This document shows positions 1-64,000 of a stretch of DNA of 64,000 nt, piece by piece (the first letter of the stretch is position 1; every line of letters starts with the position of its first letter). Origin of the DNA: Streptomyces sp. NBC_01294. Lineage in GTDB: Bacteria > Actinomycetota > Actinomycetes > Streptomycetales > Streptomycetaceae. Location: the NCBI RefSeq assembly GCF_035917235.1, contig NZ_CP108423.1, forward strand, positions 7,097,501 through 7,161,500. Reading direction: 5' to 3'. Both the position numbers and the translations under genes were made by a program. The notes beneath the pieces are model-generated. The model was not told where the DNA came from. It saw nothing but the letters and a program-made list of their open reading frames with translations, and searched no databases.

Positions 1-317
1 TTGAAGAACTGGAAGACGACGCCGATGCTGCGGCGCCGCAGGACCGCCCAGCGGGCCTCGCGGTACGCGTCCACCCGCTCCCCGCCGAGCCACAGCTTCC
101 CGCTGTCGGGCCGCTGGAGGCCGCCGATCAGATGCAGCAGCGTGGACTTGCCGGCCCCCGACGGCCCGGTGACCGCGACGAACTCGCCCGGCTGGACGGA
201 CAGGTCCACCCCGCGCACGGCGTGCACCGGAGCGCCCTCGCCGTGGTGCGTCTTGGTCAGGCCCTCGGCGCGCACGATGGGCACGGCAGGAGCGGTGGTG
301 GTGGCGTCGTCGCTCAT
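1..317 (-). CDS. ABC transporter ATP-binding protein, FtsX/LolD type (3' end outside window)
   Basis: Only the first 105 codons are present; the gene runs off the left edge. The start is the ATG at 315-317. A Walker A motif GPSGAGKS lies at about residues 52-59, and the stretch ending in GVVFQFF is the Q-loop approach typical of MacB/LolD-type ATPases that pair with FtsX-like permeases. It would energise export or extrusion at the cytoplasmic membrane. It follows the PadR gene with a 4-base ATGA overlap, so the two are one operon and PadR probably controls the transporter. The permease partner is presumably beyond the window. Family call is firm; substrate is unknown. Confidence 0.88.
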
Positions 318-820
318 TCCAGCTCCTCCTGACAGCGTTCCAGCCAGTCGAGGTCGGCCTGCAGGTGCAGCATGGCGCCCTCGATCAGCAGTTGGGAGAT
401 CTTGTTGTCGCGGTCCTCGGCCGCGGCCAGCTTCGACAGGTCCCGCATGGTGTTGAGGTACTGGCGCCGCTGCTTGTTGATCAGCGCGACGGGGTCGGCC
501 AGGCCCGACCGCGGTGCGAGCGCGATTTTCATGAAGAACTCGTCCCGTACCCGGGGCTCCTCCGCGGTGTCCTCGAACCAGGCCAGTACGGCCTCGCGCC
601 CCGCGTCCGTCAGCCTGTAGGTGCGCTTGTTGGGCCGGCCCGCCTGCTCGACGTCCTCGCCTTCGATGAGGCCGCTCTTCTCCAGCCGGCCGAGGGTGAC
701 GTAGATCTGGCCGACGTTGGGCTGAGGGTACGCGGCGCCCAGGAGCTTCTCAAGGTCCTGCTTCAGCTCGTAACCGTGCGCGGGGCTACGGGTGAGGAGT
801 GCAAGGAGCGCCAGCCGCAC
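314..820 (-). CDS. PadR family transcriptional regulator
   Basis: A 168-residue protein with an N-terminal winged helix (roughly residues 1-75, [37 protein letters not shown]) and a C-terminal helical dimerisation part, the full length of the PadR Vir family class. It starts with GTG at 818-820 behind a purine-rich GGAAGGAGG ribosome site. Its last codons overlap the ABC ATPase start, so it is probably the substrate-sensing repressor of that transporter. The divergent sugar-binding gene starts 166 bases away, so the intergenic stretch must hold two promoters; I see no obvious PadR palindrome there. Confidence 0.92.
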
Positions 821-986
821 TCGCCCCCTCCTTCCCGCTCCGTAGTCAACTGTTCACCCGGCACCGGACCGATCGGCGTCCGAGTCCGTCTTGTCTGCCT
901 GGGCGTCTAGTATCGCCCATGCCTAACGGGTATATATGGGCCACGATGGTCGGCGGCGCAGCCGGATCGTGCACTGGGAGGAATCT

Positions 987-2267
987 ATGCGGTGGATGCG
1001 TGCCGCGGGTAGAGCTCTCCTGGTCGCGGCGGTGGTGCTGGCGGGATACGCCGGTTTCGGCGTCCGCGCCGACGCGGGCACGGGCACGGCCTCCGAGGGC
1101 CGCGGCCCCCTGACGCTCGTCACGGCGGGAGACCTGACCGACTACCTCTCCCCCCTGCTCGGCGACTGGAACCGCGACCACCCCGGCGAGCGCGTCACGC
1201 TCGTCGAACTGCCGGACTCGGCCGACGAGACCCGGGCCCAGATGATCAGCGAACTGCGATCGGGCCGCGACCGGTTCGACGTGCTGAACATCGACGTCGC
1301 CTGGACGTCCGAGTTCGCGGCGGCCGGATGGATCTCCCCGCTGGAGCGCGACCGCTTCCCCCTGGACTCCTTCCTGCGGCCGGTCGTCGACACCGCGACC
1401 TTCGACGGCCGCCTGTACGCGGTCCCGTACGTCACGAACGCGGGACTGCTCTACTACCGCAAGGACATCCTGGACCGCGAGGGCGAGCAGCCGCCGCGCA
1501 CCTGGGCCGAACTGGTCCGCCAGGCGCGCACGATCGCGCCGAAGCACGGGCTGGACGGCTACGCGGGCCAGTTCCTGCCGTACGAGGGGCTCACCGTCAA
1601 CGCCACCGAGGCCGTGCACTCGGCGGGCGGTTCGATCCTGCGCGACGACGGCGCCCGGGTGACCGTGGACTCCGACGAGGCGCGCGCCGGTCTGAGGTTC
1701 CTCGCCGACGGCGTGCGCGACGGCTGGATCTCCCGCGAGGCGCTCGGGTACAAGGAGGAGGAGTCCCGGCAGGCGTTCCAGGACGGCCGGCTGCTCTTCC
1801 TGCGGAACTGGCCCTACGTGTACGCCGACGCGAGCGCGGCGGGCTCGAAGGTCGCGGGCCGGTTCGGCGCCGTGCCGCTGCCCGGGCCCGACGGACCCGG
1901 CACCAGCGTGCTGGGCGGCTCCAACCTCGCCGTCAGCAGTCATGCGCGGCATCCGGCGTCGGCGGCCGACCTGATCTCCTACCTCACCAGTGAACGGGTC
2001 CAGCGGCGGGTGCTCACCGAGGGCTCGCTGCCGCCGGTGCGCGCCGCGCTGTACGAGGACCCCGAGCTGATCCGCGCGTATCCGTACCTGCCCACGCTCC
2101 GGCAGAGCGTGCTGTCGGCGGTACCGCGCCCCAAGAGTCCGCGCTACGACCAGGTGAGCCTCGCCGTACAGGCCGTGGCCCAGGACGTGATGGCGCTGCG
2201 CCTGACGCCCGAGCAGGCGGCGGCGCGGCTCGCGCGCGAACTCGGGGCGATCTCCCGCAAGGGCTGA
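987..2267 (+). CDS. Extracellular sugar-binding protein of an ABC importer (family 1)
   Basis: A 426-residue family 1 solute-binding protein. I chose the ATG at 987 because GGGAGGA sits 5-11 bases upstream; an upstream in-frame ATG at 936 has no such site. The N-terminus has a basic start, a hydrophobic run and an Ala-X-Ala-like end (VRADA), but no lipobox cysteine, so it looks secreted rather than lipid-anchored. The body has the LTLVTAGDLTDYLSPLL start and the VPYVTNAGLLYYRKDIL segment of maltose/trehalose-type binding proteins. No permease follows directly; a strong terminator does. It probably shares the permeases at 5621-7893 with the second binding protein, which is inference. Confidence 0.85.
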   Translation: MRWMRAAGRALLVAAVVLAGYAGFGVRADAGTGTASEGRGPLTLVTAGDLTDYLSPLLGDWNRDHPGERVTLVELPDSADETRAQMISELRSGRDRFDVLNIDVAWTSEFAAAGWISPLERDRFPLDSFLRPVVDTATFDGRLYAVPYVTNAGLLYYRKDILDREGEQPPRTWAELVRQARTIAPKHGLDGYAGQFLPYEGLTVNATEAVHSAGGSILRDDGARVTVDSDEARAGLRFLADGVRDGWISREALGYKEEESRQAFQDGRLLFLRNWPYVYADASAAGSKVAGRFGAVPLPGPDGPGTSVLGGSNLAVSSHARHPASAADLISYLTSERVQRRVLTEGSLPPVRAALYEDPELIRAYPYLPTLRQSVLSAVPRPKSPRYDQVSLAVQAVAQDVMALRLTPEQAAARLARELGAISRKG

Positions 2268-2304
2268 TCTCCCGGCACGGACTGTCCCCACTCCGTCACT
2301 CTCC

Positions 2305-2339
2305 AAGGGTCTCTACTTACATGTTAAGTAGAGACCCTT
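2305..2339. terminator. Long perfect hairpin, probable transcription terminator
   Basis: A perfect 15-base stem (AAGGGTCTCTACTTA, 2305-2319) with a 5-base loop pairs with 2325-2339 and is followed by a short T run. It ends the 987-2267 transcript. The right arm contains CATGTTAAGTA (2320-2330), the exact reverse complement of an 11-mer in the next promoter, so the element might also bind a regulator. Confidence 0.8.
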
Positions 2340-2402
2340 TCTCATGCACCCGGGCATTCACGAACAAACCACCCCAGCTTTTCGCTGTTTCTGGACACAT
2401 CG

Positions 2403-2434
2403 TTGACACCTTCCGGTCAGCAGTACTTAACATG
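2403..2434 (+). promoter_or_regulatory. Promoter with possible operator upstream of the GH13 glucosidase
   Basis: A consensus -35 TTGACA (2403-2408) is followed after 15 bases by TACTTA (2424-2429), inside the 11-mer TACTTAACATG. The same 11-mer, inverted, occurs in the hairpin 94 bases upstream. Spacing is shorter than the ideal 17 bases, so the exact -10 is uncertain. A transcript from here would start close to 2436. Confidence 0.45.
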
Positions 2435-2495
2435 CATGCATAACAGCGCACCGATCTGGGGCGCCCTCGCATTCAGCAGAACAGGTCGACGCGAG

Positions 2496-4178
2496 ATGCT
2501 CAGCACCCTTCCGGCCGGCATCGGCCACCCCTCCCGCAGTGCCACCTCCGCCGACTCCTGGTGGCGCGACGCGGTGATCTACCAGGTCTACGTCCGCAGC
2601 TTCCTCGACAGCACGGGGGACGGAGTCGGCGATCTGGCCGGCGTCCGGGCCGGGCTTCCCTACCTGCGCAAGCTCGGTGTCGACGGCATCTGGCTCAGCC
2701 CCTTCTACCCGTCGCCGCAGCACGACCACGGCTACGACGTCGCCGACTACTGCGGTGTCGACCCCGTATACGGCGACCTCGCCGAGTTCGACCTGCTGGT
2801 GTCCGACGCCCGCCGGCTCGGGCTCAAGCTGCTGCTCGACATCGTCCCCAACCACTGCTCCAGCGAGCACCCGTGGTTCCGCGACGCGCTCGCCGCGGGC
2901 CCGGGCAGCGCGCAGCGCTCCCGCTTCCACTTCGCACCCGGCCGCGGCCCGGACGGGGGGCAGCCGCCCAACAACTGGCACGCCATGTTCGGCGGCCCCG
3001 CCTGGAGCCGGACCACCGGGCCCGACGGCGCCCCCGGAGAGTGGTACCTGCACCTCTTCACTCCCGAGCAGCCCGACCTGAACTGGCGCGACCCCGCCGT
3101 GGGCGACGACTTCGAACGCGTACTGCGCTTCTGGCTGGACCGTGGTGTCGACGGCTTCCGCATCGACGTCGCCGCCGGACTGTTCAAGCACCCCGAACTG
3201 CCCGACTCGGACGACCCCGGGGCCGACGAACGGGCCCGCGACGCCGTCAACCAGCTGGCCTGGAACCAGCCCGAGGTCCACGACGTATGGCGCCGCTGGC
3301 GCGCGCTCTGCGAGGAGTACACCGCCCGGGACGGTCACGAGCGGCTGCTGGTCGGCGAGGTGTCCGTGCCGACCGCACGCGAGCACGCCGAGTACGTCCG
3401 CCCCGACGAACTGCACCAGGCGTTCTTCTTCGACCTGCTCAGCGCGCCCTGGGACGCCGACGCCTTCCGCGCGACGATCACCGAGGCGATGCGCGACATC
3501 GCCGGCACCGGATCCACCGTCACCTGGGTCCTCAACAACCACGACCAGGTCCGCACGGTCACCCGCTACGCGGGCGAGCCCGGGGTGGAGGGCAGCGGAC
3601 TGGGAGCCGCCCGCGCCCGCGCCGCGGCCCTCCTGATGCTCGCCCTGCCCGGCGCCGCCTACGTCTACCAGGGCGAGGAGCTCGGCCTCCCGGAGGTCCT
3701 CGACCTGCCCGACGAGGTCCTCACCGATCCGATCTTCCGCCGCACCGGCAGCCGCAAGCACGTACGGGACGGCTGCCGCGTGCCCCTGCCCTGGTCCGGG
3801 CACGCCTCCCCGTTCGGCTTCAGCCGGGAGGCGGTCGGCGCCAAGCCGTGGCTGCCGCAGCCCGAGTGGTTCGCCGAGCACGCCACCGACCGCGCCCTGG
3901 CCGACACCCGCTCCTTCTGGCACCTCTACCGCGACGGCCTCCAGCTGCGGCGCACCCTGCCGCAGCTCGGCGACGGCACCCTGCGCTGGCTGGACGCGCC
4001 CGCGCACGTACTGGCGATCGCCCGCGGCGACGGCCTGGTCTGCGCGGTGAACTTCGGCACGGAGCCGGTGCCCGCCCCGGTCCCCGGCACCCCGCTGCTC
4101 GCCAGCGGCCCCTGCGGTGACGGTGTGCTCCCCGCGGCGACCGCCGCCTGGTGGACGGCCGAGTGCCCGGCCCCGTGA
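2496..4178 (+). CDS. GH13 alpha-glucosidase (oligo-1,6-glucosidase/AglA type)
   Basis: A 560-residue cytoplasmic glycoside hydrolase that would cleave imported alpha-glucosides. It opens with WWRDAVIYQVYVRSF and DGVGDLAGV, the hallmark of the glucosidase subfamily. Catalytic residues are visible: nucleophile Asp in GFRIDV (about residue 224), acid Glu in VGEV (about 287) and transition-state Asp in NNHDQ (about 349). The start ATG at 2496 puts the usual N-terminus in place, but its ribosome site is weak; ATG at 2436 or GTG-like starts further up are possible, and the promoter just upstream argues against them. It lies between two binding-protein genes, so it hydrolyses what this ABC system imports. 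Confidence 0.9.
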   Translation: MLSTLPAGIGHPSRSATSADSWWRDAVIYQVYVRSFLDSTGDGVGDLAGVRAGLPYLRKLGVDGIWLSPFYPSPQHDHGYDVADYCGVDPVYGDLAEFDLLVSDARRLGLKLLLDIVPNHCSSEHPWFRDALAAGPGSAQRSRFHFAPGRGPDGGQPPNNWHAMFGGPAWSRTTGPDGAPGEWYLHLFTPEQPDLNWRDPAVGDDFERVLRFWLDRGVDGFRIDVAAGLFKHPELPDSDDPGADERARDAVNQLAWNQPEVHDVWRRWRALCEEYTARDGHERLLVGEVSVPTAREHAEYVRPDELHQAFFFDLLSAPWDADAFRATITEAMRDIAGTGSTVTWVLNNHDQVRTVTRYAGEPGVEGSGLGAARARAAALLMLALPGAAYVYQGEELGLPEVLDLPDEVLTDPIFRRTGSRKHVRDGCRVPLPWSGHASPFGFSREAVGAKPWLPQPEWFAEHATDRALADTRSFWHLYRDGLQLRRTLPQLGDGTLRWLDAPAHVLAIARGDGLVCAVNFGTEPVPAPVPGTPLLASGPCGDGVLPAATAAWWTAECPAP

Positions 4179-4275
4179 GCCCCCCGGCACCCGCCTCCGA
4201 CCCGCCCTCCCGCCCCTGTCCCTGACCCTGTCCCGCCCCTGTCCCTGCCCCTGAACTTCTCGAAAGGACCCCACG

Positions 4276-5610
4276 ATGCGACGACCCAGCATGACGACGA
4301 CCCGACGGACCACGGCCACCACCACCGCGGCCCTCGCCCTCGCCCTCGGCGCCACCGCCTGCGGCGGCACCACCGGACCCGCGAGCGGCGGCGAACTCGG
4401 CGGCCAGACCGTGACCGTGGCCGGCGTCTGGACCGGCAGCGAGCAGGAGAACTTCAAGAAGGTCCTGGACGCCTTCACCGAGAAGACCGGCGCCAAGACG
4501 GTCTTCGTCCCCTCCGGAGACAACGTCTCCACCTTCGTGGGAAGCAAGATCGAGGGCGGCAACGCTCCCGACGTGGTGATGGTCCCCCAGGTGGGCGTGC
4601 TCCAGCAGTTCGCGAAGGAGGGCTGGCTCCAGCCCCTCTCCGACCAGACCGCCAAGACGGCGGACACCACCCTCGCCCCGGTGTGGAAGAACTACGGCAC
4701 CGTCGACGGCACGTACTACGGCCTCTACTTCAAGGCCGCCCACAAGTCCACCGTCTGGTACACCCCCGAGGCCTTCACCCAGGCCGGCGTCAGCGAGCCC
4801 AAGAGCTGGTCCGACATGCTGAAGGCGGGCCGCACCCTCGCCGACTCCGGCCGCCCGGCCTTCGCGATAGCCGGCGAGGACGGCTGGACCCTCACCGACT
4901 GGTTCGAGAACATCTACCTCTCCCAGGCCGGGCCGGAGAAGTACGACCAGCTCGCCCGGCACCAGCTCAAGTGGACCGACGAAAGCGTCGTCAGGGCGCT
5001 GACCACCCTCGGCGAACTGTTCAAGGACAAGCAGCTCGTCGCCGGCGGCGCCCAGACGGCCCTGGCCACCGACTTCCCCTCGTCGGTCGCCCAGGTCTTC
5101 GGCCCCGAGCCCAAGGCGGGCATGGTCTATGAGGGCGACTTCGTCGGCGGCATCGCCAAGGGCCAGTTCGGCAAGAAGCTCGGGCAGGACGCCAAGTTCT
5201 TCCCGTTCCCCTCGGTCGACGGCGGCCGGGCGCCGGTCGTCAGCGGCGGTGACGCGGCCGTAGTCCTCAAGGACGCGAAGAACAGCAAGGCCGGCGCGAA
5301 GCTGGTCGAGTTCCTGTCCGGCGCCGAGGCGGCCGAGATCTGGGCCGGCGCGGGCGGCTTCCTGTCCCCGAACAACGAGGTCGACTTCGCCTCGTACGGC
5401 GACGACACCACCCGCAGCACCGCCAACTCGCTCATCGCGGCGGGCAATTCGATCCGCTTCGACATGTCGGACCAGGCGCCGGCCGCGTTCGGCGGCACCA
5501 AGGGCGCGGGCGAGTGGAAGCTCCTCCAGGACTTCCTGCGCGACCCGTCGGACCCGCAGGGCACGGCCGCGAAGCTCGAGGCCGAAGCCGCCAAGGCGTA
5601 CGGGAACTGA
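4276..5610 (+). CDS. Alpha-glucoside-binding lipoprotein (AglE-like)
   Basis: A 444-residue family 1 binding protein with a lipoprotein signal: a basic start, an Ala/Leu-rich core and lipobox ATAC with the cysteine at residue 29. GAAAGGA 9-15 bases upstream supports the ATG at 4276. Motifs such as VTVAGVWTGSEQENFKKVL and GKLVE..FLSG-type C-terminal helices match the alpha-glucoside (Agl) binding proteins of actinomycetes. It is followed 10 bases later by the first permease, so 4276-7893 is one operon. It delivers sugar to the two permeases; the ATPase is probably a shared one (MsiK type) encoded elsewhere, as is usual in this group. Confidence 0.9.
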   Translation: MRRPSMTTTRRTTATTTAALALALGATACGGTTGPASGGELGGQTVTVAGVWTGSEQENFKKVLDAFTEKTGAKTVFVPSGDNVSTFVGSKIEGGNAPDVVMVPQVGVLQQFAKEGWLQPLSDQTAKTADTTLAPVWKNYGTVDGTYYGLYFKAAHKSTVWYTPEAFTQAGVSEPKSWSDMLKAGRTLADSGRPAFAIAGEDGWTLTDWFENIYLSQAGPEKYDQLARHQLKWTDESVVRALTTLGELFKDKQLVAGGAQTALATDFPSSVAQVFGPEPKAGMVYEGDFVGGIAKGQFGKKLGQDAKFFPFPSVDGGRAPVVSGGDAAVVLKDAKNSKAGAKLVEFLSGAEAAEIWAGAGGFLSPNNEVDFASYGDDTTRSTANSLIAAGNSIRFDMSDQAPAAFGGTKGAGEWKLLQDFLRDPSDPQGTAAKLEAEAAKAYGN

Positions 5611-5620
5611 GGCGGTCCCC

Positions 5621-6964
5621 ATGGCTGACGTCCTCACCGCCCGCGCCGCGGCGAACCCGCGGCGCCTGGCGCAGAGAAAGAAACGCCGCCTCGCCGTCGT
5701 CTTCGTCCTGCCGGCCCTGCTGCTGCTCGGCGCCCTGGTGGTCTACCCGGTCGTCTTCTCCGTGGGCCGCAGCTTCTTCGACGCCGGCGGCGACCGCTTC
5801 GTCGGAGCCGGCAACTATGCGGCGATCATCCACGACCCGGCCACCCTCAAGGCCATCCGCAACAGCACCATCTGGGTCGTCGTCGCGCCGCTCCTGCTGA
5901 CCGGACTCGGGCTGATGCTCGCCGTGCTCACCGAGAAGGTGCGCTGGGCCACCGCCTTCAAGCTGGTGCTCTTCCTGCCGATGGCCGTGTCGTTCCTCGC
6001 CGCGGGCATCATCTTCCGGCTCGCCTACGAACAGAACCCGGACCGGGGCGTGCTCAACGCCGCCGTCGTCGGCGTCCACGACGCCTTCGCCGACCCGGCC
6101 GCCTACCCGACGGCCCGTGCCCGGGAGGGCCACGGTCTGACCGGCAGGGCGGGCGGCCCGTACAGCACCGGGGAGACCGTGCGTCCCGGCCGCTCGGTCA
6201 GCCTCGGATTCGTCGGGGTGGCCCCCGACACGCTGCCCGCCGGAACGAAGGCCGCGGCCGGTGCGGCAGCCGGTGCGGCGACCGCCGCAGACGCCATCGC
6301 GGGCGCCGTCTACCTCGACTTCGCCCCCGGCGGCGCCGGTACGCCCGGCACCGTCGACCCGGGCGAGAAGGGCCTGCCCGGCATGACGGTCGAGGCCGTA
6401 CGGGACGGCCGGGTGGCCGCGACCGCCACCACGGCCGACGACGGGTCGTTCCGCCTCACCGGGCTGGCCGACGGCGAGTACGCCGTCAGGCTGCCCGCGG
6501 CCAACTTCGCGGCCCCCTACCAGGGCGTGAACTGGCTCAGCCCGGCGCTGGTGACGCCGGCCATCATCGCCGCCTACCTGTGGGTGTGGACCGGCTTCGC
6601 GATGGTCCTGATCGGAGCCGGCCTCGCGGCCATCCCGCGCGACGCGCTGGAGGCCGCGCGGATGGACGGCGCCACCGAGGGCCAGATCTTCCGCAGGATC
6701 ACCGTGCCGCTGCTCGCACCGGTGCTCACCGTCGTCTTCGTGACCCTGGTGATCAACGTGATGAAGGTCTTCGACCTCGTCTACATCATCGCGCCCGGAC
6801 CGGTCCAGGAAGAGGCGAACGTGCTGGCCACCCGCATGTGGCTGGTCTCCTTCGGCGGAGGCAACGACCAGGGGCTCGGCAGCGCGCTCAGCGTGGTGCT
6901 CCTCCTGCTGGTCGTCCCGGCGATGGTCTTCAACATCCGGCGTTTCCGAAGGAGCGGAGCATGA
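5621..6964 (+). CDS. Sugar ABC permease (AglF-like) with extracytoplasmic repeat-domain insert
   Basis: A 447-residue MalF-type permease, about 130-150 residues longer than usual. After three N-terminal membrane segments (from about residue 25), residues around 150-300 form a hydrophilic insert that interrupts the loop. This insert contains GSVYLDF-like AGAVYLDFAPGG, GLPGMTVEAVRDGRV and DDGSFRLTGLADGEYAVRLP, the signature of a carboxypeptidase-regulatory/Cna-B-like beta-sandwich. The membrane domain then resumes with the EAAxxDGAT coupling motif (EAARMDGATEGQIF). It overlaps the next permease by ATGA. The insert probably faces outside and may dock the binding protein; that role is inferred. 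Confidence 0.88.
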   Translation: MADVLTARAAANPRRLAQRKKRRLAVVFVLPALLLLGALVVYPVVFSVGRSFFDAGGDRFVGAGNYAAIIHDPATLKAIRNSTIWVVVAPLLLTGLGLMLAVLTEKVRWATAFKLVLFLPMAVSFLAAGIIFRLAYEQNPDRGVLNAAVVGVHDAFADPAAYPTARAREGHGLTGRAGGPYSTGETVRPGRSVSLGFVGVAPDTLPAGTKAAAGAAAGAATAADAIAGAVYLDFAPGGAGTPGTVDPGEKGLPGMTVEAVRDGRVAATATTADDGSFRLTGLADGEYAVRLPAANFAAPYQGVNWLSPALVTPAIIAAYLWVWTGFAMVLIGAGLAAIPRDALEAARMDGATEGQIFRRITVPLLAPVLTVVFVTLVINVMKVFDLVYIIAPGPVQEEANVLATRMWLVSFGGGNDQGLGSALSVVLLLLVVPAMVFNIRRFRRSGA

Positions 6965-7893
6965 GCCGCCACAGCACCATCGAGCGCCCACCGTCCCGCC
7001 GGGCGGCAGCCGCCCGGCCCGTCCCCACCCCGTCCGCGCCCGGGTCTCGCCGCGGGAGCCGGCTCTCGCGCCTGCTGGGGGGCTCCGTCGTCCAGGGCGT
7101 GCTGATCCTGGTCGCCCTCGTCTGGATCACCCCACTGGCGGGCCTGTTCCTGTCCTCGATGCGCTCCGAACAGGACAACGCCTCCGACGGCTGGTGGACC
7201 GCGCTCACCGACCCGGCCCAGCTGTCCCTCGACAACTACGGCGCCCTGCTGAAGGACTCCGGAATCGCGGCGGCCTTCGGGAACACCATCCTGATCTCCG
7301 TGCCCACCACCGTCCTGGTGGTCGCCATCGCGGCACTGGCCGGATACGCCTTCGCGTGGCTGGACTTCCCCGGCCGGGACGGACTCTTCCTGGTGGTCGT
7401 CGGACTGCTGGTCGTACCCGTGCAGATCGGGCTGCTGCCCGTGGCCAAACTCTTCGGCGCGGTCGGACTGTTCGGCACGATCGCCGGCGTCGTCCTCTTC
7501 CACGTCGCCTACGGCCTGCCGTTCGCGATCTTCCTGCTGCGCAACTACTTCGCCGAGATACCGCGCGAAATGCTGGAAGCCGCCCGGATGGACGGCGGCA
7601 GCGAGTGGCGGATCTTCTCCCGGCTCGTCCTGCCGCTCGGCCGTCCCGCCCTCGCGAGCCTGGGCATCTTCCAGTTCCTCTGGGTCTGGAACGACATGCT
7701 CGTGGCGCTGCTCTTCGCGGACAGCGGCTCCCAGCCGCTCACGGTCGCGCTGCAGTCCCAGATGAGGCAGTTCGGGAGCAACATCGGCGTCCTCGCACCG
7801 GGGGCGTTCCTGTCCCTGGTGGTCCCGCTGATCGTGTTCTTCGCCTTCCAGCGCCACTTCGTCCAGGGCGTGATGGCGGGCTCGGTGAAATAG
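6961..7893 (+). CDS. Sugar ABC permease (AglG-like, MalG type)
   Basis: A 310-residue partner permease with a basic, proline-rich cytoplasmic start of about 40 residues and six membrane segments. The coupling motif EAARMDGGSEWRIF sits in the last cytoplasmic loop, and the terminus FVQGVMAGSVK is typical of MalG-like proteins. It starts inside the stop of the preceding permease (ATGA, 6961-6964), which indicates translational coupling. No ATPase gene follows; the next gene is on the other strand. Confidence 0.92.
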   Translation: MSRHSTIERPPSRRAAAARPVPTPSAPGSRRGSRLSRLLGGSVVQGVLILVALVWITPLAGLFLSSMRSEQDNASDGWWTALTDPAQLSLDNYGALLKDSGIAAAFGNTILISVPTTVLVVAIAALAGYAFAWLDFPGRDGLFLVVVGLLVVPVQIGLLPVAKLFGAVGLFGTIAGVVLFHVAYGLPFAIFLLRNYFAEIPREMLEAARMDGGSEWRIFSRLVLPLGRPALASLGIFQFLWVWNDMLVALLFADSGSQPLTVALQSQMRQFGSNIGVLAPGAFLSLVVPLIVFFAFQRHFVQGVMAGSVK

Positions 7894-7925
7894 CCGCCGC
7901 CCCCGTCCTCACCGGTGATACACCC

Positions 7926-9005
7926 CTACGGCGTGCCGGGAAGCCGGACCGTGACGAGGAGACCGCCGGCGGGGCGGGGGACGAGGTCGAGGGTCCCGTC
8001 GTGGGCGCGGACGATGCTGTTGACGATGGCCAGGCCGAGGCCGACGCCGGCGTGCTCGTCGGTGCGTACGCGTTCCGTTCCGCGCTGGAAGGGTTCGGTG
8101 AGGGTCGGTACCAGTTCCGGTGGGAGCCGGCGGCCCGTGTTCTCGACCCGCAGCACGCTCGTGTCGCCGTGCGCCTCGGTGCGGACGGTCACGCTGCCGC
8201 CGGCGGGGAGGTTGTGGACGACGGCGTTCTGGACGAGGTTCGTCACCATCCGCAGCAGGAGCTCCGCGGAGCCGCTGGTCCGGGCCGCCCCGCCGGTGAC
8301 GTCGAGAGTGATCCGGCGCTGTTCGGCGAGGGGGAGCAGCGTTTCGGCGGCTTCTTCTGCGACGAGGGAGAGGTCGACGCTCTCGGGGCGGAAGGTTGCG
8401 CGGTCGCCGCGGCTGAGCAGCAGGAGGGCCTCGGTGAGGTCGATCGCCCGCGTATTGACGGCGTGCAGGCGTTCGATGAGTTCGCCCCGGTCCCGCGTGG
8501 GGTCCTCGCGGGCGACGTCGAGGAGCGTCCGCGAGATCGCCAGCGGGGTGCGCAGTTCGTGGGAGGCGTTCGCGGCGAACCGCTGCTGCTCGGCGACGTG
8601 GGACTCGAGTTGTTCGAGCATCGAGTCGAACGCGTCGGAGAGTTCACGGAATTCGTCCTGGCGGCCCTTCATGCGGATCCGGTGGGACAGCGACCCGTTC
8701 CCGGCCATCCGTGCCGCATCCCTGATCTGTGTGAGGGGTGCGAGCATCCGCCCGGCGAGGATCCATCCCCCGACGAGGCCGAACACGAGCAGGAAGGCCA
8801 TCGCCACGGCCGCGGCGGGGGCGAAGGTGCGCACGAGGAGGTAGCGGTTGGGCGAGATCCCGAGAAGACCCTGGGAGGTGTCGGGCACGTAGCGCAGCAG
8901 GAACACCCACACCACGGCCAGCAGGAGCGTGCCGGCGAGGCCGAGGAACCCGGCGTAGCTGAGGGTGAGTTTCAGTCGGGCGCTGAGCCCCGGGCGCCTA
9001 TCCAC
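7926..9005 (-). CDS. Two-component sensor histidine kinase
   Basis: A 359-residue membrane kinase. Two membrane segments (about residues 12-35 and 58-85) flank a short extracytoplasmic loop, followed by a HAMP linker, the dimerisation box ASHELRTP with the phospho-accepting His near residue 148, an N box NLVQNAVVHN and a G box VGLGLAIV. The sensing loop is only about 25 residues, so it may sense a membrane or small-molecule signal. It overlaps the response regulator gene by 8 bases. The signal is not deducible. Confidence 0.93.
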   Translation of the reverse strand: MDRRPGLSARLKLTLSYAGFLGLAGTLLLAVVWVFLLRYVPDTSQGLLGISPNRYLLVRTFAPAAAVAMAFLLVFGLVGGWILAGRMLAPLTQIRDAARMAGNGSLSHRIRMKGRQDEFRELSDAFDSMLEQLESHVAEQQRFAANASHELRTPLAISRTLLDVAREDPTRDRGELIERLHAVNTRAIDLTEALLLLSRGDRATFRPESVDLSLVAEEAAETLLPLAEQRRITLDVTGGAARTSGSAELLLRMVTNLVQNAVVHNLPAGGSVTVRTEAHGDTSVLRVENTGRRLPPELVPTLTEPFQRGTERVRTDEHAGVGLGLAIVNSIVRAHDGTLDLVPRPAGGLLVTVRLPGTP

Positions 9006-9696
9006 GCGTGCGGCCGGGGGCGACGGGGGCGGCCGTACCGGTGTCGATCCGGTAGCCGACGCCGGGCACCGTGGCGATGATCCACGGTTCGCCGAGCCGT
9101 TTGCGCAGGGCGGAGACCGTGATGCGCACGGCGTTGGTGAGGGGGTCGGCGTTCTCGTCCCAGGCCCGTTCCAGCAGCTCTTCGGCGCTGACGACCCCGC
9201 CCTCGGCGGCGACGAGGACCTCCAGCACGGCGAACTGTTTGCGGGTGAGCGCGACGTAGCGTCCGTCGCGGAAGACCTCCCGGCGGAAGGGGTCGAGCCG
9301 CAGGCCCGCGAGCTCGCGGACCGGGGGCCGGGCGTACGCGCGTCTGCGGTCGAGCGCCCTCAGCCGCAGCACGAGCTCCCGCAGCTCGAACGGTTTGGTG
9401 AGGTAGTCGTCGGCGCCGAGCCCGAACCCGGAGGCCTTGTCGTCGATCCGGTCGGCAGCGGTGAGCATGAGGATCGGGATGCCGCTGCCGGAGGCGACGA
9501 TGCGCCGGGCGACCTCGTCGCCGGAGGGGCCGGGGATGTCGCGGTCGAGGACCGCGAGGTCGTAGGCGTGGACGCCGAGCAGTTCCAGGGCGGAGTCGCC
9601 GTCGCCGGCGATGTCGGCGGCGATCGCCTCCAGCCGCAGACCGTCACGGACGGCTTCCGCCAGGTAGGGCTCGTCCTCGACGATCAGTACGCGCAT
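8998..9696 (-). CDS. OmpR/PhoB-type response regulator
   Basis: A 232-residue regulator with a receiver domain (acidic pair EDE at 7-9, phospho-acceptor Asp 51 in VLDRDIPG, conserved Lys in TKPF near 101) and a C-terminal winged helix (LTRKQFAVLEVLV, TNAVRITVSALRKRL, VPGVGYRI). It precedes and overlaps the kinase gene, forming a pair. The VanZ-like gene lies upstream on the same strand after about 70 bases and could be a target, but that is only positional. Confidence 0.94.
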   Translation of the reverse strand: MRVLIVEDEPYLAEAVRDGLRLEAIAADIAGDGDSALELLGVHAYDLAVLDRDIPGPSGDEVARRIVASGSGIPILMLTAADRIDDKASGFGLGADDYLTKPFELRELVLRLRALDRRRAYARPPVRELAGLRLDPFRREVFRDGRYVALTRKQFAVLEVLVAAEGGVVSAEELLERAWDENADPLTNAVRITVSALRKRLGEPWIIATVPGVGYRIDTGTAAPVAPGRTRG

Positions 9697-9763
9697 GTCC
9701 GAAGCCTAAGCAGCACCGCATATCGCCGTCGTATGCACAGCGCGTGCACGCCGGACACGCGAC

Positions 9764-10480
9764 TCAGCCTGCCGGCGTCGCAGTCGGCGCCGGCACGGGG
9801 CGCGGCTGTTCCGACGGCGCCCGCGCCGCGGTGCGCCACCAGCGGCGCGACGCGAGGGCGGCCAGCACGGCGCCCGCGGCGTTGACCAGTACGTCGTCCA
9901 CGGAGGACACCCGGTCCAGCCGCAGGACGTACTGTGCCGTCTCGACCAGGACCGAGCAGCCCGCCCCGAGCGCCAGGACCCGCGGCACGGACGCCACCGC
10001 CGCGAACCGCATCGGGGCGAAGAACCCCAGTGCCGCGAAGACCAGCAGGTTGCCGACGATCCCGAGCGGTCCCATCACGAGCAGGTCCCGCAGCGGTACC
10101 AGGCTCACCCGGCCGGGGACGATGCCGGCCGCGGCGCCCGGCATCATGGTCATCCACAGGAACGGCACCGTCCCGAGGACCATGCCCACCTCGGCCAGCG
10201 ACGTCCGCCAGGCCGGTGTGACACCGCGGGCTCGCCGACGGCACGCCAGAGCCCACGCCACCAGCACGGCCAACGGCAGCGCGACCAGTGTCATGAGCAC
10301 CACACCGTTGAACGTGTCGAGGCAGCCGTGCCACCGCCCGGTGATGCACGCCGGAGCGGACATCATGAGCGGCCGCCGCACGACGAACACGGCGCTCGCC
10401 AACGCGAGGACCGCCAGGCCGAGGAGCACGACCCTGCGCGTGCGGCGGGGCGGTGCGGGCAGCGATGCGTTGTGGTTCAT
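9764..10480 (-). CDS. VanZ-like membrane protein
   Basis: A 238-residue membrane protein with about five hydrophobic segments and the VanZ signature region (LRDLLVMGPLGIVGNLLVFAALG, then VETAQYVLRLDRVSSVDDVLVNAAGA). VanZ proteins are linked to low-level glycopeptide tolerance, though most homologues have no proven role. The start ATG at 10478-10480 fits the first transmembrane stretch; an open frame extends further but lacks a ribosome site. It sits upstream of a two-component pair on the same strand, an arrangement consistent with envelope-stress control. Confidence 0.82.
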   Translation of the reverse strand: MNHNASLPAPPRRTRRVVLLGLAVLALASAVFVVRRPLMMSAPACITGRWHGCLDTFNGVVLMTLVALPLAVLVAWALACRRRARGVTPAWRTSLAEVGMVLGTVPFLWMTMMPGAAAGIVPGRVSLVPLRDLLVMGPLGIVGNLLVFAALGFFAPMRFAAVASVPRVLALGAGCSVLVETAQYVLRLDRVSSVDDVLVNAAGAVLAALASRRWWRTAARAPSEQPRPVPAPTATPAG

Positions 10481-10634
10481 GCCCCCATGGGACACGGAAG
10501 ACGGTTGCGGTGGCGTATCCGATTTCCGATACGCCCGCGATACACGCGATCCCCGGCACGCAACTGATGAAGTTACCCCGAGGTAGTCAGAGGTGCGCCG
10601 GGACGGTAGCGTCGGCCGCCGAGAGGGGAGAGCC

Positions 10635-11147
10635 ATGCCTCGTACGTTCACGGTGTCCGACAGCATCGTCGTCCAGATCCGTCCCGCCGACGTCTACCGG
10701 CACGTTTCCGATCCCGCGCGGATGGGTGACTGGAGCCCGGAGAACCTCGGCGCCACCGTCCACGGAGGCGCCGGCGAGACCCGCGTCGGAATGGTCTTCG
10801 ACGGGCGGAACAAGCGCGGACCCTTCCGCTGGACCACGCGCTGCACGGTGACGGCGGTCGAGCAGGACCGGCTGTTCCGGTTCCGGGTGCACGCCATCGG
10901 GGTCCGGCGCCCGCGGATTCCCGGCCCCATCGCCACCTGGGAGTACCGGTTCGAGCCGGTCCCGGAGGGCACCCGGGTGACCGAGACGTGGACCGACGAC
11001 CGCCGCTCGTGGCCGGACCTCGCGGCCAACGCCTTCGACCGGGTCGCGACGCGGGGACACACCTTCGCCGAGTTCCAGCGCAGGAACATCGGCACCACCC
11101 TGCGCAACCTCAAGCGAGTCCTGGAGTCGGCGCCCGACATCGTGTGA
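10635..11147 (+). CDS. SRPBCC (START-like) family protein
   Basis: A 170-residue protein of the polyketide cyclase/dehydrase-like SRPBCC superfamily, which binds hydrophobic ligands in a helix-grip fold. It begins FTVSDSIVVQIRPADVYRHVSDPARMGDWSP, the classic start of this family, and ends with the long C-terminal helix. GGGGAG six bases upstream supports the ATG at 10635. It stands alone between a VanZ-like gene and a secreted hydrolase. Ligand and role are unknown. Confidence 0.85.
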   Translation: MPRTFTVSDSIVVQIRPADVYRHVSDPARMGDWSPENLGATVHGGAGETRVGMVFDGRNKRGPFRWTTRCTVTAVEQDRLFRFRVHAIGVRRPRIPGPIATWEYRFEPVPEGTRVTETWTDDRRSWPDLAANAFDRVATRGHTFAEFQRRNIGTTLRNLKRVLESAPDIV

Positions 11148-11326
11148 CCGCGATCCGACCTGATCCGACTCGACCCGACGCCGTTCCGGCCCGACGCCGA
11201 CCCGACGCCGTCCCGCACCCGTTCGGACCCGTGCCGGTTGTGCGGCGCACCCCCCGCGGATGTGATGGCAGGCGGGGCCTGCCCACGCGACGTGAGGCCC
11301 GTTCCCGTACACGGAAGGGGCCGGCG

Positions 11327-13153
11327 ATGCGCGGCTTCGGCATATCGACACATCTACGAGGCGTTGCGGCTGTGGCGGCCGGAACCGTTCTGGCGCTGCT
11401 GTCGGCGGCCGGTGTGGCGTCGGCAGGCGGTCCCGGCGGCGGCGACAGCGGCGACGGCCTCGTCCTGCGCTGGCGGCCGTGTACGCAGCCGGCCCAGGCG
11501 GGCTTCGAGTGCGCGGTGGCGAAGGTGCCACTGGACCACGCCGCCCCGTCGGGCCGAACGATCGACCTGGCGCTGATCCGTCACGCGGCGGCCGACCGGG
11601 GGCGGCGCGCCGGATCGCTGTTCTTCAACCCCGGTGGGCCCGGTGGCCCCGGGACCGTCGGACTGCCCGAGCTGTACGGCAAGTTCCCGCAGGAGCTGAA
11701 GGACCGTTTCGACATCGTCAGCTGGGACCCGCGCGGCGTCGGGGAAAGCACGGCGGTGCGGTGCTTCGACACCGCCGGCGAGGCCGCGGCCTGGCACGAA
11801 GGTGTCCCGCCGTTCCCCGTGGGCCCCCAGGAGCAGCGGGCGTACGTCGCCGCGTACGCCGACCTCGCGCAGCGCTGCGAGCGGCGCGATCCGCAGCTCC
11901 TGCGCCACATCTCGACCGCCGACACCGCGCGCGACCTGGACCTGCTCCGCCGGGCGGTCGGGGAGGAACGGCTGCGCTACTGGGGCATCTCGTACGGCAC
12001 GCTGCTCGGCGCGACGTACGCGAACCTGTTCCCCGACCGGGTCGGGCGGCTCGTGGTCGACGGCAACGTCGACCCACGGGCGTGGGTGAACCGTGGTGCC
12101 GGAGGCGAGCCCGGGCTGAACACCTTCCTGCGCCTCGGTTCGCACCTCGGCTCCGCCGCCACCCTCGCGCAGTTCCTCGACCTCTGCGGCCGCGCCCCGG
12201 TGTCCGGCTGCCCCTTCTCCGCCGGGAGCCCGGCGGCGACCAGGGCCAAGTACGACGCCCTGCTGGCGCGCCTCGCCAAGGAGCCGGTGGGCACCTGGAC
12301 GTACGCCCGCGCGGTGGGCGAGGTCCGCGGCGGCCTGTACTCCGTGCACCCGGGCTGGAGCGGTACGGCCGACACGCTCCAGTCGCTGTGGCAGGGCCGG
12401 GCGCCCGACGAGTCGCCGGCGCCGTCCGGGTCCGCCCGCTATCCCGGGTTCGAGCAGTCGCTCGCGGTCATGTGCGCCGAGAGCCCCAATCCCGCTTCTC
12501 CCGGGCACTACGCCGGACTTGAGGACCTGGCCGTGCGGCAGGCCGGGGCGCTCGGCCGGTGGTGGGCGTGGGCGAACGAGCCCTGCGCCGCGTGGCCGGC
12601 CCGCGCCGCCGACCCGTATGCGGGCCCGTGGAACCGGACGCCCGCGCACCCGGTGCTGGTGGTCAACGCGGTGTACGACCCCTCCACCCCCTACCGCGCC
12701 GGGCAGGCGATGGCCGCAGAACTCGCCGGGGCCCGGCTGTTGACGCTCGACGGCCACGGGCACACCGCGCTCGACAACCCGAGCACCTGTGTGAAGCGTC
12801 ATGTGGTCCGGTACGTCCTGACCGGGGCGCTGCCGCCCGAGGGGGCGCGGTGCGGGCAGGACGTACCGCCGTTCACGACCGCGGGGAAGCCGTCGTCGCG
12901 AGCCGCGTCGCCCCGTCCGGACGGGACGGACGGCACGGGCAGGACGGGCGGGACGGGCGGGACGTGGAGCACGGGCGGACGACCTGCCGGACCGTTCACG
13001 CCCTGGCCGCTGCGACCGCCGGGCCTGTTCCCGGACCGGCCCGGCTGGATCGCGGTGGTGCTGCCCGGTATGACGGACGCGGCCGTGAGTGAGGGCGTGG
13101 GCAAGGAGGGCGTGGGCAAGGAGGACGTCCGCAGCGTGCGCAGGGCGCGGTAG
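11327..13153 (+). CDS. Secreted alpha/beta hydrolase, tripeptidyl aminopeptidase family
   Basis: A 608-residue secreted hydrolase. The ATG at 11327 has GGAAGGGG upstream and opens a clear signal peptide ending near ASA. The core carries the oxyanion motif NPGGPGGPG, the WDPRGVGES segment, the nucleophile elbow GISYGT, and a C-terminal TAP domain (VLVVNAVYDPSTPYRAG with the catalytic Asp, DGHGHTAL with the His). It would remove N-terminal peptides from extracellular substrates. The usual end is near GQDVPPF; here about 90 extra residues follow, rich in Gly/Thr/Pro with a repeated GVGKE, probably from a lost stop. The 3' end faces a degenerate amidase gene. Confidence 0.92.
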   Translation: MRGFGISTHLRGVAAVAAGTVLALLSAAGVASAGGPGGGDSGDGLVLRWRPCTQPAQAGFECAVAKVPLDHAAPSGRTIDLALIRHAAADRGRRAGSLFFNPGGPGGPGTVGLPELYGKFPQELKDRFDIVSWDPRGVGESTAVRCFDTAGEAAAWHEGVPPFPVGPQEQRAYVAAYADLAQRCERRDPQLLRHISTADTARDLDLLRRAVGEERLRYWGISYGTLLGATYANLFPDRVGRLVVDGNVDPRAWVNRGAGGEPGLNTFLRLGSHLGSAATLAQFLDLCGRAPVSGCPFSAGSPAATRAKYDALLARLAKEPVGTWTYARAVGEVRGGLYSVHPGWSGTADTLQSLWQGRAPDESPAPSGSARYPGFEQSLAVMCAESPNPASPGHYAGLEDLAVRQAGALGRWWAWANEPCAAWPARAADPYAGPWNRTPAHPVLVVNAVYDPSTPYRAGQAMAAELAGARLLTLDGHGHTALDNPSTCVKRHVVRYVLTGALPPEGARCGQDVPPFTTAGKPSSRAASPRPDGTDGTGRTGGTGGTWSTGGRPAGPFTPWPLRPPGLFPDRPGWIAVVLPGMTDAAVSEGVGKEGVGKEDVRSVRRAR

Positions 13154-13185
13154 CCAAGCGGTGGGGCGGCGCCGCGCGGCCGAGA

Positions 13186-14589
13186 ACCCCCAGGCGGCCG
13201 GTGCAGGCCGGAGGCGGTGCCGGTCCGCTCGTACGCGTGCCCCGCACGCAGCAGTACGGCCTCGCCGAAGGGCTTCCCCATGAGCTGCATGCCGATCGGC
13301 ATGCCGTGCGGGTCCCGGCCGACCGGCACGGTCAGCGACGGCACACCGGTCACGTTGGCCGGTGCCGACAGGCGCACATAGGCGTCGGAGACACTCTCCA
13401 CCGTGCCGTCGCCCCAGGTCACCGTGGTCTGTCCGGCCTTCGCGGCGGTGAGGGGCACGGTGGGCGCGGCGATCACGTCCACCCCGTCCGCCCCGTCCAG
13501 CATGTCCAGCCAGGCCCGGCGCATCAGGGTGCGGGCTCGCTGGGCGCGGAGGTAGTCCCCGGCGGTCATGAGCTCGCCGGCCTCCAGGAGGACGCGGACG
13601 TCCGCCCCGTAGAGATCGGGCACCGCGCGCAACGTCCGCTCGTGGTAGGCGGTGGCCTCCGGCACCATCAGCCCCCACTGGGTCGCCTGGATGTAGCGCG
13701 TCATCGGGATCTCGACCTCGACGAGCCGTGCGCCGAGGGCCTCCAGCCGGTCGATCGCGTGCCGCACCGCGGCTTCGATCTCCGGGGCCACGCGGTCGAA
13801 GTAGTAGTTGACCGGCACGCCGACGCGCAGTCCCGTCAGATCCGTGCCGGGCCCCGGCCGCTAGTCGACGGCCGGAGCCGGCACGGACGCCGGGTCGCGC
13901 GGGTCGTGGCCGGTCAGGGAGGCCAGGACCAGCGCGGCGTCCTCCACCGTGCGGGTCAGGGGGCCGACATGGTCGAGCGACCAGGACAGGGAGGTCACGC
14001 CGTGGCGGGGTACCAGCCCGTACGTCGGCTTCAGGCCGACGACCCCGTTCAGTGCGGCGGGGACCCGGATCGAGCCCCCGGTGTCGGTCCCCAGCGCGAA
14101 CGTGGCCGCTCCGGCGGCCACGGCGACGGCCGACCCGCCGCTGGACCCGCCGGCGACCCGCCCCGGGTCCCAGGCGTTGCCGGTCTGAGGCGTGGTCAGG
14201 CCGTAGGCGAATTCGTGGGTGTGGGTCTTGCCGACGAACGCCGCGCCGGCCGCGGAGAGTTGTGCGGCGACGGTGCTGTCGGCCACCGCCCGGTGACCGT
14301 CACGCACCCGGGAACTCGCGGACGTGGCCGTGCCGGCCACGTCGATCAGGTCCTTCAACCCGGCGGGAATGCCGTGCAGAGGTCCTCGCGCCCTGTCGCT
14401 CATCACCTCGTCGGCCGCGCGTCGCGCTGCCTGCCGTGCATGGTCCGCCGTGACCAAGGAGTAGGGCCGCAGGCGCGGTTGGACCTGCTCGATGCGCTCC
14501 AGTACCGAGTCCACCAGCTCGACCGGCGACACCTGCCGGGTCCGTACCGCCTCGGCGGCGTCGGCCAGGGTCAATTCATACGGCTGCAT
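13186..14589 (-). pseudogene. Amidase signature enzyme interrupted by an in-frame TAG
   Basis: The two halves of an amidase lie in one uninterrupted frame except for a TAG at 13861-13863. The first half (ATG at 14587-14589, GGGAGGGG upstream) has the catalytic Lys region PLHGIPAGLKDL, the Gly/Ser-rich GGSSGGSA and the cis-Ser/Ser stretch ALGTDTGGSIRVPAAL. After the stop the frame continues through LRVGVPVNYY and the C-terminal domain to GEAVLLRAGHAYE. Past about 13200 the family sequence is lost and the frame drifts into the opposite gene. It could be a pseudogene, a read-through product or a sequencing error. Its small partner gene overlaps its start by 14 bases. Confidence 0.82.
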
Positions 14590-14785
14590 CGTGCTGTTCC
14601 CCTCCCGCGCGGTACGCGAAGGACGGCGGTGTGTCCCCGAAGTCCAGTTCGCGCAGGACGGAGACGACGGAACGGATGTGGTCGGCGGTGGCCGCCACGG
14701 GCGCGTGGCGCTTGTTCGGCAGGGGGAGACCGGATCGAGCGGCCCAGCGGGCCGCCTCCGGCGGTGTGAGATCAGCGGCGGACAT
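14576..14785 (-). CDS. Small AtzG-like (DUF4089-type) amidase partner protein
   Basis: A 69-residue protein with ATG at 14783-14785 behind AGGAAGG. It resembles the short AtzG/DUF4089 proteins that precede amidases in bacteria: an acidic or Ala-rich start, a GLPLPNKRHAPVAATADHI central segment and a helix VVSVLRELDF. In known cases such proteins form a complex with and stabilise the amidase. The overlap with the amidase start fits this. Recognition is from pattern, so moderate certainty. Confidence 0.65.
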   Translation of the reverse strand: MSAADLTPPEAARWAARSGLPLPNKRHAPVAATADHIRSVVSVLRELDFGDTPPSFAYRAGGEQHDAAV

Positions 14786-14850
14786 GTGGGGCCTTCCTGA
14801 TAGGGCTGAGGAGGGGGCGGCGGGGCGGCGGCAGGGCGATCACCGCCCAC

Positions 14851-14872
14851 TAAAGCTAAGAGGTTGCGTTAG
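14851..14872. promoter_or_regulatory. Operator copy 1 of the TetR at 15996-16577 (amidase side)
   Basis: TAAAGCTAAG, two bases, then GTTGCGTTAG: a degenerate copy of the palindrome found three more times at 14895, 16587 and 16619. It lies 66 bases upstream of the AtzG-like start codon, so it probably controls the leftward amidase genes. Confidence 0.6.
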
Positions 14873-14894
14873 CTGGTGACGGAGTCTACGGTAC

Positions 14895-14917
14895 TTAAAG
14901 CGAATCAATCGCGTTTA
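14895..14917. promoter_or_regulatory. Operator copy 2 of the TetR at 15996-16577 (MBL hydrolase side)
   Basis: TTAAAGCGAATC followed by AATCGCGTTTA, a near-perfect palindrome. It matches the site in front of the MFS gene at 16619-16641 in 19 or 20 of 23 positions. It stands about 40 bases upstream of the GTG start of the metallo-beta-lactamase-fold gene. Confidence 0.72.
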
Positions 14918-14958
14918 GGTGGGCGCTGGCCCTCCGCAGACGAAGGAAGGCCCTCCTC

Positions 14959-15876
14959 GTGCACGCAGCACCGCTCGCCGTTGCCCCGTCCTGGACGATC
15001 GGCGACGTCACCGTCCACCGCATCGACGAGGTCCCCCTGCCGCCGGAGACCGGCCCCTGGCTCCTGCCGGCCGCCACCCCTGACGTCGTCGCCGAACAGG
15101 GCTGGCTCCGACCGGATTTCGCGGATCAGGACGGGGTCCTGCGCCTGGACAGCCACAGCTTCGCGCTGGTCGTGGACGGACTGCGCGTCCTCGTCGACAC
15201 CGGCATCGGCAACGGCAAGACCCGCGCGAACCCGGCGTGGCACAACCTGCGCACCGATTACCTCGCACGTCTTGCGGCGGCGGGGTTCACTCCGGAATCC
15301 GTCGACGTGGTGGTGCTGACGCATCTGCACACCGACCACGTCGGCTGGAACACGCGGGAGGTGGACGGCGCGTGGGTGCCGACCTTCCCCAACGCCCGCT
15401 ACCTCACGGCAAAGGCGGAGTACGACTTCTGGGCGGCGTACGACATGGAGGAGGCGCGGCGTGCGATGTTCCGCGACTCCGTGCATCCGGTCGAGGCGGC
15501 GGGGCTGCTCGATCCGGTCGACGTGCCTGCCGAGGGCGTCGACATCGCCGCCGGTCTGCGCCTGGTGCCCACCCCGGGTCACACGCCCGGTCACCTCGCC
15601 GTCCGGCTGAGCAGCGGCGGCGCCACGGCCCTGATCACCGGGGACTGCGTCCATCACCCCGTCCAGCTCGCACGTCCCGGAATCGGCAGCTGCGTCGACA
15701 TCGACCCCGAGCGGGCCGAGGTGACCCGCCGCTCGCTGCTGGCCTCGCTCGCCGACACCGGCGCCCTCGTCCTCGGCACCCACTTTCCCCCGCCGACCGC
15801 CGGCCGTGTCGTCACCGCCGGAGACGGCTACCGGCTCGATCCGGTGCCCGGCCGGGGCGCGGTGGCCGGAGTCTGA
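14959..15876 (+). CDS. Metallo-beta-lactamase-fold hydrolase (lactonase-like)
   Basis: A 305-residue enzyme with the MBL zinc motif HLHTDH (about residues 119-124), a downstream His in PTPGHTPGH, an Asp in ITGDCVHHP and a late His in GTHFPPP. This arrangement matches the quorum-quenching lactonase/MBL-hydrolase group that acts on lactones or other small esters. It starts with GTG at 14959 behind GAAGGAAGG. It is divergent from the amidase pair, with two copies of the same operator between them, so the genes are co-regulated. Substrate is unknown. Confidence 0.88.
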   Translation: MHAAPLAVAPSWTIGDVTVHRIDEVPLPPETGPWLLPAATPDVVAEQGWLRPDFADQDGVLRLDSHSFALVVDGLRVLVDTGIGNGKTRANPAWHNLRTDYLARLAAAGFTPESVDVVVLTHLHTDHVGWNTREVDGAWVPTFPNARYLTAKAEYDFWAAYDMEEARRAMFRDSVHPVEAAGLLDPVDVPAEGVDIAAGLRLVPTPGHTPGHLAVRLSSGGATALITGDCVHHPVQLARPGIGSCVDIDPERAEVTRRSLLASLADTGALVLGTHFPPPTAGRVVTAGDGYRLDPVPGRGAVAGV

Positions 15877-15880
15877 GCCT

Positions 15881-15934
15881 GACCCCGACCCCGACCCCGA
15901 CCCCGATCTCGACCCCGACCCCGACCCCGATCTC
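15881..15934. repeat. Hexanucleotide repeat (GACCCC) with a 24-base higher period
   Basis: Four GACCCC units, GATCTC, three GACCCC units, GATCTC. The 24 bases 15887-15910 are repeated exactly at 15911-15934. The array fills the space just after the MBL gene stop, between two converging genes. It may be a slippage product. Confidence 0.85.
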
Positions 15935-15995
15935 GACCTTTGGCGCAACGGGCCCTGCTGCTCGGCGAGATGCCCCGGCGAAGTGAAGCGACCGG

Positions 15996-16577
15996 TCAGC
16001 GGGAGGTGCCGGGGCCGTCCAGGCCGTCCAGGGCCTCCTGTACGAGCCGGCGCGCATAGGCGGCCGTGAGGTCGCCGGGACGGAAGAGGATGCGGTACAT
16101 CATGGGCGCCACGACCCGGTCGAGGACCGACTCGACGTCCGGGGCGTCCTCGCCGCGCTCCGCCGCCCGGGCGAGCATGACGTCGATCTGCTCGGCCGCG
16201 TACGCGGAGCACCGCGCCGCGTTGTCGCCGTCGGGGGCGCCGAGCAGGGCGTCGCGAAGGTAGGCCCGGCCGATGGGGGAGCCCATCTCCTCGATGAACT
16301 GCTCGGACCAGCTCCGCAGGTCCGCCGAGAGGTCTCCGTGGTCCTGCGGCGGAGCGTCCGGCCGCAGGTGCTCCACGGCGACGTCCGACAGCAGCTCCTG
16401 CAGGTCGCCCCAGCGCCGGTAGATCGTCGAAGGGGTGACGCCGGCGCGGGCCGCGACCAGCGGGACGGTCAGCTCGGGGCGGCCCACCTCGGCCTGGAGC
16501 TCGCGCACGGCGGTGTGGACCGCCTCCTGCACGCGGGCGCTGCGGCCGCCCGGGCGGACCATCGGTTTGCGACTCAT
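15996..16577 (-). CDS. TetR family regulator of the amidase/MBL/MFS group
   Basis: A 193-residue TetR protein. The helix-turn-helix is at about residues 36-60 (LVAARAGVTPSTIYRRWGDLQELL), followed by an all-helical ligand domain of TetR_C type. It faces a divergent MFS exporter gene; the 129-base gap holds two copies of a palindrome, one starting 10 bases upstream of its own start codon, which indicates autoregulation. The same palindrome occurs twice in front of the amidase and MBL genes. Ligand is unknown; the exported drug or the enzyme substrate is the likely inducer. Confidence 0.93.
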   Translation of the reverse strand: MSRKPMVRPGGRSARVQEAVHTAVRELQAEVGRPELTVPLVAARAGVTPSTIYRRWGDLQELLSDVAVEHLRPDAPPQDHGDLSADLRSWSEQFIEEMGSPIGRAYLRDALLGAPDGDNAARCSAYAAEQIDVMLARAAERGEDAPDVESVLDRVVAPMMYRILFRPGDLTAAYARRLVQEALDGLDGPGTSR

Positions 16578-16586
16578 GCCGGCAGC

Positions 16587-16608
16587 TTAAAGCAAAGTTC
16601 TTGCTTCA
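16587..16608. promoter_or_regulatory. Operator copy 3 (TetR autoregulatory site)
   Basis: TTAAAGCAAAGTTCTTGCTTCA, an inverted repeat with TTAAAGCAA and TTGCTTCA arms, placed 10-31 bases upstream of the TetR start codon. Confidence 0.68.
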
Positions 16609-16618
16609 CGGTGGCAGC

Positions 16619-16641
16619 TTAAAGCGAATAAATTGCGTTAA
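16619..16641. promoter_or_regulatory. Operator copy 4 (MFS exporter)
   Basis: TTAAAGCGAATA followed by AATTGCGTTAA, the most symmetrical copy: two 11-base half-sites around one central base. It lies 65 bases upstream of the MFS start. Confidence 0.75.
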
Positions 16642-16705
16642 TGGTGGAGCGGGCGGTAGCGTGCTCAAAGTTGATCTTCTGTCCTGAGTCGGGAGTTGTC
16701 GTTCG

Positions 16706-18013
16706 ATGACGAAGCGCCTGCCGTTCGTGCTGAACGCATCCGTCCTGATCACCCTGCTGGCCGCCTCCAGCGCGCCCACGCCCCTCTATCCCGTCTATCA
16801 GGACCGGTGGGAGCTGTCCGCGCTGTCCGTGACGGTGGTCTTCAGCGCGTACACCCTCGCCCTGCTGGCGGCCCTGCTCACCACCGGCGGTCTGTCCGAC
16901 CACGTCGGGCGGCGCCCGGTCCTCGTGGCCGCGCTCGCCCTGGAAGCGGCCTCGATGGCGGCGTTCGCGAGCGCCGACGGCGCGGGAACGCTCATCGCCG
17001 CCCGCGTCCTGCAAGGAATCGCCACCGGCGCCGCCGCCAGCGCGGCGGGAGCCGCCCTCGTCGACCTCGACGAGCCCGGGCGCCGAGGCGGATCCGCCCT
17101 CACCAACAGCATCGCGCCGCCGGCCGGGATGGCCGCCGGCGTCCTGGCGGCCACCGTGCTCATCCGCCACGCGCCGGGACCGACCGTCACCGTGTACCTC
17201 GCCTTGATGCTCGTGTTCCTGGGGCAGGCCGCCGCCGTCGCCCTTTCGCCCGAGACCGCCCACCCCCACGCCGGGGCATGGCGTTCGCTGCGCCCCCGCG
17301 TCGCCGTCTCCCCGGTGGCCCGCCGGGCCCTCGTGATCAGCGGCGGGGGAGTCGTCGCCGTATGGGCCCTGGGCGGCTTCTACTCCTCCCTCGGCCCGGC
17401 GTTCGTCCGCCTCGTGGCCCCGAACGCCCCGCAGACGGCCGGAGGACTGGTCTTCTTCACCCTCAGCCTGTCGGCGGCCCTCACGGTCTGGGCCACCCGC
17501 GGGCTGCGCCCGGTGACCGCCGCACTGCTGGGCTGCTCCGCGGTTCCCGTCGCCGTCGCCCTGTCCCTGACGGGCATGCACCTGGTGAGCCTGCCCGCCG
17601 TCTTCACCGCGGCCCTCCTGGCCGGCGCCGCCTTCGGCGCGGTGTCACAGGGCTCGCTGCGCATGGTCCTCGCCGCGGTCCCGCAGCCGGACCGCGGCAC
17701 GACGCTGGCCGCGTACCACGTGCTCTGCTACGTGGCGATGAGCGGGCCGGCCGTGGCCGCGGGACTCCTGACGGAGCTGTACGGCCTGCGGACGGCGGCG
17801 CACCTGTACGCCGTCCTCGTCGCCGTGGTCGCCACGGCCGCACTGCTCACCCTCGTCGCTGCCGTGCCGGTCCGGCGGCACTCGCCCGCGCCCTGTCTAT
17901 GGCCGATCGGCCAATGCCACCCGCCGAGCACAGGAGGCTGGTCCGTTGGCCCGGTCCTTTCGGACCTACAGGATCCGTGCAGCGCCCGAGTGCCCGGGCG
18001 CACGGATCCCTGA
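16706..18013 (+). CDS. MFS transporter (drug exporter type)
   Basis: A 435-residue protein with about twelve membrane segments. The loop 2-3 motif GGLSDHVGRRP is the MFS motif A and QGIATGAAASAAGAAL follows in segment 4-5, as in DHA1-type exporters. The last 45 or so residues (after VAAVPVRRHSP) are hydrophilic and proline-rich and do not look like family sequence, so the frame may have lost its normal stop. It is divergent from the TetR gene and behind an operator copy, the classic repressor/exporter layout. Its stop codon overlaps the ribosome site of the next gene. Confidence 0.9.
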   Translation: MTKRLPFVLNASVLITLLAASSAPTPLYPVYQDRWELSALSVTVVFSAYTLALLAALLTTGGLSDHVGRRPVLVAALALEAASMAAFASADGAGTLIAARVLQGIATGAAASAAGAALVDLDEPGRRGGSALTNSIAPPAGMAAGVLAATVLIRHAPGPTVTVYLALMLVFLGQAAAVALSPETAHPHAGAWRSLRPRVAVSPVARRALVISGGGVVAVWALGGFYSSLGPAFVRLVAPNAPQTAGGLVFFTLSLSAALTVWATRGLRPVTAALLGCSAVPVAVALSLTGMHLVSLPAVFTAALLAGAAFGAVSQGSLRMVLAAVPQPDRGTTLAAYHVLCYVAMSGPAVAAGLLTELYGLRTAAHLYAVLVAVVATAALLTLVAAVPVRRHSPAPCLWPIGQCHPPSTGGWSVGPVLSDLQDPCSARVPGRTDP

Positions 18014-18025
18014 GGAGCACCATCG

Positions 18026-18082
18026 ATGCCCACGTTCACAAGAGCGGTCATGCGCCGCAAACCGCTCGACCAGCTGGTGTGA
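18026..18082 (+). other. Detached N-terminus of the amino-acid permease, ended by in-frame TGA
   Basis: A strong ribosome site (GAGGAG, 18012-18017) precedes ATG 18026. Eighteen codons (MPTFTRAVMRRKPLDQLV) then meet TGA at 18080-18082. The same frame continues for 14 codons into the permease ATG at 18125, and the text reads like the normal cytoplasmic tail of an APC permease (RRKPLDQL, then GGLRRTMGLGQLTM). So one nonsense codon appears to have split the gene. Confidence 0.75.
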
Positions 18083-18124
18083 GAGGCGGACCAGGAGGGC
18101 GAGCACGGCGGGCTGCGGCGCACC

Positions 18125-19615
18125 ATGGGGCTGGGCCAGCTGACCATGCTCGGCATCAGCTCCGTCGTGGGAACCGGGATCTTCTTCGTCCTGGGATCGG
18201 CCGTGCCCAAGGCAGGGCCCGCCGTCGTGCTCGCGTTCGCGCTGGCGGCCGTCGTCGCCGGCCTGGGGGCCCTGTGCTACGCGGAACTGGCGGGCGCGGT
18301 GCCCGTCGCCGGCAGCACCTATTCGTACGCGTACGCCTCGCTGGGCGAGGGGGCCGCGTACCTGGTCGCCTGGTGCCTGATCCTGGAGTACGGCGTGGCC
18401 GTCGCCACCGTCGCGGTGAGCTGGGGCCAGTACCTCAACGAGGTCACCGACGCCCTCTTCGGGTTCACGCTCCCCGACGTGATCAGCCAGCCGCCCGGAG
18501 CCGGCGGCGTGTTCAACCTGCCGGCGCTGGCGGTGGTGCTGCTGTGCTCCCTGCTGCTGGTACGCGACACCCGGGAGTCGGCCATCGTCAACACGGTGAT
18601 GGTCTGCGTCAAGATCGGTGTCCTGGTCCTCTTCGTCGCCGTCGCCCTGACGGCCTTCGACAGCGACCGGCTCGGCGACTTCGCCCCGCACGGCGTGGCC
18701 GGGGTGACCCTCGCCGCGTCCGGCGTGTTCTTCTCGTTCATAGGCTTCGACGCGGTGTCCACCGCGGGCGAAGAGGTCCGCAACCCCCGCCGCACCGTGC
18801 CGCTGGCGATCCTGCTCACGCTGCTCGCCGTCACCGTCCTGTACGGGGCGGTCGCCCTGGCCGGCGTCGGCGCCCAGGACTCGGCGCGGTTCGGCGAGCA
18901 GGCGGATGCCGGTGACGCCGTCCTCGCCGAGATCCTCCGCGCCGTCACGGGCACCGGATGGCCCGCCCTGGTGCTGTCCGCGGGAGCGGTCGTGTCGATC
19001 TTCAGCGTGGTGCTGGTGACGCTCTTCGGGCAGACCCGCATCCTCTTCTCCATGGCCCGTGACGGCCTCGTTCCCCAGGTGTTCTCCCGTGTCGACCGCA
19101 AGCGGCACACCCCGGCCCGCAACACCTGGATCGTCGGGGCGGGCGTGGGTCTCCTGGCCACCTTCGTGCCGCTGCAGCAGCTGGCCGACCTGACCAGCCT
19201 CGGCACGCTGATGGCGTTCGTCGCCGTCGCCGCGGCCGTCGTCGTCCTGCGGCGCACGAACCCGGACGCGCCGCGCCCCTTCCGGCTGCCGCTGCATCCG
19301 CTCGTGCCGGTGCTGGCCGCCGTGTCCTGCCTGTACCTGGCGTGGCTGTTGCCCGGACTGACCTGGACCCTGTTCGGTGCGTGGCTGCTGCTGGCCGCCG
19401 GGCTCTACCTCGGGTTCGGCCGGCGCCACTCCCGGCTGGAACGAGCCGGCGGGGAGCCCGACGACGCCACGGCCGGCACCGCCACGGCCGCCACCGCCAT
19501 GGCCGGCACCGCAACGCCCGGCACCACGACGCCCGTTGCGTCGGCGGCCGCCCCCGCGCCGTCCGCGGTCACGGCACCCGAGGCCCCGGAGGCGGCGGCT
19601 GGGCCGACCGCCTGA
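18125..19615 (+). CDS. APC-family amino acid permease (cationic amino acid type)
   Basis: A 496-residue permease with about twelve membrane segments, starting GLGQLTMLGISSVVGTGIFFVLG, the conserved first segment of the APC superfamily, with FSFIGFDAVSTAGEEVRNP later. It would import basic or other amino acids. The natural start is probably ATG 18026, but an in-frame TGA cuts off the first 33 codons; translation from 18125 would need reinitiation, since no good ribosome site lies at the right distance. The C-terminal 70 residues are Ala/Thr/Pro low-complexity. The 3' end overlaps the converging PucR gene by 47 bases. Together with the decarboxylase and aminotransferase it suggests amino acid use. 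Confidence 0.88.
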   Translation: MGLGQLTMLGISSVVGTGIFFVLGSAVPKAGPAVVLAFALAAVVAGLGALCYAELAGAVPVAGSTYSYAYASLGEGAAYLVAWCLILEYGVAVATVAVSWGQYLNEVTDALFGFTLPDVISQPPGAGGVFNLPALAVVLLCSLLLVRDTRESAIVNTVMVCVKIGVLVLFVAVALTAFDSDRLGDFAPHGVAGVTLAASGVFFSFIGFDAVSTAGEEVRNPRRTVPLAILLTLLAVTVLYGAVALAGVGAQDSARFGEQADAGDAVLAEILRAVTGTGWPALVLSAGAVVSIFSVVLVTLFGQTRILFSMARDGLVPQVFSRVDRKRHTPARNTWIVGAGVGLLATFVPLQQLADLTSLGTLMAFVAVAAAVVVLRRTNPDAPRPFRLPLHPLVPVLAAVSCLYLAWLLPGLTWTLFGAWLLLAAGLYLGFGRRHSRLERAGGEPDDATAGTATAATAMAGTATPGTTTPVASAAAPAPSAVTAPEAPEAAAGPTA

Positions 19616-21230
19616 GCTCCAGCCAGACGGCCAGCCGGACATCGGGATCGTCGAGGTCCAGGGCGAACAGCTCCCGCGCACGCCGCAGGCGGTGCCGCAG
19701 CGTGTTCGGGTGCACCCGCAGCCGGTTCGCTGCCGTGGCGATGTCGCCCAGCTCGTCCAGCCAGGCCGTGATCGAGGCTCCGTAACTGGTGCCCTGTTCC
19801 GCGTCGTGGACGACCAGCTCGTCGACCCCGGACAGCCGGAGCCACGGGTCACGCTCCAGCTCGTCCCCGATCCGGTCGAGCAGGATCCGGTGGCGGACGT
19901 CGGCCACCGTCGCCGCCGGCGCTCCGGCCGGAGCGTCCACCGTGGCCCGCAGAATCGCCTCGGCCTCCCTGCGCAGGGAGGCCGAGGCAGCCGCGTCCCG
20001 GCACGGGCGGCTCAGCGCGGCACGCATACCGGGCGAGACCGCTCGCCGCACCGTGGCGAGTGCGGTTTCGGCGAGGCGCAGGCCGGACCCCCCCTCGGTC
20101 GAGTACGGCAGCAGGACGAAGACCACCCCGCCCGCCGCCGCGACGGTGACGTCCGGGCGGTGCGCCGCCGCATGCCGGGCCAGCTCGGACTCCGCGTGTT
20201 CGAGGACGGTGGCCAGGGCGGCGGCCGAGACCGGGAACGGCTCCCCGCCCGCCGCCGTCCCGGGCGGCGCGAAAGCCAGCAGCCGGAAGGGGATCCCCGT
20301 ACGGATCCCGAGGAGCGCGCAGGCCTCCTCCGGCGCCGAACCCGAGTCCAGCAGCGCCAGGAAGGTGTCCCGGCGCAGCCGCCGTTCGGCCTCCGGCAGG
20401 TTCAGCAGCCGCAGCAGGTGAGGGGCGACGAGCCGCGCGGTCTCCGCGAGAGCCGCCACGCCCTCCTCGGAGATGCCGCCTTCCGGTTCGATCACCCACA
20501 ACGTGCCCAGCGGCAGCGTGCCGGCGCGCACCGCGACGGCGGCCCGCGGCAGTTCCGCGCCGATGACAGGGAACCTCACCACCGTCTGCGAGGCCAGCAC
20601 GCGCTGGTACTGCCGCGGCTGCTCGGGCAGCTCCGGTAGGTTCTCGATGCGGCGCTGGAGGATGCCGCGTTCGCGAGGCGCGTCGATGCGGACGCCCGGG
20701 ACGCTCGAGTACGCGATGACGCGCCGGGCCAGGTCCTCCACCACGGCCGCACCCCCCACCACCGACGCCAGATGGTCCGTGAGCGCGTACAGCTCGCCTC
20801 CCATGGGCACCGCCCCGAGCACGGCCGTCGCGCCGGCACCGGTGAGGGCGCAGCTCAGCACGGCGTCGATGTTCCGCCACGGCAGGTCGTCCTCGGCGGC
20901 CAGCACGGCGACACCGTGCCGCTCGGCCTCGCCGACGAACGGCGCGGCGGTCTGCCCCCGGCGCTTGATGACGACGACGGTGCAGCCGCGGGCGGCCGCC
21001 TGGGCGGGCAGCGCGAGTACGCGGGGGTCCGCCGGATCGACGCCGACCAGCAGCAGAAGCCCGCCGGGTGACTCCGCGATCCGGTCGCCGGCGTCGTAGA
21101 TGACCGTGCCGCGCACGGGCACGCCCAGACCGGCCGGGGCGGTGAGCAGGCGCAGGCCCGCGGGCCCGGCGCCGTCCAGTACGCCGCCCAGGGTGGCGGA
21201 CCCGTCCAAGGCGATTGTGAGATCGGACAA
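19569..21230 (-). CDS. PucR family transcriptional regulator
   Basis: About 553 residues. The C-terminus carries the PucR helix-turn-helix (YLDELGDIATAANRLRVHPNTLRHRLRR-like segment), preceded by a GGDEF-like/CdaR-type middle region and an N-terminal PucR ligand domain with SDLTIALDG near the start. The start is uncertain: TTG at 21228-21230 gives the usual N-terminus, while the frame stays open upstream without a clear ribosome site. PucR proteins activate genes for nitrogen-source catabolism. It is divergent from the decarboxylase and aminotransferase genes and convergent with the permease, so it is the likely local activator. Confidence 0.88.
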   Translation of the reverse strand: MSDLTIALDGSATLGGVLDGAGPAGLRLLTAPAGLGVPVRGTVIYDAGDRIAESPGGLLLLVGVDPADPRVLALPAQAAARGCTVVVIKRRGQTAAPFVGEAERHGVAVLAAEDDLPWRNIDAVLSCALTGAGATAVLGAVPMGGELYALTDHLASVVGGAAVVEDLARRVIAYSSVPGVRIDAPRERGILQRRIENLPELPEQPRQYQRVLASQTVVRFPVIGAELPRAAVAVRAGTLPLGTLWVIEPEGGISEEGVAALAETARLVAPHLLRLLNLPEAERRLRRDTFLALLDSGSAPEEACALLGIRTGIPFRLLAFAPPGTAAGGEPFPVSAAALATVLEHAESELARHAAAHRPDVTVAAAGGVVFVLLPYSTEGGSGLRLAETALATVRRAVSPGMRAALSRPCRDAAASASLRREAEAILRATVDAPAGAPAATVADVRHRILLDRIGDELERDPWLRLSGVDELVVHDAEQGTSYGASITAWLDELGDIATAANRLRVHPNTLRHRLRRARELFALDLDDPDVRLAVWLELRRSAQPPPPGPRVP

Positions 21231-21333
21231 TGGAGGACTCGTTTCGTAGGCCGATCGGCAGCGGCGCTCGCGCCGGAGCGTTGCCAGGATATCCACAGGA
21301 GAACACCCGCCGAACCGAACGGAAGCACGTTCC

Positions 21334-22665
21334 ATGCTCATCGACCGACCAGCGGCCACCGTCGGCACCCACCTGCTCGAACTCTTCCCGGACGGCTCCC
21401 ACCTGGACGAACACGGTCGGCTCAGGGTCGGTGGGTGCAGTCTCGCCGAGGTCGCCGAGCGGTTCGGCACCCCGGCCCTCGTGGTGGACGAGGCGGCTCT
21501 GCGCAGCAGGGCACGCGCCTACCGCCGCGTCCTCGACCAGCATTGGCCGAACAGCCAAGCGGTCTTCGCGTCCAAGTCCTTCCCCTGTACCGAAGTGGTC
21601 CGCACGCTGGTCGAGGAAGGCCTGGGCGTCGACATCGCGGGCGGCGGCGAACTGGTCACCGCGCTGGCAGCCGGAGCCGACCCCGAGCACATCGTCATGC
21701 ACGGCAACGCCAAGACCGACGAAGAGCTCGCCATGGCCGTCGCCGCGGGCGTGGGCACCGTCGTGATCGACAACCTGCACGACCTGGACCGCCTGGAGAA
21801 GCTGGTCACGGAGGGACGCCAGGCCGTACTCCTGCGCGTCATCCCCGAGGTCGACGCCGACACCCACGCCGCCATGCAGACCGGACACCGCGGCTCCAAG
21901 TTCGGCCTGACGGGCCGCCAGGCCGCGGAGGCCGCGGCCCGCATCCGCAGCAGCTCCCGGTTGCGCCTCGACGGTCTGCACGTGCACGTCGGATCCCAGC
22001 TCATGGAGACCGGGCCGTTCCGGCACGCCGTCGAGGCCATCGCCGCCCTCCCCGGGCTCGACGGCCACCGCGTGTACGACCTCGGGGGCGGCCTGGGCGT
22101 CCGCTACACCTACTCCGACCGGCCCCCGACCATCGAGGAGTACGTCAAGACCCTCACCAACGCCGCGCGCGAACACCTGCCGCACGACGCCCGGCTGATC
22201 GTCGAACCCGGGCGGTCCCTGGTGGGGCCGACCGCCGTCACCCTCTACCGCGTGGTCACGGTCAAGCCGGGCGAGCGCCCGCTGGTCGCGGTCGACGGAG
22301 GCATGGCCGACAACCTCGAACCCATGCTGTACGGCCAGCGGTTCGAGGCCACCCTGGTGGACCGGGTCGGCGGCGGCGAGAGCTGCGACCTGGTCGGCCG
22401 CCACTGCGAGTCGGGCGACACCCTCATCCGCGACGTCCCCCTGCGCTCCCCGCACCCCGGTGACATCGTCGCCGTCCCCGCGACCGGCGCCTACTGCTAC
22501 TCGCTGGCGAACAACTACAACGGCGCGCGCAGGCTCCCGGTCGTCTTCTGCCGGGACGGCCGGGCCCGGGAAGCGGTCCGCCGTGAGACGTACGCGGACC
22601 TGCTGCGCCGTGACACCCGCGAGGTCCACCCCCGCGCCCTGCCCTTCCTGCAGGCCCGCCCCTGA
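21334..22665 (+). CDS. Diaminopimelate decarboxylase-like enzyme (LysA family)
   Basis: A 443-residue fold-type III PLP enzyme. The PLP lysine is in FASKSFPC (about residue 73), then GLHVHVGSQ, GGGLGVRY, EPGRSLVG, the active-site CESGDT and the GAYCYSLANNYNGARRP C-terminal motif. These match meso-diaminopimelate decarboxylase, which makes lysine. A primary lysA normally sits with thrA or argS; this copy is paired with an ornithine aminotransferase and a PucR regulator, so it may be a second lysA or a decarboxylase of a related basic amino acid. The HVGSQ loop favours the diaminopimelate type. Confidence 0.88.
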   Translation: MLIDRPAATVGTHLLELFPDGSHLDEHGRLRVGGCSLAEVAERFGTPALVVDEAALRSRARAYRRVLDQHWPNSQAVFASKSFPCTEVVRTLVEEGLGVDIAGGGELVTALAAGADPEHIVMHGNAKTDEELAMAVAAGVGTVVIDNLHDLDRLEKLVTEGRQAVLLRVIPEVDADTHAAMQTGHRGSKFGLTGRQAAEAAARIRSSSRLRLDGLHVHVGSQLMETGPFRHAVEAIAALPGLDGHRVYDLGGGLGVRYTYSDRPPTIEEYVKTLTNAAREHLPHDARLIVEPGRSLVGPTAVTLYRVVTVKPGERPLVAVDGGMADNLEPMLYGQRFEATLVDRVGGGESCDLVGRHCESGDTLIRDVPLRSPHPGDIVAVPATGAYCYSLANNYNGARRLPVVFCRDGRAREAVRRETYADLLRRDTREVHPRALPFLQARP

Positions 22666-22737
22666 TCACCGGGCCGCCGCTCGCCGCCTCGCCGCACCGT
22701 CGTCGCCTTGTCAGGCGCCTCACAGACCGGAGTCACC

Positions 22738-23976
22738 ATGTCCACCACCGCCCACACGGCCGCGAGGTCCGTGACCGGCCGAGCGGTTCACGCCGCCGAA
22801 GCCCACAGTGCGCACAACTACCACCCCCTCCCGGTGGTCCTCGCCTCCGCCGAGGGAGCCTGGACCACCGACATCGAGGGCAGGCGTCACCTCGACCTGC
22901 TCGCCGGGTACTCGGCCCTGAACTTCGGCCACCGCAACCCCCGGCTGATCGCCGCGGCCAAGGCACAGCTCGACCGGATCACCCTCACCTCCCGCGCCTT
23001 CCACCACGACCGGTTCGCCGACTTCTGCGCCGGACTCGCGGACCTGTGCGGGATGGAGGCGGTCCTCCCCATGAACACCGGTGCCGAAGCCGTCGAGACC
23101 GCCGTCAAGGTCGCCCGCAAATGGGGGTACCAGGTCAAGGGCGTGGCCCCCGGCCGCGCACGGATCGTCGTCGCCGCCGGCAACTTCCACGGCCGCACCA
23201 CCACGGTCGTGTCCTTCTCCTCCGACCCCGACGCCCGGGCCGACTTCGGCCCCTTCACCCCGGGCTTCGACACCGTGCCCTTCGGCGACGCCGCCGCACT
23301 GGAAGCGGCCCTCACCGACGACACCGTCGCCGTCCTGATCGAACCGGTCCAGGGCGAGGCCGGCGTACGCGTCCCTCCCCCCGGCTACCTCGCCCGCGTC
23401 CGCGAACTCACCGCCGCACGCGACGTCCTGCTCATCGCCGACGAGATCCAGTCCGGACTGGCCCGCACCGGCCGGACCTTCGCCTGCGACCACGAACAGG
23501 TCACCCCCGACATGTACCTGCTCGGCAAGGCACTCGGCGGAGGCCTCGTCCCCGTCTCCGCCGTGGTCTCCTCCCGTGCCGTGCTCGGCGTCCTGCGCCC
23601 GGGCCAGCACGGCTCCACCTTCGGAGGCAACCCCCTGGCCTGCGCCGTCGCCCTCGAAGTCATCGCCATGCTGCGCACCGGCGAGTTCCAGCAGCGGTCC
23701 GCGGACCTCGGAGCCCGGCTGCACGCCCGGCTGCACGAGATGACCGGGGCGGGACTGATCGAGGGCAGCCGCGGCCGGGGACTGTGGGCGGGCGTCGACG
23801 TCTCCCCGCGCCACGGCAGCGGCAGCGCGGTCGCGCGCCGACTCCTGGACCGCGGAGTCCTGGTGAAGGACACCCACGGCACCACCATCCGCCTGGCCCC
23901 TCCCCTGGTCATCGACGAGGAAGACCTGGACTGGGGCCTCGACCGGCTCGCAGAGGTCCTGGCGCAGCCGGTCTGA
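22738..23976 (+). CDS. rocD: Ornithine aminotransferase (class III, RocD-like)
   Basis: A 412-residue class III aminotransferase. NYHPLPVVLASAEGAW and DLLAGYSALNFGHRNP are hallmarks of ornithine--oxo-acid transaminase, with the PLP Asp/Gln in IADEIQSGLARTG and Lys in LLGKALGGGLVPVSAV. It converts ornithine to glutamate semialdehyde, so it feeds arginine/ornithine nitrogen into glutamate. It is 72 bases downstream of the decarboxylase gene, in one transcript. A separate spdB-type partner is not seen. Confidence 0.93.
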   Translation: MSTTAHTAARSVTGRAVHAAEAHSAHNYHPLPVVLASAEGAWTTDIEGRRHLDLLAGYSALNFGHRNPRLIAAAKAQLDRITLTSRAFHHDRFADFCAGLADLCGMEAVLPMNTGAEAVETAVKVARKWGYQVKGVAPGRARIVVAAGNFHGRTTTVVSFSSDPDARADFGPFTPGFDTVPFGDAAALEAALTDDTVAVLIEPVQGEAGVRVPPPGYLARVRELTAARDVLLIADEIQSGLARTGRTFACDHEQVTPDMYLLGKALGGGLVPVSAVVSSRAVLGVLRPGQHGSTFGGNPLACAVALEVIAMLRTGEFQQRSADLGARLHARLHEMTGAGLIEGSRGRGLWAGVDVSPRHGSGSAVARRLLDRGVLVKDTHGTTIRLAPPLVIDEEDLDWGLDRLAEVLAQPV

Positions 23977-24379
23977 GCCGAGCGTGGCGAGTCCGTCACT
24001 CCTCGCACCTTCCTCGCGCCTTCCGGAAACCTGCACAACGTGTGCGCGATCCCGGCAGTCCGCCTCCGCCGCCCTGCGGAATGCCGGATATGCCCGATGC
24101 GATTGATGGGTGTCCGCCCCGTTTCGTTCCTTGTAAGCAGCGGGCGGCCCATATCTGTTACTCGATCCTGTGAAGAAGCCGTCACCATTCGGTGAATCAA
24201 GCTGCACGTCAGTCGTCAGAGGCGGCCATCTGTGCTTGATGAGACGTCAACGGGATTGGGTGCGCCGTCCGTTCGCGTGCTTTCATCTTGCGCATTGCCG
24301 CAGTCGGAAAGGGCAGCCGAGTTCAGGCCGCCTGGCCGCCGCAGGCAGGAATTCCTCCCCCCAATGAAAGGTGCGCGTC
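23977..24379 (+). promoter_or_regulatory. Gene-free leader upstream of the bacteriocin locus
   Basis: Four hundred bases without a credible gene and lower in GC than the flanks. It holds a short hairpin TCACC-ATTC-GGTGA (24182-24195) and TTGATGAGACGTCAA (24237-24251), an imperfect inverted repeat. The ribosome site GAAAGG (24366-24371) for the precursor lies at its end. I cannot assign a promoter with confidence, but regulation of the bacteriocin genes must lie here. Confidence 0.5.
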
Positions 24380-24619
24380 ATGCGTAACGACCTCGAGACC
24401 CGTGAGATCGCCGACACCGAGCTGGACGCCGTCTCCGGCGGCATCATCAGCGTGTCCGGCGGCCTCGCCGGCGCCGTGACCAGCGACGTCAGCGACGTCG
24501 TGGGCGTCGTGGGCTCCCTCCACACCGTCCAGGCCGCGACCGGTCTCGTCTCCAACGTCCCCGGCCTGGTCACGGGCATCACCGGCGTTTCGGTGAACAC
24601 CGGTCGCGCCGGTCTCTGA
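24380..24619 (+). CDS. Bacteriocin-like precursor peptide with double-glycine leader
   Basis: A 79-residue peptide starting at the ATG at 24380, 8 bases after GAAAGG. Residues 1-21 form a textbook leader ending ELDAVSGG: Glu at -8, Leu at -7, Val at -4, Gly-Gly at -2/-1, and Ile at -12. The 58-residue remainder is rich in Val, Gly, Ser and Thr, hydrophobic and free of cysteine, so it cannot form lanthionine or disulfide rings. A second VSGG occurs six residues after the first, so two cleavage points are possible. The C39 exporter downstream is the expected processing enzyme. Function (antimicrobial or signal) is inferred. No close relative is recognised. Confidence 0.85.
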   Translation: MRNDLETREIADTELDAVSGGIISVSGGLAGAVTSDVSDVVGVVGSLHTVQAATGLVSNVPGLVTGITGVSVNTGRAGL

Positions 24620-24635
24620 TCGGGATATCCCCATG

Positions 24636-24667
24636 AACCCCGGAGTATCCCCCACGGCTCCGGGGTT
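24636..24667. terminator. Hairpin between precursor and export genes (attenuating terminator)
   Basis: A perfect 10-base stem, AACCCCGGAG with CTCCGGGGTT, around a 12-base loop, 17 bases after the precursor stop. There is no T run. Partial termination here would give more precursor message than exporter message, a common arrangement for secreted peptides. Confidence 0.65.
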
Positions 24668-24718
24668 CCTGGCTGCCCGCATGCCCGACCGGTACGAATG
24701 CAGTTGAAGGAATAGTCC

Positions 24719-25525
24719 GTGCAGTTTCGCCAAAAGGCTCTTTCCAAGCTGCAATCGCCCGAAGAACTCGACTTGCCCGTCGGCTTCGCGCGCCCGCAGG
24801 GGCGGCTCGTCCTGGCCGTCACGGTCATCGTCCTGGCCGCCGCGAGCTACTGGGCCTTCACCGGCACCGTGTCCTCCAAACTGAGCGCACCCGGCCTCCT
24901 CACCCAGGCCGAGGGCAGTTACGTGCTGCAGACCCCGGTCGCGGGACAGGTGACCGGAGTCCTCGCCGAGGAGGGCCAACTGCTGGACGCCGGTGCGCCC
25001 CTGCTCACCGTGCGCACGGAGCAGGGGGACCGACCCGTACGCGTGGTGACCGGCGGCCGGTTGACGGCGCTGGTGGCCAAGGTGGGTTCGGTCGTCGCCA
25101 CCGGCGCGGACGTGGCGACCGTGGAACGTGTGAAGAATCCGGAGGACCCGCTGGTGGCCGTGTTGTACGTGCCGGGCGGGAGCGGCTCGGCGATCCCCGT
25201 GGGCGCCCGGGTCGACCTGAGCGTCCAGTCCGTCCCGCAGCAGCAGTTCGGCATGCTGCGCGGCCACGTCAAGGCGGTCGGCCGAGCGCCCCAGACACCG
25301 GCGCAGATCGGCGGCTTCCTCGGCGACGGCGGGCTCGCCGAACAGTTCTCCCGCCACGGCGCCCCGGTCGCCGTCGTCGTACAGCTGGAGCGGTCCTCCT
25401 CCACCACGTCCGGCTACCGGTGGTCCTCCGCGGACGGGCCCCCGTACACCGTCGACTCGAGGACGCCGGTCACCGGCGCCGTCCACCTCGCCGCGCGGCG
25501 CCCGGTCGACTGGCTGCTGCCGTGA
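24719..25525 (+). CDS. HlyD-like secretion protein (NHLP bacteriocin type)
   Basis: A 268-residue membrane-fusion-like protein with one membrane segment near residues 30-48 and a biotinyl-lipoyl-like beta domain (TPVAGQVTGVLAEEGQLLDAGAPLLTV). Its start, FRQKALSKLQSPEELD, matches the NHLP bacteriocin secretion protein family. It is short and has no long coiled coil, as expected for an actinobacterium without an outer membrane. GTG at 24719 follows GAAGGA. Its stop overlaps the exporter start (GTGA). It would link or stabilise the two ABC exporters. Confidence 0.85.
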   Translation: MQFRQKALSKLQSPEELDLPVGFARPQGRLVLAVTVIVLAAASYWAFTGTVSSKLSAPGLLTQAEGSYVLQTPVAGQVTGVLAEEGQLLDAGAPLLTVRTEQGDRPVRVVTGGRLTALVAKVGSVVATGADVATVERVKNPEDPLVAVLYVPGGSGSAIPVGARVDLSVQSVPQQQFGMLRGHVKAVGRAPQTPAQIGGFLGDGGLAEQFSRHGAPVAVVVQLERSSSTTSGYRWSSADGPPYTVDSRTPVTGAVHLAARRPVDWLLP

Positions 25526-27804
25526 CCGCGCCGCCGCGGACCGGGGTACCGCCGCAGACCCCGCAGCTCCCTCCCGCCGGACGCAGCCGCCACCGCCCCG
25601 AGCCCAAGGGCGGCGCCCGCCGCAGATCCGCGCCCGCCCCCAGGGGCCGGACGCCCCGCCCCGTGCGCACCCCCACCGTGCTGCAGATGGAGGCCGTTGA
25701 GTGCGGCGCCGCCGCCCTGGCCATGGTGCTCGGCCACTACGGCCGCTTCGTCCCCCTCGAAGAACTGCGCATCGCCTGCGGCGTCTCCCGCGACGGCTCC
25801 CGCGCCAGCAACCTCCTCAAGGCCGCCCGCGGCTACGGGCTGAAGGCCAAGGGCATGCAGATGGACCTGGCCGCGCTCGCCGAGGTGAGCGCCCCGGCCG
25901 TCCTCTTCTGGGAGTTCAACCACTACGTCGTCTACGACGGCACGGCCCGCCGCTTCGGCCGCAGGGGCGTGTACGTCAACGACCCCGGCAAGGGCCGCCG
26001 GTTCGTCCCCATGGACGAGTTCGACACCAGCTTCACCGGTGTCGTCCTCACCTTCGAGCCCGACGACGGCTTCCGCCGGGGCGGCCGCAAGCCCGGCGTC
26101 CTCGGAGCCATGCCCGCCCGCCTGCGGGGCACTTCGGGCACCATGGCCGCCGCCGTGCTCTCCAGCCTCCTCCTGGTCGCCGTCGGCGCGACGGTGCCGG
26201 CCCTCAGCCGCACGTACATCGACATGTTCCTCATCGGGGAGCAGACGTCCCTGCTGGGCGTGCTGTTCGCGTCGATGGCCGTCACGCTCGTCCTCACCGC
26301 GGCACTCACCGCCCTGCAGCAGGCCAATCTGCTGCGCGGGCGCATCATCTCCTCCACCCTGGGCAGCGCCCGCTTCTTCCGGCACCTGCTCAGACTCCCG
26401 GTCGCCTTCTACTCCCAGCGCAACCCGGCCGACCTGGTCCAGCGCCTGCAGTCCAACGACGCGGTCGCCGAGACCCTCGCCCGGGACCTCGCCGCCGCGG
26501 GCGTGGACGCCGTGGTGGTCGTGCTCTACGCCGTACTGCTGTGGACGTACGATCCGCAGCTCACCCTCGTCGGTGTGGCCGTGGCACTGCTCAACGTCGT
26601 GGCCCTGCGCGTCGTGATCCAGCTGAGGGCCACCGGTACCCAGAAGCTGCGCGCCGAGAGCGCCCGGCTGACCAACACCTCCTACAGCGGCCTCCAGCTC
26701 ATCGAGACGATGAAGGCCACGGGCGGCGAGAACGGCTTCTTCCGCCGCTGGGCCGGACAGCACGCGGTCACCCTCGACGTCCAGCAGCGGCTCGGCGTGC
26801 CCAGCGCGTGGCTGGCGATCGTCGCGCCCACGCTGGCGGCGTTCAACAGTGCGCTGATCCTGATGATCGGCGGCCTGCGGGCGGTGGAGGGACACCTCAC
26901 CGTGGGTCTGCTCGTCGCCTTCCAGGCGCTGGTGACCAGCTTCACCGCGCCGATCTCCCGGCTGGGCGGCGTCGCCGGACGGATCCAGGACTTCGCGGCC
27001 GACGTCGCCCGCCTCAAGGACGTCGAACACTTTCCCGTCGCCCCTGTCTACGCGCGCCGCGAGCCCGCCGCGGGCACCCGACGCCTCAAGGGCCATGTGG
27101 ATCTGGAGCACGTCACCTTCGGCTACAGCCCCCTGGACGCCCCGCTGCTCAAGGACTTCTCGCTCTCGGTCGGCCCCGGGCAGCAGGTCGCGCTCGTCGG
27201 CGGCTCGGGCAGCGGCAAGTCCACCGTCTCCCGGCTGATCTCCGGCCTGTACACCCCCTGGGAGGGGGCCATCCGCATCGACGGGATGCGGCTGGAGGAC
27301 ATCCCGCGCGGTGCGCTGGCCGCCTCCGTCTCCTTCGTCGACCAGGACGTCTTCCTCTTCGAAGGCACCGTCCGTGACAACGTCACGCTGTGGGACCCGT
27401 CGATCCCGGACGAGGCCGTCATCGCCGCCCTCGAGGACGCCGCCGTCCACGACGTGGTCGCGCGTCGCCCCGGAGGCATCCACAGCCGCGTCGAGCAGGA
27501 CGGCCGCAACTTCTCCGGCGGCCAGCGCCAGCGCCTGGAGATCGCCCGGGCGCTGGTGCGCCGCCCCAGCGTCATGGTCCTCGACGAGGTGACCAGCGCC
27601 CTGGACGCGGTGACCGAGCAGGTCATCATCGACAACCTGCGCCGCCGGGGCTGCGCCTGCGTGGTCATCGCCCACCGGCTGAGCACGGTGCGCGACAGCG
27701 ACGAGATCGTCGTCCTCGACCGGGGCACGGTCGTGGAACGCGGCCGGCACGAGCATCTGGTCGCGGTGCAGGGCGCGTACGCCGCATTGGTCAAGGAGCA
27801 CTGA
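25522..27804 (+). CDS. Peptidase-containing ABC exporter (C39; NHLP type)
   Basis: A 760-residue bifunctional exporter. The N-terminal C39 peptidase has Cys 61 (EAVECGAAAL), His 134 (FNHYVV) and Asp 154 (VNDPG), so it should cut the precursor after Gly-Gly. Six membrane segments follow, then the ATPase with Walker A GGSGSGKST (about 560-568), signature FSGGQRQR and Walker B VMVLDEVTSALD. A proline/arginine-rich leader of about 50 residues precedes the peptidase. GTG at 25522 overlaps the HlyD stop. It acts as the processing exporter at the cell membrane. Confidence 0.95.
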   Translation: MTAPPRTGVPPQTPQLPPAGRSRHRPEPKGGARRRSAPAPRGRTPRPVRTPTVLQMEAVECGAAALAMVLGHYGRFVPLEELRIACGVSRDGSRASNLLKAARGYGLKAKGMQMDLAALAEVSAPAVLFWEFNHYVVYDGTARRFGRRGVYVNDPGKGRRFVPMDEFDTSFTGVVLTFEPDDGFRRGGRKPGVLGAMPARLRGTSGTMAAAVLSSLLLVAVGATVPALSRTYIDMFLIGEQTSLLGVLFASMAVTLVLTAALTALQQANLLRGRIISSTLGSARFFRHLLRLPVAFYSQRNPADLVQRLQSNDAVAETLARDLAAAGVDAVVVVLYAVLLWTYDPQLTLVGVAVALLNVVALRVVIQLRATGTQKLRAESARLTNTSYSGLQLIETMKATGGENGFFRRWAGQHAVTLDVQQRLGVPSAWLAIVAPTLAAFNSALILMIGGLRAVEGHLTVGLLVAFQALVTSFTAPISRLGGVAGRIQDFAADVARLKDVEHFPVAPVYARREPAAGTRRLKGHVDLEHVTFGYSPLDAPLLKDFSLSVGPGQQVALVGGSGSGKSTVSRLISGLYTPWEGAIRIDGMRLEDIPRGALAASVSFVDQDVFLFEGTVRDNVTLWDPSIPDEAVIAALEDAAVHDVVARRPGGIHSRVEQDGRNFSGGQRQRLEIARALVRRPSVMVLDEVTSALDAVTEQVIIDNLRRRGCACVVIAHRLSTVRDSDEIVVLDRGTVVERGRHEHLVAVQGAYAALVKEH

Positions 27805-27805
27805 G

Positions 27806-30754
27806 GTGACGCATCCGCATCCGCACCCGTACCCGCACCACGCCACCGCCACCGCCGGTCCCGCCACCGCCGGCCGGCCGGGTGCGGCCCCGGACCCCGT
27901 CGTCGCGGCCCTGGGCGGACTGGGCTCGCCGGTCGACTGCACGGGCGTGCGCAGCCTGTCCCTGGAGGGCCCGCTCGTCCTGTGGCTCGTCGTGCACGGC
28001 GAGCTGGACCTGTTCGCCGTAGACGCCGCGCAGGCCGGGCACTGGCACTTCCTGGGCCGACTGGAGCCGGGCACCCTGCTCCTGGGCCCGGCCGAGGGCC
28101 CCGACCACACCCTGGTCGGCCGGCCCCTGCAGGGGTGCCGGCTGCGCCGCATCGAACTGCGGGAGCTGTACCGCCCGGAGTACGTCGACCAGTTCCACGG
28201 CGACCAGTTCCAAGGCAACCAGTTCCAAGGCGACCACTTCAACGGCGGGCCGTGGTACGCCGCCCCAGGGCAGTACGGCGCCGCCGCCGGACAACCGAGC
28301 CCGCTCGAGGACGCCTTCGCGCGTGGCATCGGCCGCGGGCTGCGCGTGCTCTACCAGGCCCCGCTGGACGGCAGCGCCACCCCGGGGCACGGCGGCGCCG
28401 ATGACGACATCCTGTGGATGCAGGTCACCCCGGGCAGCGTGCAGTACGGCGCCGTGTACGAGACGGAGGCGGTGGGCACCCTCCTCGTCGACGCGGCGAT
28501 GTGGCAGGGCATGGTCGACCAGCAGTACCGACTGCTGTACGCCCTCGACGGCTGGATCGAACAGCTCGAGCGCACGCACGAGGACCGCACGGCGGCCGGA
28601 ATCGAGGCGGGCCGGGCTGCCCGTACCCAGGCGGACCGGACGCTGCTGGCGTCCATAGGCCGCTCCGGCCGGGGTCCCCACCGGAGCGGGAGCGCCGACG
28701 CGACCTTCGCCGTGTGCCGCGTGGTCGCCGACGCGGCCCGCATCACCCTGTCCGAACCGGGCGCGGCCGGCCCCACGGCCGAGCAGACGGACCCCGTCGA
28801 ACGCATCGCGCTCGCCTCGCGGATCCGCACCCGCGCGGTCGGGCTCAGCGGGCGCTGGTGGCGGGAGGACACCGGTCCGCTGGTGGGCCGGCGGGAGAAG
28901 GACGGCACGCCGGTCGCCCTGCTGTGGCGGCGCGGCCGCTACGAGGCGGTCGACCCCGCCACCGGCACGCGCGAGCGCATCGGGAAGACCAACGAGGCCG
29001 CCTTCGAACCGCGCGCCGTCATGTTCTACCGCCCCCTGCCCGACGGGCGGGTGAGCCTCCCGGCGCTGCTCCGCTTCAGCGTGCGCGGCACCTTCCCGGA
29101 GCTGCGCAGCCTCCTCCTGGGCGGGCTGGCCGCGGTGGTCCTGGGCGCACTGGTGCCGATCGCCACCGGCCAGGTCCTCGGCCGGTACGTCCCACAGGCC
29201 GAGAACGGCCTGATCGTGCAGACCGGGCTGGCCCTGATCGCGACCGGCATCGTCTCGGCCGTCTTCATGCTGCTGCAGAACACCTCCCTCCTGCGCATGG
29301 AGGGCCGCATCGAGGCCACGTTGCAGCCGGCGGTGTGGGACAGGCTGCTGCGGCTGCCGACGAAGTTCTTCGCCGGCCGTTCCACCGGCGAACTGGCCGG
29401 CGCGGCGATGGGCATCAGCGCCATCCGCCGCGTCCTGTCCGGCATCGGCCCGGTCTGCGTGCAGTCGGGCGCGGTCGGCACGATGAACCTCGTCCTGCTG
29501 CTCGTCTACAGCGTGCCGCTGGCGATGGCGGCGCTCGCCATGCTGGTCGTCATCGCGGGGGTCTTCCTGGGCCTGGGGCTGTGGCAGCTGCGCTACCAGC
29601 GCCGCCTGATCAAGCTCGGCCACCGGCTCAACAACCAGGCCTTCCAGACCCTGCGCGGCCTGCCCAAGCTCCGGGTCGCCGCAGCCGAGAGCTTCGCGTA
29701 CGCAGCCTGGGCCCGGGAGTTCGCCCGTACCCGCGACCTGCAGCAGCGCATCGGCCGGATACAGAACGTCATCACCGTCCTGGGCGCCGTCTATCTGCCG
29801 CTGTGCACGCTGGTGATGTTCGTGCTGCTGGCCGGACCGGCTCGCGGTGCCATGTCCGCCGGCGAGTTCCTCACCTTCAGCACCGCGCTGACGATGCTGC
29901 TGTCGTCGGTCACACAGCTGACCGGTGCGCTCATCTCGGCCGCCGCGGTGCTGCCGATGTTCGAGCAGATCAAGCCGGTGCTGCGGGAGACCCCCGAGGT
30001 GGGCCGCTCCAGTACCCGACCGGGCGAGCTGACCGGTGCCATCGAGGCCAAGAACCTGTCCTACCGCTACGGCGACGACGGTCCGCTCGTACTGGACGAC
30101 GTCAACTTCCGGGTCGACCAAGGCGAGTTCGTCGCGATCGTCGGGGCCAGTGGCTGCGGAAAGTCGACACTGCTGCGGCTGCTCATCGGCTTCGACAAGC
30201 CCGCTGAAGGCAGCGTGCTGTACGACGGCCAGGACCTGGCGGCGCTCGACCGGGCGGCCGTGCGCCGCCAGTGCGGCGTCGTCCTGCAGAACGCCCAGCC
30301 CTTCACCGGCTCGATCCTCGACTGCATCTGCGGCGCCGGGACGTTCTCGCTCGAAGAGGCGTGGGAAGCCGCCGCGATGGCGGGCCTGGCGCAGGACATC
30401 AAGGCCATGCCGATGGGCATGCACACCATGCTGTCCGACGGCGGCGGCACGGTCTCGGGCGGCCAGCGCCAACGGCTGATGATCGCCCAGGCCCTGATCC
30501 GCAAGCCGCGCATCCTGTTCTTCGACGAGGCCACGAGTGCGCTGGACAACGAAGCCCAGCGCGTGGTCATCGAATCCACCCGCGCCCTGCGCGCCACCCG
30601 CGTCGTGATCGCCCACCGCCTCTCCACGATCATGGACGCCGACCGCGTGATCGCCATGTCGGACGGCCGGATCGTCCAGCAGGGCCCACCCGCCGAACTG
30701 CTGGCCGACACGAACGGCCTCTTCCACGACCTGGTCCGCCGCCAACTGCGCTGA
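27806..30754 (+). CDS. Second bacteriocin exporter, ABC permease/ATPase (NHLP type)
   Basis: A 982-residue ABC protein without a C39 domain. The first 400 residues are a long non-membrane region with a His/Pro-rich start, a cNMP-like segment (PLVLWLVVHGELDLFAV) and four pentapeptide-type repeats, then six membrane segments and an ATPase with Walker A GASGCGKST (about 780-788), VSGGQRQR and LFFDEATSALD. This is the architecture of the NHLP bacteriocin export permease/ATPase subunit. It starts at GTG 27806, one base after the previous stop. It probably pairs with the C39 exporter as a heteromeric machine. Confidence 0.92.
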   Translation: MTHPHPHPYPHHATATAGPATAGRPGAAPDPVVAALGGLGSPVDCTGVRSLSLEGPLVLWLVVHGELDLFAVDAAQAGHWHFLGRLEPGTLLLGPAEGPDHTLVGRPLQGCRLRRIELRELYRPEYVDQFHGDQFQGNQFQGDHFNGGPWYAAPGQYGAAAGQPSPLEDAFARGIGRGLRVLYQAPLDGSATPGHGGADDDILWMQVTPGSVQYGAVYETEAVGTLLVDAAMWQGMVDQQYRLLYALDGWIEQLERTHEDRTAAGIEAGRAARTQADRTLLASIGRSGRGPHRSGSADATFAVCRVVADAARITLSEPGAAGPTAEQTDPVERIALASRIRTRAVGLSGRWWREDTGPLVGRREKDGTPVALLWRRGRYEAVDPATGTRERIGKTNEAAFEPRAVMFYRPLPDGRVSLPALLRFSVRGTFPELRSLLLGGLAAVVLGALVPIATGQVLGRYVPQAENGLIVQTGLALIATGIVSAVFMLLQNTSLLRMEGRIEATLQPAVWDRLLRLPTKFFAGRSTGELAGAAMGISAIRRVLSGIGPVCVQSGAVGTMNLVLLLVYSVPLAMAALAMLVVIAGVFLGLGLWQLRYQRRLIKLGHRLNNQAFQTLRGLPKLRVAAAESFAYAAWAREFARTRDLQQRIGRIQNVITVLGAVYLPLCTLVMFVLLAGPARGAMSAGEFLTFSTALTMLLSSVTQLTGALISAAAVLPMFEQIKPVLRETPEVGRSSTRPGELTGAIEAKNLSYRYGDDGPLVLDDVNFRVDQGEFVAIVGASGCGKSTLLRLLIGFDKPAEGSVLYDGQDLAALDRAAVRRQCGVVLQNAQPFTGSILDCICGAGTFSLEEAWEAAAMAGLAQDIKAMPMGMHTMLSDGGGTVSGGQRQRLMIAQALIRKPRILFFDEATSALDNEAQRVVIESTRALRATRVVIAHRLSTIMDADRVIAMSDGRIVQQGPPAELLADTNGLFHDLVRRQLR
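28187..28246 (+). repeat. Four tandem 15-base units coding DQFxG repeats
   Basis: Units at 28187, 28202, 28217 and 28232, each GACCAGTTCCAAGGC or a close variant. They encode D/N-Q/H-F-x-G pentapeptides inside the cytoplasmic N-terminal region of the second exporter. Such repeats arise by slippage and may vary in number between strains. Confidence 0.88.
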
Positions 30755-30790
30755 CGGGGCGCGCACACCACTGTCACCGTCATCGCCACC

Positions 30791-30826
30791 GCGGTTGCGG
30801 TCCCGGTCCCGGTCGCGGTCGCGGTC
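30791..30826. repeat. Hexanucleotide repeat after the bacteriocin locus
   Basis: Six consecutive GCGGTC/CCGGTC hexamers in the gap between the converging exporter and deiminase genes. No gene function is seen in this 170-base gap. Confidence 0.8.
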
Positions 30827-30924
30827 GGGAGCGTGACGACGTGGTCACGAGGGGCCGCCTCGACGTCCACCCGGTCGGCATCGGCCCGGCCCGCGGTGTA
30901 CACGGTGTGACGCGGCGTGGGCGA

Positions 30925-32088
30925 TCAGGCGGCCGGCTTGCCGGGCTGGTCGTGGGTCGAGCAGTGGATGCCGCCGCCTCCCGAGGCGATCGTGTCGATC
31001 ACGACCGGCACGATGTCCCGCTTCGGGAAGTGCTCCTGCAGGATGGCGCGGGCCCGGTCGTCGGCCTTGCGGTCCCCGAACCTGGGCATGAAGACGGCAT
31101 CGTTGGCGATGTAGAAGTTGGCGTAGGTCGACACGAAGTCGTCGCCCTCGCCCGTGATCCTGTTCAGGTCGGGCTGCGGCAGATCGATGACCTCGAAGCG
31201 CCGGCCGCGGGCGTCCGTCGTCTGCGACAGGACGGACTTCGCCTGGTCGGCGGAGCGCGACCAGGAGTCCGGCGGGGTACCGGGGTGTGCGCGGTCCAGC
31301 AGGACCACACCGGGTGCGGTGAAGCGAACGAGGCTGTCCACGTGGGCGTCCGTGATGTCCTCGCCGCGTACGCCGGCCAGCCACACCACCTTCTCGACAC
31401 CCAGGGTCTGCTTGAGCTCCGCCTCGATCGTGTCCCGGCTCTTGCCCCGGTTGCGGTTGTCGTTGACGATCGAGCTCTCGGTGATCAGCAGGGTGCCCTC
31501 GCCGTCGGGCTCGAAGGATCCGCCCTCCGCGACCAGCGGAGCCTGGATCCGGGGGATCCCGTACTTCTGGAGCAGGGTGCGGCCGACCACCCCGTCGTTC
31601 TTGTGCTCCTGCTTGTTGCCCCAGCCGTTGAAGTTGAAGTCGACCCCGACGACCTTGCCGTCCTGCTCGACGAAGACGGGGACGGTGTCGCGGGCCCAGA
31701 GGTCGTCGACGGCCAGCGGGATCACCTCGACCTGCGAGCCGCACGCCCGCTGCGCCGCGTCCGCCTGGTCGGGCCGGGCCATCATGACGACCGCCTCGTA
31801 CTCCCCGACGGCCCGCGCGATCCGCGCGATGTCCTCGCGTACGTAGGGCAGGTCTCCCTCCCAGACCGACGACAGCGCCGGCCAGGACATGAACGTACGG
31901 GTGTGGCTCTCCCACTCGGCGCCCAGCCGGCGCTTGCCGCCCGCGGTGGCGGGCTGGGAGGGCGCGCCGGTGGCACCGGCCGGTGCTCCGGCGTCGGAGG
32001 GTCCGCAGGCCGAGGAGCCGAGGACGGCCGCGCCGATTCCGGCGAGGGTGCGAAGGACGGTCCGACGCGTGGGGGGAGTGAAGGACAC
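30925..32088 (-). CDS. Agmatine deiminase family protein 1, Tat-exported lipoprotein
   Basis: A 387-residue agmatine deiminase/PPAD-family enzyme, which removes the imino group of guanidino compounds as ammonia. GTG at 32088 has GGAG upstream and gives a Tat signal (TRRTVLRTL) with a lipobox-like SSAC; TTG 32181 or ATG 32124 are alternatives. Catalytic features are intact: DDLWARD, DAHVD (His and Asp) and the nucleophile Cys 376 in GGGGIHC. It is probably anchored outside the membrane. Its promoter carries the shared palindrome (32245-32273), giving a leader of about 150 bases. Whether agmatine or another guanidine is the substrate is unknown. Confidence 0.9.
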   Translation of the reverse strand: MSFTPPTRRTVLRTLAGIGAAVLGSSACGPSDAGAPAGATGAPSQPATAGGKRRLGAEWESHTRTFMSWPALSSVWEGDLPYVREDIARIARAVGEYEAVVMMARPDQADAAQRACGSQVEVIPLAVDDLWARDTVPVFVEQDGKVVGVDFNFNGWGNKQEHKNDGVVGRTLLQKYGIPRIQAPLVAEGGSFEPDGEGTLLITESSIVNDNRNRGKSRDTIEAELKQTLGVEKVVWLAGVRGEDITDAHVDSLVRFTAPGVVLLDRAHPGTPPDSWSRSADQAKSVLSQTTDARGRRFEVIDLPQPDLNRITGEGDDFVSTYANFYIANDAVFMPRFGDRKADDRARAILQEHFPKRDIVPVVIDTIASGGGGIHCSTHDQPGKPAA

Positions 32089-32244
32089 GGAGACTCCGAT
32101 CGTGGACTGGCGGAAGGGATGCATGCGGCCAGGGCGGGCGCGACGGTGGCGATAGGCCGACAAACCGGTCCTTACGGACAAGGGTGCGCACTCCGCACCG
32201 CGAACGGCCGGTATGCGCGAAAAGCGATGCGGCCAGGTGTCGCC

Positions 32245-32273
32245 ACTCTGACACTGACTGGAATTTCAGTCAA
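32245..32273 (-). promoter_or_regulatory. Regulon promoter A (deiminase 1), palindrome in spacer
   Basis: On the minus strand: TTGACT (32273-32268), exactly 17 bases, CAGAGT (32250-32245). The palindrome TGACTGAAATTCCAGTCA spans the -35 and spacer, so a bound repressor would block polymerase. It overlaps the stop codon of the TetR gene. Same design as promoters B to E. Confidence 0.8.
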
Positions 32274-32869
32274 TCCGCAACTGATGGGAAACCGAGTCGG
32301 CTCAATTCCACTCCGATCGCCTCGCGCATCAGGACGTGGGCGTGCTTCAGGGAGAGCAGTCCGCTGAGCCAGCGGACGCTGAGCCCTTCCAGCAGGGCGG
32401 TCAGCCGCTCTGCGGCGGCCGTGACGGCGGCGTGCGGCGCGGCGGGGCAGAGCTCGGCGAGGGGGGCTGCGACTTCCGCCACCCAGGCGGCACCCGCCGC
32501 GGCCAGGTCGTCCCGCAGTTCGGGATCGAAGACCGTGTGGGCCCGGAGTTCTCCCCAGGCCGTGCTGTTCTCGCGCACCTCGGGGAGGTCCTGGAACTCC
32601 CTCAGCAGGGTCTGCTCCAGGAGCCGGCGCGGATCCGAGGGGCGGGCCTCGGCCTCGCTCCCCGACGCCGCGGTGTAGCGGTCCGCCCGGTCCCCGATGA
32701 AGGCCAGGGCGTGCCGCAGGATGCCCGGCCGACCCTCGAAGTGGTAGTAGACCAGGGCGGTGGACACGCCGGCCTCGGCCGCCAGGTCCGCCACCCGCAG
32801 TCCTCGGACGCCCTGACGTGCGATGACGCGTGCGGCGCCCTCGAGGATGGCCCGTCTGCGGTCGGTCAC
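32270..32869 (-). CDS. TetR family regulator 1 of the deiminase/urease regulon
   Basis: A 199-residue TetR protein with N-terminal helix-turn-helix (ADLAAEAGVSTALVYYHFEGR, about residues 22-42) and a BetI-like C-terminal domain (EVRENSTAWGELRA, ALLEGLSVRWLSG). I chose GTG 32869 because AGGAGGG lies 8 bases upstream and it aligns with the start of TetR 2; upstream starts at 32902/32908 lack a site. It is very similar to the TetR at 36191-36772, notably in the DNA-reading helix, so both probably bind the same palindrome. One copy of that palindrome lies 44 bases upstream of its own start. Confidence 0.92.
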   Translation of the reverse strand: MTDRRRAILEGAARVIARQGVRGLRVADLAAEAGVSTALVYYHFEGRPGILRHALAFIGDRADRYTAASGSEAEARPSDPRRLLEQTLLREFQDLPEVRENSTAWGELRAHTVFDPELRDDLAAAGAAWVAEVAAPLAELCPAAPHAAVTAAAERLTALLEGLSVRWLSGLLSLKHAHVLMREAIGVELSRLGFPSVAD

Positions 32870-32911
32870 TGTGTGATCCCTCCTGCCGTGTGCGTCTCGC
32901 ATTGTCACACA

Positions 32912-32940
32912 TTGACTGAAAATTTAGTTAGCGGCACGAT
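32912..32940 (+). promoter_or_regulatory. Regulon promoter B (kinase; also TetR 1 on the other strand)
   Basis: TTGACT (32912-32917), 17 bases, CACGAT (32935-32940) with palindrome TGACTGAAAATTTAGTTA (32913-32930). It lies between the divergent TetR 1 and kinase genes and probably controls both. Confidence 0.75.
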
Positions 32941-32979
32941 GCGCCCAGGTCCTCGCCGCATCGTTGAAAGAGCAACCGC

Positions 32980-34757
32980 ATGTCCGAGCAGCTCCCCGGC
33001 ATACAGCCCACCACCACGGCGCTGTCCGCCGACGACCCCCACGGGATCGGTGGCTACCGCCTCCACGCTCGTCTCGGCTCCGGCGGCATGGGAGTGGTCT
33101 ACCTGGCGTACACGCCCGGTGGCCGCCCCGTCGCCCTGAAGGCCGTCCGCAGGGAATTCGCCGCGGATCCCGAGTTCCGCGAACGCTTCGCCCAGGAGGT
33201 GGCCAGCGCCCGCCGGATCCACGGCCTGTTCACCGCCCAGGTGGTCGACTCCGGCGTCGACCACCGCACCCCTTGGCTCGCCACCGCCTACGTGCCCGGC
33301 CCCTCGCTGCACGAGGTGGTGCGGCGGCACGGACCCCTGCCGGTGCGCACCGTCCTGCTGCTCGTCGCGGGCATCGCGGAGGCGCTCCAGGCCATCCACC
33401 GGGCGGGCGTCGTCCACCGGGACCTCAAGCCGGCCAACGTGCTGGTCGCGGGGGACGGGCCCCGGGTGATCGACTTCGGCATCGCGCGCGCCGCCGACGC
33501 CGCGGCGCTCACCGGCACGGGCCTGCGGATCGGCACCGCGGCCTTCATGGCGCCCGAACAGGCGCTGGGCCTCCAGGTGACGCCGGCCACCGACGTCTTC
33601 GCGCTCGGCACGCTGGCCGCCTACGTGGCGGGCGGCGCGACGCCCTTCGGGAACGGGTCGGAGTCCACGGCCCTGTACCGGATCGTCCACGAGCGTCCCG
33701 ACCTCACCCACGTACCCCGTGACCTGCACGGACTCATCTCATGGTGTCTGGCCAAACGCCCCGAGGACCGCCCTGCGACCGCCGAGCTGATCGCGTCCGT
33801 GCACGCGCACCCCGTGGTGGGCTCCCGGCCGGAGTTCACCGACGGCTGGCTGCCCAGCCCGGTCCGGGACGAGGTCGGAGGCCGGGACGGCGCCGCCCGG
33901 CCCGCCGCGGCGTACCTCCGCGCGACCGGCGCGGCGTCCGCGCACCCGGGCCCGGCCGCCGGAATCCCGGCGGCACCGCCCGCCCCCGCGCCTGCCGGGG
34001 TCGATTCCTGCGCCCCGACGGCCGCGGCCGCGTACCGGGATCCGGCCCCGGCGGCGCCCGTTCCCGCCCCGGCCAGGTCCGCCCCGGCTCCTGCGCAGGG
34101 CCCGGTCCCGCCCCCCACACACAGGTCGCCCCACCAGTACCGGTACCGGCACCCGCGCCGGTCTCCGCGCCCGTCCCCGCCGCCTCGGTGCCGGTGGAGG
34201 CCGCTGCCCCGGGGTCCGGTCACCGTGCGTCCCGGCACGGGCGGCGGCGCCTGCCCGCGGTGGCCCTGGCCGTGGTCGCCACCCTGCTGGCCTGCGCCGG
34301 AGCCGTGTACTACCTCGACGATCCCGACGGGGAGGGGGCGGGCCCCGACGCCGGTCCCGCCGCCCGATCGGCGCCGCCCACGGCCCCCGCCTTCCTGCCC
34401 GGCTACGCGAACGCCGAGCTCACCGCCCCCGATTCCGGCTACGAGTTCGATCTGAAGGCGGGGAAGGTGGTGGCCGCGGAGACGGCCACCTGGTACCTGG
34501 CGCGCGACGGTCAGGCGTTCGTGCCGTCCGAGGAGTCGGACGCCTTCGTCGCCGACGGCGGGGAGCTGACCGCGGCCGATTGCGTGCACGGCATCGAGAC
34601 GCGACCGGCCGCCGCCCTGCCGTTCGGTGGGCTCGCCAAGGCGCGGCCGTTCTGCGTGAGCAGTCCGGACCGGAGCGAGATCGCGATCGTCCGACTGGTC
34701 GAGGCCGCGGCCGACGGATCGGTCACGATCACCGTGGACCAGTACCGCCGGAGCTGA
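32980..34757 (+). CDS. Receptor-type Ser/Thr protein kinase, frameshifted
   Basis: A PknB-type kinase: GSGGMGVVYLA Gly loop, Lys in VALKAV, HRDLKPANV catalytic loop, DFGIAR and APEQ. After about 270 residues a Pro/Ala-rich linker follows. The frame that starts at 32980 turns into Arg/Pro-rich nonsense beyond the C6 run at 34111-34116 and stops at 34455. In another frame the linker continues (PVPVPAPAPVSAPVP), then a membrane segment (LPAVALAVVATLLACAGAVYYL) and an external domain with two cysteines, ending at 34757. One extra C in the run would join them into a protein of about 592 residues. It sits inside the deiminase regulon. Confidence 0.85.
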
Positions 34758-34828
34758 ATTCCCTGGCTATGGCCGGGCCCGGTCCCGGCGTCCCGGGTAG
34801 GCGACGCCGCGCCGTGGAGCCGGTCGTC

Positions 34829-34857
34829 TTGACTGAATTTTCAGTTAACGCAAAGAT
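34829..34857 (+). promoter_or_regulatory. Regulon promoter C (deiminase 2)
   Basis: TTGACT (34829-34834), 17 bases, AAAGAT (34852-34857); palindrome TTGACTGAATTTTCAGTTAA covers the -35 and spacer. It lies 39 bases before the deiminase 2 start codon. Confidence 0.82.
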
Positions 34858-34895
34858 GCCGAGTCATCCCGCCCGTTCACCCCTCAGGGAGACCC

Positions 34896-36065
34896 ATGGA
34901 CATGCCCAGCACCACCCGCCGTCGGCTGCTCCGGTTCGGGGCGGCGGCGCTGCCGCTCGCCGCCCTCGGGCCGGCCTTCCCCGCCACCGCGCAGGCGGAC
35001 GCCACCCGCGAGACCGGCGCCGCAGCCCTGCGGATGCCCGCGGAGACCGGCCGCCACCTCCGTACCTACATGGCCTGGCCCGCCCTCTCCTCCGTCTGGG
35101 ACAGCAAGCTCGACGCGGTGCGCGGAGACATCGCCGACGTCGCGTACGAGATATCGCGCTTCGAGCCGGTCGTGGTGCTCGCGCGCCCCGGTCAGGCCGC
35201 CGAGGCCCGCCACCGCTGCGGGCGCGGCGCCCACCACGCCATCGACGTCATCGAGATCGCCAACGACGACCTGTGGATCCGCGACTTCGGCCCCACTTTC
35301 GTGGTGGGCCCGGGAGCCGTCGCGGGCGTGGACACCCACTTCAACGGCTGGGGCAAGACGGGCACGCCGTACGCCCAGCCCTTCGCCAACGACGCCGCGG
35401 CGGCCGCCGTCCTCCTCGACGAGTACCAGGTGCGCCGGATCCCGGCGGGATTCGTCGGTGAGGGCGGCTCGCTGGAGGCCGACGGCGAGGGAACGCTGCT
35501 GGCCACGATCAGCTCGCTGGTGAACGCCAACCGCAACCCGGGCATGAGCCAGGACCAGGTCGAGCAGGCCGTGAAGGCGGCGCTCGGCATCGACAAGGTC
35601 ATCTGGGTGCCCGGTCTGGCAGGTCAGGACATCACCGACTGCCACATCGACTGCCTGGCCCGCTTCACGGCTCCGGGGCGGGTCATCCTGGACAAGCCCG
35701 GAGCCGGCGCGGACCGGAAGTGGGTCGCCGTCTACGAGGAGACGAAGCGGGCCCTGGAGAGCGCCACCGACGCCCGTGGCCGCAGTCTCGCCATCACGGA
35801 ACTGCCCGGCCCCGACCGCCGCAGCATCCGCGGCGGCGGAGCGGAGTTCCTGGCCTCCTACACCAACTACTTCACCGCCAACGGCGCGGTCATCGCCCCG
35901 CAGTTCGGCGACGGCCCCGCCGACGCTCTGGCCCGTGCGATCCTGCAGGCCGCCTATCCCGGCCACCGCCTGGTCCAGGTGGGCATCGACAACATCGCGG
36001 CCGGTGGCGGCGGCATCCACTGCGCCACGCAGTCGCACCCGGCCGCCACCCCGCCGGAGGTGTGA
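34896..36065 (+). CDS. Agmatine deiminase family protein 2, Tat-exported
   Basis: A 389-residue deiminase with a Tat signal (TTRRRLLRFGAAALPLAAL) ending near ATAQA, so secreted. Active-site features: DDLWIRD, DCHID and Cys 376 in GGGGIHC. GGGAGA precedes ATG 34896; ATG 34902 would also keep the twin arginine. It is followed by TetR 2 on the same strand, probably in one transcript. It resembles deiminase 1 throughout, pointing to an ancient duplication with the neighbouring TetR. Confidence 0.92.
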   Translation: MDMPSTTRRRLLRFGAAALPLAALGPAFPATAQADATRETGAAALRMPAETGRHLRTYMAWPALSSVWDSKLDAVRGDIADVAYEISRFEPVVVLARPGQAAEARHRCGRGAHHAIDVIEIANDDLWIRDFGPTFVVGPGAVAGVDTHFNGWGKTGTPYAQPFANDAAAAAVLLDEYQVRRIPAGFVGEGGSLEADGEGTLLATISSLVNANRNPGMSQDQVEQAVKAALGIDKVIWVPGLAGQDITDCHIDCLARFTAPGRVILDKPGAGADRKWVAVYEETKRALESATDARGRSLAITELPGPDRRSIRGGGAEFLASYTNYFTANGAVIAPQFGDGPADALARAILQAAYPGHRLVQVGIDNIAAGGGGIHCATQSHPAATPPEV

Positions 36066-36190
36066 TGTCCACCGGGCCCCGGCAGCGGGAGCGAACCGCG
36101 GCCGGTGGGCGATCGGCGCCCGCAGGGGCCCGTACGTCCGGTGACGGGTCGCCCGCACCCCCTCCGGAACGCCCCGGTAAGGTGCGGGCC

Positions 36191-36772
36191 ATGGCGTCTC
36201 GCAGCACTCAGATCCTCGAAGCGGCCGCCCGGGTGATCGCCCGGCGCGGCGTCCGCGGGCTGCGCGTGGAAGAACTCGCGGCCGAGGCCGGCGTCTCCAC
36301 CGCCTTGATCTACTACCACTTCAAGGACCGTACGGGGGTCCTGCGCCAGACCCTCGAATTCATCAACGACCGCGCCGAGCGCTACACCACGGACCGGGAC
36401 CCGGACGATCCGCCGCTCACCCCCCGGGAGGAGCTGGAGGAAACGCTCCTGCTGGAGCTCCAGGACACCGTGGAGGTACGGGAGAACAGCTCGGCCTGGG
36501 GTGAACTGCGGGCGAGCGCCGTCTTCGACGAGGTGCTGCGCGAGGATCTCGCCAGGGCCGCCCTGGTATGGGTCCAGGAGGTCGCCGCGCTGCTGGGCCA
36601 GGTCCAGCCGATGGCGCCGGCCTCGTCGCTGGCCGCCGCGGCCGAACGGCTCACCGCCCTGCTGGAAGGGCTCAGCATGCGCTGGCTCAGCGGTGGCACC
36701 GGAATCGGTCACGCGCGGGAGCTGATGCGCGGCGCGATCGACGCCGAATTGGCCGGGCTCCAGCAGCACTGA
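36191..36772 (+). CDS. TetR family regulator 2 of the deiminase/urease regulon
   Basis: A 193-residue TetR with helix-turn-helix EELAAEAGVSTALIYYHFKDR and C-terminal EVRENSSAWGELRA and LLEGLSMRWLSG, nearly the same blocks as TetR 1. ATG 36191 follows AAGGTG; an in-frame GTG nine bases earlier is possible. It lies 125 bases after deiminase 2, likely co-transcribed. Two similar regulators for one operator could act as a heterodimer, respond to different ligands, or be redundant. Confidence 0.92.
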   Translation: MASRSTQILEAAARVIARRGVRGLRVEELAAEAGVSTALIYYHFKDRTGVLRQTLEFINDRAERYTTDRDPDDPPLTPREELEETLLLELQDTVEVRENSSAWGELRASAVFDEVLREDLARAALVWVQEVAALLGQVQPMAPASSLAAAAERLTALLEGLSMRWLSGGTGIGHARELMRGAIDAELAGLQQH

Positions 36773-36850
36773 CACGGGCGTTCCCGGACGCTGATCGACC
36801 CCGCACGGCCCTGTCCTTCCGTGGGACGGCACGTTTCGCCGCCCCATCTA

Positions 36851-36879
36851 TTGACTGAATTTTTAGTCAATGCCAGAGT
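36851..36879 (+). promoter_or_regulatory. Regulon promoter D (urease genes)
   Basis: TTGACT (36851-36856), 17 bases, CAGAGT (36874-36879). TTGACTGAATTTTTAGTCAA is the most symmetrical copy. A transcript from here would have a leader of about 280 bases before ureAB, containing a small reading frame at 37098. Confidence 0.84.
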
Positions 36880-37097
36880 GAGGGCGCGAGCCGGCCGCGG
36901 CACTGCGGGGCCCGTAGGGCCCGCCCCGCGGACCCGGCCCCGTCCCCGGGGCCGCGCCCCCGGATCGCTCTCGTTCCTCGTCTTCTTCGCCGCGCGCACA
37001 AAGCCCCCACCTCGCGGTCCGTGCGCCGCGCCCACGCACCCCCGACGGCGGAGCGCCGGCCTCCGTGGCCCGCCGCATCCGCCTTCCGGAGGAAGGA

Positions 37098-37175
37098 ATG
37101 ATCATGAAGTTCTCGATCGGCCGGGGTCTGTGCCCCGCCGCCGGGGCGCACTCCCGGTGGGCCTCATGGCCCTGA
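37098..37175 (+). CDS. Short leader reading frame overlapping the urease start
   Basis: Twenty-five codons from ATG 37098, directly behind a strong GGAGGAAGG site, ending TGA at 37173-37175, 10 bases past the ureAB ATG in another frame. The peptide starts MIMKFSIGRG and resembles nothing I know. Its ribosome site is much better than that of ureAB, so ribosomes finishing it may restart at ureAB. It might instead be a remnant of a longer N-terminus. Confidence 0.45.
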   Translation: MIMKFSIGRGLCPAAGAHSRWASWP

Positions 37176-37870
37176 CCCCCACCGAACGCGACCGGCTCCT
37201 GCTGTTCACCGCCGCGGAACTGGCCCGGGCCCGACACGCACGCGGCCTGCGGCTCAACGTTCCGGAGGCGACCGCCGTGATCGCCGACACGGTGTGCGAG
37301 GCGGCTCGTGACGGCGTCCGCCTCGCCGACGCCCTCGCGCGAGGCCGAAGCGTCCTCGGCCCGGACGACATCCTGCCGGGCGTCGTCGACATCGTCACCG
37401 AGGTCATGGTCGAGGCGGTGTTCGAGGACGGAACCCGGCTCGCGGTGATCAGTGAGCCCTTCGGCGAGCTGGACCGTGACGACGGCGCACCGGGCGCCGT
37501 ACTGCCCGCCTCGGACAGCGTCGAGGCACGTGCCCCCGTCGTGACCCTCGTGGTGAGCAACACCGCGGCGGTGCCGGTGAGCGTGACCTCCCACTTCCAC
37601 TTCTTCGAGGCCAACCCGCGCCTGAGCTTCGACCGTGCCATGGCGTACGGGATGCGCCTGGCAGTCGCGGCCGGGTCGTCCACCCGGTTCGACTCCGGAG
37701 CCACCGTGGAGGTGGGCCTCATCCCCATCGGTGGTGACCGGATCGCGATCGGTTTCGCCGGCTTGGTCGACGGCCCGCTCGACGCCCCCGGCGCGAAGGC
37801 CGAAGCCCTGCGCAGGGCCGCGGCCTGCGGCTACCTCGGTGCGGGCGCCCCGGAAGGAACCGCGACATGA
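37166..37870 (+). CDS. ureAB: Urease gamma-beta fusion subunit (UreAB)
   Basis: A 234-residue fusion of urease gamma (LTPTERDRLLLFTAAELARARRARG-like start, RLNVPEATAVIADTVCEAARDG) and beta (about residues 110-220: VVTLVVSNTAAVPVSVTSHFHFFEANPRL). The beta motif GSHFHFFE-like SHFHFFEAN is intact. Start ATG 37166 gives the usual gamma N-terminus. Its stop overlaps ureC by ATGA. It scaffolds the nickel enzyme that splits urea to ammonia and carbamate. Chaperone genes ureDEFG are absent from the window. Confidence 0.9.
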   Translation: MALTPTERDRLLLFTAAELARARHARGLRLNVPEATAVIADTVCEAARDGVRLADALARGRSVLGPDDILPGVVDIVTEVMVEAVFEDGTRLAVISEPFGELDRDDGAPGAVLPASDSVEARAPVVTLVVSNTAAVPVSVTSHFHFFEANPRLSFDRAMAYGMRLAVAAGSSTRFDSGATVEVGLIPIGGDRIAIGFAGLVDGPLDAPGAKAEALRRAAACGYLGAGAPEGTAT

Positions 37871-39615
37871 GCAGACCCACCCGACACGCCGATCACTGCG
37901 CACCGGGCAGCCGGCACATCGACCCGCACGAGTACGCCTCCGTCTTCGGCCCGCGCGCCGGGGACCGGGTGCGTCTCGGTGACTCCGGGCTGACGGTGCG
38001 GGTGGAGTACGACGCGCAGAAGCCCGGTGACGAGTTCCTGGCCGGTTTCGGCAAGACCGCCCGGGACGGCCTGCACCTGAAGGCCGCCGCCGTCCGCGAG
38101 ACCTGCGACGTCGTCATCAGCAATGTCCTGGTCATCGACGCGGTCCTGGGCATCCGCAAGGTGTCGATCGGTATCCGCGAGGGCCGTATCCACGCGATCG
38201 GGCGGGCCGGCAACCCGGACACCCTCGACGGCGTCGACGTCGTCGTCGGCACGGGTACCTCGATCGTCTCCGGCGAGGGCCTGATCGCCACCGCCGGCGC
38301 CGTCGACACCCACGTGCACCTGCTCTCCCCGCGCATCATGGAGGCCTCGCTCGCCGCGGGCGTCACCACGGTCATCGGTCAGGAGTTCGGCCCGGTGTGG
38401 GGCGTCGGCGTCAACTCCCCGTGGGCGCTGAAGCACGCCTTCAACGCCTTCGATGCCTGGCCGGTGAACATCGGTTTCCTGGCCCGGGGTTCCTCTTCGG
38501 ACGCCGCTCCGCTGGTGGAGGCCCTGGCCGAGGGCGGTGCCTGCGGTTTCAAGGTGCACGAGGACATGGGCGCTCACACCCGCGCCCTGGACACCGCCCT
38601 GCGGGTGGCCGAGGAGTACGACGTACAGGTCGCGCTGCACAGTGACGGCCTCAACGAGTGTCTCTCCGTCGAGGACACCCTGCGGGTCCTGGACGGCCGC
38701 ACGATCCATGCCTTCCACATCGAGGGCTGCGGCGGCGGGCACGTGCCCAACGTGCTGAAGATGGCGGGCGTGCCGAACGTCATCGGCTCCTCCACCAACC
38801 CGACCCTGCCCTTCGGCCGGGACGCGGTGGCCGAGCACTACGGCATGATCGTCTCCGTTCACGACCTCAAGCCCGACCTCCCGGGCGACGCGGCCATGGC
38901 CCGCGACCGGATCCGGGCCGGCACCATGGGCGCCGAGGACGTGCTGCACGACCTCGGGGTGATCGGCATCACCTCCTCCGACGCCCAGGGCATGGGCCGG
39001 GCCGGCGAGACGATCCGCCGCACCTTCGCCATGGCCGCCAAGATGAAGGGCGAGCTGGGCCCCCTGGCCGGCGACGGCGAGGGCGACGACAACGCCCGGG
39101 TCCTGCGCTACATGGCCAAGCTGACCATCAACCCCGCCATCGCCCACGGCCTGGCCCACGAGATCGGCTCCATCGAGACCGGCAAACTCGCCGACATCGT
39201 CCTGTGGCGCCCCCAGTTCTTCGGCGCCAAACCGCAGCTCGTCCTCAAATCAGGCTTCCCCGCCTACGGCGTCACCGGCGACCCCAACGCCGCCACCGAC
39301 ACCTGCGAACCCCTCGTCCTCGGACCGCTCTTCGGCGCCCACGGCGCCGCCCCCGCCGACCTCTCGGTGGCGTTCGTGAGCCGCGCCGCGGCCGAGTCCG
39401 GCTCCTTCGGAGCCCCGTACGACGCCATGGCCACCCGCCGCCGCCGGGTCGCCGTGCGGGGGACCCGGGGCATCGGCCCCAAGGACATGGTCGGCAACGA
39501 CCGCCTCGGAGAAGTCGACGTGAACCCACGGACCGGTCTCGTCACGCTCGACGGAGAGCCCCTGCGCTCCGAGCCGGCGCAGCAGGTCTCCCTGAACCGC
39601 CTCTACTTCCTCTGA
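37867..39615 (+). CDS. ureC: Urease alpha-like subunit (UreC), non-canonical
   Basis: A 582-residue amidohydrolase, slightly longer than classical UreC. Nickel ligands are all visible: HVH (about 149/151), carbamylated Lys in GFKVHED (about 229), His in ALHSDG (about 258) and FHIEG (about 284), Asp in TSSDAQGMGR (about 372). The mobile-flap Cys-His of classical ureases (VCHHL) reads SVHDL, so Cys is replaced by Val while the catalytic His remains. GFKVHEDMGAH also differs from the usual GLKIHEDWGAT. It overlaps ureAB. Activity on urea is plausible but a related ureido compound may be the real substrate. Confidence 0.9.
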   Translation: MSRPTRHADHCAPGSRHIDPHEYASVFGPRAGDRVRLGDSGLTVRVEYDAQKPGDEFLAGFGKTARDGLHLKAAAVRETCDVVISNVLVIDAVLGIRKVSIGIREGRIHAIGRAGNPDTLDGVDVVVGTGTSIVSGEGLIATAGAVDTHVHLLSPRIMEASLAAGVTTVIGQEFGPVWGVGVNSPWALKHAFNAFDAWPVNIGFLARGSSSDAAPLVEALAEGGACGFKVHEDMGAHTRALDTALRVAEEYDVQVALHSDGLNECLSVEDTLRVLDGRTIHAFHIEGCGGGHVPNVLKMAGVPNVIGSSTNPTLPFGRDAVAEHYGMIVSVHDLKPDLPGDAAMARDRIRAGTMGAEDVLHDLGVIGITSSDAQGMGRAGETIRRTFAMAAKMKGELGPLAGDGEGDDNARVLRYMAKLTINPAIAHGLAHEIGSIETGKLADIVLWRPQFFGAKPQLVLKSGFPAYGVTGDPNAATDTCEPLVLGPLFGAHGAAPADLSVAFVSRAAAESGSFGAPYDAMATRRRRVAVRGTRGIGPKDMVGNDRLGEVDVNPRTGLVTLDGEPLRSEPAQQVSLNRLYFL

Positions 39616-39668
39616 GGCTCCCCTCCCCGGTGCGCACCCGCCCCTCCGATATCCGCGCACGTCAGGCC

Positions 39669-39697
39669 TTGACTGAATTTTCAGTCGGGTGGAAGAC
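39669..39697 (+). promoter_or_regulatory. Regulon promoter E (deiminase 3 and peptide importer)
   Basis: TTGACT (39669-39674), 17 bases, GAAGAC (39692-39697); TTGACTGAATTTTCAGTCGG. It lies 28 bases before the deiminase 3 ATG and probably drives a long operon to 46176. Confidence 0.8.
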
Positions 39698-39724
39698 TCC
39701 GCCCACACAAGAAATGAGACACCG

Positions 39725-40831
39725 ATGGCCGAATACCGAATGCCTGCCGAGTGGTCCGAGCACGAGGGCTGCCTCATGGCCTGGCCCACCCGCGAGGACC
39801 TCTGGGGGAGCGTCCTGACCGAAGCGAAGGAGGAGTACGCCAACGTCGCCCGCGCCATCGCCGCCTTCGAGCCCGTGACGATGGTCGCCCCGCCCGGCCA
39901 CGGCGCGGACGCCCGCGACCGCTGCGGGGACGGCGTCACCGGCGTCAGCGGCGTCACGGTGATCGAGCTGCCGCTCGACGACTCCTGGTTCCGCGACTCC
40001 GCCCCGCTCTTCGTCCTCGACGGGGACGGCAACCGCGCCGGCGTCGACTTCCGCTTCAACGCCTGGGGCGGCAAGCACCACCCCTTCGAGTCCGACGACC
40101 GGATCAGCGCCCTGCTGCTGGACCACGTCGGGGCGGACCGGATCGCCTCCGACATGATCCTCGAAGGCGGCGCGATCACCGTCGACGGCGAGGGCACGCT
40201 GATCACCACCGAGCAGTGCCTGCTGCACCCCAACCGCAACCCCGGCATGAACCGGGGCGAGATCGAGGCCGAGCTGAAGTCCCGGCTCGGCGTCACCAAG
40301 GTCATCTGGCTGCCGTACGGCGGTCTCCTCGACACCGAGACCGACGGCCACGTCGACGGTGTCTGCGCCTTCGCCGCCCCCGGCACGGTCGTCGTCTCCC
40401 TCCCGGACGACCCCGACCACCCCGACTACGCCCGGATGCGCGCCAACCGCGCCGTGCTGGAGGCCTCCACCGACGCCCGCGGCCGCCGCCTGGAGATCAT
40501 CGACGTCCCGCAGACCGTCTTCGCGGACCTCGCCGACGGCGAGATCGAGGTGTCCTACCTGAACTACTACGTCGCCAACGGCGGCGTCGTCGTCCCGGTC
40601 GCCGGGCTGCCCCAGGACGAGGCCGCCCTCGCCGTCATCGCCTCGGCCCACCCCGGTCGCAAGGTCGTCGGGGTGCGGGCCCTGGCCATCGCGTTCGGCG
40701 GCGGCGGCGTCCACTGCATCACCCAGCAGATCCCCGCCGCACGCCCTGTACGCCCTGCAACCCCCGCACGCCCCGCCCGCCCCGCCCGCCCCGCACACCC
40801 CGCGGGCACCACCGCCGACGCCACCGTCTGA
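39725..40831 (+). CDS. aguA: Agmatine deiminase 3 (cytoplasmic)
   Basis: A 368-residue deiminase with no signal sequence, beginning YRMPAEWSEHEGCLMAWP, which is the classical agmatine deiminase N-terminus. DDSWFRD, TDGHVDG and Cys 331 in GGGGVHC complete the site. It would convert agmatine to N-carbamoylputrescine. The last 30 residues are a Pro/Ala/Arg repeat. ATG 39725 lies just after the promoter -10; an in-frame GTG at 39689 overlaps it and is excluded. The peptide importer starts 88 bases further, in the same transcript. An N-carbamoylputrescine amidase is not in the window. Confidence 0.93.
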   Translation: MAEYRMPAEWSEHEGCLMAWPTREDLWGSVLTEAKEEYANVARAIAAFEPVTMVAPPGHGADARDRCGDGVTGVSGVTVIELPLDDSWFRDSAPLFVLDGDGNRAGVDFRFNAWGGKHHPFESDDRISALLLDHVGADRIASDMILEGGAITVDGEGTLITTEQCLLHPNRNPGMNRGEIEAELKSRLGVTKVIWLPYGGLLDTETDGHVDGVCAFAAPGTVVVSLPDDPDHPDYARMRANRAVLEASTDARGRRLEIIDVPQTVFADLADGEIEVSYLNYYVANGGVVVPVAGLPQDEAALAVIASAHPGRKVVGVRALAIAFGGGGVHCITQQIPAARPVRPATPARPARPARPAHPAGTTADATV

Positions 40832-40919
40832 CCCGAGAACCGGCCGTTCCCGGCGGTCCGCCCCGGCGGTCCGCCCGCTCCTCCACCCCCGCATCCCTCA
40901 CGGAAAAGAGAGCGCGACG

Positions 40920-42587
40920 ATGACCACCTCCCCACCCCGCACGAGCAGACGCCCCCGACGCCGGGCCGGCCGCCGCACCGCGACCCTCACCGCCGCCGTC
41001 CTGACCTCCTTCGCCGTGCTCGGGGCCTGCTCGGGCCCGCCCAAGGGCAACGGCGGCGGCGTCACCGACGTCAGCCTCTCCGTCTCCACACCCCCGGCCC
41101 GCGGCGAGATCGACTCCTTCAGCTGGGCCGTCTACGCCGAGCCGCCCACCCTCGACTACACGGTCGCCTTCGACTACCCGCAGAACACCATCCTGTCCAA
41201 CGTGTGCGAGAGCCTGATGCGCTGGACGCCGTCGCTCACCACGGAGCCCGGCCTCGCCCAGAAGGCGACCAACCCCGACCCCACCACCTGGGTCTACGAC
41301 CTCCGCCCCGGCGTCCGTTTCCACGACGGCAGGGAGATGACCGCCGACGACGTCGTCTTCAGCCTCGGCCGCCAGATGGACCCCGACAACGCCGCCGCCT
41401 GGGCCCAGGTCTTCCAGAACGTCACCGCCGTCACCAAGACCGGCCCGCTCCAGGTCACCGTCAAGCTCAAGCAGCCCGACTCCCAGTTCCCGCAGTACAT
41501 GGCCACCGCCGCCGGCGTGGTCGCCTCCAAGGCGGGCGTCGAGGCAGCGGGCAAGGACTACGGCACCACCGGCGGCCTCGCCTGCACCGGCCCCTTCCAA
41601 CTCGGCACCTGGAACAAGGGCCAGTCCATCGAACTGGACCGCTTCGACAGCTACTGGGGAACCAAGGCCAAGTCCAAGAAGGCCGTCTTCCGCGTCCTGA
41701 CCGATCCCTCCGCCCGCACCAACGCCATGCTCAGCGGCGAGGTCGACGGCGGCTACCTCATCCCCACCGAGAGCTACGCCCGCCTGCGCGGCAGCGGCAC
41801 CGGAACCCTCTACTTCGGTGAGGGCCTGAGCACGGTCAACGTCAACATCACCAACATGCAGGGCCCGCTCGGCGACGTCCGCGTCCGCCGCGCCCTCTCC
41901 CTCGCGCTCGACCGCACCGGATTCGTCAAGGCCGGCCTCGGCGGCGCGGGCACTGTCACCAACTCCCTCACCACCCGGGCCGCCTGGGCAGCCGCCCCCG
42001 AGCACACGCTCAAGACCGCCTTCGACAACCTCCCGCCCACTGGCCAGGACATCGACAAGGCCAAGGCGCTCATCGAGGAGGCCGGCGCCACCGGCAAGAC
42101 CCTGACCGTGGCCACCAGTTCCATAGGCCAGGACGTCTCCCTCCTCGCCACCGCCGTCCAGGCCGCCGGCAGCCGGATCGGCCTGGACATCCGGCTCAAG
42201 ACCATCGCCCCCAACGCCTTCACGGCCCTGTTCACCGACCCGCAGGCGCGCGAGGGCATCGACATGTTCCCGCTCACCTACTACGACTCGATCACCGACC
42301 CGCTCGACCTGCTGCAGAACTTCAAGACCGGCGCGTACATGAACTTCGCCGGCTACAGCGACCCCCAGTACGACGAACTCGTCGACCAGGCCTCCGCCCT
42401 CTACCCGGCCGAGCAGCGGCTGGCGATCGAGGCCAAGCTCCAGCACCACGCCTCGGAGCAGCTGCTGTGGATCCCCGTCGCCGAATGGCCGACCGCGGTG
42501 TTCCTGGGCAAGCGGATCACCGGCGCCCCCACCTCGATCTCGTACATGTACTACCCGTGGGCCGCCGACGTGGGGGCCTCCGAGTGA
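40920..42587 (+). CDS. Peptide/opine-type ABC importer binding lipoprotein (family 5)
   Basis: A 555-residue SBP_bac_5 protein. A twin-Arg-rich basic start and hydrophobic run end in lipobox LGAC with Cys 37. Family features: EPPTLDY near residue 75, LRPGVRFHDGREMTADDVVFS and the C-terminal ADVGASE end. AAGAGAG precedes ATG 40920. It captures peptides, nickel chelates or small cationic solutes outside the cell. Its stop overlaps the permease start (GTGA). Being behind deiminase 3, its ligand may be agmatine-related. Confidence 0.92.
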   Translation: MTTSPPRTSRRPRRRAGRRTATLTAAVLTSFAVLGACSGPPKGNGGGVTDVSLSVSTPPARGEIDSFSWAVYAEPPTLDYTVAFDYPQNTILSNVCESLMRWTPSLTTEPGLAQKATNPDPTTWVYDLRPGVRFHDGREMTADDVVFSLGRQMDPDNAAAWAQVFQNVTAVTKTGPLQVTVKLKQPDSQFPQYMATAAGVVASKAGVEAAGKDYGTTGGLACTGPFQLGTWNKGQSIELDRFDSYWGTKAKSKKAVFRVLTDPSARTNAMLSGEVDGGYLIPTESYARLRGSGTGTLYFGEGLSTVNVNITNMQGPLGDVRVRRALSLALDRTGFVKAGLGGAGTVTNSLTTRAAWAAAPEHTLKTAFDNLPPTGQDIDKAKALIEEAGATGKTLTVATSSIGQDVSLLATAVQAAGSRIGLDIRLKTIAPNAFTALFTDPQAREGIDMFPLTYYDSITDPLDLLQNFKTGAYMNFAGYSDPQYDELVDQASALYPAEQRLAIEAKLQHHASEQLLWIPVAEWPTAVFLGKRITGAPTSISYMYYPWAADVGASE

Positions 42588-43543
42588 GCTTCGTCCGATT
42601 CGCCGCACGACGGCTCGCGGAGATGGCCGCCACCCTCCTCGCGGCCTCGTTCGTGGTCTTCGGCGCCATGTACCTGGCGCCGGGCAGCCCGGCGAGCTTC
42701 CTGCTCGCCGGCCGGTCGGCCTCCCCGGAGGCGCTCGCCGCGATCAACGCCCAGTACCACCTGGACGACCCGTTCCTCGTACGGTACTTCCGCTGGCTCG
42801 GCGAGGTGGTGCAGGGCGATTTCGGGCGCTCCATCACCTACCGCACCGACGTCTCGCGCCTCCTCGCGGACCGGCTCCCGGTCACCCTGCTGCTGATCGC
42901 CATGGCCCTCGTCGTGGTCGTGGCCGTCGGCCTGCTGCTCGGCCGGATCGCGGCCGTCCGCGGCGGAGCCACCGACTCCACCATCCTCGTCACCACGACG
43001 TTCGCCGTCGGCACCCCCTCCTTCGTCGCCGCCGTCCTGCTCCAGGGTCTCTTCGCCGTCCAGCTCGGCTGGTTCCCCAGCAGCGGCGCCGGCGACGGCC
43101 TCGTCGACATGCTCTGGCACCTCACCCTCCCCGCGGTCGCCCTCGCCCTCTACCTGATCGGCATGCTCGCCCGGGTCACCCGCGCGGCCATGCTCGAAGC
43201 CCTCGACAGCGAACACGTCACCGTCGCCCGCAGCCGCGGTGTCCCCGAACGCCAGGTCATCCGGCGCCACGTGTTCCGCAACTCCCTCGGGACGGTCCTG
43301 ACCACCGGCGGACTCATCGTCTCCACCCTCCTGGTGTGCACGATCCTCGTCGAGACCGCCTTCAGCATCGGCGGGATCGGTCAGCTCCTCGAACTGTCCA
43401 CCACCACCAAGGACTTCCCGACCGTCCAGGCGATCTCCCTGATCATCGTCGCCCTCTTCATGATCGTGAACCTGGTCGTGGACCTGCTCCTGCCCCTGGT
43501 CGACCCACGGGTCACCCTCGGAACGAGGGGGGCCGCCGCGTGA
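42584..43543 (+). CDS. ABC importer permease (DppB/OppB type)
   Basis: A 319-residue permease with about six membrane segments, starting FVRFAARRLAEMAATLLAASFVVF, the DppB N-terminus, and with the EAA loop RSRGVPERQVIRRHVFRNSL. GTG at 42584 overlaps the preceding stop; an earlier in-frame ATG lies inside the previous gene. Its own stop overlaps the next gene's GTG. Confidence 0.94.
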   Translation: MSFVRFAARRLAEMAATLLAASFVVFGAMYLAPGSPASFLLAGRSASPEALAAINAQYHLDDPFLVRYFRWLGEVVQGDFGRSITYRTDVSRLLADRLPVTLLLIAMALVVVVAVGLLLGRIAAVRGGATDSTILVTTTFAVGTPSFVAAVLLQGLFAVQLGWFPSSGAGDGLVDMLWHLTLPAVALALYLIGMLARVTRAAMLEALDSEHVTVARSRGVPERQVIRRHVFRNSLGTVLTTGGLIVSTLLVCTILVETAFSIGGIGQLLELSTTTKDFPTVQAISLIIVALFMIVNLVVDLLLPLVDPRVTLGTRGAAA

Positions 43544-44394
43544 CCGCCGTCCTCACCCGCCGCCCCGGCCTCTCCCGGATCCGGGCCGCCGGCTCCCCGC
43601 TCCACCTCGTCTGTCTGGCGCTCGTCGCCCTGGTCGTGCTCGCCGCGCTGTGCGCGCCCTGGCTGGCACCCCACGACCCCAACGCCGTGGACCTGGGCAA
43701 CGCCCTCGCCGCGCCCTCCGCCGCACATCCCCTCGGTGTGGACGCCGCCGGCCGCGACACCCTCTCCCGGCTGCTCCTCGGCGCGCGCACCTCGCTGCTC
43801 GGCCCGCTGGGCGTCGTCGCCTTCTCCACCGTCGTCGGCATCGCCATCGGGATGGCCGCGGCCTGGCGCGGCGGCTGGCTTGACTCCGTCCTGTCCCGCA
43901 GCACCGAACTGGTCTTCGCCTTCCCCGGCATGCTGCTGGCGATCCTGATCATCTCCGTCTACGGGGAGGGCCTGCTCGCCCCCGTCATCGCCCTCGCCGT
44001 CGCCTACCTGCCCTACGTCAGCCGCCTCACCCGCTCGCTGGTCCTCGCCGAACGGGCCCGTCCCTACGTGAGCGCATACCAGGTCCAGGGCCACTCGGCC
44101 GTACAGATCTGCCTGCGCCACATCCTGCCCAACATCGCCCCCGTCGTCCTCGCCCAGTCCACGATCAACTTCGGCTACGCCCTCATGGACCTCGCCGGGC
44201 TGTCGTTCCTCGGACTCGGCGTCCCCGCCCTCACCCCCGACTGGGGCCGCATGGTCTTCGACGGCCAGACCGCCATCCAGCACGGCTACCCGCTGTCGGC
44301 GATCCTGCCCTGCGTCTTCATCGTGCTGACCGTGGTCGCGTTCAACGTGGTGGGCGAGCGGTGGGCCGACCGTGTCGCCAGGAGAGACCGATGA
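43540..44394 (+). CDS. ABC importer permease (DppC/OppC type)
   Basis: A 284-residue permease. AALCAPWLAPHDPNAVDL and LGVDAAGRDTLSRLLLGARTSL are the DppC signature; the EAA loop is YQVQGHSAVQICLRHILPN. GTG at 43540 and ATGA at its end both overlap neighbours, so the five-gene importer is tightly coupled. GLSFLGLGVPALTPDWGRM follows near the end, as usual. Confidence 0.94.
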   Translation: MTAVLTRRPGLSRIRAAGSPLHLVCLALVALVVLAALCAPWLAPHDPNAVDLGNALAAPSAAHPLGVDAAGRDTLSRLLLGARTSLLGPLGVVAFSTVVGIAIGMAAAWRGGWLDSVLSRSTELVFAFPGMLLAILIISVYGEGLLAPVIALAVAYLPYVSRLTRSLVLAERARPYVSAYQVQGHSAVQICLRHILPNIAPVVLAQSTINFGYALMDLAGLSFLGLGVPALTPDWGRMVFDGQTAIQHGYPLSAILPCVFIVLTVVAFNVVGERWADRVARRDR

Positions 44395-45386
44395 AGCCGA
44401 CGCACACGCTCGACATCCAAGGGCTGAGGGTCACCCTCCCCGGCACCGCCCGGCCCGTCCTCGACGGCGTCGACCTCACCGTCGCCGCCGGCGAGACCGT
44501 CGCCCTCGTCGGCGAGTCCGGCGCGGGCAAGACCATCACCTCGCGCAGCGCGCTGCGCCTGCTGCCGCCCGGCGCCGTCGTCGAAGGCTCGGTCCGGGTC
44601 GGCGGCGAGGACGTGCTCGCCATGGACCCCGCCCGGCTGCGCGGCGTACGCGCCGGCACGGTCGCCATGGTCTTCCAGGACCCGCGCGCCGCCGTCAACC
44701 CGCTGCGCCGCATCGGCGACTTCCTCACCGAGAGCGTCACGCTCACCGGCGCGATGAGCGCGGCGGACGCCACGGCCCGGGCGGTCGATCTCCTGCGGGC
44801 CGTGGGCCTGGACGGGTCCGTCCTGCGCAAGTACCCCGGCCAGGTCTCCGGCGGCATGCTCCAGCGCGTCGTGATCGCGGCGGCCCTCATGGGGGATCCC
44901 GCGCTGCTGCTCGCCGACGAGCCCACCACGGCCCTCGACGTCACCAGCCAGGCCGAGGTCATCGCCCTCCTGGCCGGGCTGCGCGAACGGTTCGGCACCG
45001 GCCTGCTGTTCGTCACCCACGACCTCGACCTCGCCGCGGCCATCAGCGACCGGGTCTACGTCATGTACGCCGGGCGCATCGCGGAGACCGGCCCGGCCGA
45101 GGTGCTCTTCACCCGCCCGCGCCACCCCTACACAGCCGCCCTCCTCGCCTCCAGCCCGCGGATGGACGGCCCCCGGGGCAGGCTCGCCGCCATCCAGGGC
45201 CAGCCCCCGGACCTGCGCGAGCCGCTGCTCGGCTGCGCCTTCGCCGCCCGCTGCCCGCTGGCCACGGAGGTCTGCGACGAGCGGGCCCCGCTGCCTTCCG
45301 CCGCGCCGGACCGGCCGGACCACCGGGCCGCCTGCCACCACAGCGACCGGCTCGAAGGGAGCACCGTCGATGTCCTCGAAGCCTGA
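44391..45386 (+). CDS. ABC importer ATPase 1 (DppD/OppD type)
   Basis: A 331-residue ATPase with Walker A GESGAGKT, Q loop MVFQDPRAAVNP, signature VSGGMLQRV, Walker B LLLADEPTTALD and switch His VTHD. The C-terminal oligopeptide extension has the four-cysteine-type motif GCAFAARCPLATEVC, which in this family can bind an iron-sulfur cluster. ATG 44391 lies in the ATGA overlap. Confidence 0.95.
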   Translation: MKPTHTLDIQGLRVTLPGTARPVLDGVDLTVAAGETVALVGESGAGKTITSRSALRLLPPGAVVEGSVRVGGEDVLAMDPARLRGVRAGTVAMVFQDPRAAVNPLRRIGDFLTESVTLTGAMSAADATARAVDLLRAVGLDGSVLRKYPGQVSGGMLQRVVIAAALMGDPALLLADEPTTALDVTSQAEVIALLAGLRERFGTGLLFVTHDLDLAAAISDRVYVMYAGRIAETGPAEVLFTRPRHPYTAALLASSPRMDGPRGRLAAIQGQPPDLREPLLGCAFAARCPLATEVCDERAPLPSAAPDRPDHRAACHHSDRLEGSTVDVLEA

Positions 45387-46176
45387 GCACGTACTGGAGG
45401 TCAGGGGGCTGCACCGCGCCTTCGGAGCCGTCCGCGCGGTGGACGACCTGTCCTTCGCGCTCCCCGAGGGCGGATCGCTGGGCATCGTGGGGGAGTCCGG
45501 CTCCGGCAAGACGACCACGGCCCGCATCGTCGTCGGGCTGGAGCACGCCGACGAGGGGGAGGTGCTCGTACGCGGCCGGTCCCGGACGGGCCGCTCCCGC
45601 GGACGGGCCGCCCGGCTGGCCCGCGCCCGCGAGATCCAGATGGTCTTCCAGGACCCGTACCTCTCCCTCGATCCGCGCACGAGCGTCGAGGCGGCCCTGC
45701 GCGAAACCCTGAGCCTGCACTTCCCCGGCCGCGACCACGCGCAGCGGATACGCGAACTGCTCGACCAGGTCGGCCTGGGCACCCGGGCCGCCGACGCCCT
45801 GCCGCGCCGGCTCTCCGGCGGCCAGCGCCAGCGCGTCGCCATCGCGCGGGCCCTCGCCGTCGAACCGGCGGTCCTCGTCCTGGACGAAGCGGTCGCCGCG
45901 CTCGACGTCTCCGTGCAGGCCCAGATCCTCAACCTGCTGGCCGACATCAGGGAGCAGACCGGGATCGGCTACCTCTTCATCACCCACGACCTCGGGGTCG
46001 TCCGGTGCGTCACCGACGAGATCGTCGTGATGCGCCACGGCGCAGTCGTCGAGCAGGGCGCCACGGCGGAGGTCCTGGCCGCGCCCCGGCATCCGTACAC
46101 CCGGCTGCTGCTCGAGTCCGTGCCCCGTCCGGGCTGGGATCCGGAGGCGATCGCCGCGGCGCGGCGGGCGCTGTAG
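45370..46176 (+). CDS. ABC importer ATPase 2 (DppF/OppF type)
   Basis: A 268-residue ATPase: Walker A GESGSGKT, MVFQDPYLSLDPR, LSGGQRQRV, VLVLDEAVAALD (the usual Ser-Ala replaced by Val-Ala after DEA), ITHD. The usual DppF C-terminal domain is shortened. It overlaps ATPase 1 by 17 bases and closes the operon. Confidence 0.95.
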   Translation: MSSKPEHVLEVRGLHRAFGAVRAVDDLSFALPEGGSLGIVGESGSGKTTTARIVVGLEHADEGEVLVRGRSRTGRSRGRAARLARAREIQMVFQDPYLSLDPRTSVEAALRETLSLHFPGRDHAQRIRELLDQVGLGTRAADALPRRLSGGQRQRVAIARALAVEPAVLVLDEAVAALDVSVQAQILNLLADIREQTGIGYLFITHDLGVVRCVTDEIVVMRHGAVVEQGATAEVLAAPRHPYTRLLLESVPRPGWDPEAIAAARRAL

Positions 46177-46235
46177 CCCGGCGCGGGTCCGCGGCGCTGT
46201 AGCCGGCGTGGGGCCGGAGTCAGCCGGGTCCGGGC

Positions 46236-46871
46236 TCAGGCGCCGGCGGCGAGCGTACGGATCAGCGTGCGCAGCACCGGCTCCGGGTCGACCTCGGCAC
46301 CCAGCGACTCCACGGCGGCCAGGCCGTCCACGGCGGCGGCCACGGCTTCGCCGAGCAGGCGAGGATCGACGTCCCCGCCCCGCTCGTCGGCCAGCACCCG
46401 GAACAGCGCGACGAAGCAGCCGCGCCAGCGCCGGTACTCCGCCTCCAGGCTCTCCCGGACCCGCGCGTCGTTGAGGGCGTGCCAGTGCAACGCCGAGTGG
46501 AGGTGCGAGAGTTCCGCGCCTTCGGGCCGGGAGAGCAGTTCGACCACCCGCTCGGCGCGCTCCGCGAACGACCCGGGACCGGCGACCGCCTCCTCCAGCG
46601 GATGGATCCACTCCGGGCGGATGTCCGTGATGACCGCCAGGACGAGGTCCGTCCGGTCCTGGAAGTGGTAGTGGCACATCCCGTGCGAAACGCCGCACAG
46701 CGCGGCCACGTTGCGCGTGGTGAACCGTTCGCTCATCCCGCCCGCGAGCAGCGTCCGCGCGGCGGCGATCAGCCGGGCCCGGGTCTGCTCGCCCTTGGCC
46801 GAGGCCCGGGGCCGCCGTGCGGGGGCAGGGGGAGCGGACAGGTCCGGTGGGTTCTTCGCGGAAGCTGCCAT
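46236..46871 (-). CDS. TetR family regulator 3 (BetI-like)
   Basis: A 211-residue TetR with an extended Pro/Ala-rich N-terminal arm, helix-turn-helix TTRNVAALCGVSHGMCHYHFQDR at about residues 50-72 and a BetI-type C-terminal domain (HWHALNDARVRESLEAEYRRWR). It is distinct from TetR 1 and 2. It is divergent from deiminase 4; the palindrome CCGAGCGCTTGG in the gap is its probable operator. BetI-like proteins often bind choline or polyamine-like ligands, which would suit a deiminase target, but that is inference. Confidence 0.9.
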   Translation of the reverse strand: MAASAKNPPDLSAPPAPARRPRASAKGEQTRARLIAAARTLLAGGMSERFTTRNVAALCGVSHGMCHYHFQDRTDLVLAVITDIRPEWIHPLEEAVAGPGSFAERAERVVELLSRPEGAELSHLHSALHWHALNDARVRESLEAEYRRWRGCFVALFRVLADERGGDVDPRLLGEAVAAAVDGLAAVESLGAEVDPEPVLRTLIRTLAAGA

Positions 46872-46946
46872 GGCGTCACTCTAACGAGCCCGCGGGCCGC
46901 CACCTGCGGCTTTCCCCGATCTTCCGGAATGACCTCGTCCAAACTA

Positions 46947-46975
46947 TTGACCGAGCGCTTGGCCAGTTTTAGCTT
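46947..46975 (+). promoter_or_regulatory. Promoter of deiminase 4 with its own palindrome
   Basis: TTGACC (46947-46952), 17 bases, TAGCTT (46970-46975). The spacer is filled by TGACCGAGCGCTTGGCCA, a palindrome centred on AGCGCT. Same architecture as promoters A to E but a different operator, matching the different TetR next to it. Confidence 0.8.
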
Positions 46976-47034
46976 TCCGGTCAACCCCGCAGCCAGGCGG
47001 GGCAGTTGGACCATCAGATCCCCAAGGAGACCCC

Positions 47035-48189
47035 ATGAACGATCACGCAGCAGGCCCGCCCGCCGAGGGCATGGGCAGGCGCCGCTTCCTGACGGCCGCC
47101 GGCCTCACCGCCGCGGCCGCGGCGATCGCGGTGGCCGAGGGCCGGGCCGGGGCGGCCTTTTGCCCGGCGCTCGCGGCGGCGGGCACCTTCCAGGTGCCGA
47201 TCGAGGACGTCCGCCACACCCGTACCTGGATGGCCTGGCCGGACAGCACCTCGATCTGGGGCGGCAAGCTCAGCGGCGTCCAGTCGGACATCGCCCTCAT
47301 CGCCCGGACCATCGCCAAGTACGAGCCGGTCTACATCTGCGCCAACTCCGGCAGCGCCTCCAAGGCCCGCTCCCTGTGCGGCCCGACCGTCACCGTCGTC
47401 ACCACCATCCCCGTGGACGACTGCTGGATGCGCGACACGGGCCCGGTCTTCCGCACCGACGGGGCGGGCGGCCTGGACGCGGTCGGCCTGAACTTCAACG
47501 GCTGGGGCAAGAAGCAGGCCCACGCCAAGGACACCCTGGTGGCCGGCCGGATCGCCTCCTACGCCGGCGTCCCCTTCACCGCGGCCGGTCTGGTCGGAGA
47601 GGGCGGCGCGGTCGAGCAGGACGGCGCGGGCACCCTGATGGCCACCCGCAGCAGCCTCGTGAACAAGAACCGCAACCCCAACAAGTCGCAGGCGCAGATC
47701 GAGGCCGCGCTGTGCACCGCGTACGGCGCCTCCAAGGTCATCTGGTTCGACGGTGTGTACGGTCAGGACATCACCGACGACCACGTCGACGCGACGTCGC
47801 GCTTCCTCGCGCCCGGGAAGGCCCTCGTCCAGATGCCGCTGGCCTCGGACAACGACGTCTACGCGAAGGACGCGCGCCAGCAGTTCCAGATCCTGTCCGC
47901 GGCCACGACCGCGGGCGGCGCCCGCATGACCGTCGAGAAGCTCCAGGGCCCGGACTACTACAAGATCCGTTCCACCCACCCGGACTTCCTCGCCTCCTTC
48001 GCCAACTACTACGTGTGCAACGGGGCCGTCATCAGCGCCCAGTTCGGCGACACCCGGGCCGACACCGCCGCCAAGGCCACGCTGACCCGGCTCTTCCCCG
48101 GCCGCGTCGTCGAACAGCTCAACATCGACCGCCTCGGCGCCGGCGGTGGCGGAATCCACTGCGTCACCCAGCAGCAGCCCGTCCCGTAA
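47035..48189 (+). CDS. Agmatine deiminase family protein 4, Tat-exported
   Basis: A 384-residue deiminase with a Tat signal (MGRRRFLTAAGLTAAAA) and the sequence DDCWMRD, DDHVD and Cys 376 in GGGGIHC. AAGGAGA lies just upstream of ATG 47035. It is most like the secreted deiminases 1 and 2. It is controlled by TetR 3 rather than the shared operator, so it can be induced separately. Confidence 0.92.
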   Translation: MNDHAAGPPAEGMGRRRFLTAAGLTAAAAAIAVAEGRAGAAFCPALAAAGTFQVPIEDVRHTRTWMAWPDSTSIWGGKLSGVQSDIALIARTIAKYEPVYICANSGSASKARSLCGPTVTVVTTIPVDDCWMRDTGPVFRTDGAGGLDAVGLNFNGWGKKQAHAKDTLVAGRIASYAGVPFTAAGLVGEGGAVEQDGAGTLMATRSSLVNKNRNPNKSQAQIEAALCTAYGASKVIWFDGVYGQDITDDHVDATSRFLAPGKALVQMPLASDNDVYAKDARQQFQILSAATTAGGARMTVEKLQGPDYYKIRSTHPDFLASFANYYVCNGAVISAQFGDTRADTAAKATLTRLFPGRVVEQLNIDRLGAGGGGIHCVTQQQPVP

Positions 48190-48290
48190 GCCTCACCACA
48201 GTCCCACCACAGTCCCACCCGGGCGCGGGCCCCGCGGAAGTCCGGCGCCCGGCGGCCGAACCAGCCGCCGGGCGCAGGGGTTGGGGTGGG

Positions 48291-49481
48291 TCAGGCGAGG
48301 GCGAGGGGGAGGGTGGTCAGGCCGCGGGTGAGGCGGGTTCGGCGCCAGGTCAGGGATTCCGAGGGGATGGCCAGTCGCGCGTTCGGGAACCGGGTCAGCA
48401 GGGCGCGGAGGGCGATTTCCGCCTCGGCCCGGGCCAGGGGGGCGCCCGGGCAGCGGTGGATGCCGTGGCCGAAGGAGAGGTGGCCGCCGGCGTCGCGGTC
48501 GAGGTCGAGGCGGTGCGGGTCGGGGAACGCCGCCGGGTCGCGGTTCGCGGCCCCGGGGGCGATGAGCACCGGGTAGCCCGCCGGGATGTCGACCCCGCCG
48601 ACGCGCAGGTCCTCCGTGCTGTGACGGAAGGTGGCCACGCTCACCGGGGAGTCGAAGCGCAGCAGTTCGTCGAGGGCACCGGGGATCAGGTCCGGGTCCC
48701 GGCGCAGGCGGTCGAACGCCTCCGGGTGCCGGAGCAGGGCCAGGACGGCGTTGCCGATGAAGTGGGTGGTGGTCTCGTGCCCGGCGACCATGAGGAGGGC
48801 GGCCAGGGAGACGGTCTCGTCCCGGTCGAGGCCGCCCTCGTCGCAGTCGCGCAGGAGGGAGTGGAGCGGTCCGTCGCCGGGGGTGGCACGGGCCGCGTCG
48901 ACGAGGTGGGTCAGGTAGTCGCCGATCCGGTGTGACGCGGCGTCGACGCGGTCGGTGTCGGTTGCGTCGAAGAGGTCGTGGGACCAGCCGGCGAGCGTGG
49001 CGCGGTCGGATTCCGGCACCCCCAGCAGCTCGCAGACGACGGTGACGGGCAGGGGTACCGCCAGGTCCGCCACCAGGTCGACCTCCGTGCCCGGCCGCCA
49101 CGCGCTCATGAGGTCGTCGACGACCCGGGTGATGTACGGGCGCAGTTCGCGGACGCGTCCGGTGGTGAACAGGGGCGTCGCCACCCGCCGTTGGCGGGTG
49201 TGCTCGGGTGGGTCGCTCGCCAGCATGTTGCGGGAGATCGCCGGGTGCAGGTCGCGGTTCGAGGGCCGGTCGGCGAAGAAGCGGGCCGTGTCCTTGGACA
49301 GGCGGGGGTCGGTGAACGCCTCGCGGGCCTCGGGGTGGCCGGTGACCAGGTACGCGTGGTGTCCGCCGGAGCCGGTGGGGACTCGTTGGACCGGGCAGCC
49401 TTCGCGCAGCCGGTCGTAGGTGGGGTAGGGGTCGGCGAAGAAGCGCGGGTCGCGCAGGGGGTCCTGCCGCGGGGCGGTCAC
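48291..49481 (-). CDS. Cytochrome P450
   Basis: A 396-residue soluble bacterial P450 (CYP105/107-like). I-helix AGHETTTH, K-helix ELLRF (ExxR), and heme loop FGHGIHRCPG with Cys near residue 344 are intact. It would hydroxylate a small molecule using external ferredoxin; no ferredoxin gene lies next to it. GTG at 49481 overlaps the stop of the membrane-protein gene, so it is the last gene of the operon 51195-48291. Confidence 0.95.
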   Translation of the reverse strand: MTAPRQDPLRDPRFFADPYPTYDRLREGCPVQRVPTGSGGHHAYLVTGHPEAREAFTDPRLSKDTARFFADRPSNRDLHPAISRNMLASDPPEHTRQRRVATPLFTTGRVRELRPYITRVVDDLMSAWRPGTEVDLVADLAVPLPVTVVCELLGVPESDRATLAGWSHDLFDATDTDRVDAASHRIGDYLTHLVDAARATPGDGPLHSLLRDCDEGGLDRDETVSLAALLMVAGHETTTHFIGNAVLALLRHPEAFDRLRRDPDLIPGALDELLRFDSPVSVATFRHSTEDLRVGGVDIPAGYPVLIAPGAANRDPAAFPDPHRLDLDRDAGGHLSFGHGIHRCPGAPLARAEAEIALRALLTRFPNARLAIPSESLTWRRTRLTRGLTTLPLALA

Positions 49482-50671
49482 GAGGCCGCGCCCGCGTTCT
49501 CGGGCGCCGGGTGCCGCGCGTAGGCCTGCGCCACGAGCAGCAGCCACGCGGTCTCCGCCGGGAGGTCGCCCTTGCGGGAGCGGGTGCCGGCGGCGGGCGG
49601 GGCCTCGTCGCCGTCGAGGGGTAGTCCGGCGCGCTTCGCGTGCACGGCCGCGGCGATGACCGCCGCCTCCACCTCGGCGTCGCCCTCGGGGGTGTCGGCC
49701 GTGCCCCGGCGGGCGACCTCGGCGGCCGCGGCGTCCCGTACCGACGTTTGACGGTACCGGCGCAGGGCCAGCACGCAGTCGTTGATCTCGATGACCCGGC
49801 GGTGGAGGTGGAAGTCGAGGTCGTGGGCGTCGGCCTCGGTGTTGCCCGGGTCGAGCACGACCTCGGGGACCGCCGAGGTGACCTCCCGCCACAGGGGTTC
49901 CAGCGCCGTGAACGAGTTCCGTTCCCAGCGACGGCGGCGCAGTTGGCTGAGCGGCCACAGCAGCGCGGGGAGGGTGAGTCCGACGGTGATGAGGAGGACG
50001 GCGACGGCGGGCGCGGTCACGCTGAACGTGCAGCGGAAGGGGGTCAGCGGCGTCGAGCACCGGGCGCCGTCGGGAACGAGCCCCAAGCCGAGGCCGATCG
50101 AGACCAGGGCGAAGAGCTTGTAGGCGGCGTAGACGAGGGCGAAGCCACAGCCGACCGAGGTCGTGCGCAGGCCCCAGCGCTGACTGCGGCGGGTCGAGCG
50201 CCTGGACTGGGCCCAGGTCTGCAGCAGGAAGTCCTTGGCCGTGTACCCCAGGTAGGAGACGTAGATGAGCACGTAGCACGCGTACAACACCGGGTTTCGT
50301 CCGGCGAGTTGTTCGGCGGCGAAGAAGACGGTCATGCCGGCGACGCAGATCGCGAGGGCGATGACGCGCAGCCGGATCTGCCGGTGGGCCCGTTCGCGGT
50401 CCAGATTGAGCTGGAAGAGGAAGGCGAGGACCGAGGTGGCCGCCGTCAGGGTGAAGGTGTTGCTGAGGAGTCGGGCGACGTGGGGGACCACCGATTCGAC
50501 CGCGCGCTCCACGGCGGGGGCGTACGAGGCGAAGGCGAGGGCGAACGAGGTCAGCAGCGCCGCCATCGCCCAGGTGCCCGTGGGGCGGTGTCCGCCGCGC
50601 CCTCGCGCCACCCAGTAGGCGGCGAAGCACAGCAGCACGACGGCCGTGCCCGTGAAGAGGATGTTGATCAT
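49478..50671 (-). CDS. MAB_1171c-family seven-TM membrane protein
   Basis: A 397-residue protein: seven predicted membrane segments in the first 230 residues (for example LLCFAAYWVA, TSFALAFASYA, ALVYAAYKLFALVSIGLGLGL) and a cytoplasmic C-terminal part of about 150 residues with WERNSFTALEPLWREVT and FHLHRRVIEINDCVLALR. This matches the actinobacterial MAB_1171c/DUF6545 family. It overlaps both neighbours by 4 bases. The role is unknown; the linkage to an ImmA/IrrE protease suggests signalling rather than transport. Confidence 0.8.
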   Translation of the reverse strand: MINILFTGTAVVLLCFAAYWVARGRGGHRPTGTWAMAALLTSFALAFASYAPAVERAVESVVPHVARLLSNTFTLTAATSVLAFLFQLNLDRERAHRQIRLRVIALAICVAGMTVFFAAEQLAGRNPVLYACYVLIYVSYLGYTAKDFLLQTWAQSRRSTRRSQRWGLRTTSVGCGFALVYAAYKLFALVSIGLGLGLVPDGARCSTPLTPFRCTFSVTAPAVAVLLITVGLTLPALLWPLSQLRRRRWERNSFTALEPLWREVTSAVPEVVLDPGNTEADAHDLDFHLHRRVIEINDCVLALRRYRQTSVRDAAAAEVARRGTADTPEGDAEVEAAVIAAAVHAKRAGLPLDGDEAPPAAGTRSRKGDLPAETAWLLLVAQAYARHPAPENAGAAS

Positions 50672-51195
50672 TTCCGGTGGCGTTTCTTCCTGTGTGGCTT
50701 GGCGAACAGCGCGTCCCAGCTCTCGGTGCCGCTGGCCGGCCGGCTCGACGGGCCTTCGCGTCCCCGGTACATGAGTTGCCGGATCACGCTGGCCATCACC
50801 TCGGCCTCGCGTTCGTCCTCGCTGGTGTAGCTGGTCCGGCCGGACATGCGCTGGACGAGGGTCGGGTTGAACCCGATCGCGCGCAGGGTGTCCTGGTCCA
50901 GTTCCAGGCTGCCGGGGTGGTCGCAGATGATGTGGCTGATCTCGTGGGCGAGGATGTGGTTCTGGTGGAGGGGGGAGGTGGCCTCCTCGTAGAACAACAG
51001 GTCGGCGTCCGGGGTCTCCAGGCGGATGCCGCACGGGGCGTCCATGGCGCCCAGGGTGCTCAGGGGGCGCAGGATGATGGGGCGTCCGCGTTGTTCGGCC
51101 ACGGCGTCGCGGAGGTCGCGGGTGCTGAAGCGGTGCGGGAGTTGAAGTGCCTCGACGCGCGCCTCACACGTGGCGCGAAGCTGCTCAAGGTCCAT
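50668..51195 (-). CDS. ImmA/IrrE-type metalloprotease
   Basis: A 175-residue protein with zinc motif HEISH (residues 84-88) and a downstream Glu region (SEDEREAEVMAS), as in ImmA/IrrE/DUF955 proteases that cut XRE-type regulators. ATG 51195 follows TGAGGA. The HEISH-HPG arrangement and lack of a signal make it cytosolic. An XRE-type gene lies just upstream, the usual partner. Cleavage of that regulator is the expected activity. Confidence 0.9.
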   Translation of the reverse strand: MDLEQLRATCEARVEALQLPHRFSTRDLRDAVAEQRGRPIILRPLSTLGAMDAPCGIRLETPDADLLFYEEATSPLHQNHILAHEISHIICDHPGSLELDQDTLRAIGFNPTLVQRMSGRTSYTSEDEREAEVMASVIRQLMYRGREGPSSRPASGTESWDALFAKPHRKKRHRK

Positions 51196-51467
51196 GTCCT
51201 CACTCTGGTGACGCCGGGCGGGGGTGGTCGGCCGGGGCGAACCTCTCCCTCGAAGCCTGGTACGCGCGCCCCAATGCTGACATGTTCGCGACACCGATTC
51301 GAGGGCGGGGTGCCGCCGCGGTCGGCCCGTGCCGCCGGGGATGCCGGGCCTGTGCCGGGAAACGCCTGATACCCCCTTGTCGTTGAGCGACCACAGGGGG
51401 TGTCGGGTCGGGGCGGGTCGGGTCCTGTCGTGTCGGGGACCGTGTGATCGCCACCCGGTGCGCCGGT
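51196..51467 (-). other. Gap between XRE regulator and metalloprotease genes
   Basis: No gene seen. It holds a GGGTC-rich repeat stretch (about 51400-51430) and on the minus strand GGGGGTATCAG, a possible -10 for the metalloprotease operon. I cannot define a full promoter. Confidence 0.4.
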
Positions 51468-51923
51468 TCAGTCGTCCAGGTTGAGGTCCTGCGCGGGGTC
51501 GTCGGTGGTGAGCCCCTCGAGCTTCCGGGCCTGTTCGATCACGGTGGACAGCATCTTCAGACTGTCGACGCTCAGGCCGTTGGCGCGCAGGGCCACCTTG
51601 CGGACGTCCTGATCGCGCATGGCGGCGAGGAGGTCGATCTCCGCCTTGGTGCGTTCGGCCGCCGCGCTGTCGACGAAGTAGCCCGCCGGTACGCCGAAGA
51701 AGTCGGCCAGGGCCTTGATGGTGTGTCGCGTCGGGTTCCGCTTGGCGCCGGTGCGCAGTTGCTGGATGGCGCTCGCCGTCACCCCGCGCCCCTCCCCGGT
51801 CGCAGCCTTGCGGATCCCCTCGGCGACCTCCGCGTAGGTGTAGGGCCCCCGGGAAGGGGGGTGCACCTCGCGGAAGAGGTGGTCCAGGAGTTGGGCGAAG
51901 GTGGGTGACTGGTCATCCTCCAC
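51468..51923 (-). CDS. XRE-type helix-turn-helix regulator
   Basis: A 151-residue DNA-binding protein. GTG at 51923 lies 8 bases after AAGGAGG; another GTG two codons earlier is too close. The helix-turn-helix spans about residues 25-85 (VTASAIQQLRTGAKRNPTRHTIKALADFFGVPAGYFVD), followed by a helical C-terminal region (LSVDSLKMLSTVIEQARKLEGL). It is probably the target of the ImmA/IrrE protease and controls the protease-membrane protein-P450 operon. Confidence 0.88.
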   Translation of the reverse strand: MEDDQSPTFAQLLDHLFREVHPPSRGPYTYAEVAEGIRKAATGEGRGVTASAIQQLRTGAKRNPTRHTIKALADFFGVPAGYFVDSAAAERTKAEIDLLAAMRDQDVRKVALRANGLSVDSLKMLSTVIEQARKLEGLTTDDPAQDLNLDD

Positions 51924-52360
51924 GTACACGACCTCCTTGACGTGATGCCGAGCCTTTGCCCACCACAGTGTTTCTCGAAGCCCATCGGGCTGGCCCCGGC
52001 AACACTTTGGTTGACGCCGGACACTCACTCTGGTGTACGTTACCAATGCTTCGTCACCACTGAAGTGTCGAGGGTGTGGTGGTGGCGGGCACCGGCCGGG
52101 TCGGGGTCGAGCTTCACGGGGGTGAGCTCGGCCGACCGCCCGGAGGGCCGCGGCCGTGCCGGACGGGTTCGCCCGGGCCGGCGCGCGGCGGCGCGGGGAG
52201 ACGCCTCGCCGGGGTGCTCGCGAGCGGCGGTAGCTCGTTGCCCGTCCGGCGCCACCGCCGCCAGCGGTGGTGGCGCGGCTCCTGCTGCTGCGTCGAAGAG
52301 CGAACAGAAGCCGCCTGACGGCAAAAGCCCCGTCCGCCGAGCGCGGCTGCCGGGCCAGGG
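51924..52360. other. Gene-free stretch upstream of the XRE gene
   Basis: I see no gene. It includes a small hairpin AGCCC-ATC-GGGCT (about 51978-51990) and TGGTGTACGTTACCA (52031-52045), possibly an operator of the XRE protein. The rest is GC-rich without recognisable signals. Confidence 0.4.
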
Positions 52361-52768
52361 TCACCAGGCCTTGCTCCACCCGGTTGTGCTGGAATACGAG
52401 TCGAGCAGGTCCACCACGAAGACCAGGGTCGAGCCCGCCGGGATCAACGGCGAGGGCGACTGATTGCCGTAGCCGAGACGCGGGGGAACGATGATCTCGC
52501 GCCGACCGCCGACTCTCATCCCCTTCACCCCGCGGTCCCAGCCCTTGATGACCCTGCCGCTGCCCAGGGCGAACTTGAACGGCTCGCCCCGGTCCCAGGA
52601 GGCATCGAACTCCTTCCCGGACTCGAAGGTCACCCCGACATAGTGGACCCTGACCACCATGCCCGGCTTCACCTCGGCCCCGTCCCCGACGACCAGGTCC
52701 CGGATGGTCAGCTCGGTAGGAGCGTCACCCTCCGGAACGTCGACCGTGGGCTTCGTCAGTTCACTCAT
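52361..52768 (-). CDS. FKBP-type peptidyl-prolyl isomerase
   Basis: A 135-residue cytoplasmic FKBP. VHYVGVTFESGKEFDASWDRGEPF, GRVIKGWDRGVKGMRVGGRREIIVPP and LGYGNQ are the complete FK506-binding domain. It catalyses prolyl cis-trans isomerisation in folding. ATG 52768 follows GAGG; an open frame upstream lacks a site. It stands alone. Confidence 0.93.
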   Translation of the reverse strand: MSELTKPTVDVPEGDAPTELTIRDLVVGDGAEVKPGMVVRVHYVGVTFESGKEFDASWDRGEPFKFALGSGRVIKGWDRGVKGMRVGGRREIIVPPRLGYGNQSPSPLIPAGSTLVFVVDLLDSYSSTTGWSKAW

Positions 52769-53119
52769 TGCAGCCTCATCACTCTCCGTCGAAAGCCCCG
52801 CACGGACCAGCCGGACACATGGACACCCCGTGCAGCAGATGGTCACGCTACCGAGAGTGCCGGTCCCCGGAGCACACCGAATCCAGCGGCCACACGTGAT
52901 GATCTTTCACATGGCCGGCGAACAGTTGCTTGCTTGGAAGGAGCAGGCCGGTCCGGAGATGGCCCGGATCTTGGTTGGCGGGGAGCGAGGTCGCCTTGTT
53001 GGTCCATGACCGGGCCCGCACCGATGGTTGTTGGCGGAGGGCCTCGCGCCGCCGCAAGGCGAGCCGTCTCGTTGCGGGTCCGCTGCGGCTGGACGTGGCC
53101 AGTCCCGTTCCGCGCTGCG
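52769..53119. other. Gap of 350 bases without a gene
   Basis: Between the FKBP start and the converging-strand hydrolase end. I see no gene, hairpin or clear promoter; the FKBP promoter presumably lies in its left part. Confidence 0.4.
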
Positions 53120-53992
53120 TTACGAGGCCGGGTCGGTGAACCGGCGGACGAAGGTGAGGGCGGTGTCGGCGACCTCGCGCCAGCCGTGGTCGATGGTCAG
53201 GGAGTGGCCGCGGCCGGGAATCTCGGCGATCTCCGTGACCGCGTGCGCGTTGTGGGCCTGCCTTTTGTAGGAGGCGTTGGCGATGGCCCAGGGGACGGTG
53301 TGGTCCTTCTCCCCGGAGACGATGAGCAGCGGTCCGCGGTCGGCGGAGGTGGTGTCGACCTTGACCTCGGTCCACGGGTTGACGTTCGCCGCGGCCGCCT
53401 GGAAGAGGGGTTCTCCCGGGGCGGGGACGGCGAAGGTGTCGTACAGCTCGCGGGCTTCCTCCTCGCCGACCGAGTTGGCGAAGGAGTAGCGGAACTGCTC
53501 GTACGTCAGGGGGACGGCCCGGTGGTAGTTGGCCGGGTTGCCGAGGACCGCGCTCGCGGCCCGCAGCGAGGACAGGGGCAGCGGCAGCACGCCGCGGAAG
53601 GGCGCCGGATCGATGGCGACGGATGCCCGGGCCAGGCCGCGTCCGGCGGTGATCTGGGTGATCAGGCCGCCGAAGGAATGGCCGATGACCACGGGCTTGC
53701 GGTCGAGTCTGCCGATGAGGCCGCAGAAGTGGTCGGCGACCTGGCCGACGCTCTTGCCGGCGAAGACCTCGGGGTGGGCGTTGGCCTCCTCGACGGTCTC
53801 CGGGTCGTCGGGCCAGCCGGGGGTGACGGGCGCGAAGCCGGCCTCCTCGAAGACGGCGGCCCAGCGGTCCCAGCTGGTGGGCAGCAGCCACAGGCCGTGG
53901 ATGAAGACGACGGGGATGCGGCCGGTGGCGTTGGCCGCCTCGACGCGGGCGAGGTCACGTGCGTAGGACGCAGTGGTTTCGGGGGATGACAA
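53120..53992 (-). CDS. Alpha/beta hydrolase (esterase-like)
   Basis: A 290-residue hydrolase with oxyanion HGLW in VFIHGLWLLP, nucleophile elbow GHSFGG, Asp in SGEKDHTVP and catalytic His in GRGHSLTIDHGW. No signal peptide. It is the last gene of a leftward set of hydrolases. Substrate unknown. Confidence 0.9.
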   Translation of the reverse strand: MSSPETTASYARDLARVEAANATGRIPVVFIHGLWLLPTSWDRWAAVFEEAGFAPVTPGWPDDPETVEEANAHPEVFAGKSVGQVADHFCGLIGRLDRKPVVIGHSFGGLITQITAGRGLARASVAIDPAPFRGVLPLPLSSLRAASAVLGNPANYHRAVPLTYEQFRYSFANSVGEEEARELYDTFAVPAPGEPLFQAAAANVNPWTEVKVDTTSADRGPLLIVSGEKDHTVPWAIANASYKRQAHNAHAVTEIAEIPGRGHSLTIDHGWREVADTALTFVRRFTDPAS

Positions 53993-54019
53993 GGGTGGCT
54001 CCTCAGAGGTGGCGGGGCA

Positions 54020-54865
54020 TCAGGCGGCGATGGTGCGGGCAGCCGATCGGATCAGTGCGACGACGGCGTCGGGCCTGCTGTACATCGGCAGGTGGGAGGA
54101 CGGGACCTCGACCGTCCGGGACCGGGCCCGGGAGGCCTGGAACCGCTGGAGTTCGGGGACGATGCCCCGGTCCCGGGTGGAGATCAGGGTCCACGACGGC
54201 ACGGTGTGCCACGCCGCGCCGCTCACACGGTCGGTGAACGCGGACCCGCTGAGCGGGCGCTGGCCCGCGGCCAGCACCCGGGTGGTGGTGCGCGGAACGT
54301 CCTGGGCGAAGACCTCGTGGTACCGGTCGGGCCGGATGTAGAGGTCGACGCCGGTGGTGCCGGCGGGTCCCGGTACGGGTACGGGGTCGAGGGAGGCTTC
54401 GAGCTGGGAGCCGGGGAACCGTGCGGCGAGCTCGCCGAGGACCTCTCCGGCGTCGGGGACGAAGGCGGAGACGTAGACCAGGGCCTTGACGGTGGGAGCG
54501 GTGGCGGCGGCCTGGGTGATGACCGCCCCGCCGTAGGAGTGGCCGACCAGGACGACGGGTCCGGGGACGGCCGCGAGCCGGGCGGCCACCTGGGCGGCGT
54601 CGTGGGTGAGGCCGCGCAGCGGATTGGCCACGACGACCACCGGGTGACCGTACTGCTGGAGCCGTTCGGTGACGGGGTTCCAGCTGGCGGCGTCGGCGAA
54701 AGCGCCGTGGACCAGGACCACGGTCGGCCTCCCGGCCTGTCCCTGCCCGGCGCCGGGTCCAGCGGCGGATGCCGCGGCCGGAGGCGCCGCGGCGATGGTC
54801 AGCGTTGCCGCGGCGCCGGCGGCGGTCTTCAGGGTGTGGCGTCGGCTCATGGGGCGGCCGGTCAT
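54020..54865 (-). CDS. Secreted alpha/beta hydrolase (Tat signal)
   Basis: A 281-residue hydrolase with twin-Arg leader MSRRHTLKTAAGAAATL, then VVLVHGAFADAASW, nucleophile GHSYGG and a late catalytic region SSHLPMYSRP. It is of the salicylate esterase/EstC-like alpha/beta group. ATG 54865 or the Met five codons later could start it. It and its neighbours form a run of leftward genes with small gaps. Confidence 0.9.
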   Translation of the reverse strand: MTGRPMSRRHTLKTAAGAAATLTIAAAPPAAASAAGPGAGQGQAGRPTVVLVHGAFADAASWNPVTERLQQYGHPVVVVANPLRGLTHDAAQVAARLAAVPGPVVLVGHSYGGAVITQAAATAPTVKALVYVSAFVPDAGEVLGELAARFPGSQLEASLDPVPVPGPAGTTGVDLYIRPDRYHEVFAQDVPRTTTRVLAAGQRPLSGSAFTDRVSGAAWHTVPSWTLISTRDRGIVPELQRFQASRARSRTVEVPSSHLPMYSRPDAVVALIRSAARTIAA

Positions 54866-54921
54866 CGTCGGGGTCCTTCCGGGTGCGGGGGGCGAAGGTG
54901 AGACGTGTTGGGTTGCTGCGG

Positions 54922-55446
54922 TCACGGGGAACTCGGCGGAGCCGGGGGTGCGGGTACGGCCGGGGCGTGCAGCAGGGCGCGTACGGCAAGGCCGCCGGCC
55001 ACCCCGGCCGCCAGCGCGGCAGCGGCCGACCAGCCGGGCCAATGCGGTAGGCCCAGTGAGCGGTCGACGGAGAAGCGGCCGGGACCGGTGACGGCGAGCG
55101 TGGTGGCGATTGCGATGAGGACGAGGGGGTACTCGTAGCCGTCGTGCTGCACCCACAGGCCGTGGGGCCACTTGACGGTGAGGGCGACGGTCATCACGCC
55201 GATCGCCCCGGCGGCGCCGAGCGGAGTGAGGGCTCCGGCGGCCAGGAGCAGGCCGGAGCCGATCTGGCCGGCCCCCGCGGCGAGGGCGGTGAGCGCCCCG
55301 CCGCGGAAGCCGTCGTGCCGGAACTCCTCGGTGCCGCCCGCCAGTCCGCTGCCGCCCAGCAGGAAGCTGACCTTCTGTACTCCGTGCGCGGCGATCAGCA
55401 GGCCCGCGAGGAGGCGGAGGAGCAGCAGTCCGGTGTCGGTGTCCAT
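54922..55446 (-). CDS. DoxX family membrane protein
   Basis: A 174-residue protein with four membrane segments, LLLRLLAGLLIAAHGVQKV and the GGTEEFRHDGFRGG loop, followed by GLLLAAGALTPLGAAGAIGVM. DoxX proteins act as quinone-linked or redox membrane components. ATG 55446 chosen over an upstream TTG. It is next to an isochorismatase-like gene on the same strand, likely co-transcribed. Confidence 0.88.
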   Translation of the reverse strand: MDTDTGLLLLRLLAGLLIAAHGVQKVSFLLGGSGLAGGTEEFRHDGFRGGALTALAAGAGQIGSGLLLAAGALTPLGAAGAIGVMTVALTVKWPHGLWVQHDGYEYPLVLIAIATTLAVTGPGRFSVDRSLGLPHWPGWSAAAALAAGVAGGLAVRALLHAPAVPAPPAPPSSP

Positions 55447-55461
55447 GGTCAAGAGGTCCGG

Positions 55462-56136
55462 TCAGCCGGCGGCGTGCGGGTCGATCATGGAGTGGGCGTA
55501 GACGACACCCAGGCCGTACGCGCCGCCGTGCTCCTTGACCACGTCGGTGGTGGCGACGTAGGTCTCGGTGCGTGCCCAGTCGCGCTGGAGTTCCAGGAGC
55601 ACCTGCAGCCAGGTGACGGGCACGGCGCCGGCGGCGGTCATCCGCTGCATGGCGTGCTCGTGGGCTGCCGGGGTGACGCCGGCGGAGGCGTCGGCGACGA
55701 CGTACACCTCGTACCCCTGGTTGAGGGCGGAGAGGGCGGGCAGGACGAGGCAGACCTCGGTCCACAGGCCGCAGAGCACTATCTTGTGGCGGCCGGTGGC
55801 CTTGACCGCCTCGACCAGGGCCTCGTCCTCCCACGCGTTCATGGAGGTCCGGTCGACGATGTCGTGCTTGGGGAAGACCTCGCGCAGCTGCGGCAGGATC
55901 GGTCCGGAGAAGGATTCGGCGGCCACGGTGGACAGCACGACGGGGACGTCGAAGACCCGGGCGGCCTTGGCCAGGCCCACGGTGGCGTTGATGACGGCGA
56001 CGCGGTCGGTGCTGGCGGCGCCGAAGAACATCTGCGGCTGGTGGTCGACGAACAGCATCATCGCGTTGTCGGGGGTGAGCAGATCGCGGCTGGGCGCGGC
56101 GGTGACGGTGTCGAGGTCGAAGTTGAAGTCGGACAT
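55462..56136 (-). CDS. Isochorismatase-family hydrolase (YcaC-like)
   Basis: A 224-residue cysteine hydrolase. MMLFVDHQPQMFF with the Asp, a Lys region and the Cys nucleophile in VLCGLWTEVCLVLPALSAL. YcaC-like enzymes act on small amides; the natural substrate is unclear. GAGGAG-like sequence precedes ATG 56136. It overlaps no neighbour but is 15 bases from DoxX. Confidence 0.9.
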   Translation of the reverse strand: MSDFNFDLDTVTAAPSRDLLTPDNAMMLFVDHQPQMFFGAASTDRVAVINATVGLAKAARVFDVPVVLSTVAAESFSGPILPQLREVFPKHDIVDRTSMNAWEDEALVEAVKATGRHKIVLCGLWTEVCLVLPALSALNQGYEVYVVADASAGVTPAAHEHAMQRMTAAGAVPVTWLQVLLELQRDWARTETYVATTDVVKEHGGAYGLGVVYAHSMIDPHAAG

Positions 56137-56215
56137 GAGGAGTTCCTCTCAAGGTGAACGGTGTGGGAAGGGGACGGGGAAGGGACCGGGTGTGTGGGCG
56201 GGGTAGGCGGGCGGG

Positions 56216-58129
56216 TCAGAGGACGAAGCACGGATCGAAGAGGGCGGGCGGCGACTCCTCGGGGACGAAGCCGCGCGCGACCCTCCATTGCCGGTGCTGC
56301 TCGGAGGCGGTGACCGCCTCAGCCAGCAGATCGGCCTGGCGGGCGCCGGCCACCGAGGGCGGCGGCGAGGCCTGGTAGCCGCCGAAGTGCGCGACGGGAC
56401 TCCACGCCGGGCTGACCGGCGGGACGGCCTCGTCGAGGTCCTCGTACTCACCGGCGGCGTACACGATCCGGCCGCCGACCACGGTCAGCAGGGACTCGAT
56501 GTGCGGGATGTCATCGGCCGCCACGGCGAAGTAGTCGTGCGACAGGACGGCGAAATCCGCGAACCGCCCTTCGCAGAGGGTGCCCTTGTCTTCGTCCTCC
56601 CCGGTGAGCCGCGCCCCGCCGAGGGTGTACAGCTCCAGGGCCTGCTCGCGGGAGAGCAGTTGGTCGGCCGGCCGCAGGGCCGCGCCGCCGACGGTCCGGC
56701 CGGTGACCAGCCAGTACAGGGCCACCCACGGGTTGTACGAGGAGACGCGCGTGGCGTCGGTGCCCGCTGCGACGGGCAGACCGTGTCGCAGCATGTCGGT
56801 GACGGGTGGGGCGAGCGCGGCGGCCTCGGCCCCGTAGCGCTGTGCGAACGCCGTGCCCTGGAACGACATCCGGTTCTGCACGCTGATCCCGCCGCCCAGT
56901 GCCGCGATCCGCTCCAGGTTCCGGGAGGATACGGTCTCGGCGTGGTCGAACAACCAGCTGTTGCCGTCGGGGAACAGTCCGTCAGCAGCCAGTTTCTCGA
57001 AGACGGCGAGGTCTCGGCCGATGGTCTCGTCGTACGTCGCGTGCAGCCGGAAGCCCCAGCCGTTCTCCATCAGCAGCCGGACCACCTTCTCGAACTCGGC
57101 TTCGTAGGAGCCGAGTTCCGGGCGCGGCTCGGAGAAGTTCTCGAAGTCGGCGGCAGCCCAGGTGAGGTTCTCGCCGGCGCCGTTCAGCCGCAGCCATGAG
57201 TCGCCGTCGCCCGGCCGGACGGTCGCGGTCCAGCGTTCGAGGTCGGCCAGCTCCTGGCCGGCGGTCTGCGGGAACAGGTGGTAGCCGATGCGTACGCTGA
57301 GCTCGCCCGCGCGGGCCAGTTCGGTGACGGTGGCGTAGTTCTCGGGGAAGCTCTGGAATCCGCCGGCCGCGTCCACGGCCGAGGTCAGGCCGAACCGGTT
57401 CAGCTCGCGCAGGAAGTGCCGGGTGGAGACCATCTTGTCGGCTGCGTCGAGCGCGGGGGCCCTCGCGAGGGTGGAGTAGAGGATCAGCGCGCTCGGGGCG
57501 GCCAGCAGCAGGCCGTTGGGGTCGCCGTTCCGGTCCCGGACGATCTGCCCGCCCCTCGGGTCCGGGGTGTCGCGGGTGAATCCGGCGGCGCGCACGGCGG
57601 CCCGGTTGAGGATCGCCGACTGGTACAGGTGCAGGACGAACACCGGGGTGTCGGGTGCGGCGGCGGTGAGTTCGGCCGCGGTGGGCATCCGGCGTTCGGC
57701 GAACTGCTCGGCGGTCCAGCCGCCGACCACCCGGATCCACTGGCCCTTGGGGGTGCGGCCGGCCTGCTCGCGCAGCATGGCCAGGGCTTGCCGAAGGGAG
57801 GGGACGCCGTCCCAGCGCAGTTCCAGTACGTAGTTCAGGCCGCCCCGGATGACGTGCAGGTGGGAGTCGTTGAGCCCTGGGACCACCCGCCGGCCGAGGG
57901 CGTCCACCACCTGGGTGGCCGGTCCCACCAGGCGGGCGACGTCAGCGTCGTCGCCCAGGGCCGTGATCCGGCCATCACGCACGGCGATCGCCGTCGCGGC
58001 CGGCCGGGAGGGGTCCTGTGTATGGATGCGTGCATTGCGCAGGACGAGGTCGGCGGCCTGGCCGTCCCCCGGACGCTCGGCCGGTCCGGACACGGCGGTG
58101 ATGCCGCCGACGGGCATGCTGCTGCTCAC
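56216..58129 (-). CDS. Amidohydrolase of the YtcJ type
   Basis: A 637-residue metal-dependent amidohydrolase with DSHLH near residue 88 (NDSHLH), a later FDHAET, and GTDATR near the C-terminus, as in the YtcJ/exoenzyme regulatory AepA group. It begins after a short hydrophilic stretch with LVLRNARIHTQDP. Enzymes of this group deacylate or hydrolyse N-formyl-type substrates, so the precise reaction is open. Confidence 0.92.
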   Translation of the reverse strand: MSSSMPVGGITAVSGPAERPGDGQAADLVLRNARIHTQDPSRPAATAIAVRDGRITALGDDADVARLVGPATQVVDALGRRVVPGLNDSHLHVIRGGLNYVLELRWDGVPSLRQALAMLREQAGRTPKGQWIRVVGGWTAEQFAERRMPTAAELTAAAPDTPVFVLHLYQSAILNRAAVRAAGFTRDTPDPRGGQIVRDRNGDPNGLLLAAPSALILYSTLARAPALDAADKMVSTRHFLRELNRFGLTSAVDAAGGFQSFPENYATVTELARAGELSVRIGYHLFPQTAGQELADLERWTATVRPGDGDSWLRLNGAGENLTWAAADFENFSEPRPELGSYEAEFEKVVRLLMENGWGFRLHATYDETIGRDLAVFEKLAADGLFPDGNSWLFDHAETVSSRNLERIAALGGGISVQNRMSFQGTAFAQRYGAEAAALAPPVTDMLRHGLPVAAGTDATRVSSYNPWVALYWLVTGRTVGGAALRPADQLLSREQALELYTLGGARLTGEDEDKGTLCEGRFADFAVLSHDYFAVAADDIPHIESLLTVVGGRIVYAAGEYEDLDEAVPPVSPAWSPVAHFGGYQASPPPSVAGARQADLLAEAVTASEQHRQWRVARGFVPEESPPALFDPCFVL

Positions 58130-58172
58130 GGTGCTCGCTTTCGAAAGGGGAAGTGGCAGAAGGGCCAGGGGG

Positions 58173-58901
58173 TCAGAGCGTGCGGCGTACGCCGGCCTGC
58201 CGCTCGAGATTGCGCAACTGGACCGTCAGATCGCCCTCGACGGCGTGATGCGCGGGACCACTGCGGCCGATGGGGAGAACCGGCTCGCCGCGCATGTCCT
58301 CCAGCATCAGGGCGAAGGCCGTGTACAGGGCGACGGCCGCCAGCACGAGCCCGAGGACCCCGGAGACGGTGCCCAGCCAGTCCACGCCGGTGAGGTTGGC
58401 GAGCGCTGCCACGGCGAAGCGGGGGACCGCCGCGCACAGCACCAGCCACAGGGCCCGCTTGGGGGTCGCGACGGATGCCATCAGCACGGCGAAGAGGGCG
58501 AAGACGGCGTTGAGGACGCCCAGCACCCGGGTCCCGCCCGGCGCGTCCACGAACAGGGTCAGGGAGTTCACCAGCCACAAGCCGGAGAAGCAGGCCATGA
58601 GGGTCGCCGCCAGCACGTCACGGGCCCCGAACGCGAAGTAGCTCACCAGCAGTTGCAGGACGAAGGCCGGCAGGATGGCCAGGCCGACGGCGCGGTGCGA
58701 GCCTTCCCCGAAGAGCCCGATCTGGAAGCAGCCGACGATCACCGAGGCGATGGCCACGGAATAGAAGCCCAGCGGCATGGGCGAGGCGATGGGCCGCAGG
58801 TTGATGCGCGTCATCCGGCGCAGGTCGGGCTCCATGTGCCGGCCCCCGCCCGTCGAGCCGAGCCCGGGGGGCACCTCCGGCGCCGGTTCCGGGTCAGTCA
58901 T
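58173..58901 (-). CDS. Six-TM membrane protein, GPR1/FUN34/YaaH-like
   Basis: A 242-residue protein with an N-terminal hydrophilic part, then RPIASPMPLGFYSVAIAS, similar to the NPxPLGL signature of acetate/succinate channels, and about six membrane segments. ATG 58901 overlaps the next gene's stop region by 8 bases, which links it to the esterase. Some key signature residues differ, so substrate and even family are moderately certain. Confidence 0.65.
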   Translation of the reverse strand: MTDPEPAPEVPPGLGSTGGGRHMEPDLRRMTRINLRPIASPMPLGFYSVAIASVIVGCFQIGLFGEGSHRAVGLAILPAFVLQLLVSYFAFGARDVLAATLMACFSGLWLVNSLTLFVDAPGGTRVLGVLNAVFALFAVLMASVATPKRALWLVLCAAVPRFAVAALANLTGVDWLGTVSGVLGLVLAAVALYTAFALMLEDMRGEPVLPIGRSGPAHHAVEGDLTVQLRNLERQAGVRRTL

Positions 58902-59865
58902 CGGCCAGCGCTCGCTCCAGGACGCGGACGGCGTGTTCGATCGCGGACGCCGCCGCGTTTGTCCCACGCAGCGCGTCGAGCATGACGAAGTCGTGGATGA
59001 TGCCTTGGTAGCGCACCGCCGTGACGGGCACGCCCGCGGCTCGCAGCTTGTTCGCGTACGCCTCGCCCTCGTCCCGCAGGACGTCCGCCTCCGCGGTGAT
59101 CACCAGGGCCGGCGGCAGACCGGTCAGCTGCTCGGTGGTGGCGCGCAGCGGGGAGGCGGTGATCTCCGCCCGCTGGGCCTCGTCCGTCGTGTACTGGTCC
59201 CAGAACCACCGCATCCCGTCGCGGCGCAGGAAGTACCCTTCCGCGAACTGGTGGTAGGAGCCGGTGTCGAAGGCGGCGTCGGTGACGGGGTAGAAGAGGG
59301 CCTGCTGGCGCAGGGCGAGTCCGCCGCGTTCCTTGGCCATCAGGGTCAGCGCCGCGGCCATGTTGCCGCCGACCGAGTCGCCGGCCACGGCGATGCGGGC
59401 GGGGTCCAGGCCGTGGCCGGAGCCGTCGGTGACCACCCAGCGGGCCACCGTCCAGTTCTGCTCGATGGCGACGGGGTAGCGGTGTTCGGGCGACAGTCCG
59501 TACTCGGGGAAGACGACGGCGGCCCGGGCGCCGACGGCCAGTTCCCGGACGAGGCGGTCGTGGGTGTGCGCGTTGCCGAACACCCATCCCGCGCCGTGGA
59601 TGTAGAGCACGACGGGCAGGGCGCCGCTCACCCCGGCAGGTCGGACGATCCGGGCCCTGACCTCGCCGGTGGGGCCGCCCGTGACGGTCACCCACTCCTC
59701 GTCCACGTCGGGCTTGGCGATCTCGCCGCCCCACTGCACCGCGTCGACGGCTTTGCGGCCCTCGGCCGGGGGGATCTGGAACAGGAACGGCGGTGTCCCG
59801 GTCGCTTCCGCGAAGTCGGCGGCGGCCGGCTCCAGTACCGGCGTGACAGGGGTGTGGTCGGTCAT
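58894..59865 (-). CDS. HSL-type alpha/beta hydrolase (esterase/lipase)
   Basis: A 323-residue esterase of the hormone-sensitive-lipase group: YIHGAGWVFG oxyanion motif, nucleophile GDSVGGN, Asp in AEADVLRDEGE and His in IIHDFVMLD. Cytoplasmic. It is the first gene of the leftward hydrolase set and faces a divergent AraC gene across 260 bases, so that AraC is its likely activator. Confidence 0.92.
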   Translation of the reverse strand: MTDHTPVTPVLEPAAADFAEATGTPPFLFQIPPAEGRKAVDAVQWGGEIAKPDVDEEWVTVTGGPTGEVRARIVRPAGVSGALPVVLYIHGAGWVFGNAHTHDRLVRELAVGARAAVVFPEYGLSPEHRYPVAIEQNWTVARWVVTDGSGHGLDPARIAVAGDSVGGNMAAALTLMAKERGGLALRQQALFYPVTDAAFDTGSYHQFAEGYFLRRDGMRWFWDQYTTDEAQRAEITASPLRATTEQLTGLPPALVITAEADVLRDEGEAYANKLRAAGVPVTAVRYQGIIHDFVMLDALRGTNAAASAIEHAVRVLERALADD

Positions 59866-60125
59866 GGATCGGACCTCTCGTCGCATCAAGGGGGGTACGC
59901 AGGGGGAGTACGCCCCACGCCGTGTCGAGCTGGGGCGCAGTCCGAAGCTAGACGGCTGGGAGAGTGCACGGTCGCCTGTCCGCGCAAGGGAGTTGACCCT
60001 CGGTGCAGGGCTCCGGCAGAGGGCACTGGAGCACAGGGGTGGGCACGCAGAGGCAAGTGGGCCGGCAGCCTCCCCGGGAGGATGAGCACCACCGGATTCC
60101 GACAACCGTGATGGAGGGGTAGTCC

Positions 60126-61115
60126 GTGCTGCTGCTGGAGCTGGAGGACTTCGCACCGCGCGAGAGGGTGGACGCGTTCCACCACGCGATGACGGACACC
60201 TCCGTGCCGAACGACATCGTTCACGAGGAGCCCGAGACGGGGATGCGTGCCCGGATCGAAGGATGGCGGGTGGGCGGGCTGGACCTCTTCGACGTACGGT
60301 GCTCGGGGTTCGAGGTCCGGCGGACGGCCAGGCACGTGCGCGGGCACCGGGACCGTCCGGTGGTCTCGGTCTCCCTCCAGACCAGGGGCGTCCACCGAGC
60401 CGAACAGGCGGGCGGGAGGTTCACCCTGGGGCCGGACGACATCTGTGTCTTCCACGAGCTCGCGCCGCGCACCTACGGCTGGTCCGGACACGGGGCCTCG
60501 CAGGCCATCACCATGGACATGGAGTATCTCGGAGTGCCGGTCGACACCGTGGTACGGGCCTCCGTACGGCTGCGGGCCAGCCCGTTGCACGACCTGCTCC
60601 TGGGGCACCTGCGGGCACTCTGGCGGGATCCGGGCCTGCTGGAGGCCGACCCCGGAGCCCCCGCCCTCGCGAACGCCACCACCGAACTCGTGCGGGCCCT
60701 GCTGACATCGGCGGCGCACGACGAGCAGGACCGGCACGTCAGAGCGGCCATGGACAGCTCGCTGGTGGCCCGGATCACGGCCTACGCACGCCGCCACCTC
60801 ACCGATCCCGACCTCGGCCCGGAGCGCATCGCCGTGGAGCACGCCATATCCAGGAGGCAGCTCTACGTGGTCCTGGGTCGTGCGGGAATCAGCCTGGAAC
60901 AGTGGCTCATAGGCGAGCGTTTGGAGGCGGCGTGCCGCCTGCTGGCTTCGCCCCGCCACGCGGCCCTGCCCGTATCCGCCGTGGCCACCCGTTGCGGCTT
61001 CACCAGCCCCAGTCACTTCACTCGGCGGTTCCGCTCGGCCTACGGGGTCACCCCGAGCGAGTGGCGGCGCCACCGGCTCCGACCCGCGGTCCCGGTCGCC
61101 CACCACGACACCTGA
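60126..61115 (+). CDS. AraC family transcriptional regulator
   Basis: A 329-residue regulator with an AraC-binding-like N-terminal domain and C-terminal double helix-turn-helix (LGPERIAVEHAISRRQLYVVL, VSAVATRCGFTSPSHFTRRFRSAYGVTPSEWRRHR). GTG 60126 lies after GGAGGGG. It is divergent from the esterase operon and probably activates it. Its gene nearly abuts the next AraC gene, which faces the other way. Confidence 0.93.
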   Translation: MLLLELEDFAPRERVDAFHHAMTDTSVPNDIVHEEPETGMRARIEGWRVGGLDLFDVRCSGFEVRRTARHVRGHRDRPVVSVSLQTRGVHRAEQAGGRFTLGPDDICVFHELAPRTYGWSGHGASQAITMDMEYLGVPVDTVVRASVRLRASPLHDLLLGHLRALWRDPGLLEADPGAPALANATTELVRALLTSAAHDEQDRHVRAAMDSSLVARITAYARRHLTDPDLGPERIAVEHAISRRQLYVVLGRAGISLEQWLIGERLEAACRLLASPRHAALPVSAVATRCGFTSPSHFTRRFRSAYGVTPSEWRRHRLRPAVPVAHHDT

Positions 61116-61131
61116 GCGGGCGGGGCCCGCA

Positions 61132-62094
61132 TCACGGTGCGGTGTGCAGGGCCCGCCAATCGCTCGGGGTGAGGCCGTACGCGTGCTTGAAGGTGCGGCT
61201 GAAGTGGGCGGCGTTCGGAAAGCCCCAGCGCCAGGCGATGGCGGCGATCGGCCGGTGCCGTGCGGCGGGTGCCGCGAGTTCGTCACGACAGCGTTCCAGG
61301 CGCTGTGTCCGGATCCAGTCGCCCAGGCAGATGCCCTTGCGCGACAGGGTGTTGTACAGGCAGCGGCGCGAGATGTGGTGATGGGCCGCGATGCGTGCCG
61401 CGGTCAGGTCGTGGTCGCCCAGGTGGGCGCGGGCGTAGTCCAGAATCCGCAGGTGCAGGGTGTCGTGCAGGGGTTCGGAGGCGCTGCGGTGGTCACCGAG
61501 TCGGGCCGTGATGAGGGCACGCAGCAGTTCGATGCCCGGCCGGCCCGCCCCGTCCATGCTGTACTCGGTGGAGGGAGCGGGACGGGCCTGGTGGCGGGCG
61601 ATACGCCGCAGACAGGTGGCGGTGAGGTCGGCCAGCGGGTCGCTGCGGCTGAAGCGGACCGCGGTGACACGGTCCAGCAGCCCGGCGGGTAGCGCGAGTT
61701 CAGCGCGCGGGATGCGAAAGAAGTGCTGGTGGATGCCGTCCTTGTTGAACAGCGTGTAGGGGCGCGTGGTGTCGTACAGTGCCAGATCGCCGGGCCGCAG
61801 CACGGCCTCTCTCCCGTCCTGGACGACCATGCTGCTCCCGGTGACCTGCAACCCGACGAACAGGCTCGGCTCCATGTCGTCGCGGGCGAGCGAGGGCGTA
61901 CGCCGGATGGTGGTGGCGTTGGCACGGACAGAGCAGACCTGCAGCGGCCCGATCCCGCTGATCGCCCCCACCGTGCGGATCAGCCGTGGGTTCGGCTGAT
62001 GCGTGATCTCCACCCGCACCACGCTGCTCCAGATGGCCTCGCGGATCGCCTCGGCCCGCTCGGCGGGCGCTATGACCGCACTGTCGATCATCAT
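61132..62094 (-). CDS. AraC family transcriptional regulator (second)
   Basis: A 320-residue AraC regulator whose helix-turn-helix region reads LTAARIAAHHHISRRCLYNTLSRKG and IAAIAWRWGFPNAAHFSRTFKHAYGLTPSDWRAL. The N-terminal cupin region differs from the first AraC. The two genes converge, so they are not one operon. Target unknown; the frameshifted toxin-like gene lies just behind its start. Confidence 0.92.
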   Translation of the reverse strand: MMIDSAVIAPAERAEAIREAIWSSVVRVEITHQPNPRLIRTVGAISGIGPLQVCSVRANATTIRRTPSLARDDMEPSLFVGLQVTGSSMVVQDGREAVLRPGDLALYDTTRPYTLFNKDGIHQHFFRIPRAELALPAGLLDRVTAVRFSRSDPLADLTATCLRRIARHQARPAPSTEYSMDGAGRPGIELLRALITARLGDHRSASEPLHDTLHLRILDYARAHLGDHDLTAARIAAHHHISRRCLYNTLSRKGICLGDWIRTQRLERCRDELAAPAARHRPIAAIAWRWGFPNAAHFSRTFKHAYGLTPSDWRALHTAP

Positions 62095-62186
62095 CAGTCG
62101 GATTCCTCTCCACCCTGGCGCCGCTCAGCGGACTGGCCCGGGACGAAGTCAAGCGGGTGACGGTGCCAGTGACAAGGCGCGGCTGT

Positions 62187-62856
62187 TCAGCCTCCGCTGT
62201 TGGCGATGGACAGGTAGCGGCGGACGTTGTCGATCCCGTAGGAGTCGGCGACCCCGGGGAGGTAGGGCGCCGTGTCGGGAAGTTGCGGATTCAGCAGGCG
62301 CCGCCAGTAGTTGGAGAGGGAGCCCCAGGCGTTCTCCAGCGCGACCTGCCAGCCCGGCAGGGGACGGTGGATGTCGTAGTAGCCGACCGACATCTGCTCC
62401 CGGCTGCGCTGGGCGGCGCCGCCCAGCGTTTCCGCCGACTCGGCCGGTGTCGTTGAACTCGTACGTACGGCCGTCGTGGGTGGTGAAGCCGAGGACGTAC
62501 ATGTTGGCGGGGTTCATCCAGAGGTGGATGCGGCGTTCCTGGTTGTGGTCGTTGCGGGTGGTCAGGGTGACCCAGACCAGTCCGACGCCCTGGTCCTGCG
62601 TCAGCATCACGCTCTCCGGTCCGGCGTGCCCGGCCGCGTCGCGGACGCTCTGCAGGAAGTAGGAATAGCTGTCCCGCAGCCCGATGCCCGGCGGCGACCA
62701 AAGATTGACGTAGACGCGCCGGGCCTGGAAGGGAGCGGTGTCCGCCTGGGCGGCGCCGACCGGTCCGAGCAGGGTCACCAGCAGGGCCATCAGGCCGGTC
62801 AGAGCACCGGCGAGGAGGCTCCGGGCTCTCCCGAGGACCTTTGACTTCGACAACAC
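62187..62856 (-). pseudogene. Ribosome-inactivating-protein-like secreted protein, frameshifted
   Basis: GTG at 62856 has AAGGGAGAAGAA upstream and opens a signal peptide ending near AQA. Then SYSYFLQSVRDAAGH and LWMNPANMYVLGFTTHDGRTYEF resemble the N-terminal half of ribosome-inactivating N-glycosidases. Near 62440 the frame changes; a second frame continues (SVGYYDIHRPLPGWQVALENA) and stops at 62187. One surplus G would explain it. I cannot find the EAxxR catalytic motif, so it is also truncated. Could be a pseudogene or a mis-sequenced, divergent toxin. Confidence 0.6.
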
Positions 62857-63290
62857 TTCTTCTCCCTTGGGTACGTCGCGATGAGCGGCCGCGTTCACCG
62901 GACGCCAATGCGTCTCACTCACACGGCAGTTCGACGCTAGGGGCAGGAGAGCAAGCGGCGTTGTCTGTGGGCGCGGGATACCTGTCTGTGCGCGCACGGC
63001 CTGCGGACCGACTCGTTCGCCCAGGTCAGCAGGGGTCGATGGGGTGCCTCCCACTGAAGGTCGTCAGCGTGCTCCGCACCCGCTTGACCTCTGCTTCGTC
63101 ACCCGCGCCGACCCATCAGGCCGTCCGGGTGAGGCCAGGTCGACGGGCTCGCGTGCGAGTGGTTCCCCCGTTGGCGCCAGCTCAGCCTCCGGCGGGAAGT
63201 CGTCGTCGCGCTCGAGCAGGACCGTCCTCACGTCCTCCCATCCTTGGGTACTCTGGTCGACCGTCCGTTGCGCGAGATCAGGCAGGTGTC
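62857..63290. other. Gene-free stretch between toxin-like gene and anti-sigma factor
   Basis: Four hundred bases without a convincing gene; overlapping open frames lack codon structure. The promoters for both flanking genes presumably lie here. I see no reliable signal. Confidence 0.4.
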
Positions 63291-63533
63291 ATGAACTGCG
63301 ATGAGTTCGTCGAGCTGGTGACCAGCTTTCTCGATGGCGCCATGGACGAGCCGACCGAGCTCGACTGCCTCGCGCACCTGGCGAGGTGCGAGGGCTGTGA
63401 GGCCAGTCTTGACCAGTTCAGGCAGACCATCGCGATCCTGGGCGAGCTGCCGCGTGAGTTGCCCGGTGCGAGCCTGTCCGTTGGAGCGCGCGACCAACTG
63501 CGTGGTGCCTTCCGTGCCGCGCGGCGAGGCTGA
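63291..63533 (+). CDS. ZAS-type anti-sigma factor (small, zinc finger)
   Basis: An 80-residue protein with the HX3CX2C zinc-finger: His 29, Cys 33, Cys 36, and Cys 3 near the start. This is the anti-sigma domain of the RsrA/ZAS group, without a membrane segment. ATG 63291 follows AGGTGT. It lies before the ECF sigma gene on the same strand, which is the reverse of the more usual order. Confidence 0.82.
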   Translation: MNCDEFVELVTSFLDGAMDEPTELDCLAHLARCEGCEASLDQFRQTIAILGELPRELPGASLSVGARDQLRGAFRAARRG

Positions 63534-63669
63534 CGAACCCACCGGGAGTCCGGTCGCCCCGGTGTGAAGGTTCTTACCGTGAGGTGAACGAAGGCGTGGG
63601 CGGCGTTCCGGTTCACCGAGCTGCCCTAAGCTGACCCTCCCAGTTGACGGTCGGTAAGGGGAGAAGCGA

Positions 63670-64000
63670 ATGGGGGGCGTGCGCGAACTGCCGCCGGACG
63701 AGGTCCTGGTCCAGCGGCTGCGTGACGGCGACGAGGAGGCGTTCGCCCTGGTGCTGGACACCTGGTCGGGTGGCATGGTCCGGCTGGCCATGTCGTTCGT
63801 GTCGACCAAGGCGTCCGCGGAGGAAGCCGTCCAGGACACATGGCTGGCGGTCATCAGGGGGATCGGAGACTTCGAAGGCCGTTCGTCCCTGAAGACATGG
63901 GTGTACCGGATCCTGGTCAACACGGCCAAGGCGCGCGGTACGAAGGAGAGCAAGACCGTACCCTTCGCCAGCCTGTTGCCGGAGGAGGAAGGGCCGACGG
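63670..64000 (+). CDS. ECF RNA polymerase sigma factor (cut by right edge)
   Basis: The first 110 residues of an ECF sigma factor. Region 2 is visible: LVQRLRDGDEEAFALVLDTW, the -10-binding VSTKASAEEAVQDTWLAVIRGI and FEGRSSLKTWVYRILVNTAK. ATG 63670 has GGGGAG upstream. The linker to region 4 begins at the edge. It is 136 bases behind the anti-sigma gene. Confidence 0.93.
   Translation, partial: MGGVRELPPDEVLVQRLRDGDEEAFALVLDTWSGGMVRLAMSFVSTKASAEEAVQDTWLAVIRGIGDFEGRSSLKTWVYRILVNTAKARGTKESKTVPFASLLPEEEGPT

Follow-up and report, generated by a model that had tools for sequence, protein, structure and literature searches.

A palindrome shared by the promoters of deiminase, kinase and urease-type genes suggests a TetR-controlled regulon for guanidino nitrogen in Streptomyces

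In a 64,000-nucleotide stretch of DNA from Streptomyces sp. NBC_01294 (the window), the palindrome TTGACTGAAWWTTCAGTCAR overlaps the -35 element and the spacer of TTGACT-N17-cAgagT(G) promoters ahead of deiminase and urease genes. It very likely marks a regulon of TetR-type repressors for nitrogen from guanidino compounds, with TetR binding and the ligand deduced from sequence. A single regulon of deiminase, kinase and urease genes had been proposed in an initial annotation, and this proposal is supported by the genome-wide placement of the sites and by the co-occurrence of motif and TetR across the genus. Its operator is precisely delimited, its candidate repressors number three and its genes are few, so that a small set of experiments would suffice to test it; it also suggests that guanidino nitrogen is scavenged by a route that would start outside the cell. 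The candidate operators in the window are as follows.

32254-32273, minus strand: candidate operator 1, covering the -35 of dei1; TTGACT-N17-CAGAGT
32912-32931, plus strand: candidate operator 2, between TetR1 (minus) and the kinase gene (plus); TTGACT-N17-CACGAT on the plus strand
34829-34848, plus strand: candidate operator 3, ahead of dei2-TetR2; TTGACT-N17-AAAGAT
36851-36870, plus strand: candidate operator 4, ahead of ure(AB)C; TTGACT-N17-CAGAGT
39669-39688, plus strand: candidate operator 5, ahead of dei3 and the ABC transporter; TTGACT-N17-GAAGAC

Each of the five palindromes differs from TTGACTGAATTTTCAGTCAA at one to three positions, and dinucleotide shuffles of the window (n=100) gave no palindrome match, placing the five sites over promoters, as first annotated, far beyond chance. 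The starts originally given at 32912, 34829, 36851 and 39669 are correct; the one at 32245 is 9 bp off, the palindrome occupying 32254-32273, and the dei1 promoter runs on the minus strand. TTGACT, 17 bases and a hexamer, likewise proposed earlier, were seen at all five promoters, oriented as the target gene is. TetR1 likewise has the site at 32912 ahead of its start, a point absent from the initial annotation. Domain matches bear out the targets named there, with three Pfam PAD_porph deiminases, one kinase and the urease genes:

30925-32181, minus strand: dei1, PAD_porph deiminase; N-terminus Tat lipoprotein-like by eye; Ile four residues before the catalytic His
32270-32908, minus strand: TetR1; TetR_N and TetR_C_6, both above cut-off
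32980-34757, plus strand: Ser/Thr protein kinase gene, frameshifted compared with a relative
34896-36065, plus strand: dei2, PAD_porph deiminase; Tat-like signal by eye
36191-36772, plus strand: TetR2; TetR_N and TetR_C_6, both above cut-off
37166-37870, plus strand: UreAB, fused urease gamma/beta subunit (profile match)
37867-39615, plus strand: divergent UreC, 48% to the UreC at 6.95 Mb
39725-40831, plus strand: dei3, PAD_porph deiminase, cytosolic-type; Glu four residues before the catalytic His
40920-46176, plus strand: peptide/nickel-type ABC transporter (binding protein at 40920-42587, two permeases, two ATPases)

When the 8.5-Mb genome was searched for random recurrence of the 20-mer, allowing three mismatches, it was found at seven places, all at such genes: the five in the window and two that separate a third, related TetR gene at 1.46 Mb, outside the window, from an aguA-aguB-like pair (the core locus). 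Both of these are strong sites beside that TetR gene, and a reversed-pattern control in the same genome gave no match. Chance as the source of the palindromes is ruled out by the shuffles together with the genome and genus searches. TetR1 and TetR2 are not near-identical, as had been stated, but share 62% identity over 189 residues. Together with the third TetR they have nearly the same helix-turn-helix sequence, which is nearly invariant among 15 TetR homologues, and the palindrome is very probably bound by this small repressor family. TetR2, lying behind dei2, is probably in one operon with it.

Among 191 distinct sites, 77.5% have a -10 of the form xANNNT 17 bp downstream of TTGACT, compared with at most 8% at any other spacer from 12 to 23, and the conserved positions cluster in the palindrome, in the TG that follows it and in the -10 element. 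Sites at aguB-like genes and at the core locus have no such -10 at 17 bp (an A at the second position in 0 of 5 aguB-like sites), and the kinase promoters have a weak -10 as well. Because conserved sites occur at such genes within a real promoter layout, we favor a repressor regulon with the site over the -35. Dimers of TetR1, TetR2 and the TetR encoded at 1.46 Mb would bind the palindrome and shut out RNA polymerase until a guanidino or ureido ligand, perhaps agmatine or a relative, releases them. Release would switch on dei1 and dei2 (exported), dei3 with the ABC importer, the divergent urease, the kinase and the aguA/aguB-like pair, and ammonia and the amine would be salvaged; the ligand and the substrates are inferred.

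The deiminases keep the expected active-site residues: D91, E147, H209, D211 and C331 (dei3 numbering), corresponding to the catalytic Cys, His and Asp and the guanidine-binding acids, are invariant in ten aligned sequences. The best matches for the deiminases and the AguB-like protein include TIGR03380 and TIGR03381, and the scores all lie below cut-off (225-340 bits against 381.8 for six deiminases on TIGR03380; 227 against 410.25 for the AguB-like protein), so that assignment to agmatine is soft. In the Medicago enzyme, according to passages of PMC6447857, Asp220 binds the terminal amine of agmatine; it is placed four residues ahead of the catalytic His. Four residues before the catalytic His, dei3 and the core AguA have Glu, dei1, dei2 and dei4 have Ile and dei5 has Gly; at the same position, 167 distinct deiminases from the fetched loci have Ile (131), Glu (31) or Val (1), the pattern being absent in four. 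In HMMER alignments to the plant enzyme, the Glu of dei3 and the Ile of dei1 face its Asp; MAFFT places a gap there, and the Asp of EDIT faces the dei3 Glu instead. The acid by which the plant enzymes hold the amine of agmatine seems to be missing from the exported-type deiminases, a reading that depends on the alignment. The test for Tat-like signals over the fetched deiminases was a crude pattern applied to uncertain start codons.

The closest parallel is AguR of P. aeruginosa, a TetR protein that, in the sections of PMC4287709 consulted, binds between the -35 and -10 of aguBA and is released by agmatine. It is alike in repressor family, in its deiminase and carbamoyl-amide hydrolase targets and in having its site in the promoter, features by which we liken the two (PMC4287709, same sections); here, in contrast, the TetR paralogues number three, the promoters are many and dispersed, and the contents extend to exported-type deiminases, an ABC transporter, a kinase and a urease-like enzyme. 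The regulon may well be such an agmatine-to-putrescine pathway, in which urease merely clears urea from arginase or agmatinase under the same nitrogen signal, a serious contender that we would stop short of calling probable. It is supported by the aguA/aguB-like pair of the core locus and by the operator's presence at aguB-like genes unlinked to it, and two arginase-family matches in the genome could supply urea. However, deimination followed by AguB yields no urea, as described in parts of PMC12283126 and PMC9397018, and both arginase-family matches lie outside the window and away from the core locus.

Whether the divergent enzyme is a plain urease bears directly on this reading. H149, H151, K229, H258, H284, H332 and D372 of UreC align with a PDB urease and with the canonical-type paralogue; we take these to be the nickel ligands, the carbamylated Lys and the catalytic His, and their retention is consistent with urea hydrolysis. 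The genome, however, has another UreC at 6.95 Mb, which was taken as the canonical one, and the regulon UreC belongs to a clade apart from it and, as ure(AB)C, has a deiminase next to it in all 30 loci fetched, counting the window. (The ureC copy count of 31 is a lower bound, because a cluster that a contig end interrupts in G039 was missed.) In addition, all seven divergent UreC sequences aligned show Cys to Val/Ala, Ala to Gly, GGGTGP to GQE[FI]GP and a four-residue gap, at positions that we take to be pocket residues, the Cys presumably being the flap Cys. Tentatively, ure(AB)C could instead act on the ureido product of the deiminases (N-carbamoylputrescine or another substituted urea), converting a guanidine group to amine, ammonia and CO2 in two steps. 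The constant deiminase neighbor, co-regulation in the window, the altered pocket around kept metal ligands and a score just short of the urease alpha equivalog TIGR01792 (651.4 against 680) all favor this. On the other side, UreC exceeds the broader urease alpha model PRK13207 (751.7 against 354), an AguB-like hydrolase is also encoded in the genome, adjacency is compatible with plain urea, and ureases are normally very specific for urea. UreAB scores above PRK13192 (302.7 against 243). That ure(AB)C is a urease-fold, nickel-dependent hydrolase of the partner deiminase's substituted ureas rather than a urea-urease, giving a new second step in the breakdown of guanidino compounds that is TetR-switched together with exported deiminases feeding it from the cell's exterior, is a proposal from sequence that we put forward as rather unlikely. 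Similar adjacency logic was used to assign AguY, a noncanonical N-carbamoylputrescine amidohydrolase consistently found beside the deiminase, in the portion of PMC12283126 consulted; AguY is a GatA-related amidase there, whereas the neighbor here is a putative urease-type amidohydrolase.

A second ure(AB)C locus at 2.42 Mb (L026) carries ure(AB), ureC, a deiminase and a TetR gene and, from its gene order, presumably corresponds to SCO5525-SCO5527 of S. coelicolor. Unlike the window, it has a different TetR, and no such palindrome (three mismatches) lay within 1.5 kb of ureC in 26 loci of this type; a shared operator at L026 was also absent in the whole-genome motif search and was rejected. Excerpts of PMC3293853 give ureABC of S. 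coelicolor as SCO5525-5526 and place SCO5527 among arginine decarboxylase pathway homologues, and, according to excerpts of PMC2492869, S. coelicolor and S. avermitilis have one cluster that consists of ure(AB)C alone. The regulon ties a second streptomycete ure(AB)C type to deiminases, which makes the substrate of that type directly testable. Among the matches listed in open-access full texts, a body of literature mostly outside subscription journals, no regulon of such content is described, in keeping with the initial annotation, which knew of none.

Within the genus, the motif is present in 25 of 121 genomes and the TetR in 25, with both in 24 (Fisher p 4.6e-23, uncorrected for phylogeny); since sites that are orthologous among related species do not represent independent cases, the percentages and the p value overstate the number of events. 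The one TetR-bearing genome that lacks the motif has a TGA inside its TetR reading frame, and one genome has a site and no TetR (L085). A reversed-pattern control gave 10 matches in 8 of the 121 genomes: nine, located in 16 loci of seven genomes, all overlap real sites, and the tenth is in G109, a genome with neither motif nor TetR. Co-occurrence is no proof of binding, and the palindrome might belong to another regulator, which is very unlikely given that co-occurrence is near-perfect and that TetR, site and deiminase are arranged divergently in genomes with a single such TetR (L075, L086, L088). Several sites amid paralogous genes in one cluster might suggest that the palindromes, instead of being operators, are a repeat, mobile or spreading, that was copied along with the cluster; this is scarcely credible, because unlinked aguB-like and deiminase genes are also preceded by sites, conservation is centered on palindrome, TG and -10, and 24 of 25 motif-bearing genomes have the TetR.

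The repressor regulon is also borne out at individual loci. Loci were fetched by motif from 24 of the 25 motif-bearing genomes (our own included, G103 left out, and G042 represented by one of five sites) and by TetR as the best 80 of 266 relatives, some contigs being common to both sets (e.g. L104, L110, L133). A regulon-type gene lies within 500 bp of 69 of 75 sites in the first set and 153 of 160 in the second, the best 80 of 266. The six exceptions by motif include L054 and L091, ahead of a permease-deiminase pair (weak match), L076, which abuts a deiminase directly, and L081, beside TetR2 at a contig end; no explanation was found for L074 and L085. The seven sites without a recognized target in the TetR set are in L095, L099, L107, L112, L118, L128 and L134. 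Three of the best 80 loci (one from Kitasatospora and both from Streptacidiphilus) had no site, the latter two being short contig pieces. Sites unlinked to a TetR gene (on another contig or more than 100 kb from the TetR match, classified by reading the listings) accompany a deiminase or aguB-like gene in 11 of 12 fetched loci, and one precedes a metallo-beta-lactamase-fold gene; L067 (cluster split over two contigs, site at a deiminase) and L085 (genome without TetR) were left out of this set. The regulon is thus wider than first annotated, taking in the third TetR, the aguA/aguB-like genes and, in relatives, an NCS1 permease.

The ABC transporter is probably part of the dei3 operon. As a nickel importer for the urease it is no more than a tentative candidate: its best NCBIfam matches are NikA-, Opp2B- and NikC-type for three of five subunits, all far below cut-offs. 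In the kinase gene, the catalytic domain is in frame at 32980-34455 and the membrane and outer part lie in another frame, at 33741-34757; a relative in L062 is encoded in a single frame, against which the window copy appears broken by a frameshift.

Searching the window with the palindrome TTGACTGAATTTTCAGTCAA (≤3 mismatches) gave five matches, and none in 100 dinucleotide shuffles of the window. They correspond to the five matched promoters that the initial annotation had placed between 32245 and 39697, with TTGACT, a 17-bp spacer and the palindrome over the -35, all of which were recovered. The sites are listed with the -10-like hexamer found 17 bases after TTGACT, in the sense of the target gene, together with the genes referred to below by name.

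Palindrome sites and named genes of the window
32254, palindrome, -10-like CAGAGT
32912, palindrome, -10-like CACGAT
34829, palindrome, -10-like AAAGAT
36851, palindrome, -10-like CAGAGT
39669, palindrome, -10-like GAAGAC
30925..32181 (-), deiminase dei1
32270..32908 (-), TetR1
34896..36065 (+), deiminase dei2
36191..36772 (+), TetR2
39725..40831 (+), deiminase dei3

As proposed, the promoters precede deiminase, kinase and urease genes, Pfam identifying three PAD_porph deiminases, a protein kinase, a fused UreAB and UreC, in addition to a binding protein of the peptide type and two TetR proteins whose C-terminal domains are BetI-type. The two TetR genes do lie among the promoters, but their products, described as near-identical, share 62% identity. 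In the whole 8.5-Mb genome (window at C1:7097501-7161500), the motif search that had been suggested as a check (20-mer, ≤3 mismatches) found seven places: the window's five plus two more, paired at 1461060 and 1461137. The reversed control pattern had no match in this genome. The interval that contains the pair is bounded by a third TetR gene (59–62% identity to TetR2) and by a deiminase gene on the opposite strand, after which comes a carbon-nitrogen hydrolase gene; this is hereafter the core locus. A weaker, half-matching site was seen by eye in the same interval. The genome encodes six deiminases and three UreC proteins.

The kinase gene (32980-34757) is split over two frames, and its relative in a fetched locus (L062) occupies one; the frame change, near 34100 in a C-rich stretch, is either a real frameshift or a sequencing error. 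Upstream of the cluster (25636-30754) are bacteriocin-type export genes, a neighbouring pair of ABC transporters whose membrane domains are fused; the first of the pair also has a C39 peptidase domain.

Promoter anatomy was examined after orienting 191 distinct sites to their own gene (142 deiminase, 26 UreAB, 18 kinase and 5 aguB-like). Conservation centres on the palindrome and on a TG 3' of it at positions 21-22 (T 58%, G 71%); positions 24-30 form a further conserved block, reading C, A (84%), g, a, g, T (81%), G (71%). With a spacer of 17, 77.5% of the sites have the A-N3-T pair in the -10 frame, and for no other spacer length between 12 and 23 does the share exceed 7.9%. The first T of TTGACT, kept in 86%, is mirrored by a G in 72%, so the left half of the palindrome doubles as the -35. 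The -10 pattern holds at deiminase and urease promoters, is weak at kinase promoters (A 50%, T 39%) and is lacking both at the core pair of this genome and at all five aguB-like sites.

Across 121 genomes of the genus, this one included, 25 contain the 18-bp core with ≤2 mismatches, 25 encode a TetR homologue at E up to 1e-35, and 24 have both (Fisher p 4.6e-23, uncorrected for relatedness of the genomes). The exceptions are G084, which has a site without the TetR, and G114, which lacks a site and whose TetR reading frame contains a TGA. With the reversed control pattern there were 10 matches in 8 of the 121 genomes; all 9 that were inspected overlap real sites. For 23 of the 24 other genomes with the motif, 40 stretches were fetched by site; together with the window and stretch L008 these contain 75 sites (≤2 mismatches), of which 69 lie no more than 500 bp from a gene of the deiminase, TetR, UreAB, kinase, aguB-like or permease type. 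Twelve stretches are unlinked, that is, on another contig or >100 kb from any TetR match, and in eleven of these (L058, L063, L065, L068, L071, L073, L077, L078, L083, L084 and L092) the site adjoins a gene that is a deiminase or aguB-like; the twelfth, L074, has a metallo-beta-lactamase-fold gene at a site with 2 mismatches. Among the best 80 of 266 loci ranked by TetR alignment, 77 contain the site, all from Streptomyces or Kitasatospora, and 153 of their 160 sites have a gene of the same types within 500 bp. No site was found in one Kitasatospora locus (L106) or in either Streptacidiphilus locus (L161, a stretch that stops just past the TetR gene, and L165, only 4.8 kb). The G084 site (L085, 7665) has 2 mismatches and lies in a region of 64% GC, in a genome lacking a TetR of this type.

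The helix-turn-helix stretch, AEAGVSTALIYYHF, is nearly invariant across 15 TetR homologues; among solved structures, 2g3b, itself a putative TetR protein, scored highest. We infer that these TetRs bind the palindrome directly. Another TetR gene, at 46236 (-), adjoins a fourth deiminase (47035, Tat-like); the window search (3 mismatches) found no palindrome at this pair (46236-48189). In P. aeruginosa, as described in PMC4287709, the TetR repressor AguR binds between the -35 and -10 of aguBA and is released by agmatine. The principle of a TetR repressor at the promoter would be the same; the two systems differ in gene contents, in how widely the operators are spread and in the number of paralogues. 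The literature matches listed include no description of such a regulon or its operator; S. coelicolor counterpart genes (SCO) are mentioned in passages of PMC3293853 and PMC2492869.

Ten aligned deiminases keep the catalytic residues and form two groups. The residue four positions ahead of the catalytic His is Glu in dei3 and the core AguA-like enzyme, and Ile in dei1, dei2 and dei4, all three with Tat-like signals. This is the place of Asp220, which holds the substrate's amine in plant agmatine deiminase (PMC6447857), although the comparison is alignment-dependent because HMMER agrees with this placing and MAFFT sets a gap there. Among 167 distinct deiminases in the fetched loci, 131 have Ile and 31 Glu, and a crude Tat-like pattern matched 75 of the former and 0 of the latter. 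None of this genome's six deiminases reached the curated agmatine deiminase cut-off. Given the residue split and the missed cut-off, the putatively exported group may act on a guanidino compound other than agmatine; with the curated cut-offs not reached, this is at most a candidate agmatine regulon.

In a model built on the sites, promoters and gene sets established at the sequence level, putatively exported deiminases would act on guanidino compounds, their presumed substrates, outside the cell. Uptake of products or substrates, possibly by the dei3-linked ABC transporter, would follow, and a cytosolic deiminase, together with the AguB-like hydrolase and the urease-like enzyme, would complete the release of ammonia and CO2. 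The TetR repressors, presumably bound at the palindrome, would sense substrate or product as ligand.

The window UreC and the UreC at 6.95 Mb share 48% identity. The latter passes TIGR01792, the curated urease alpha model; the window protein falls 29 bits under that cut-off and passes the broader PRK13207 model. Its metal-ligand-aligned residues are kept and its pocket is changed, as in 7/7 divergent UreC aligned. This divergent type (at least 79% identity) occurs in 31 of 61 genomes, and each of these 31 also has a 46–50% identical UreC elsewhere; 26 of the remaining 30 have only the latter kind. In 30/30 fetched loci (one per genome, window included), divergent ureC has a deiminase gene no more than 1.5 kb away. 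The palindrome is present in three (the window, L173; L174; L177); 26 others have the arrangement of L026, this genome's second ure(AB)C locus at C1:2.42 Mb, including a dei5-like gene, and L202 has a third arrangement. With the palindrome in only 3/30 loci, the link between deiminase and divergent urease therefore exists apart from the present regulon.

The window ureC (37894-39611) and its L026 counterpart share 95.3% DNA identity over ~1.7 kb with diverged ends, and the two ureAB only 78%, a pattern that looks like gene conversion between the ureC copies. Between ureAB and an NCS1 permease gene in L026, two inverted repeats unlike the palindrome were noted by eye, TTAGAG-5-CTCTAA (9843-9859) and TTGAG...CTCAA (9914-9928), which are perhaps the operator of the different TetR encoded there.
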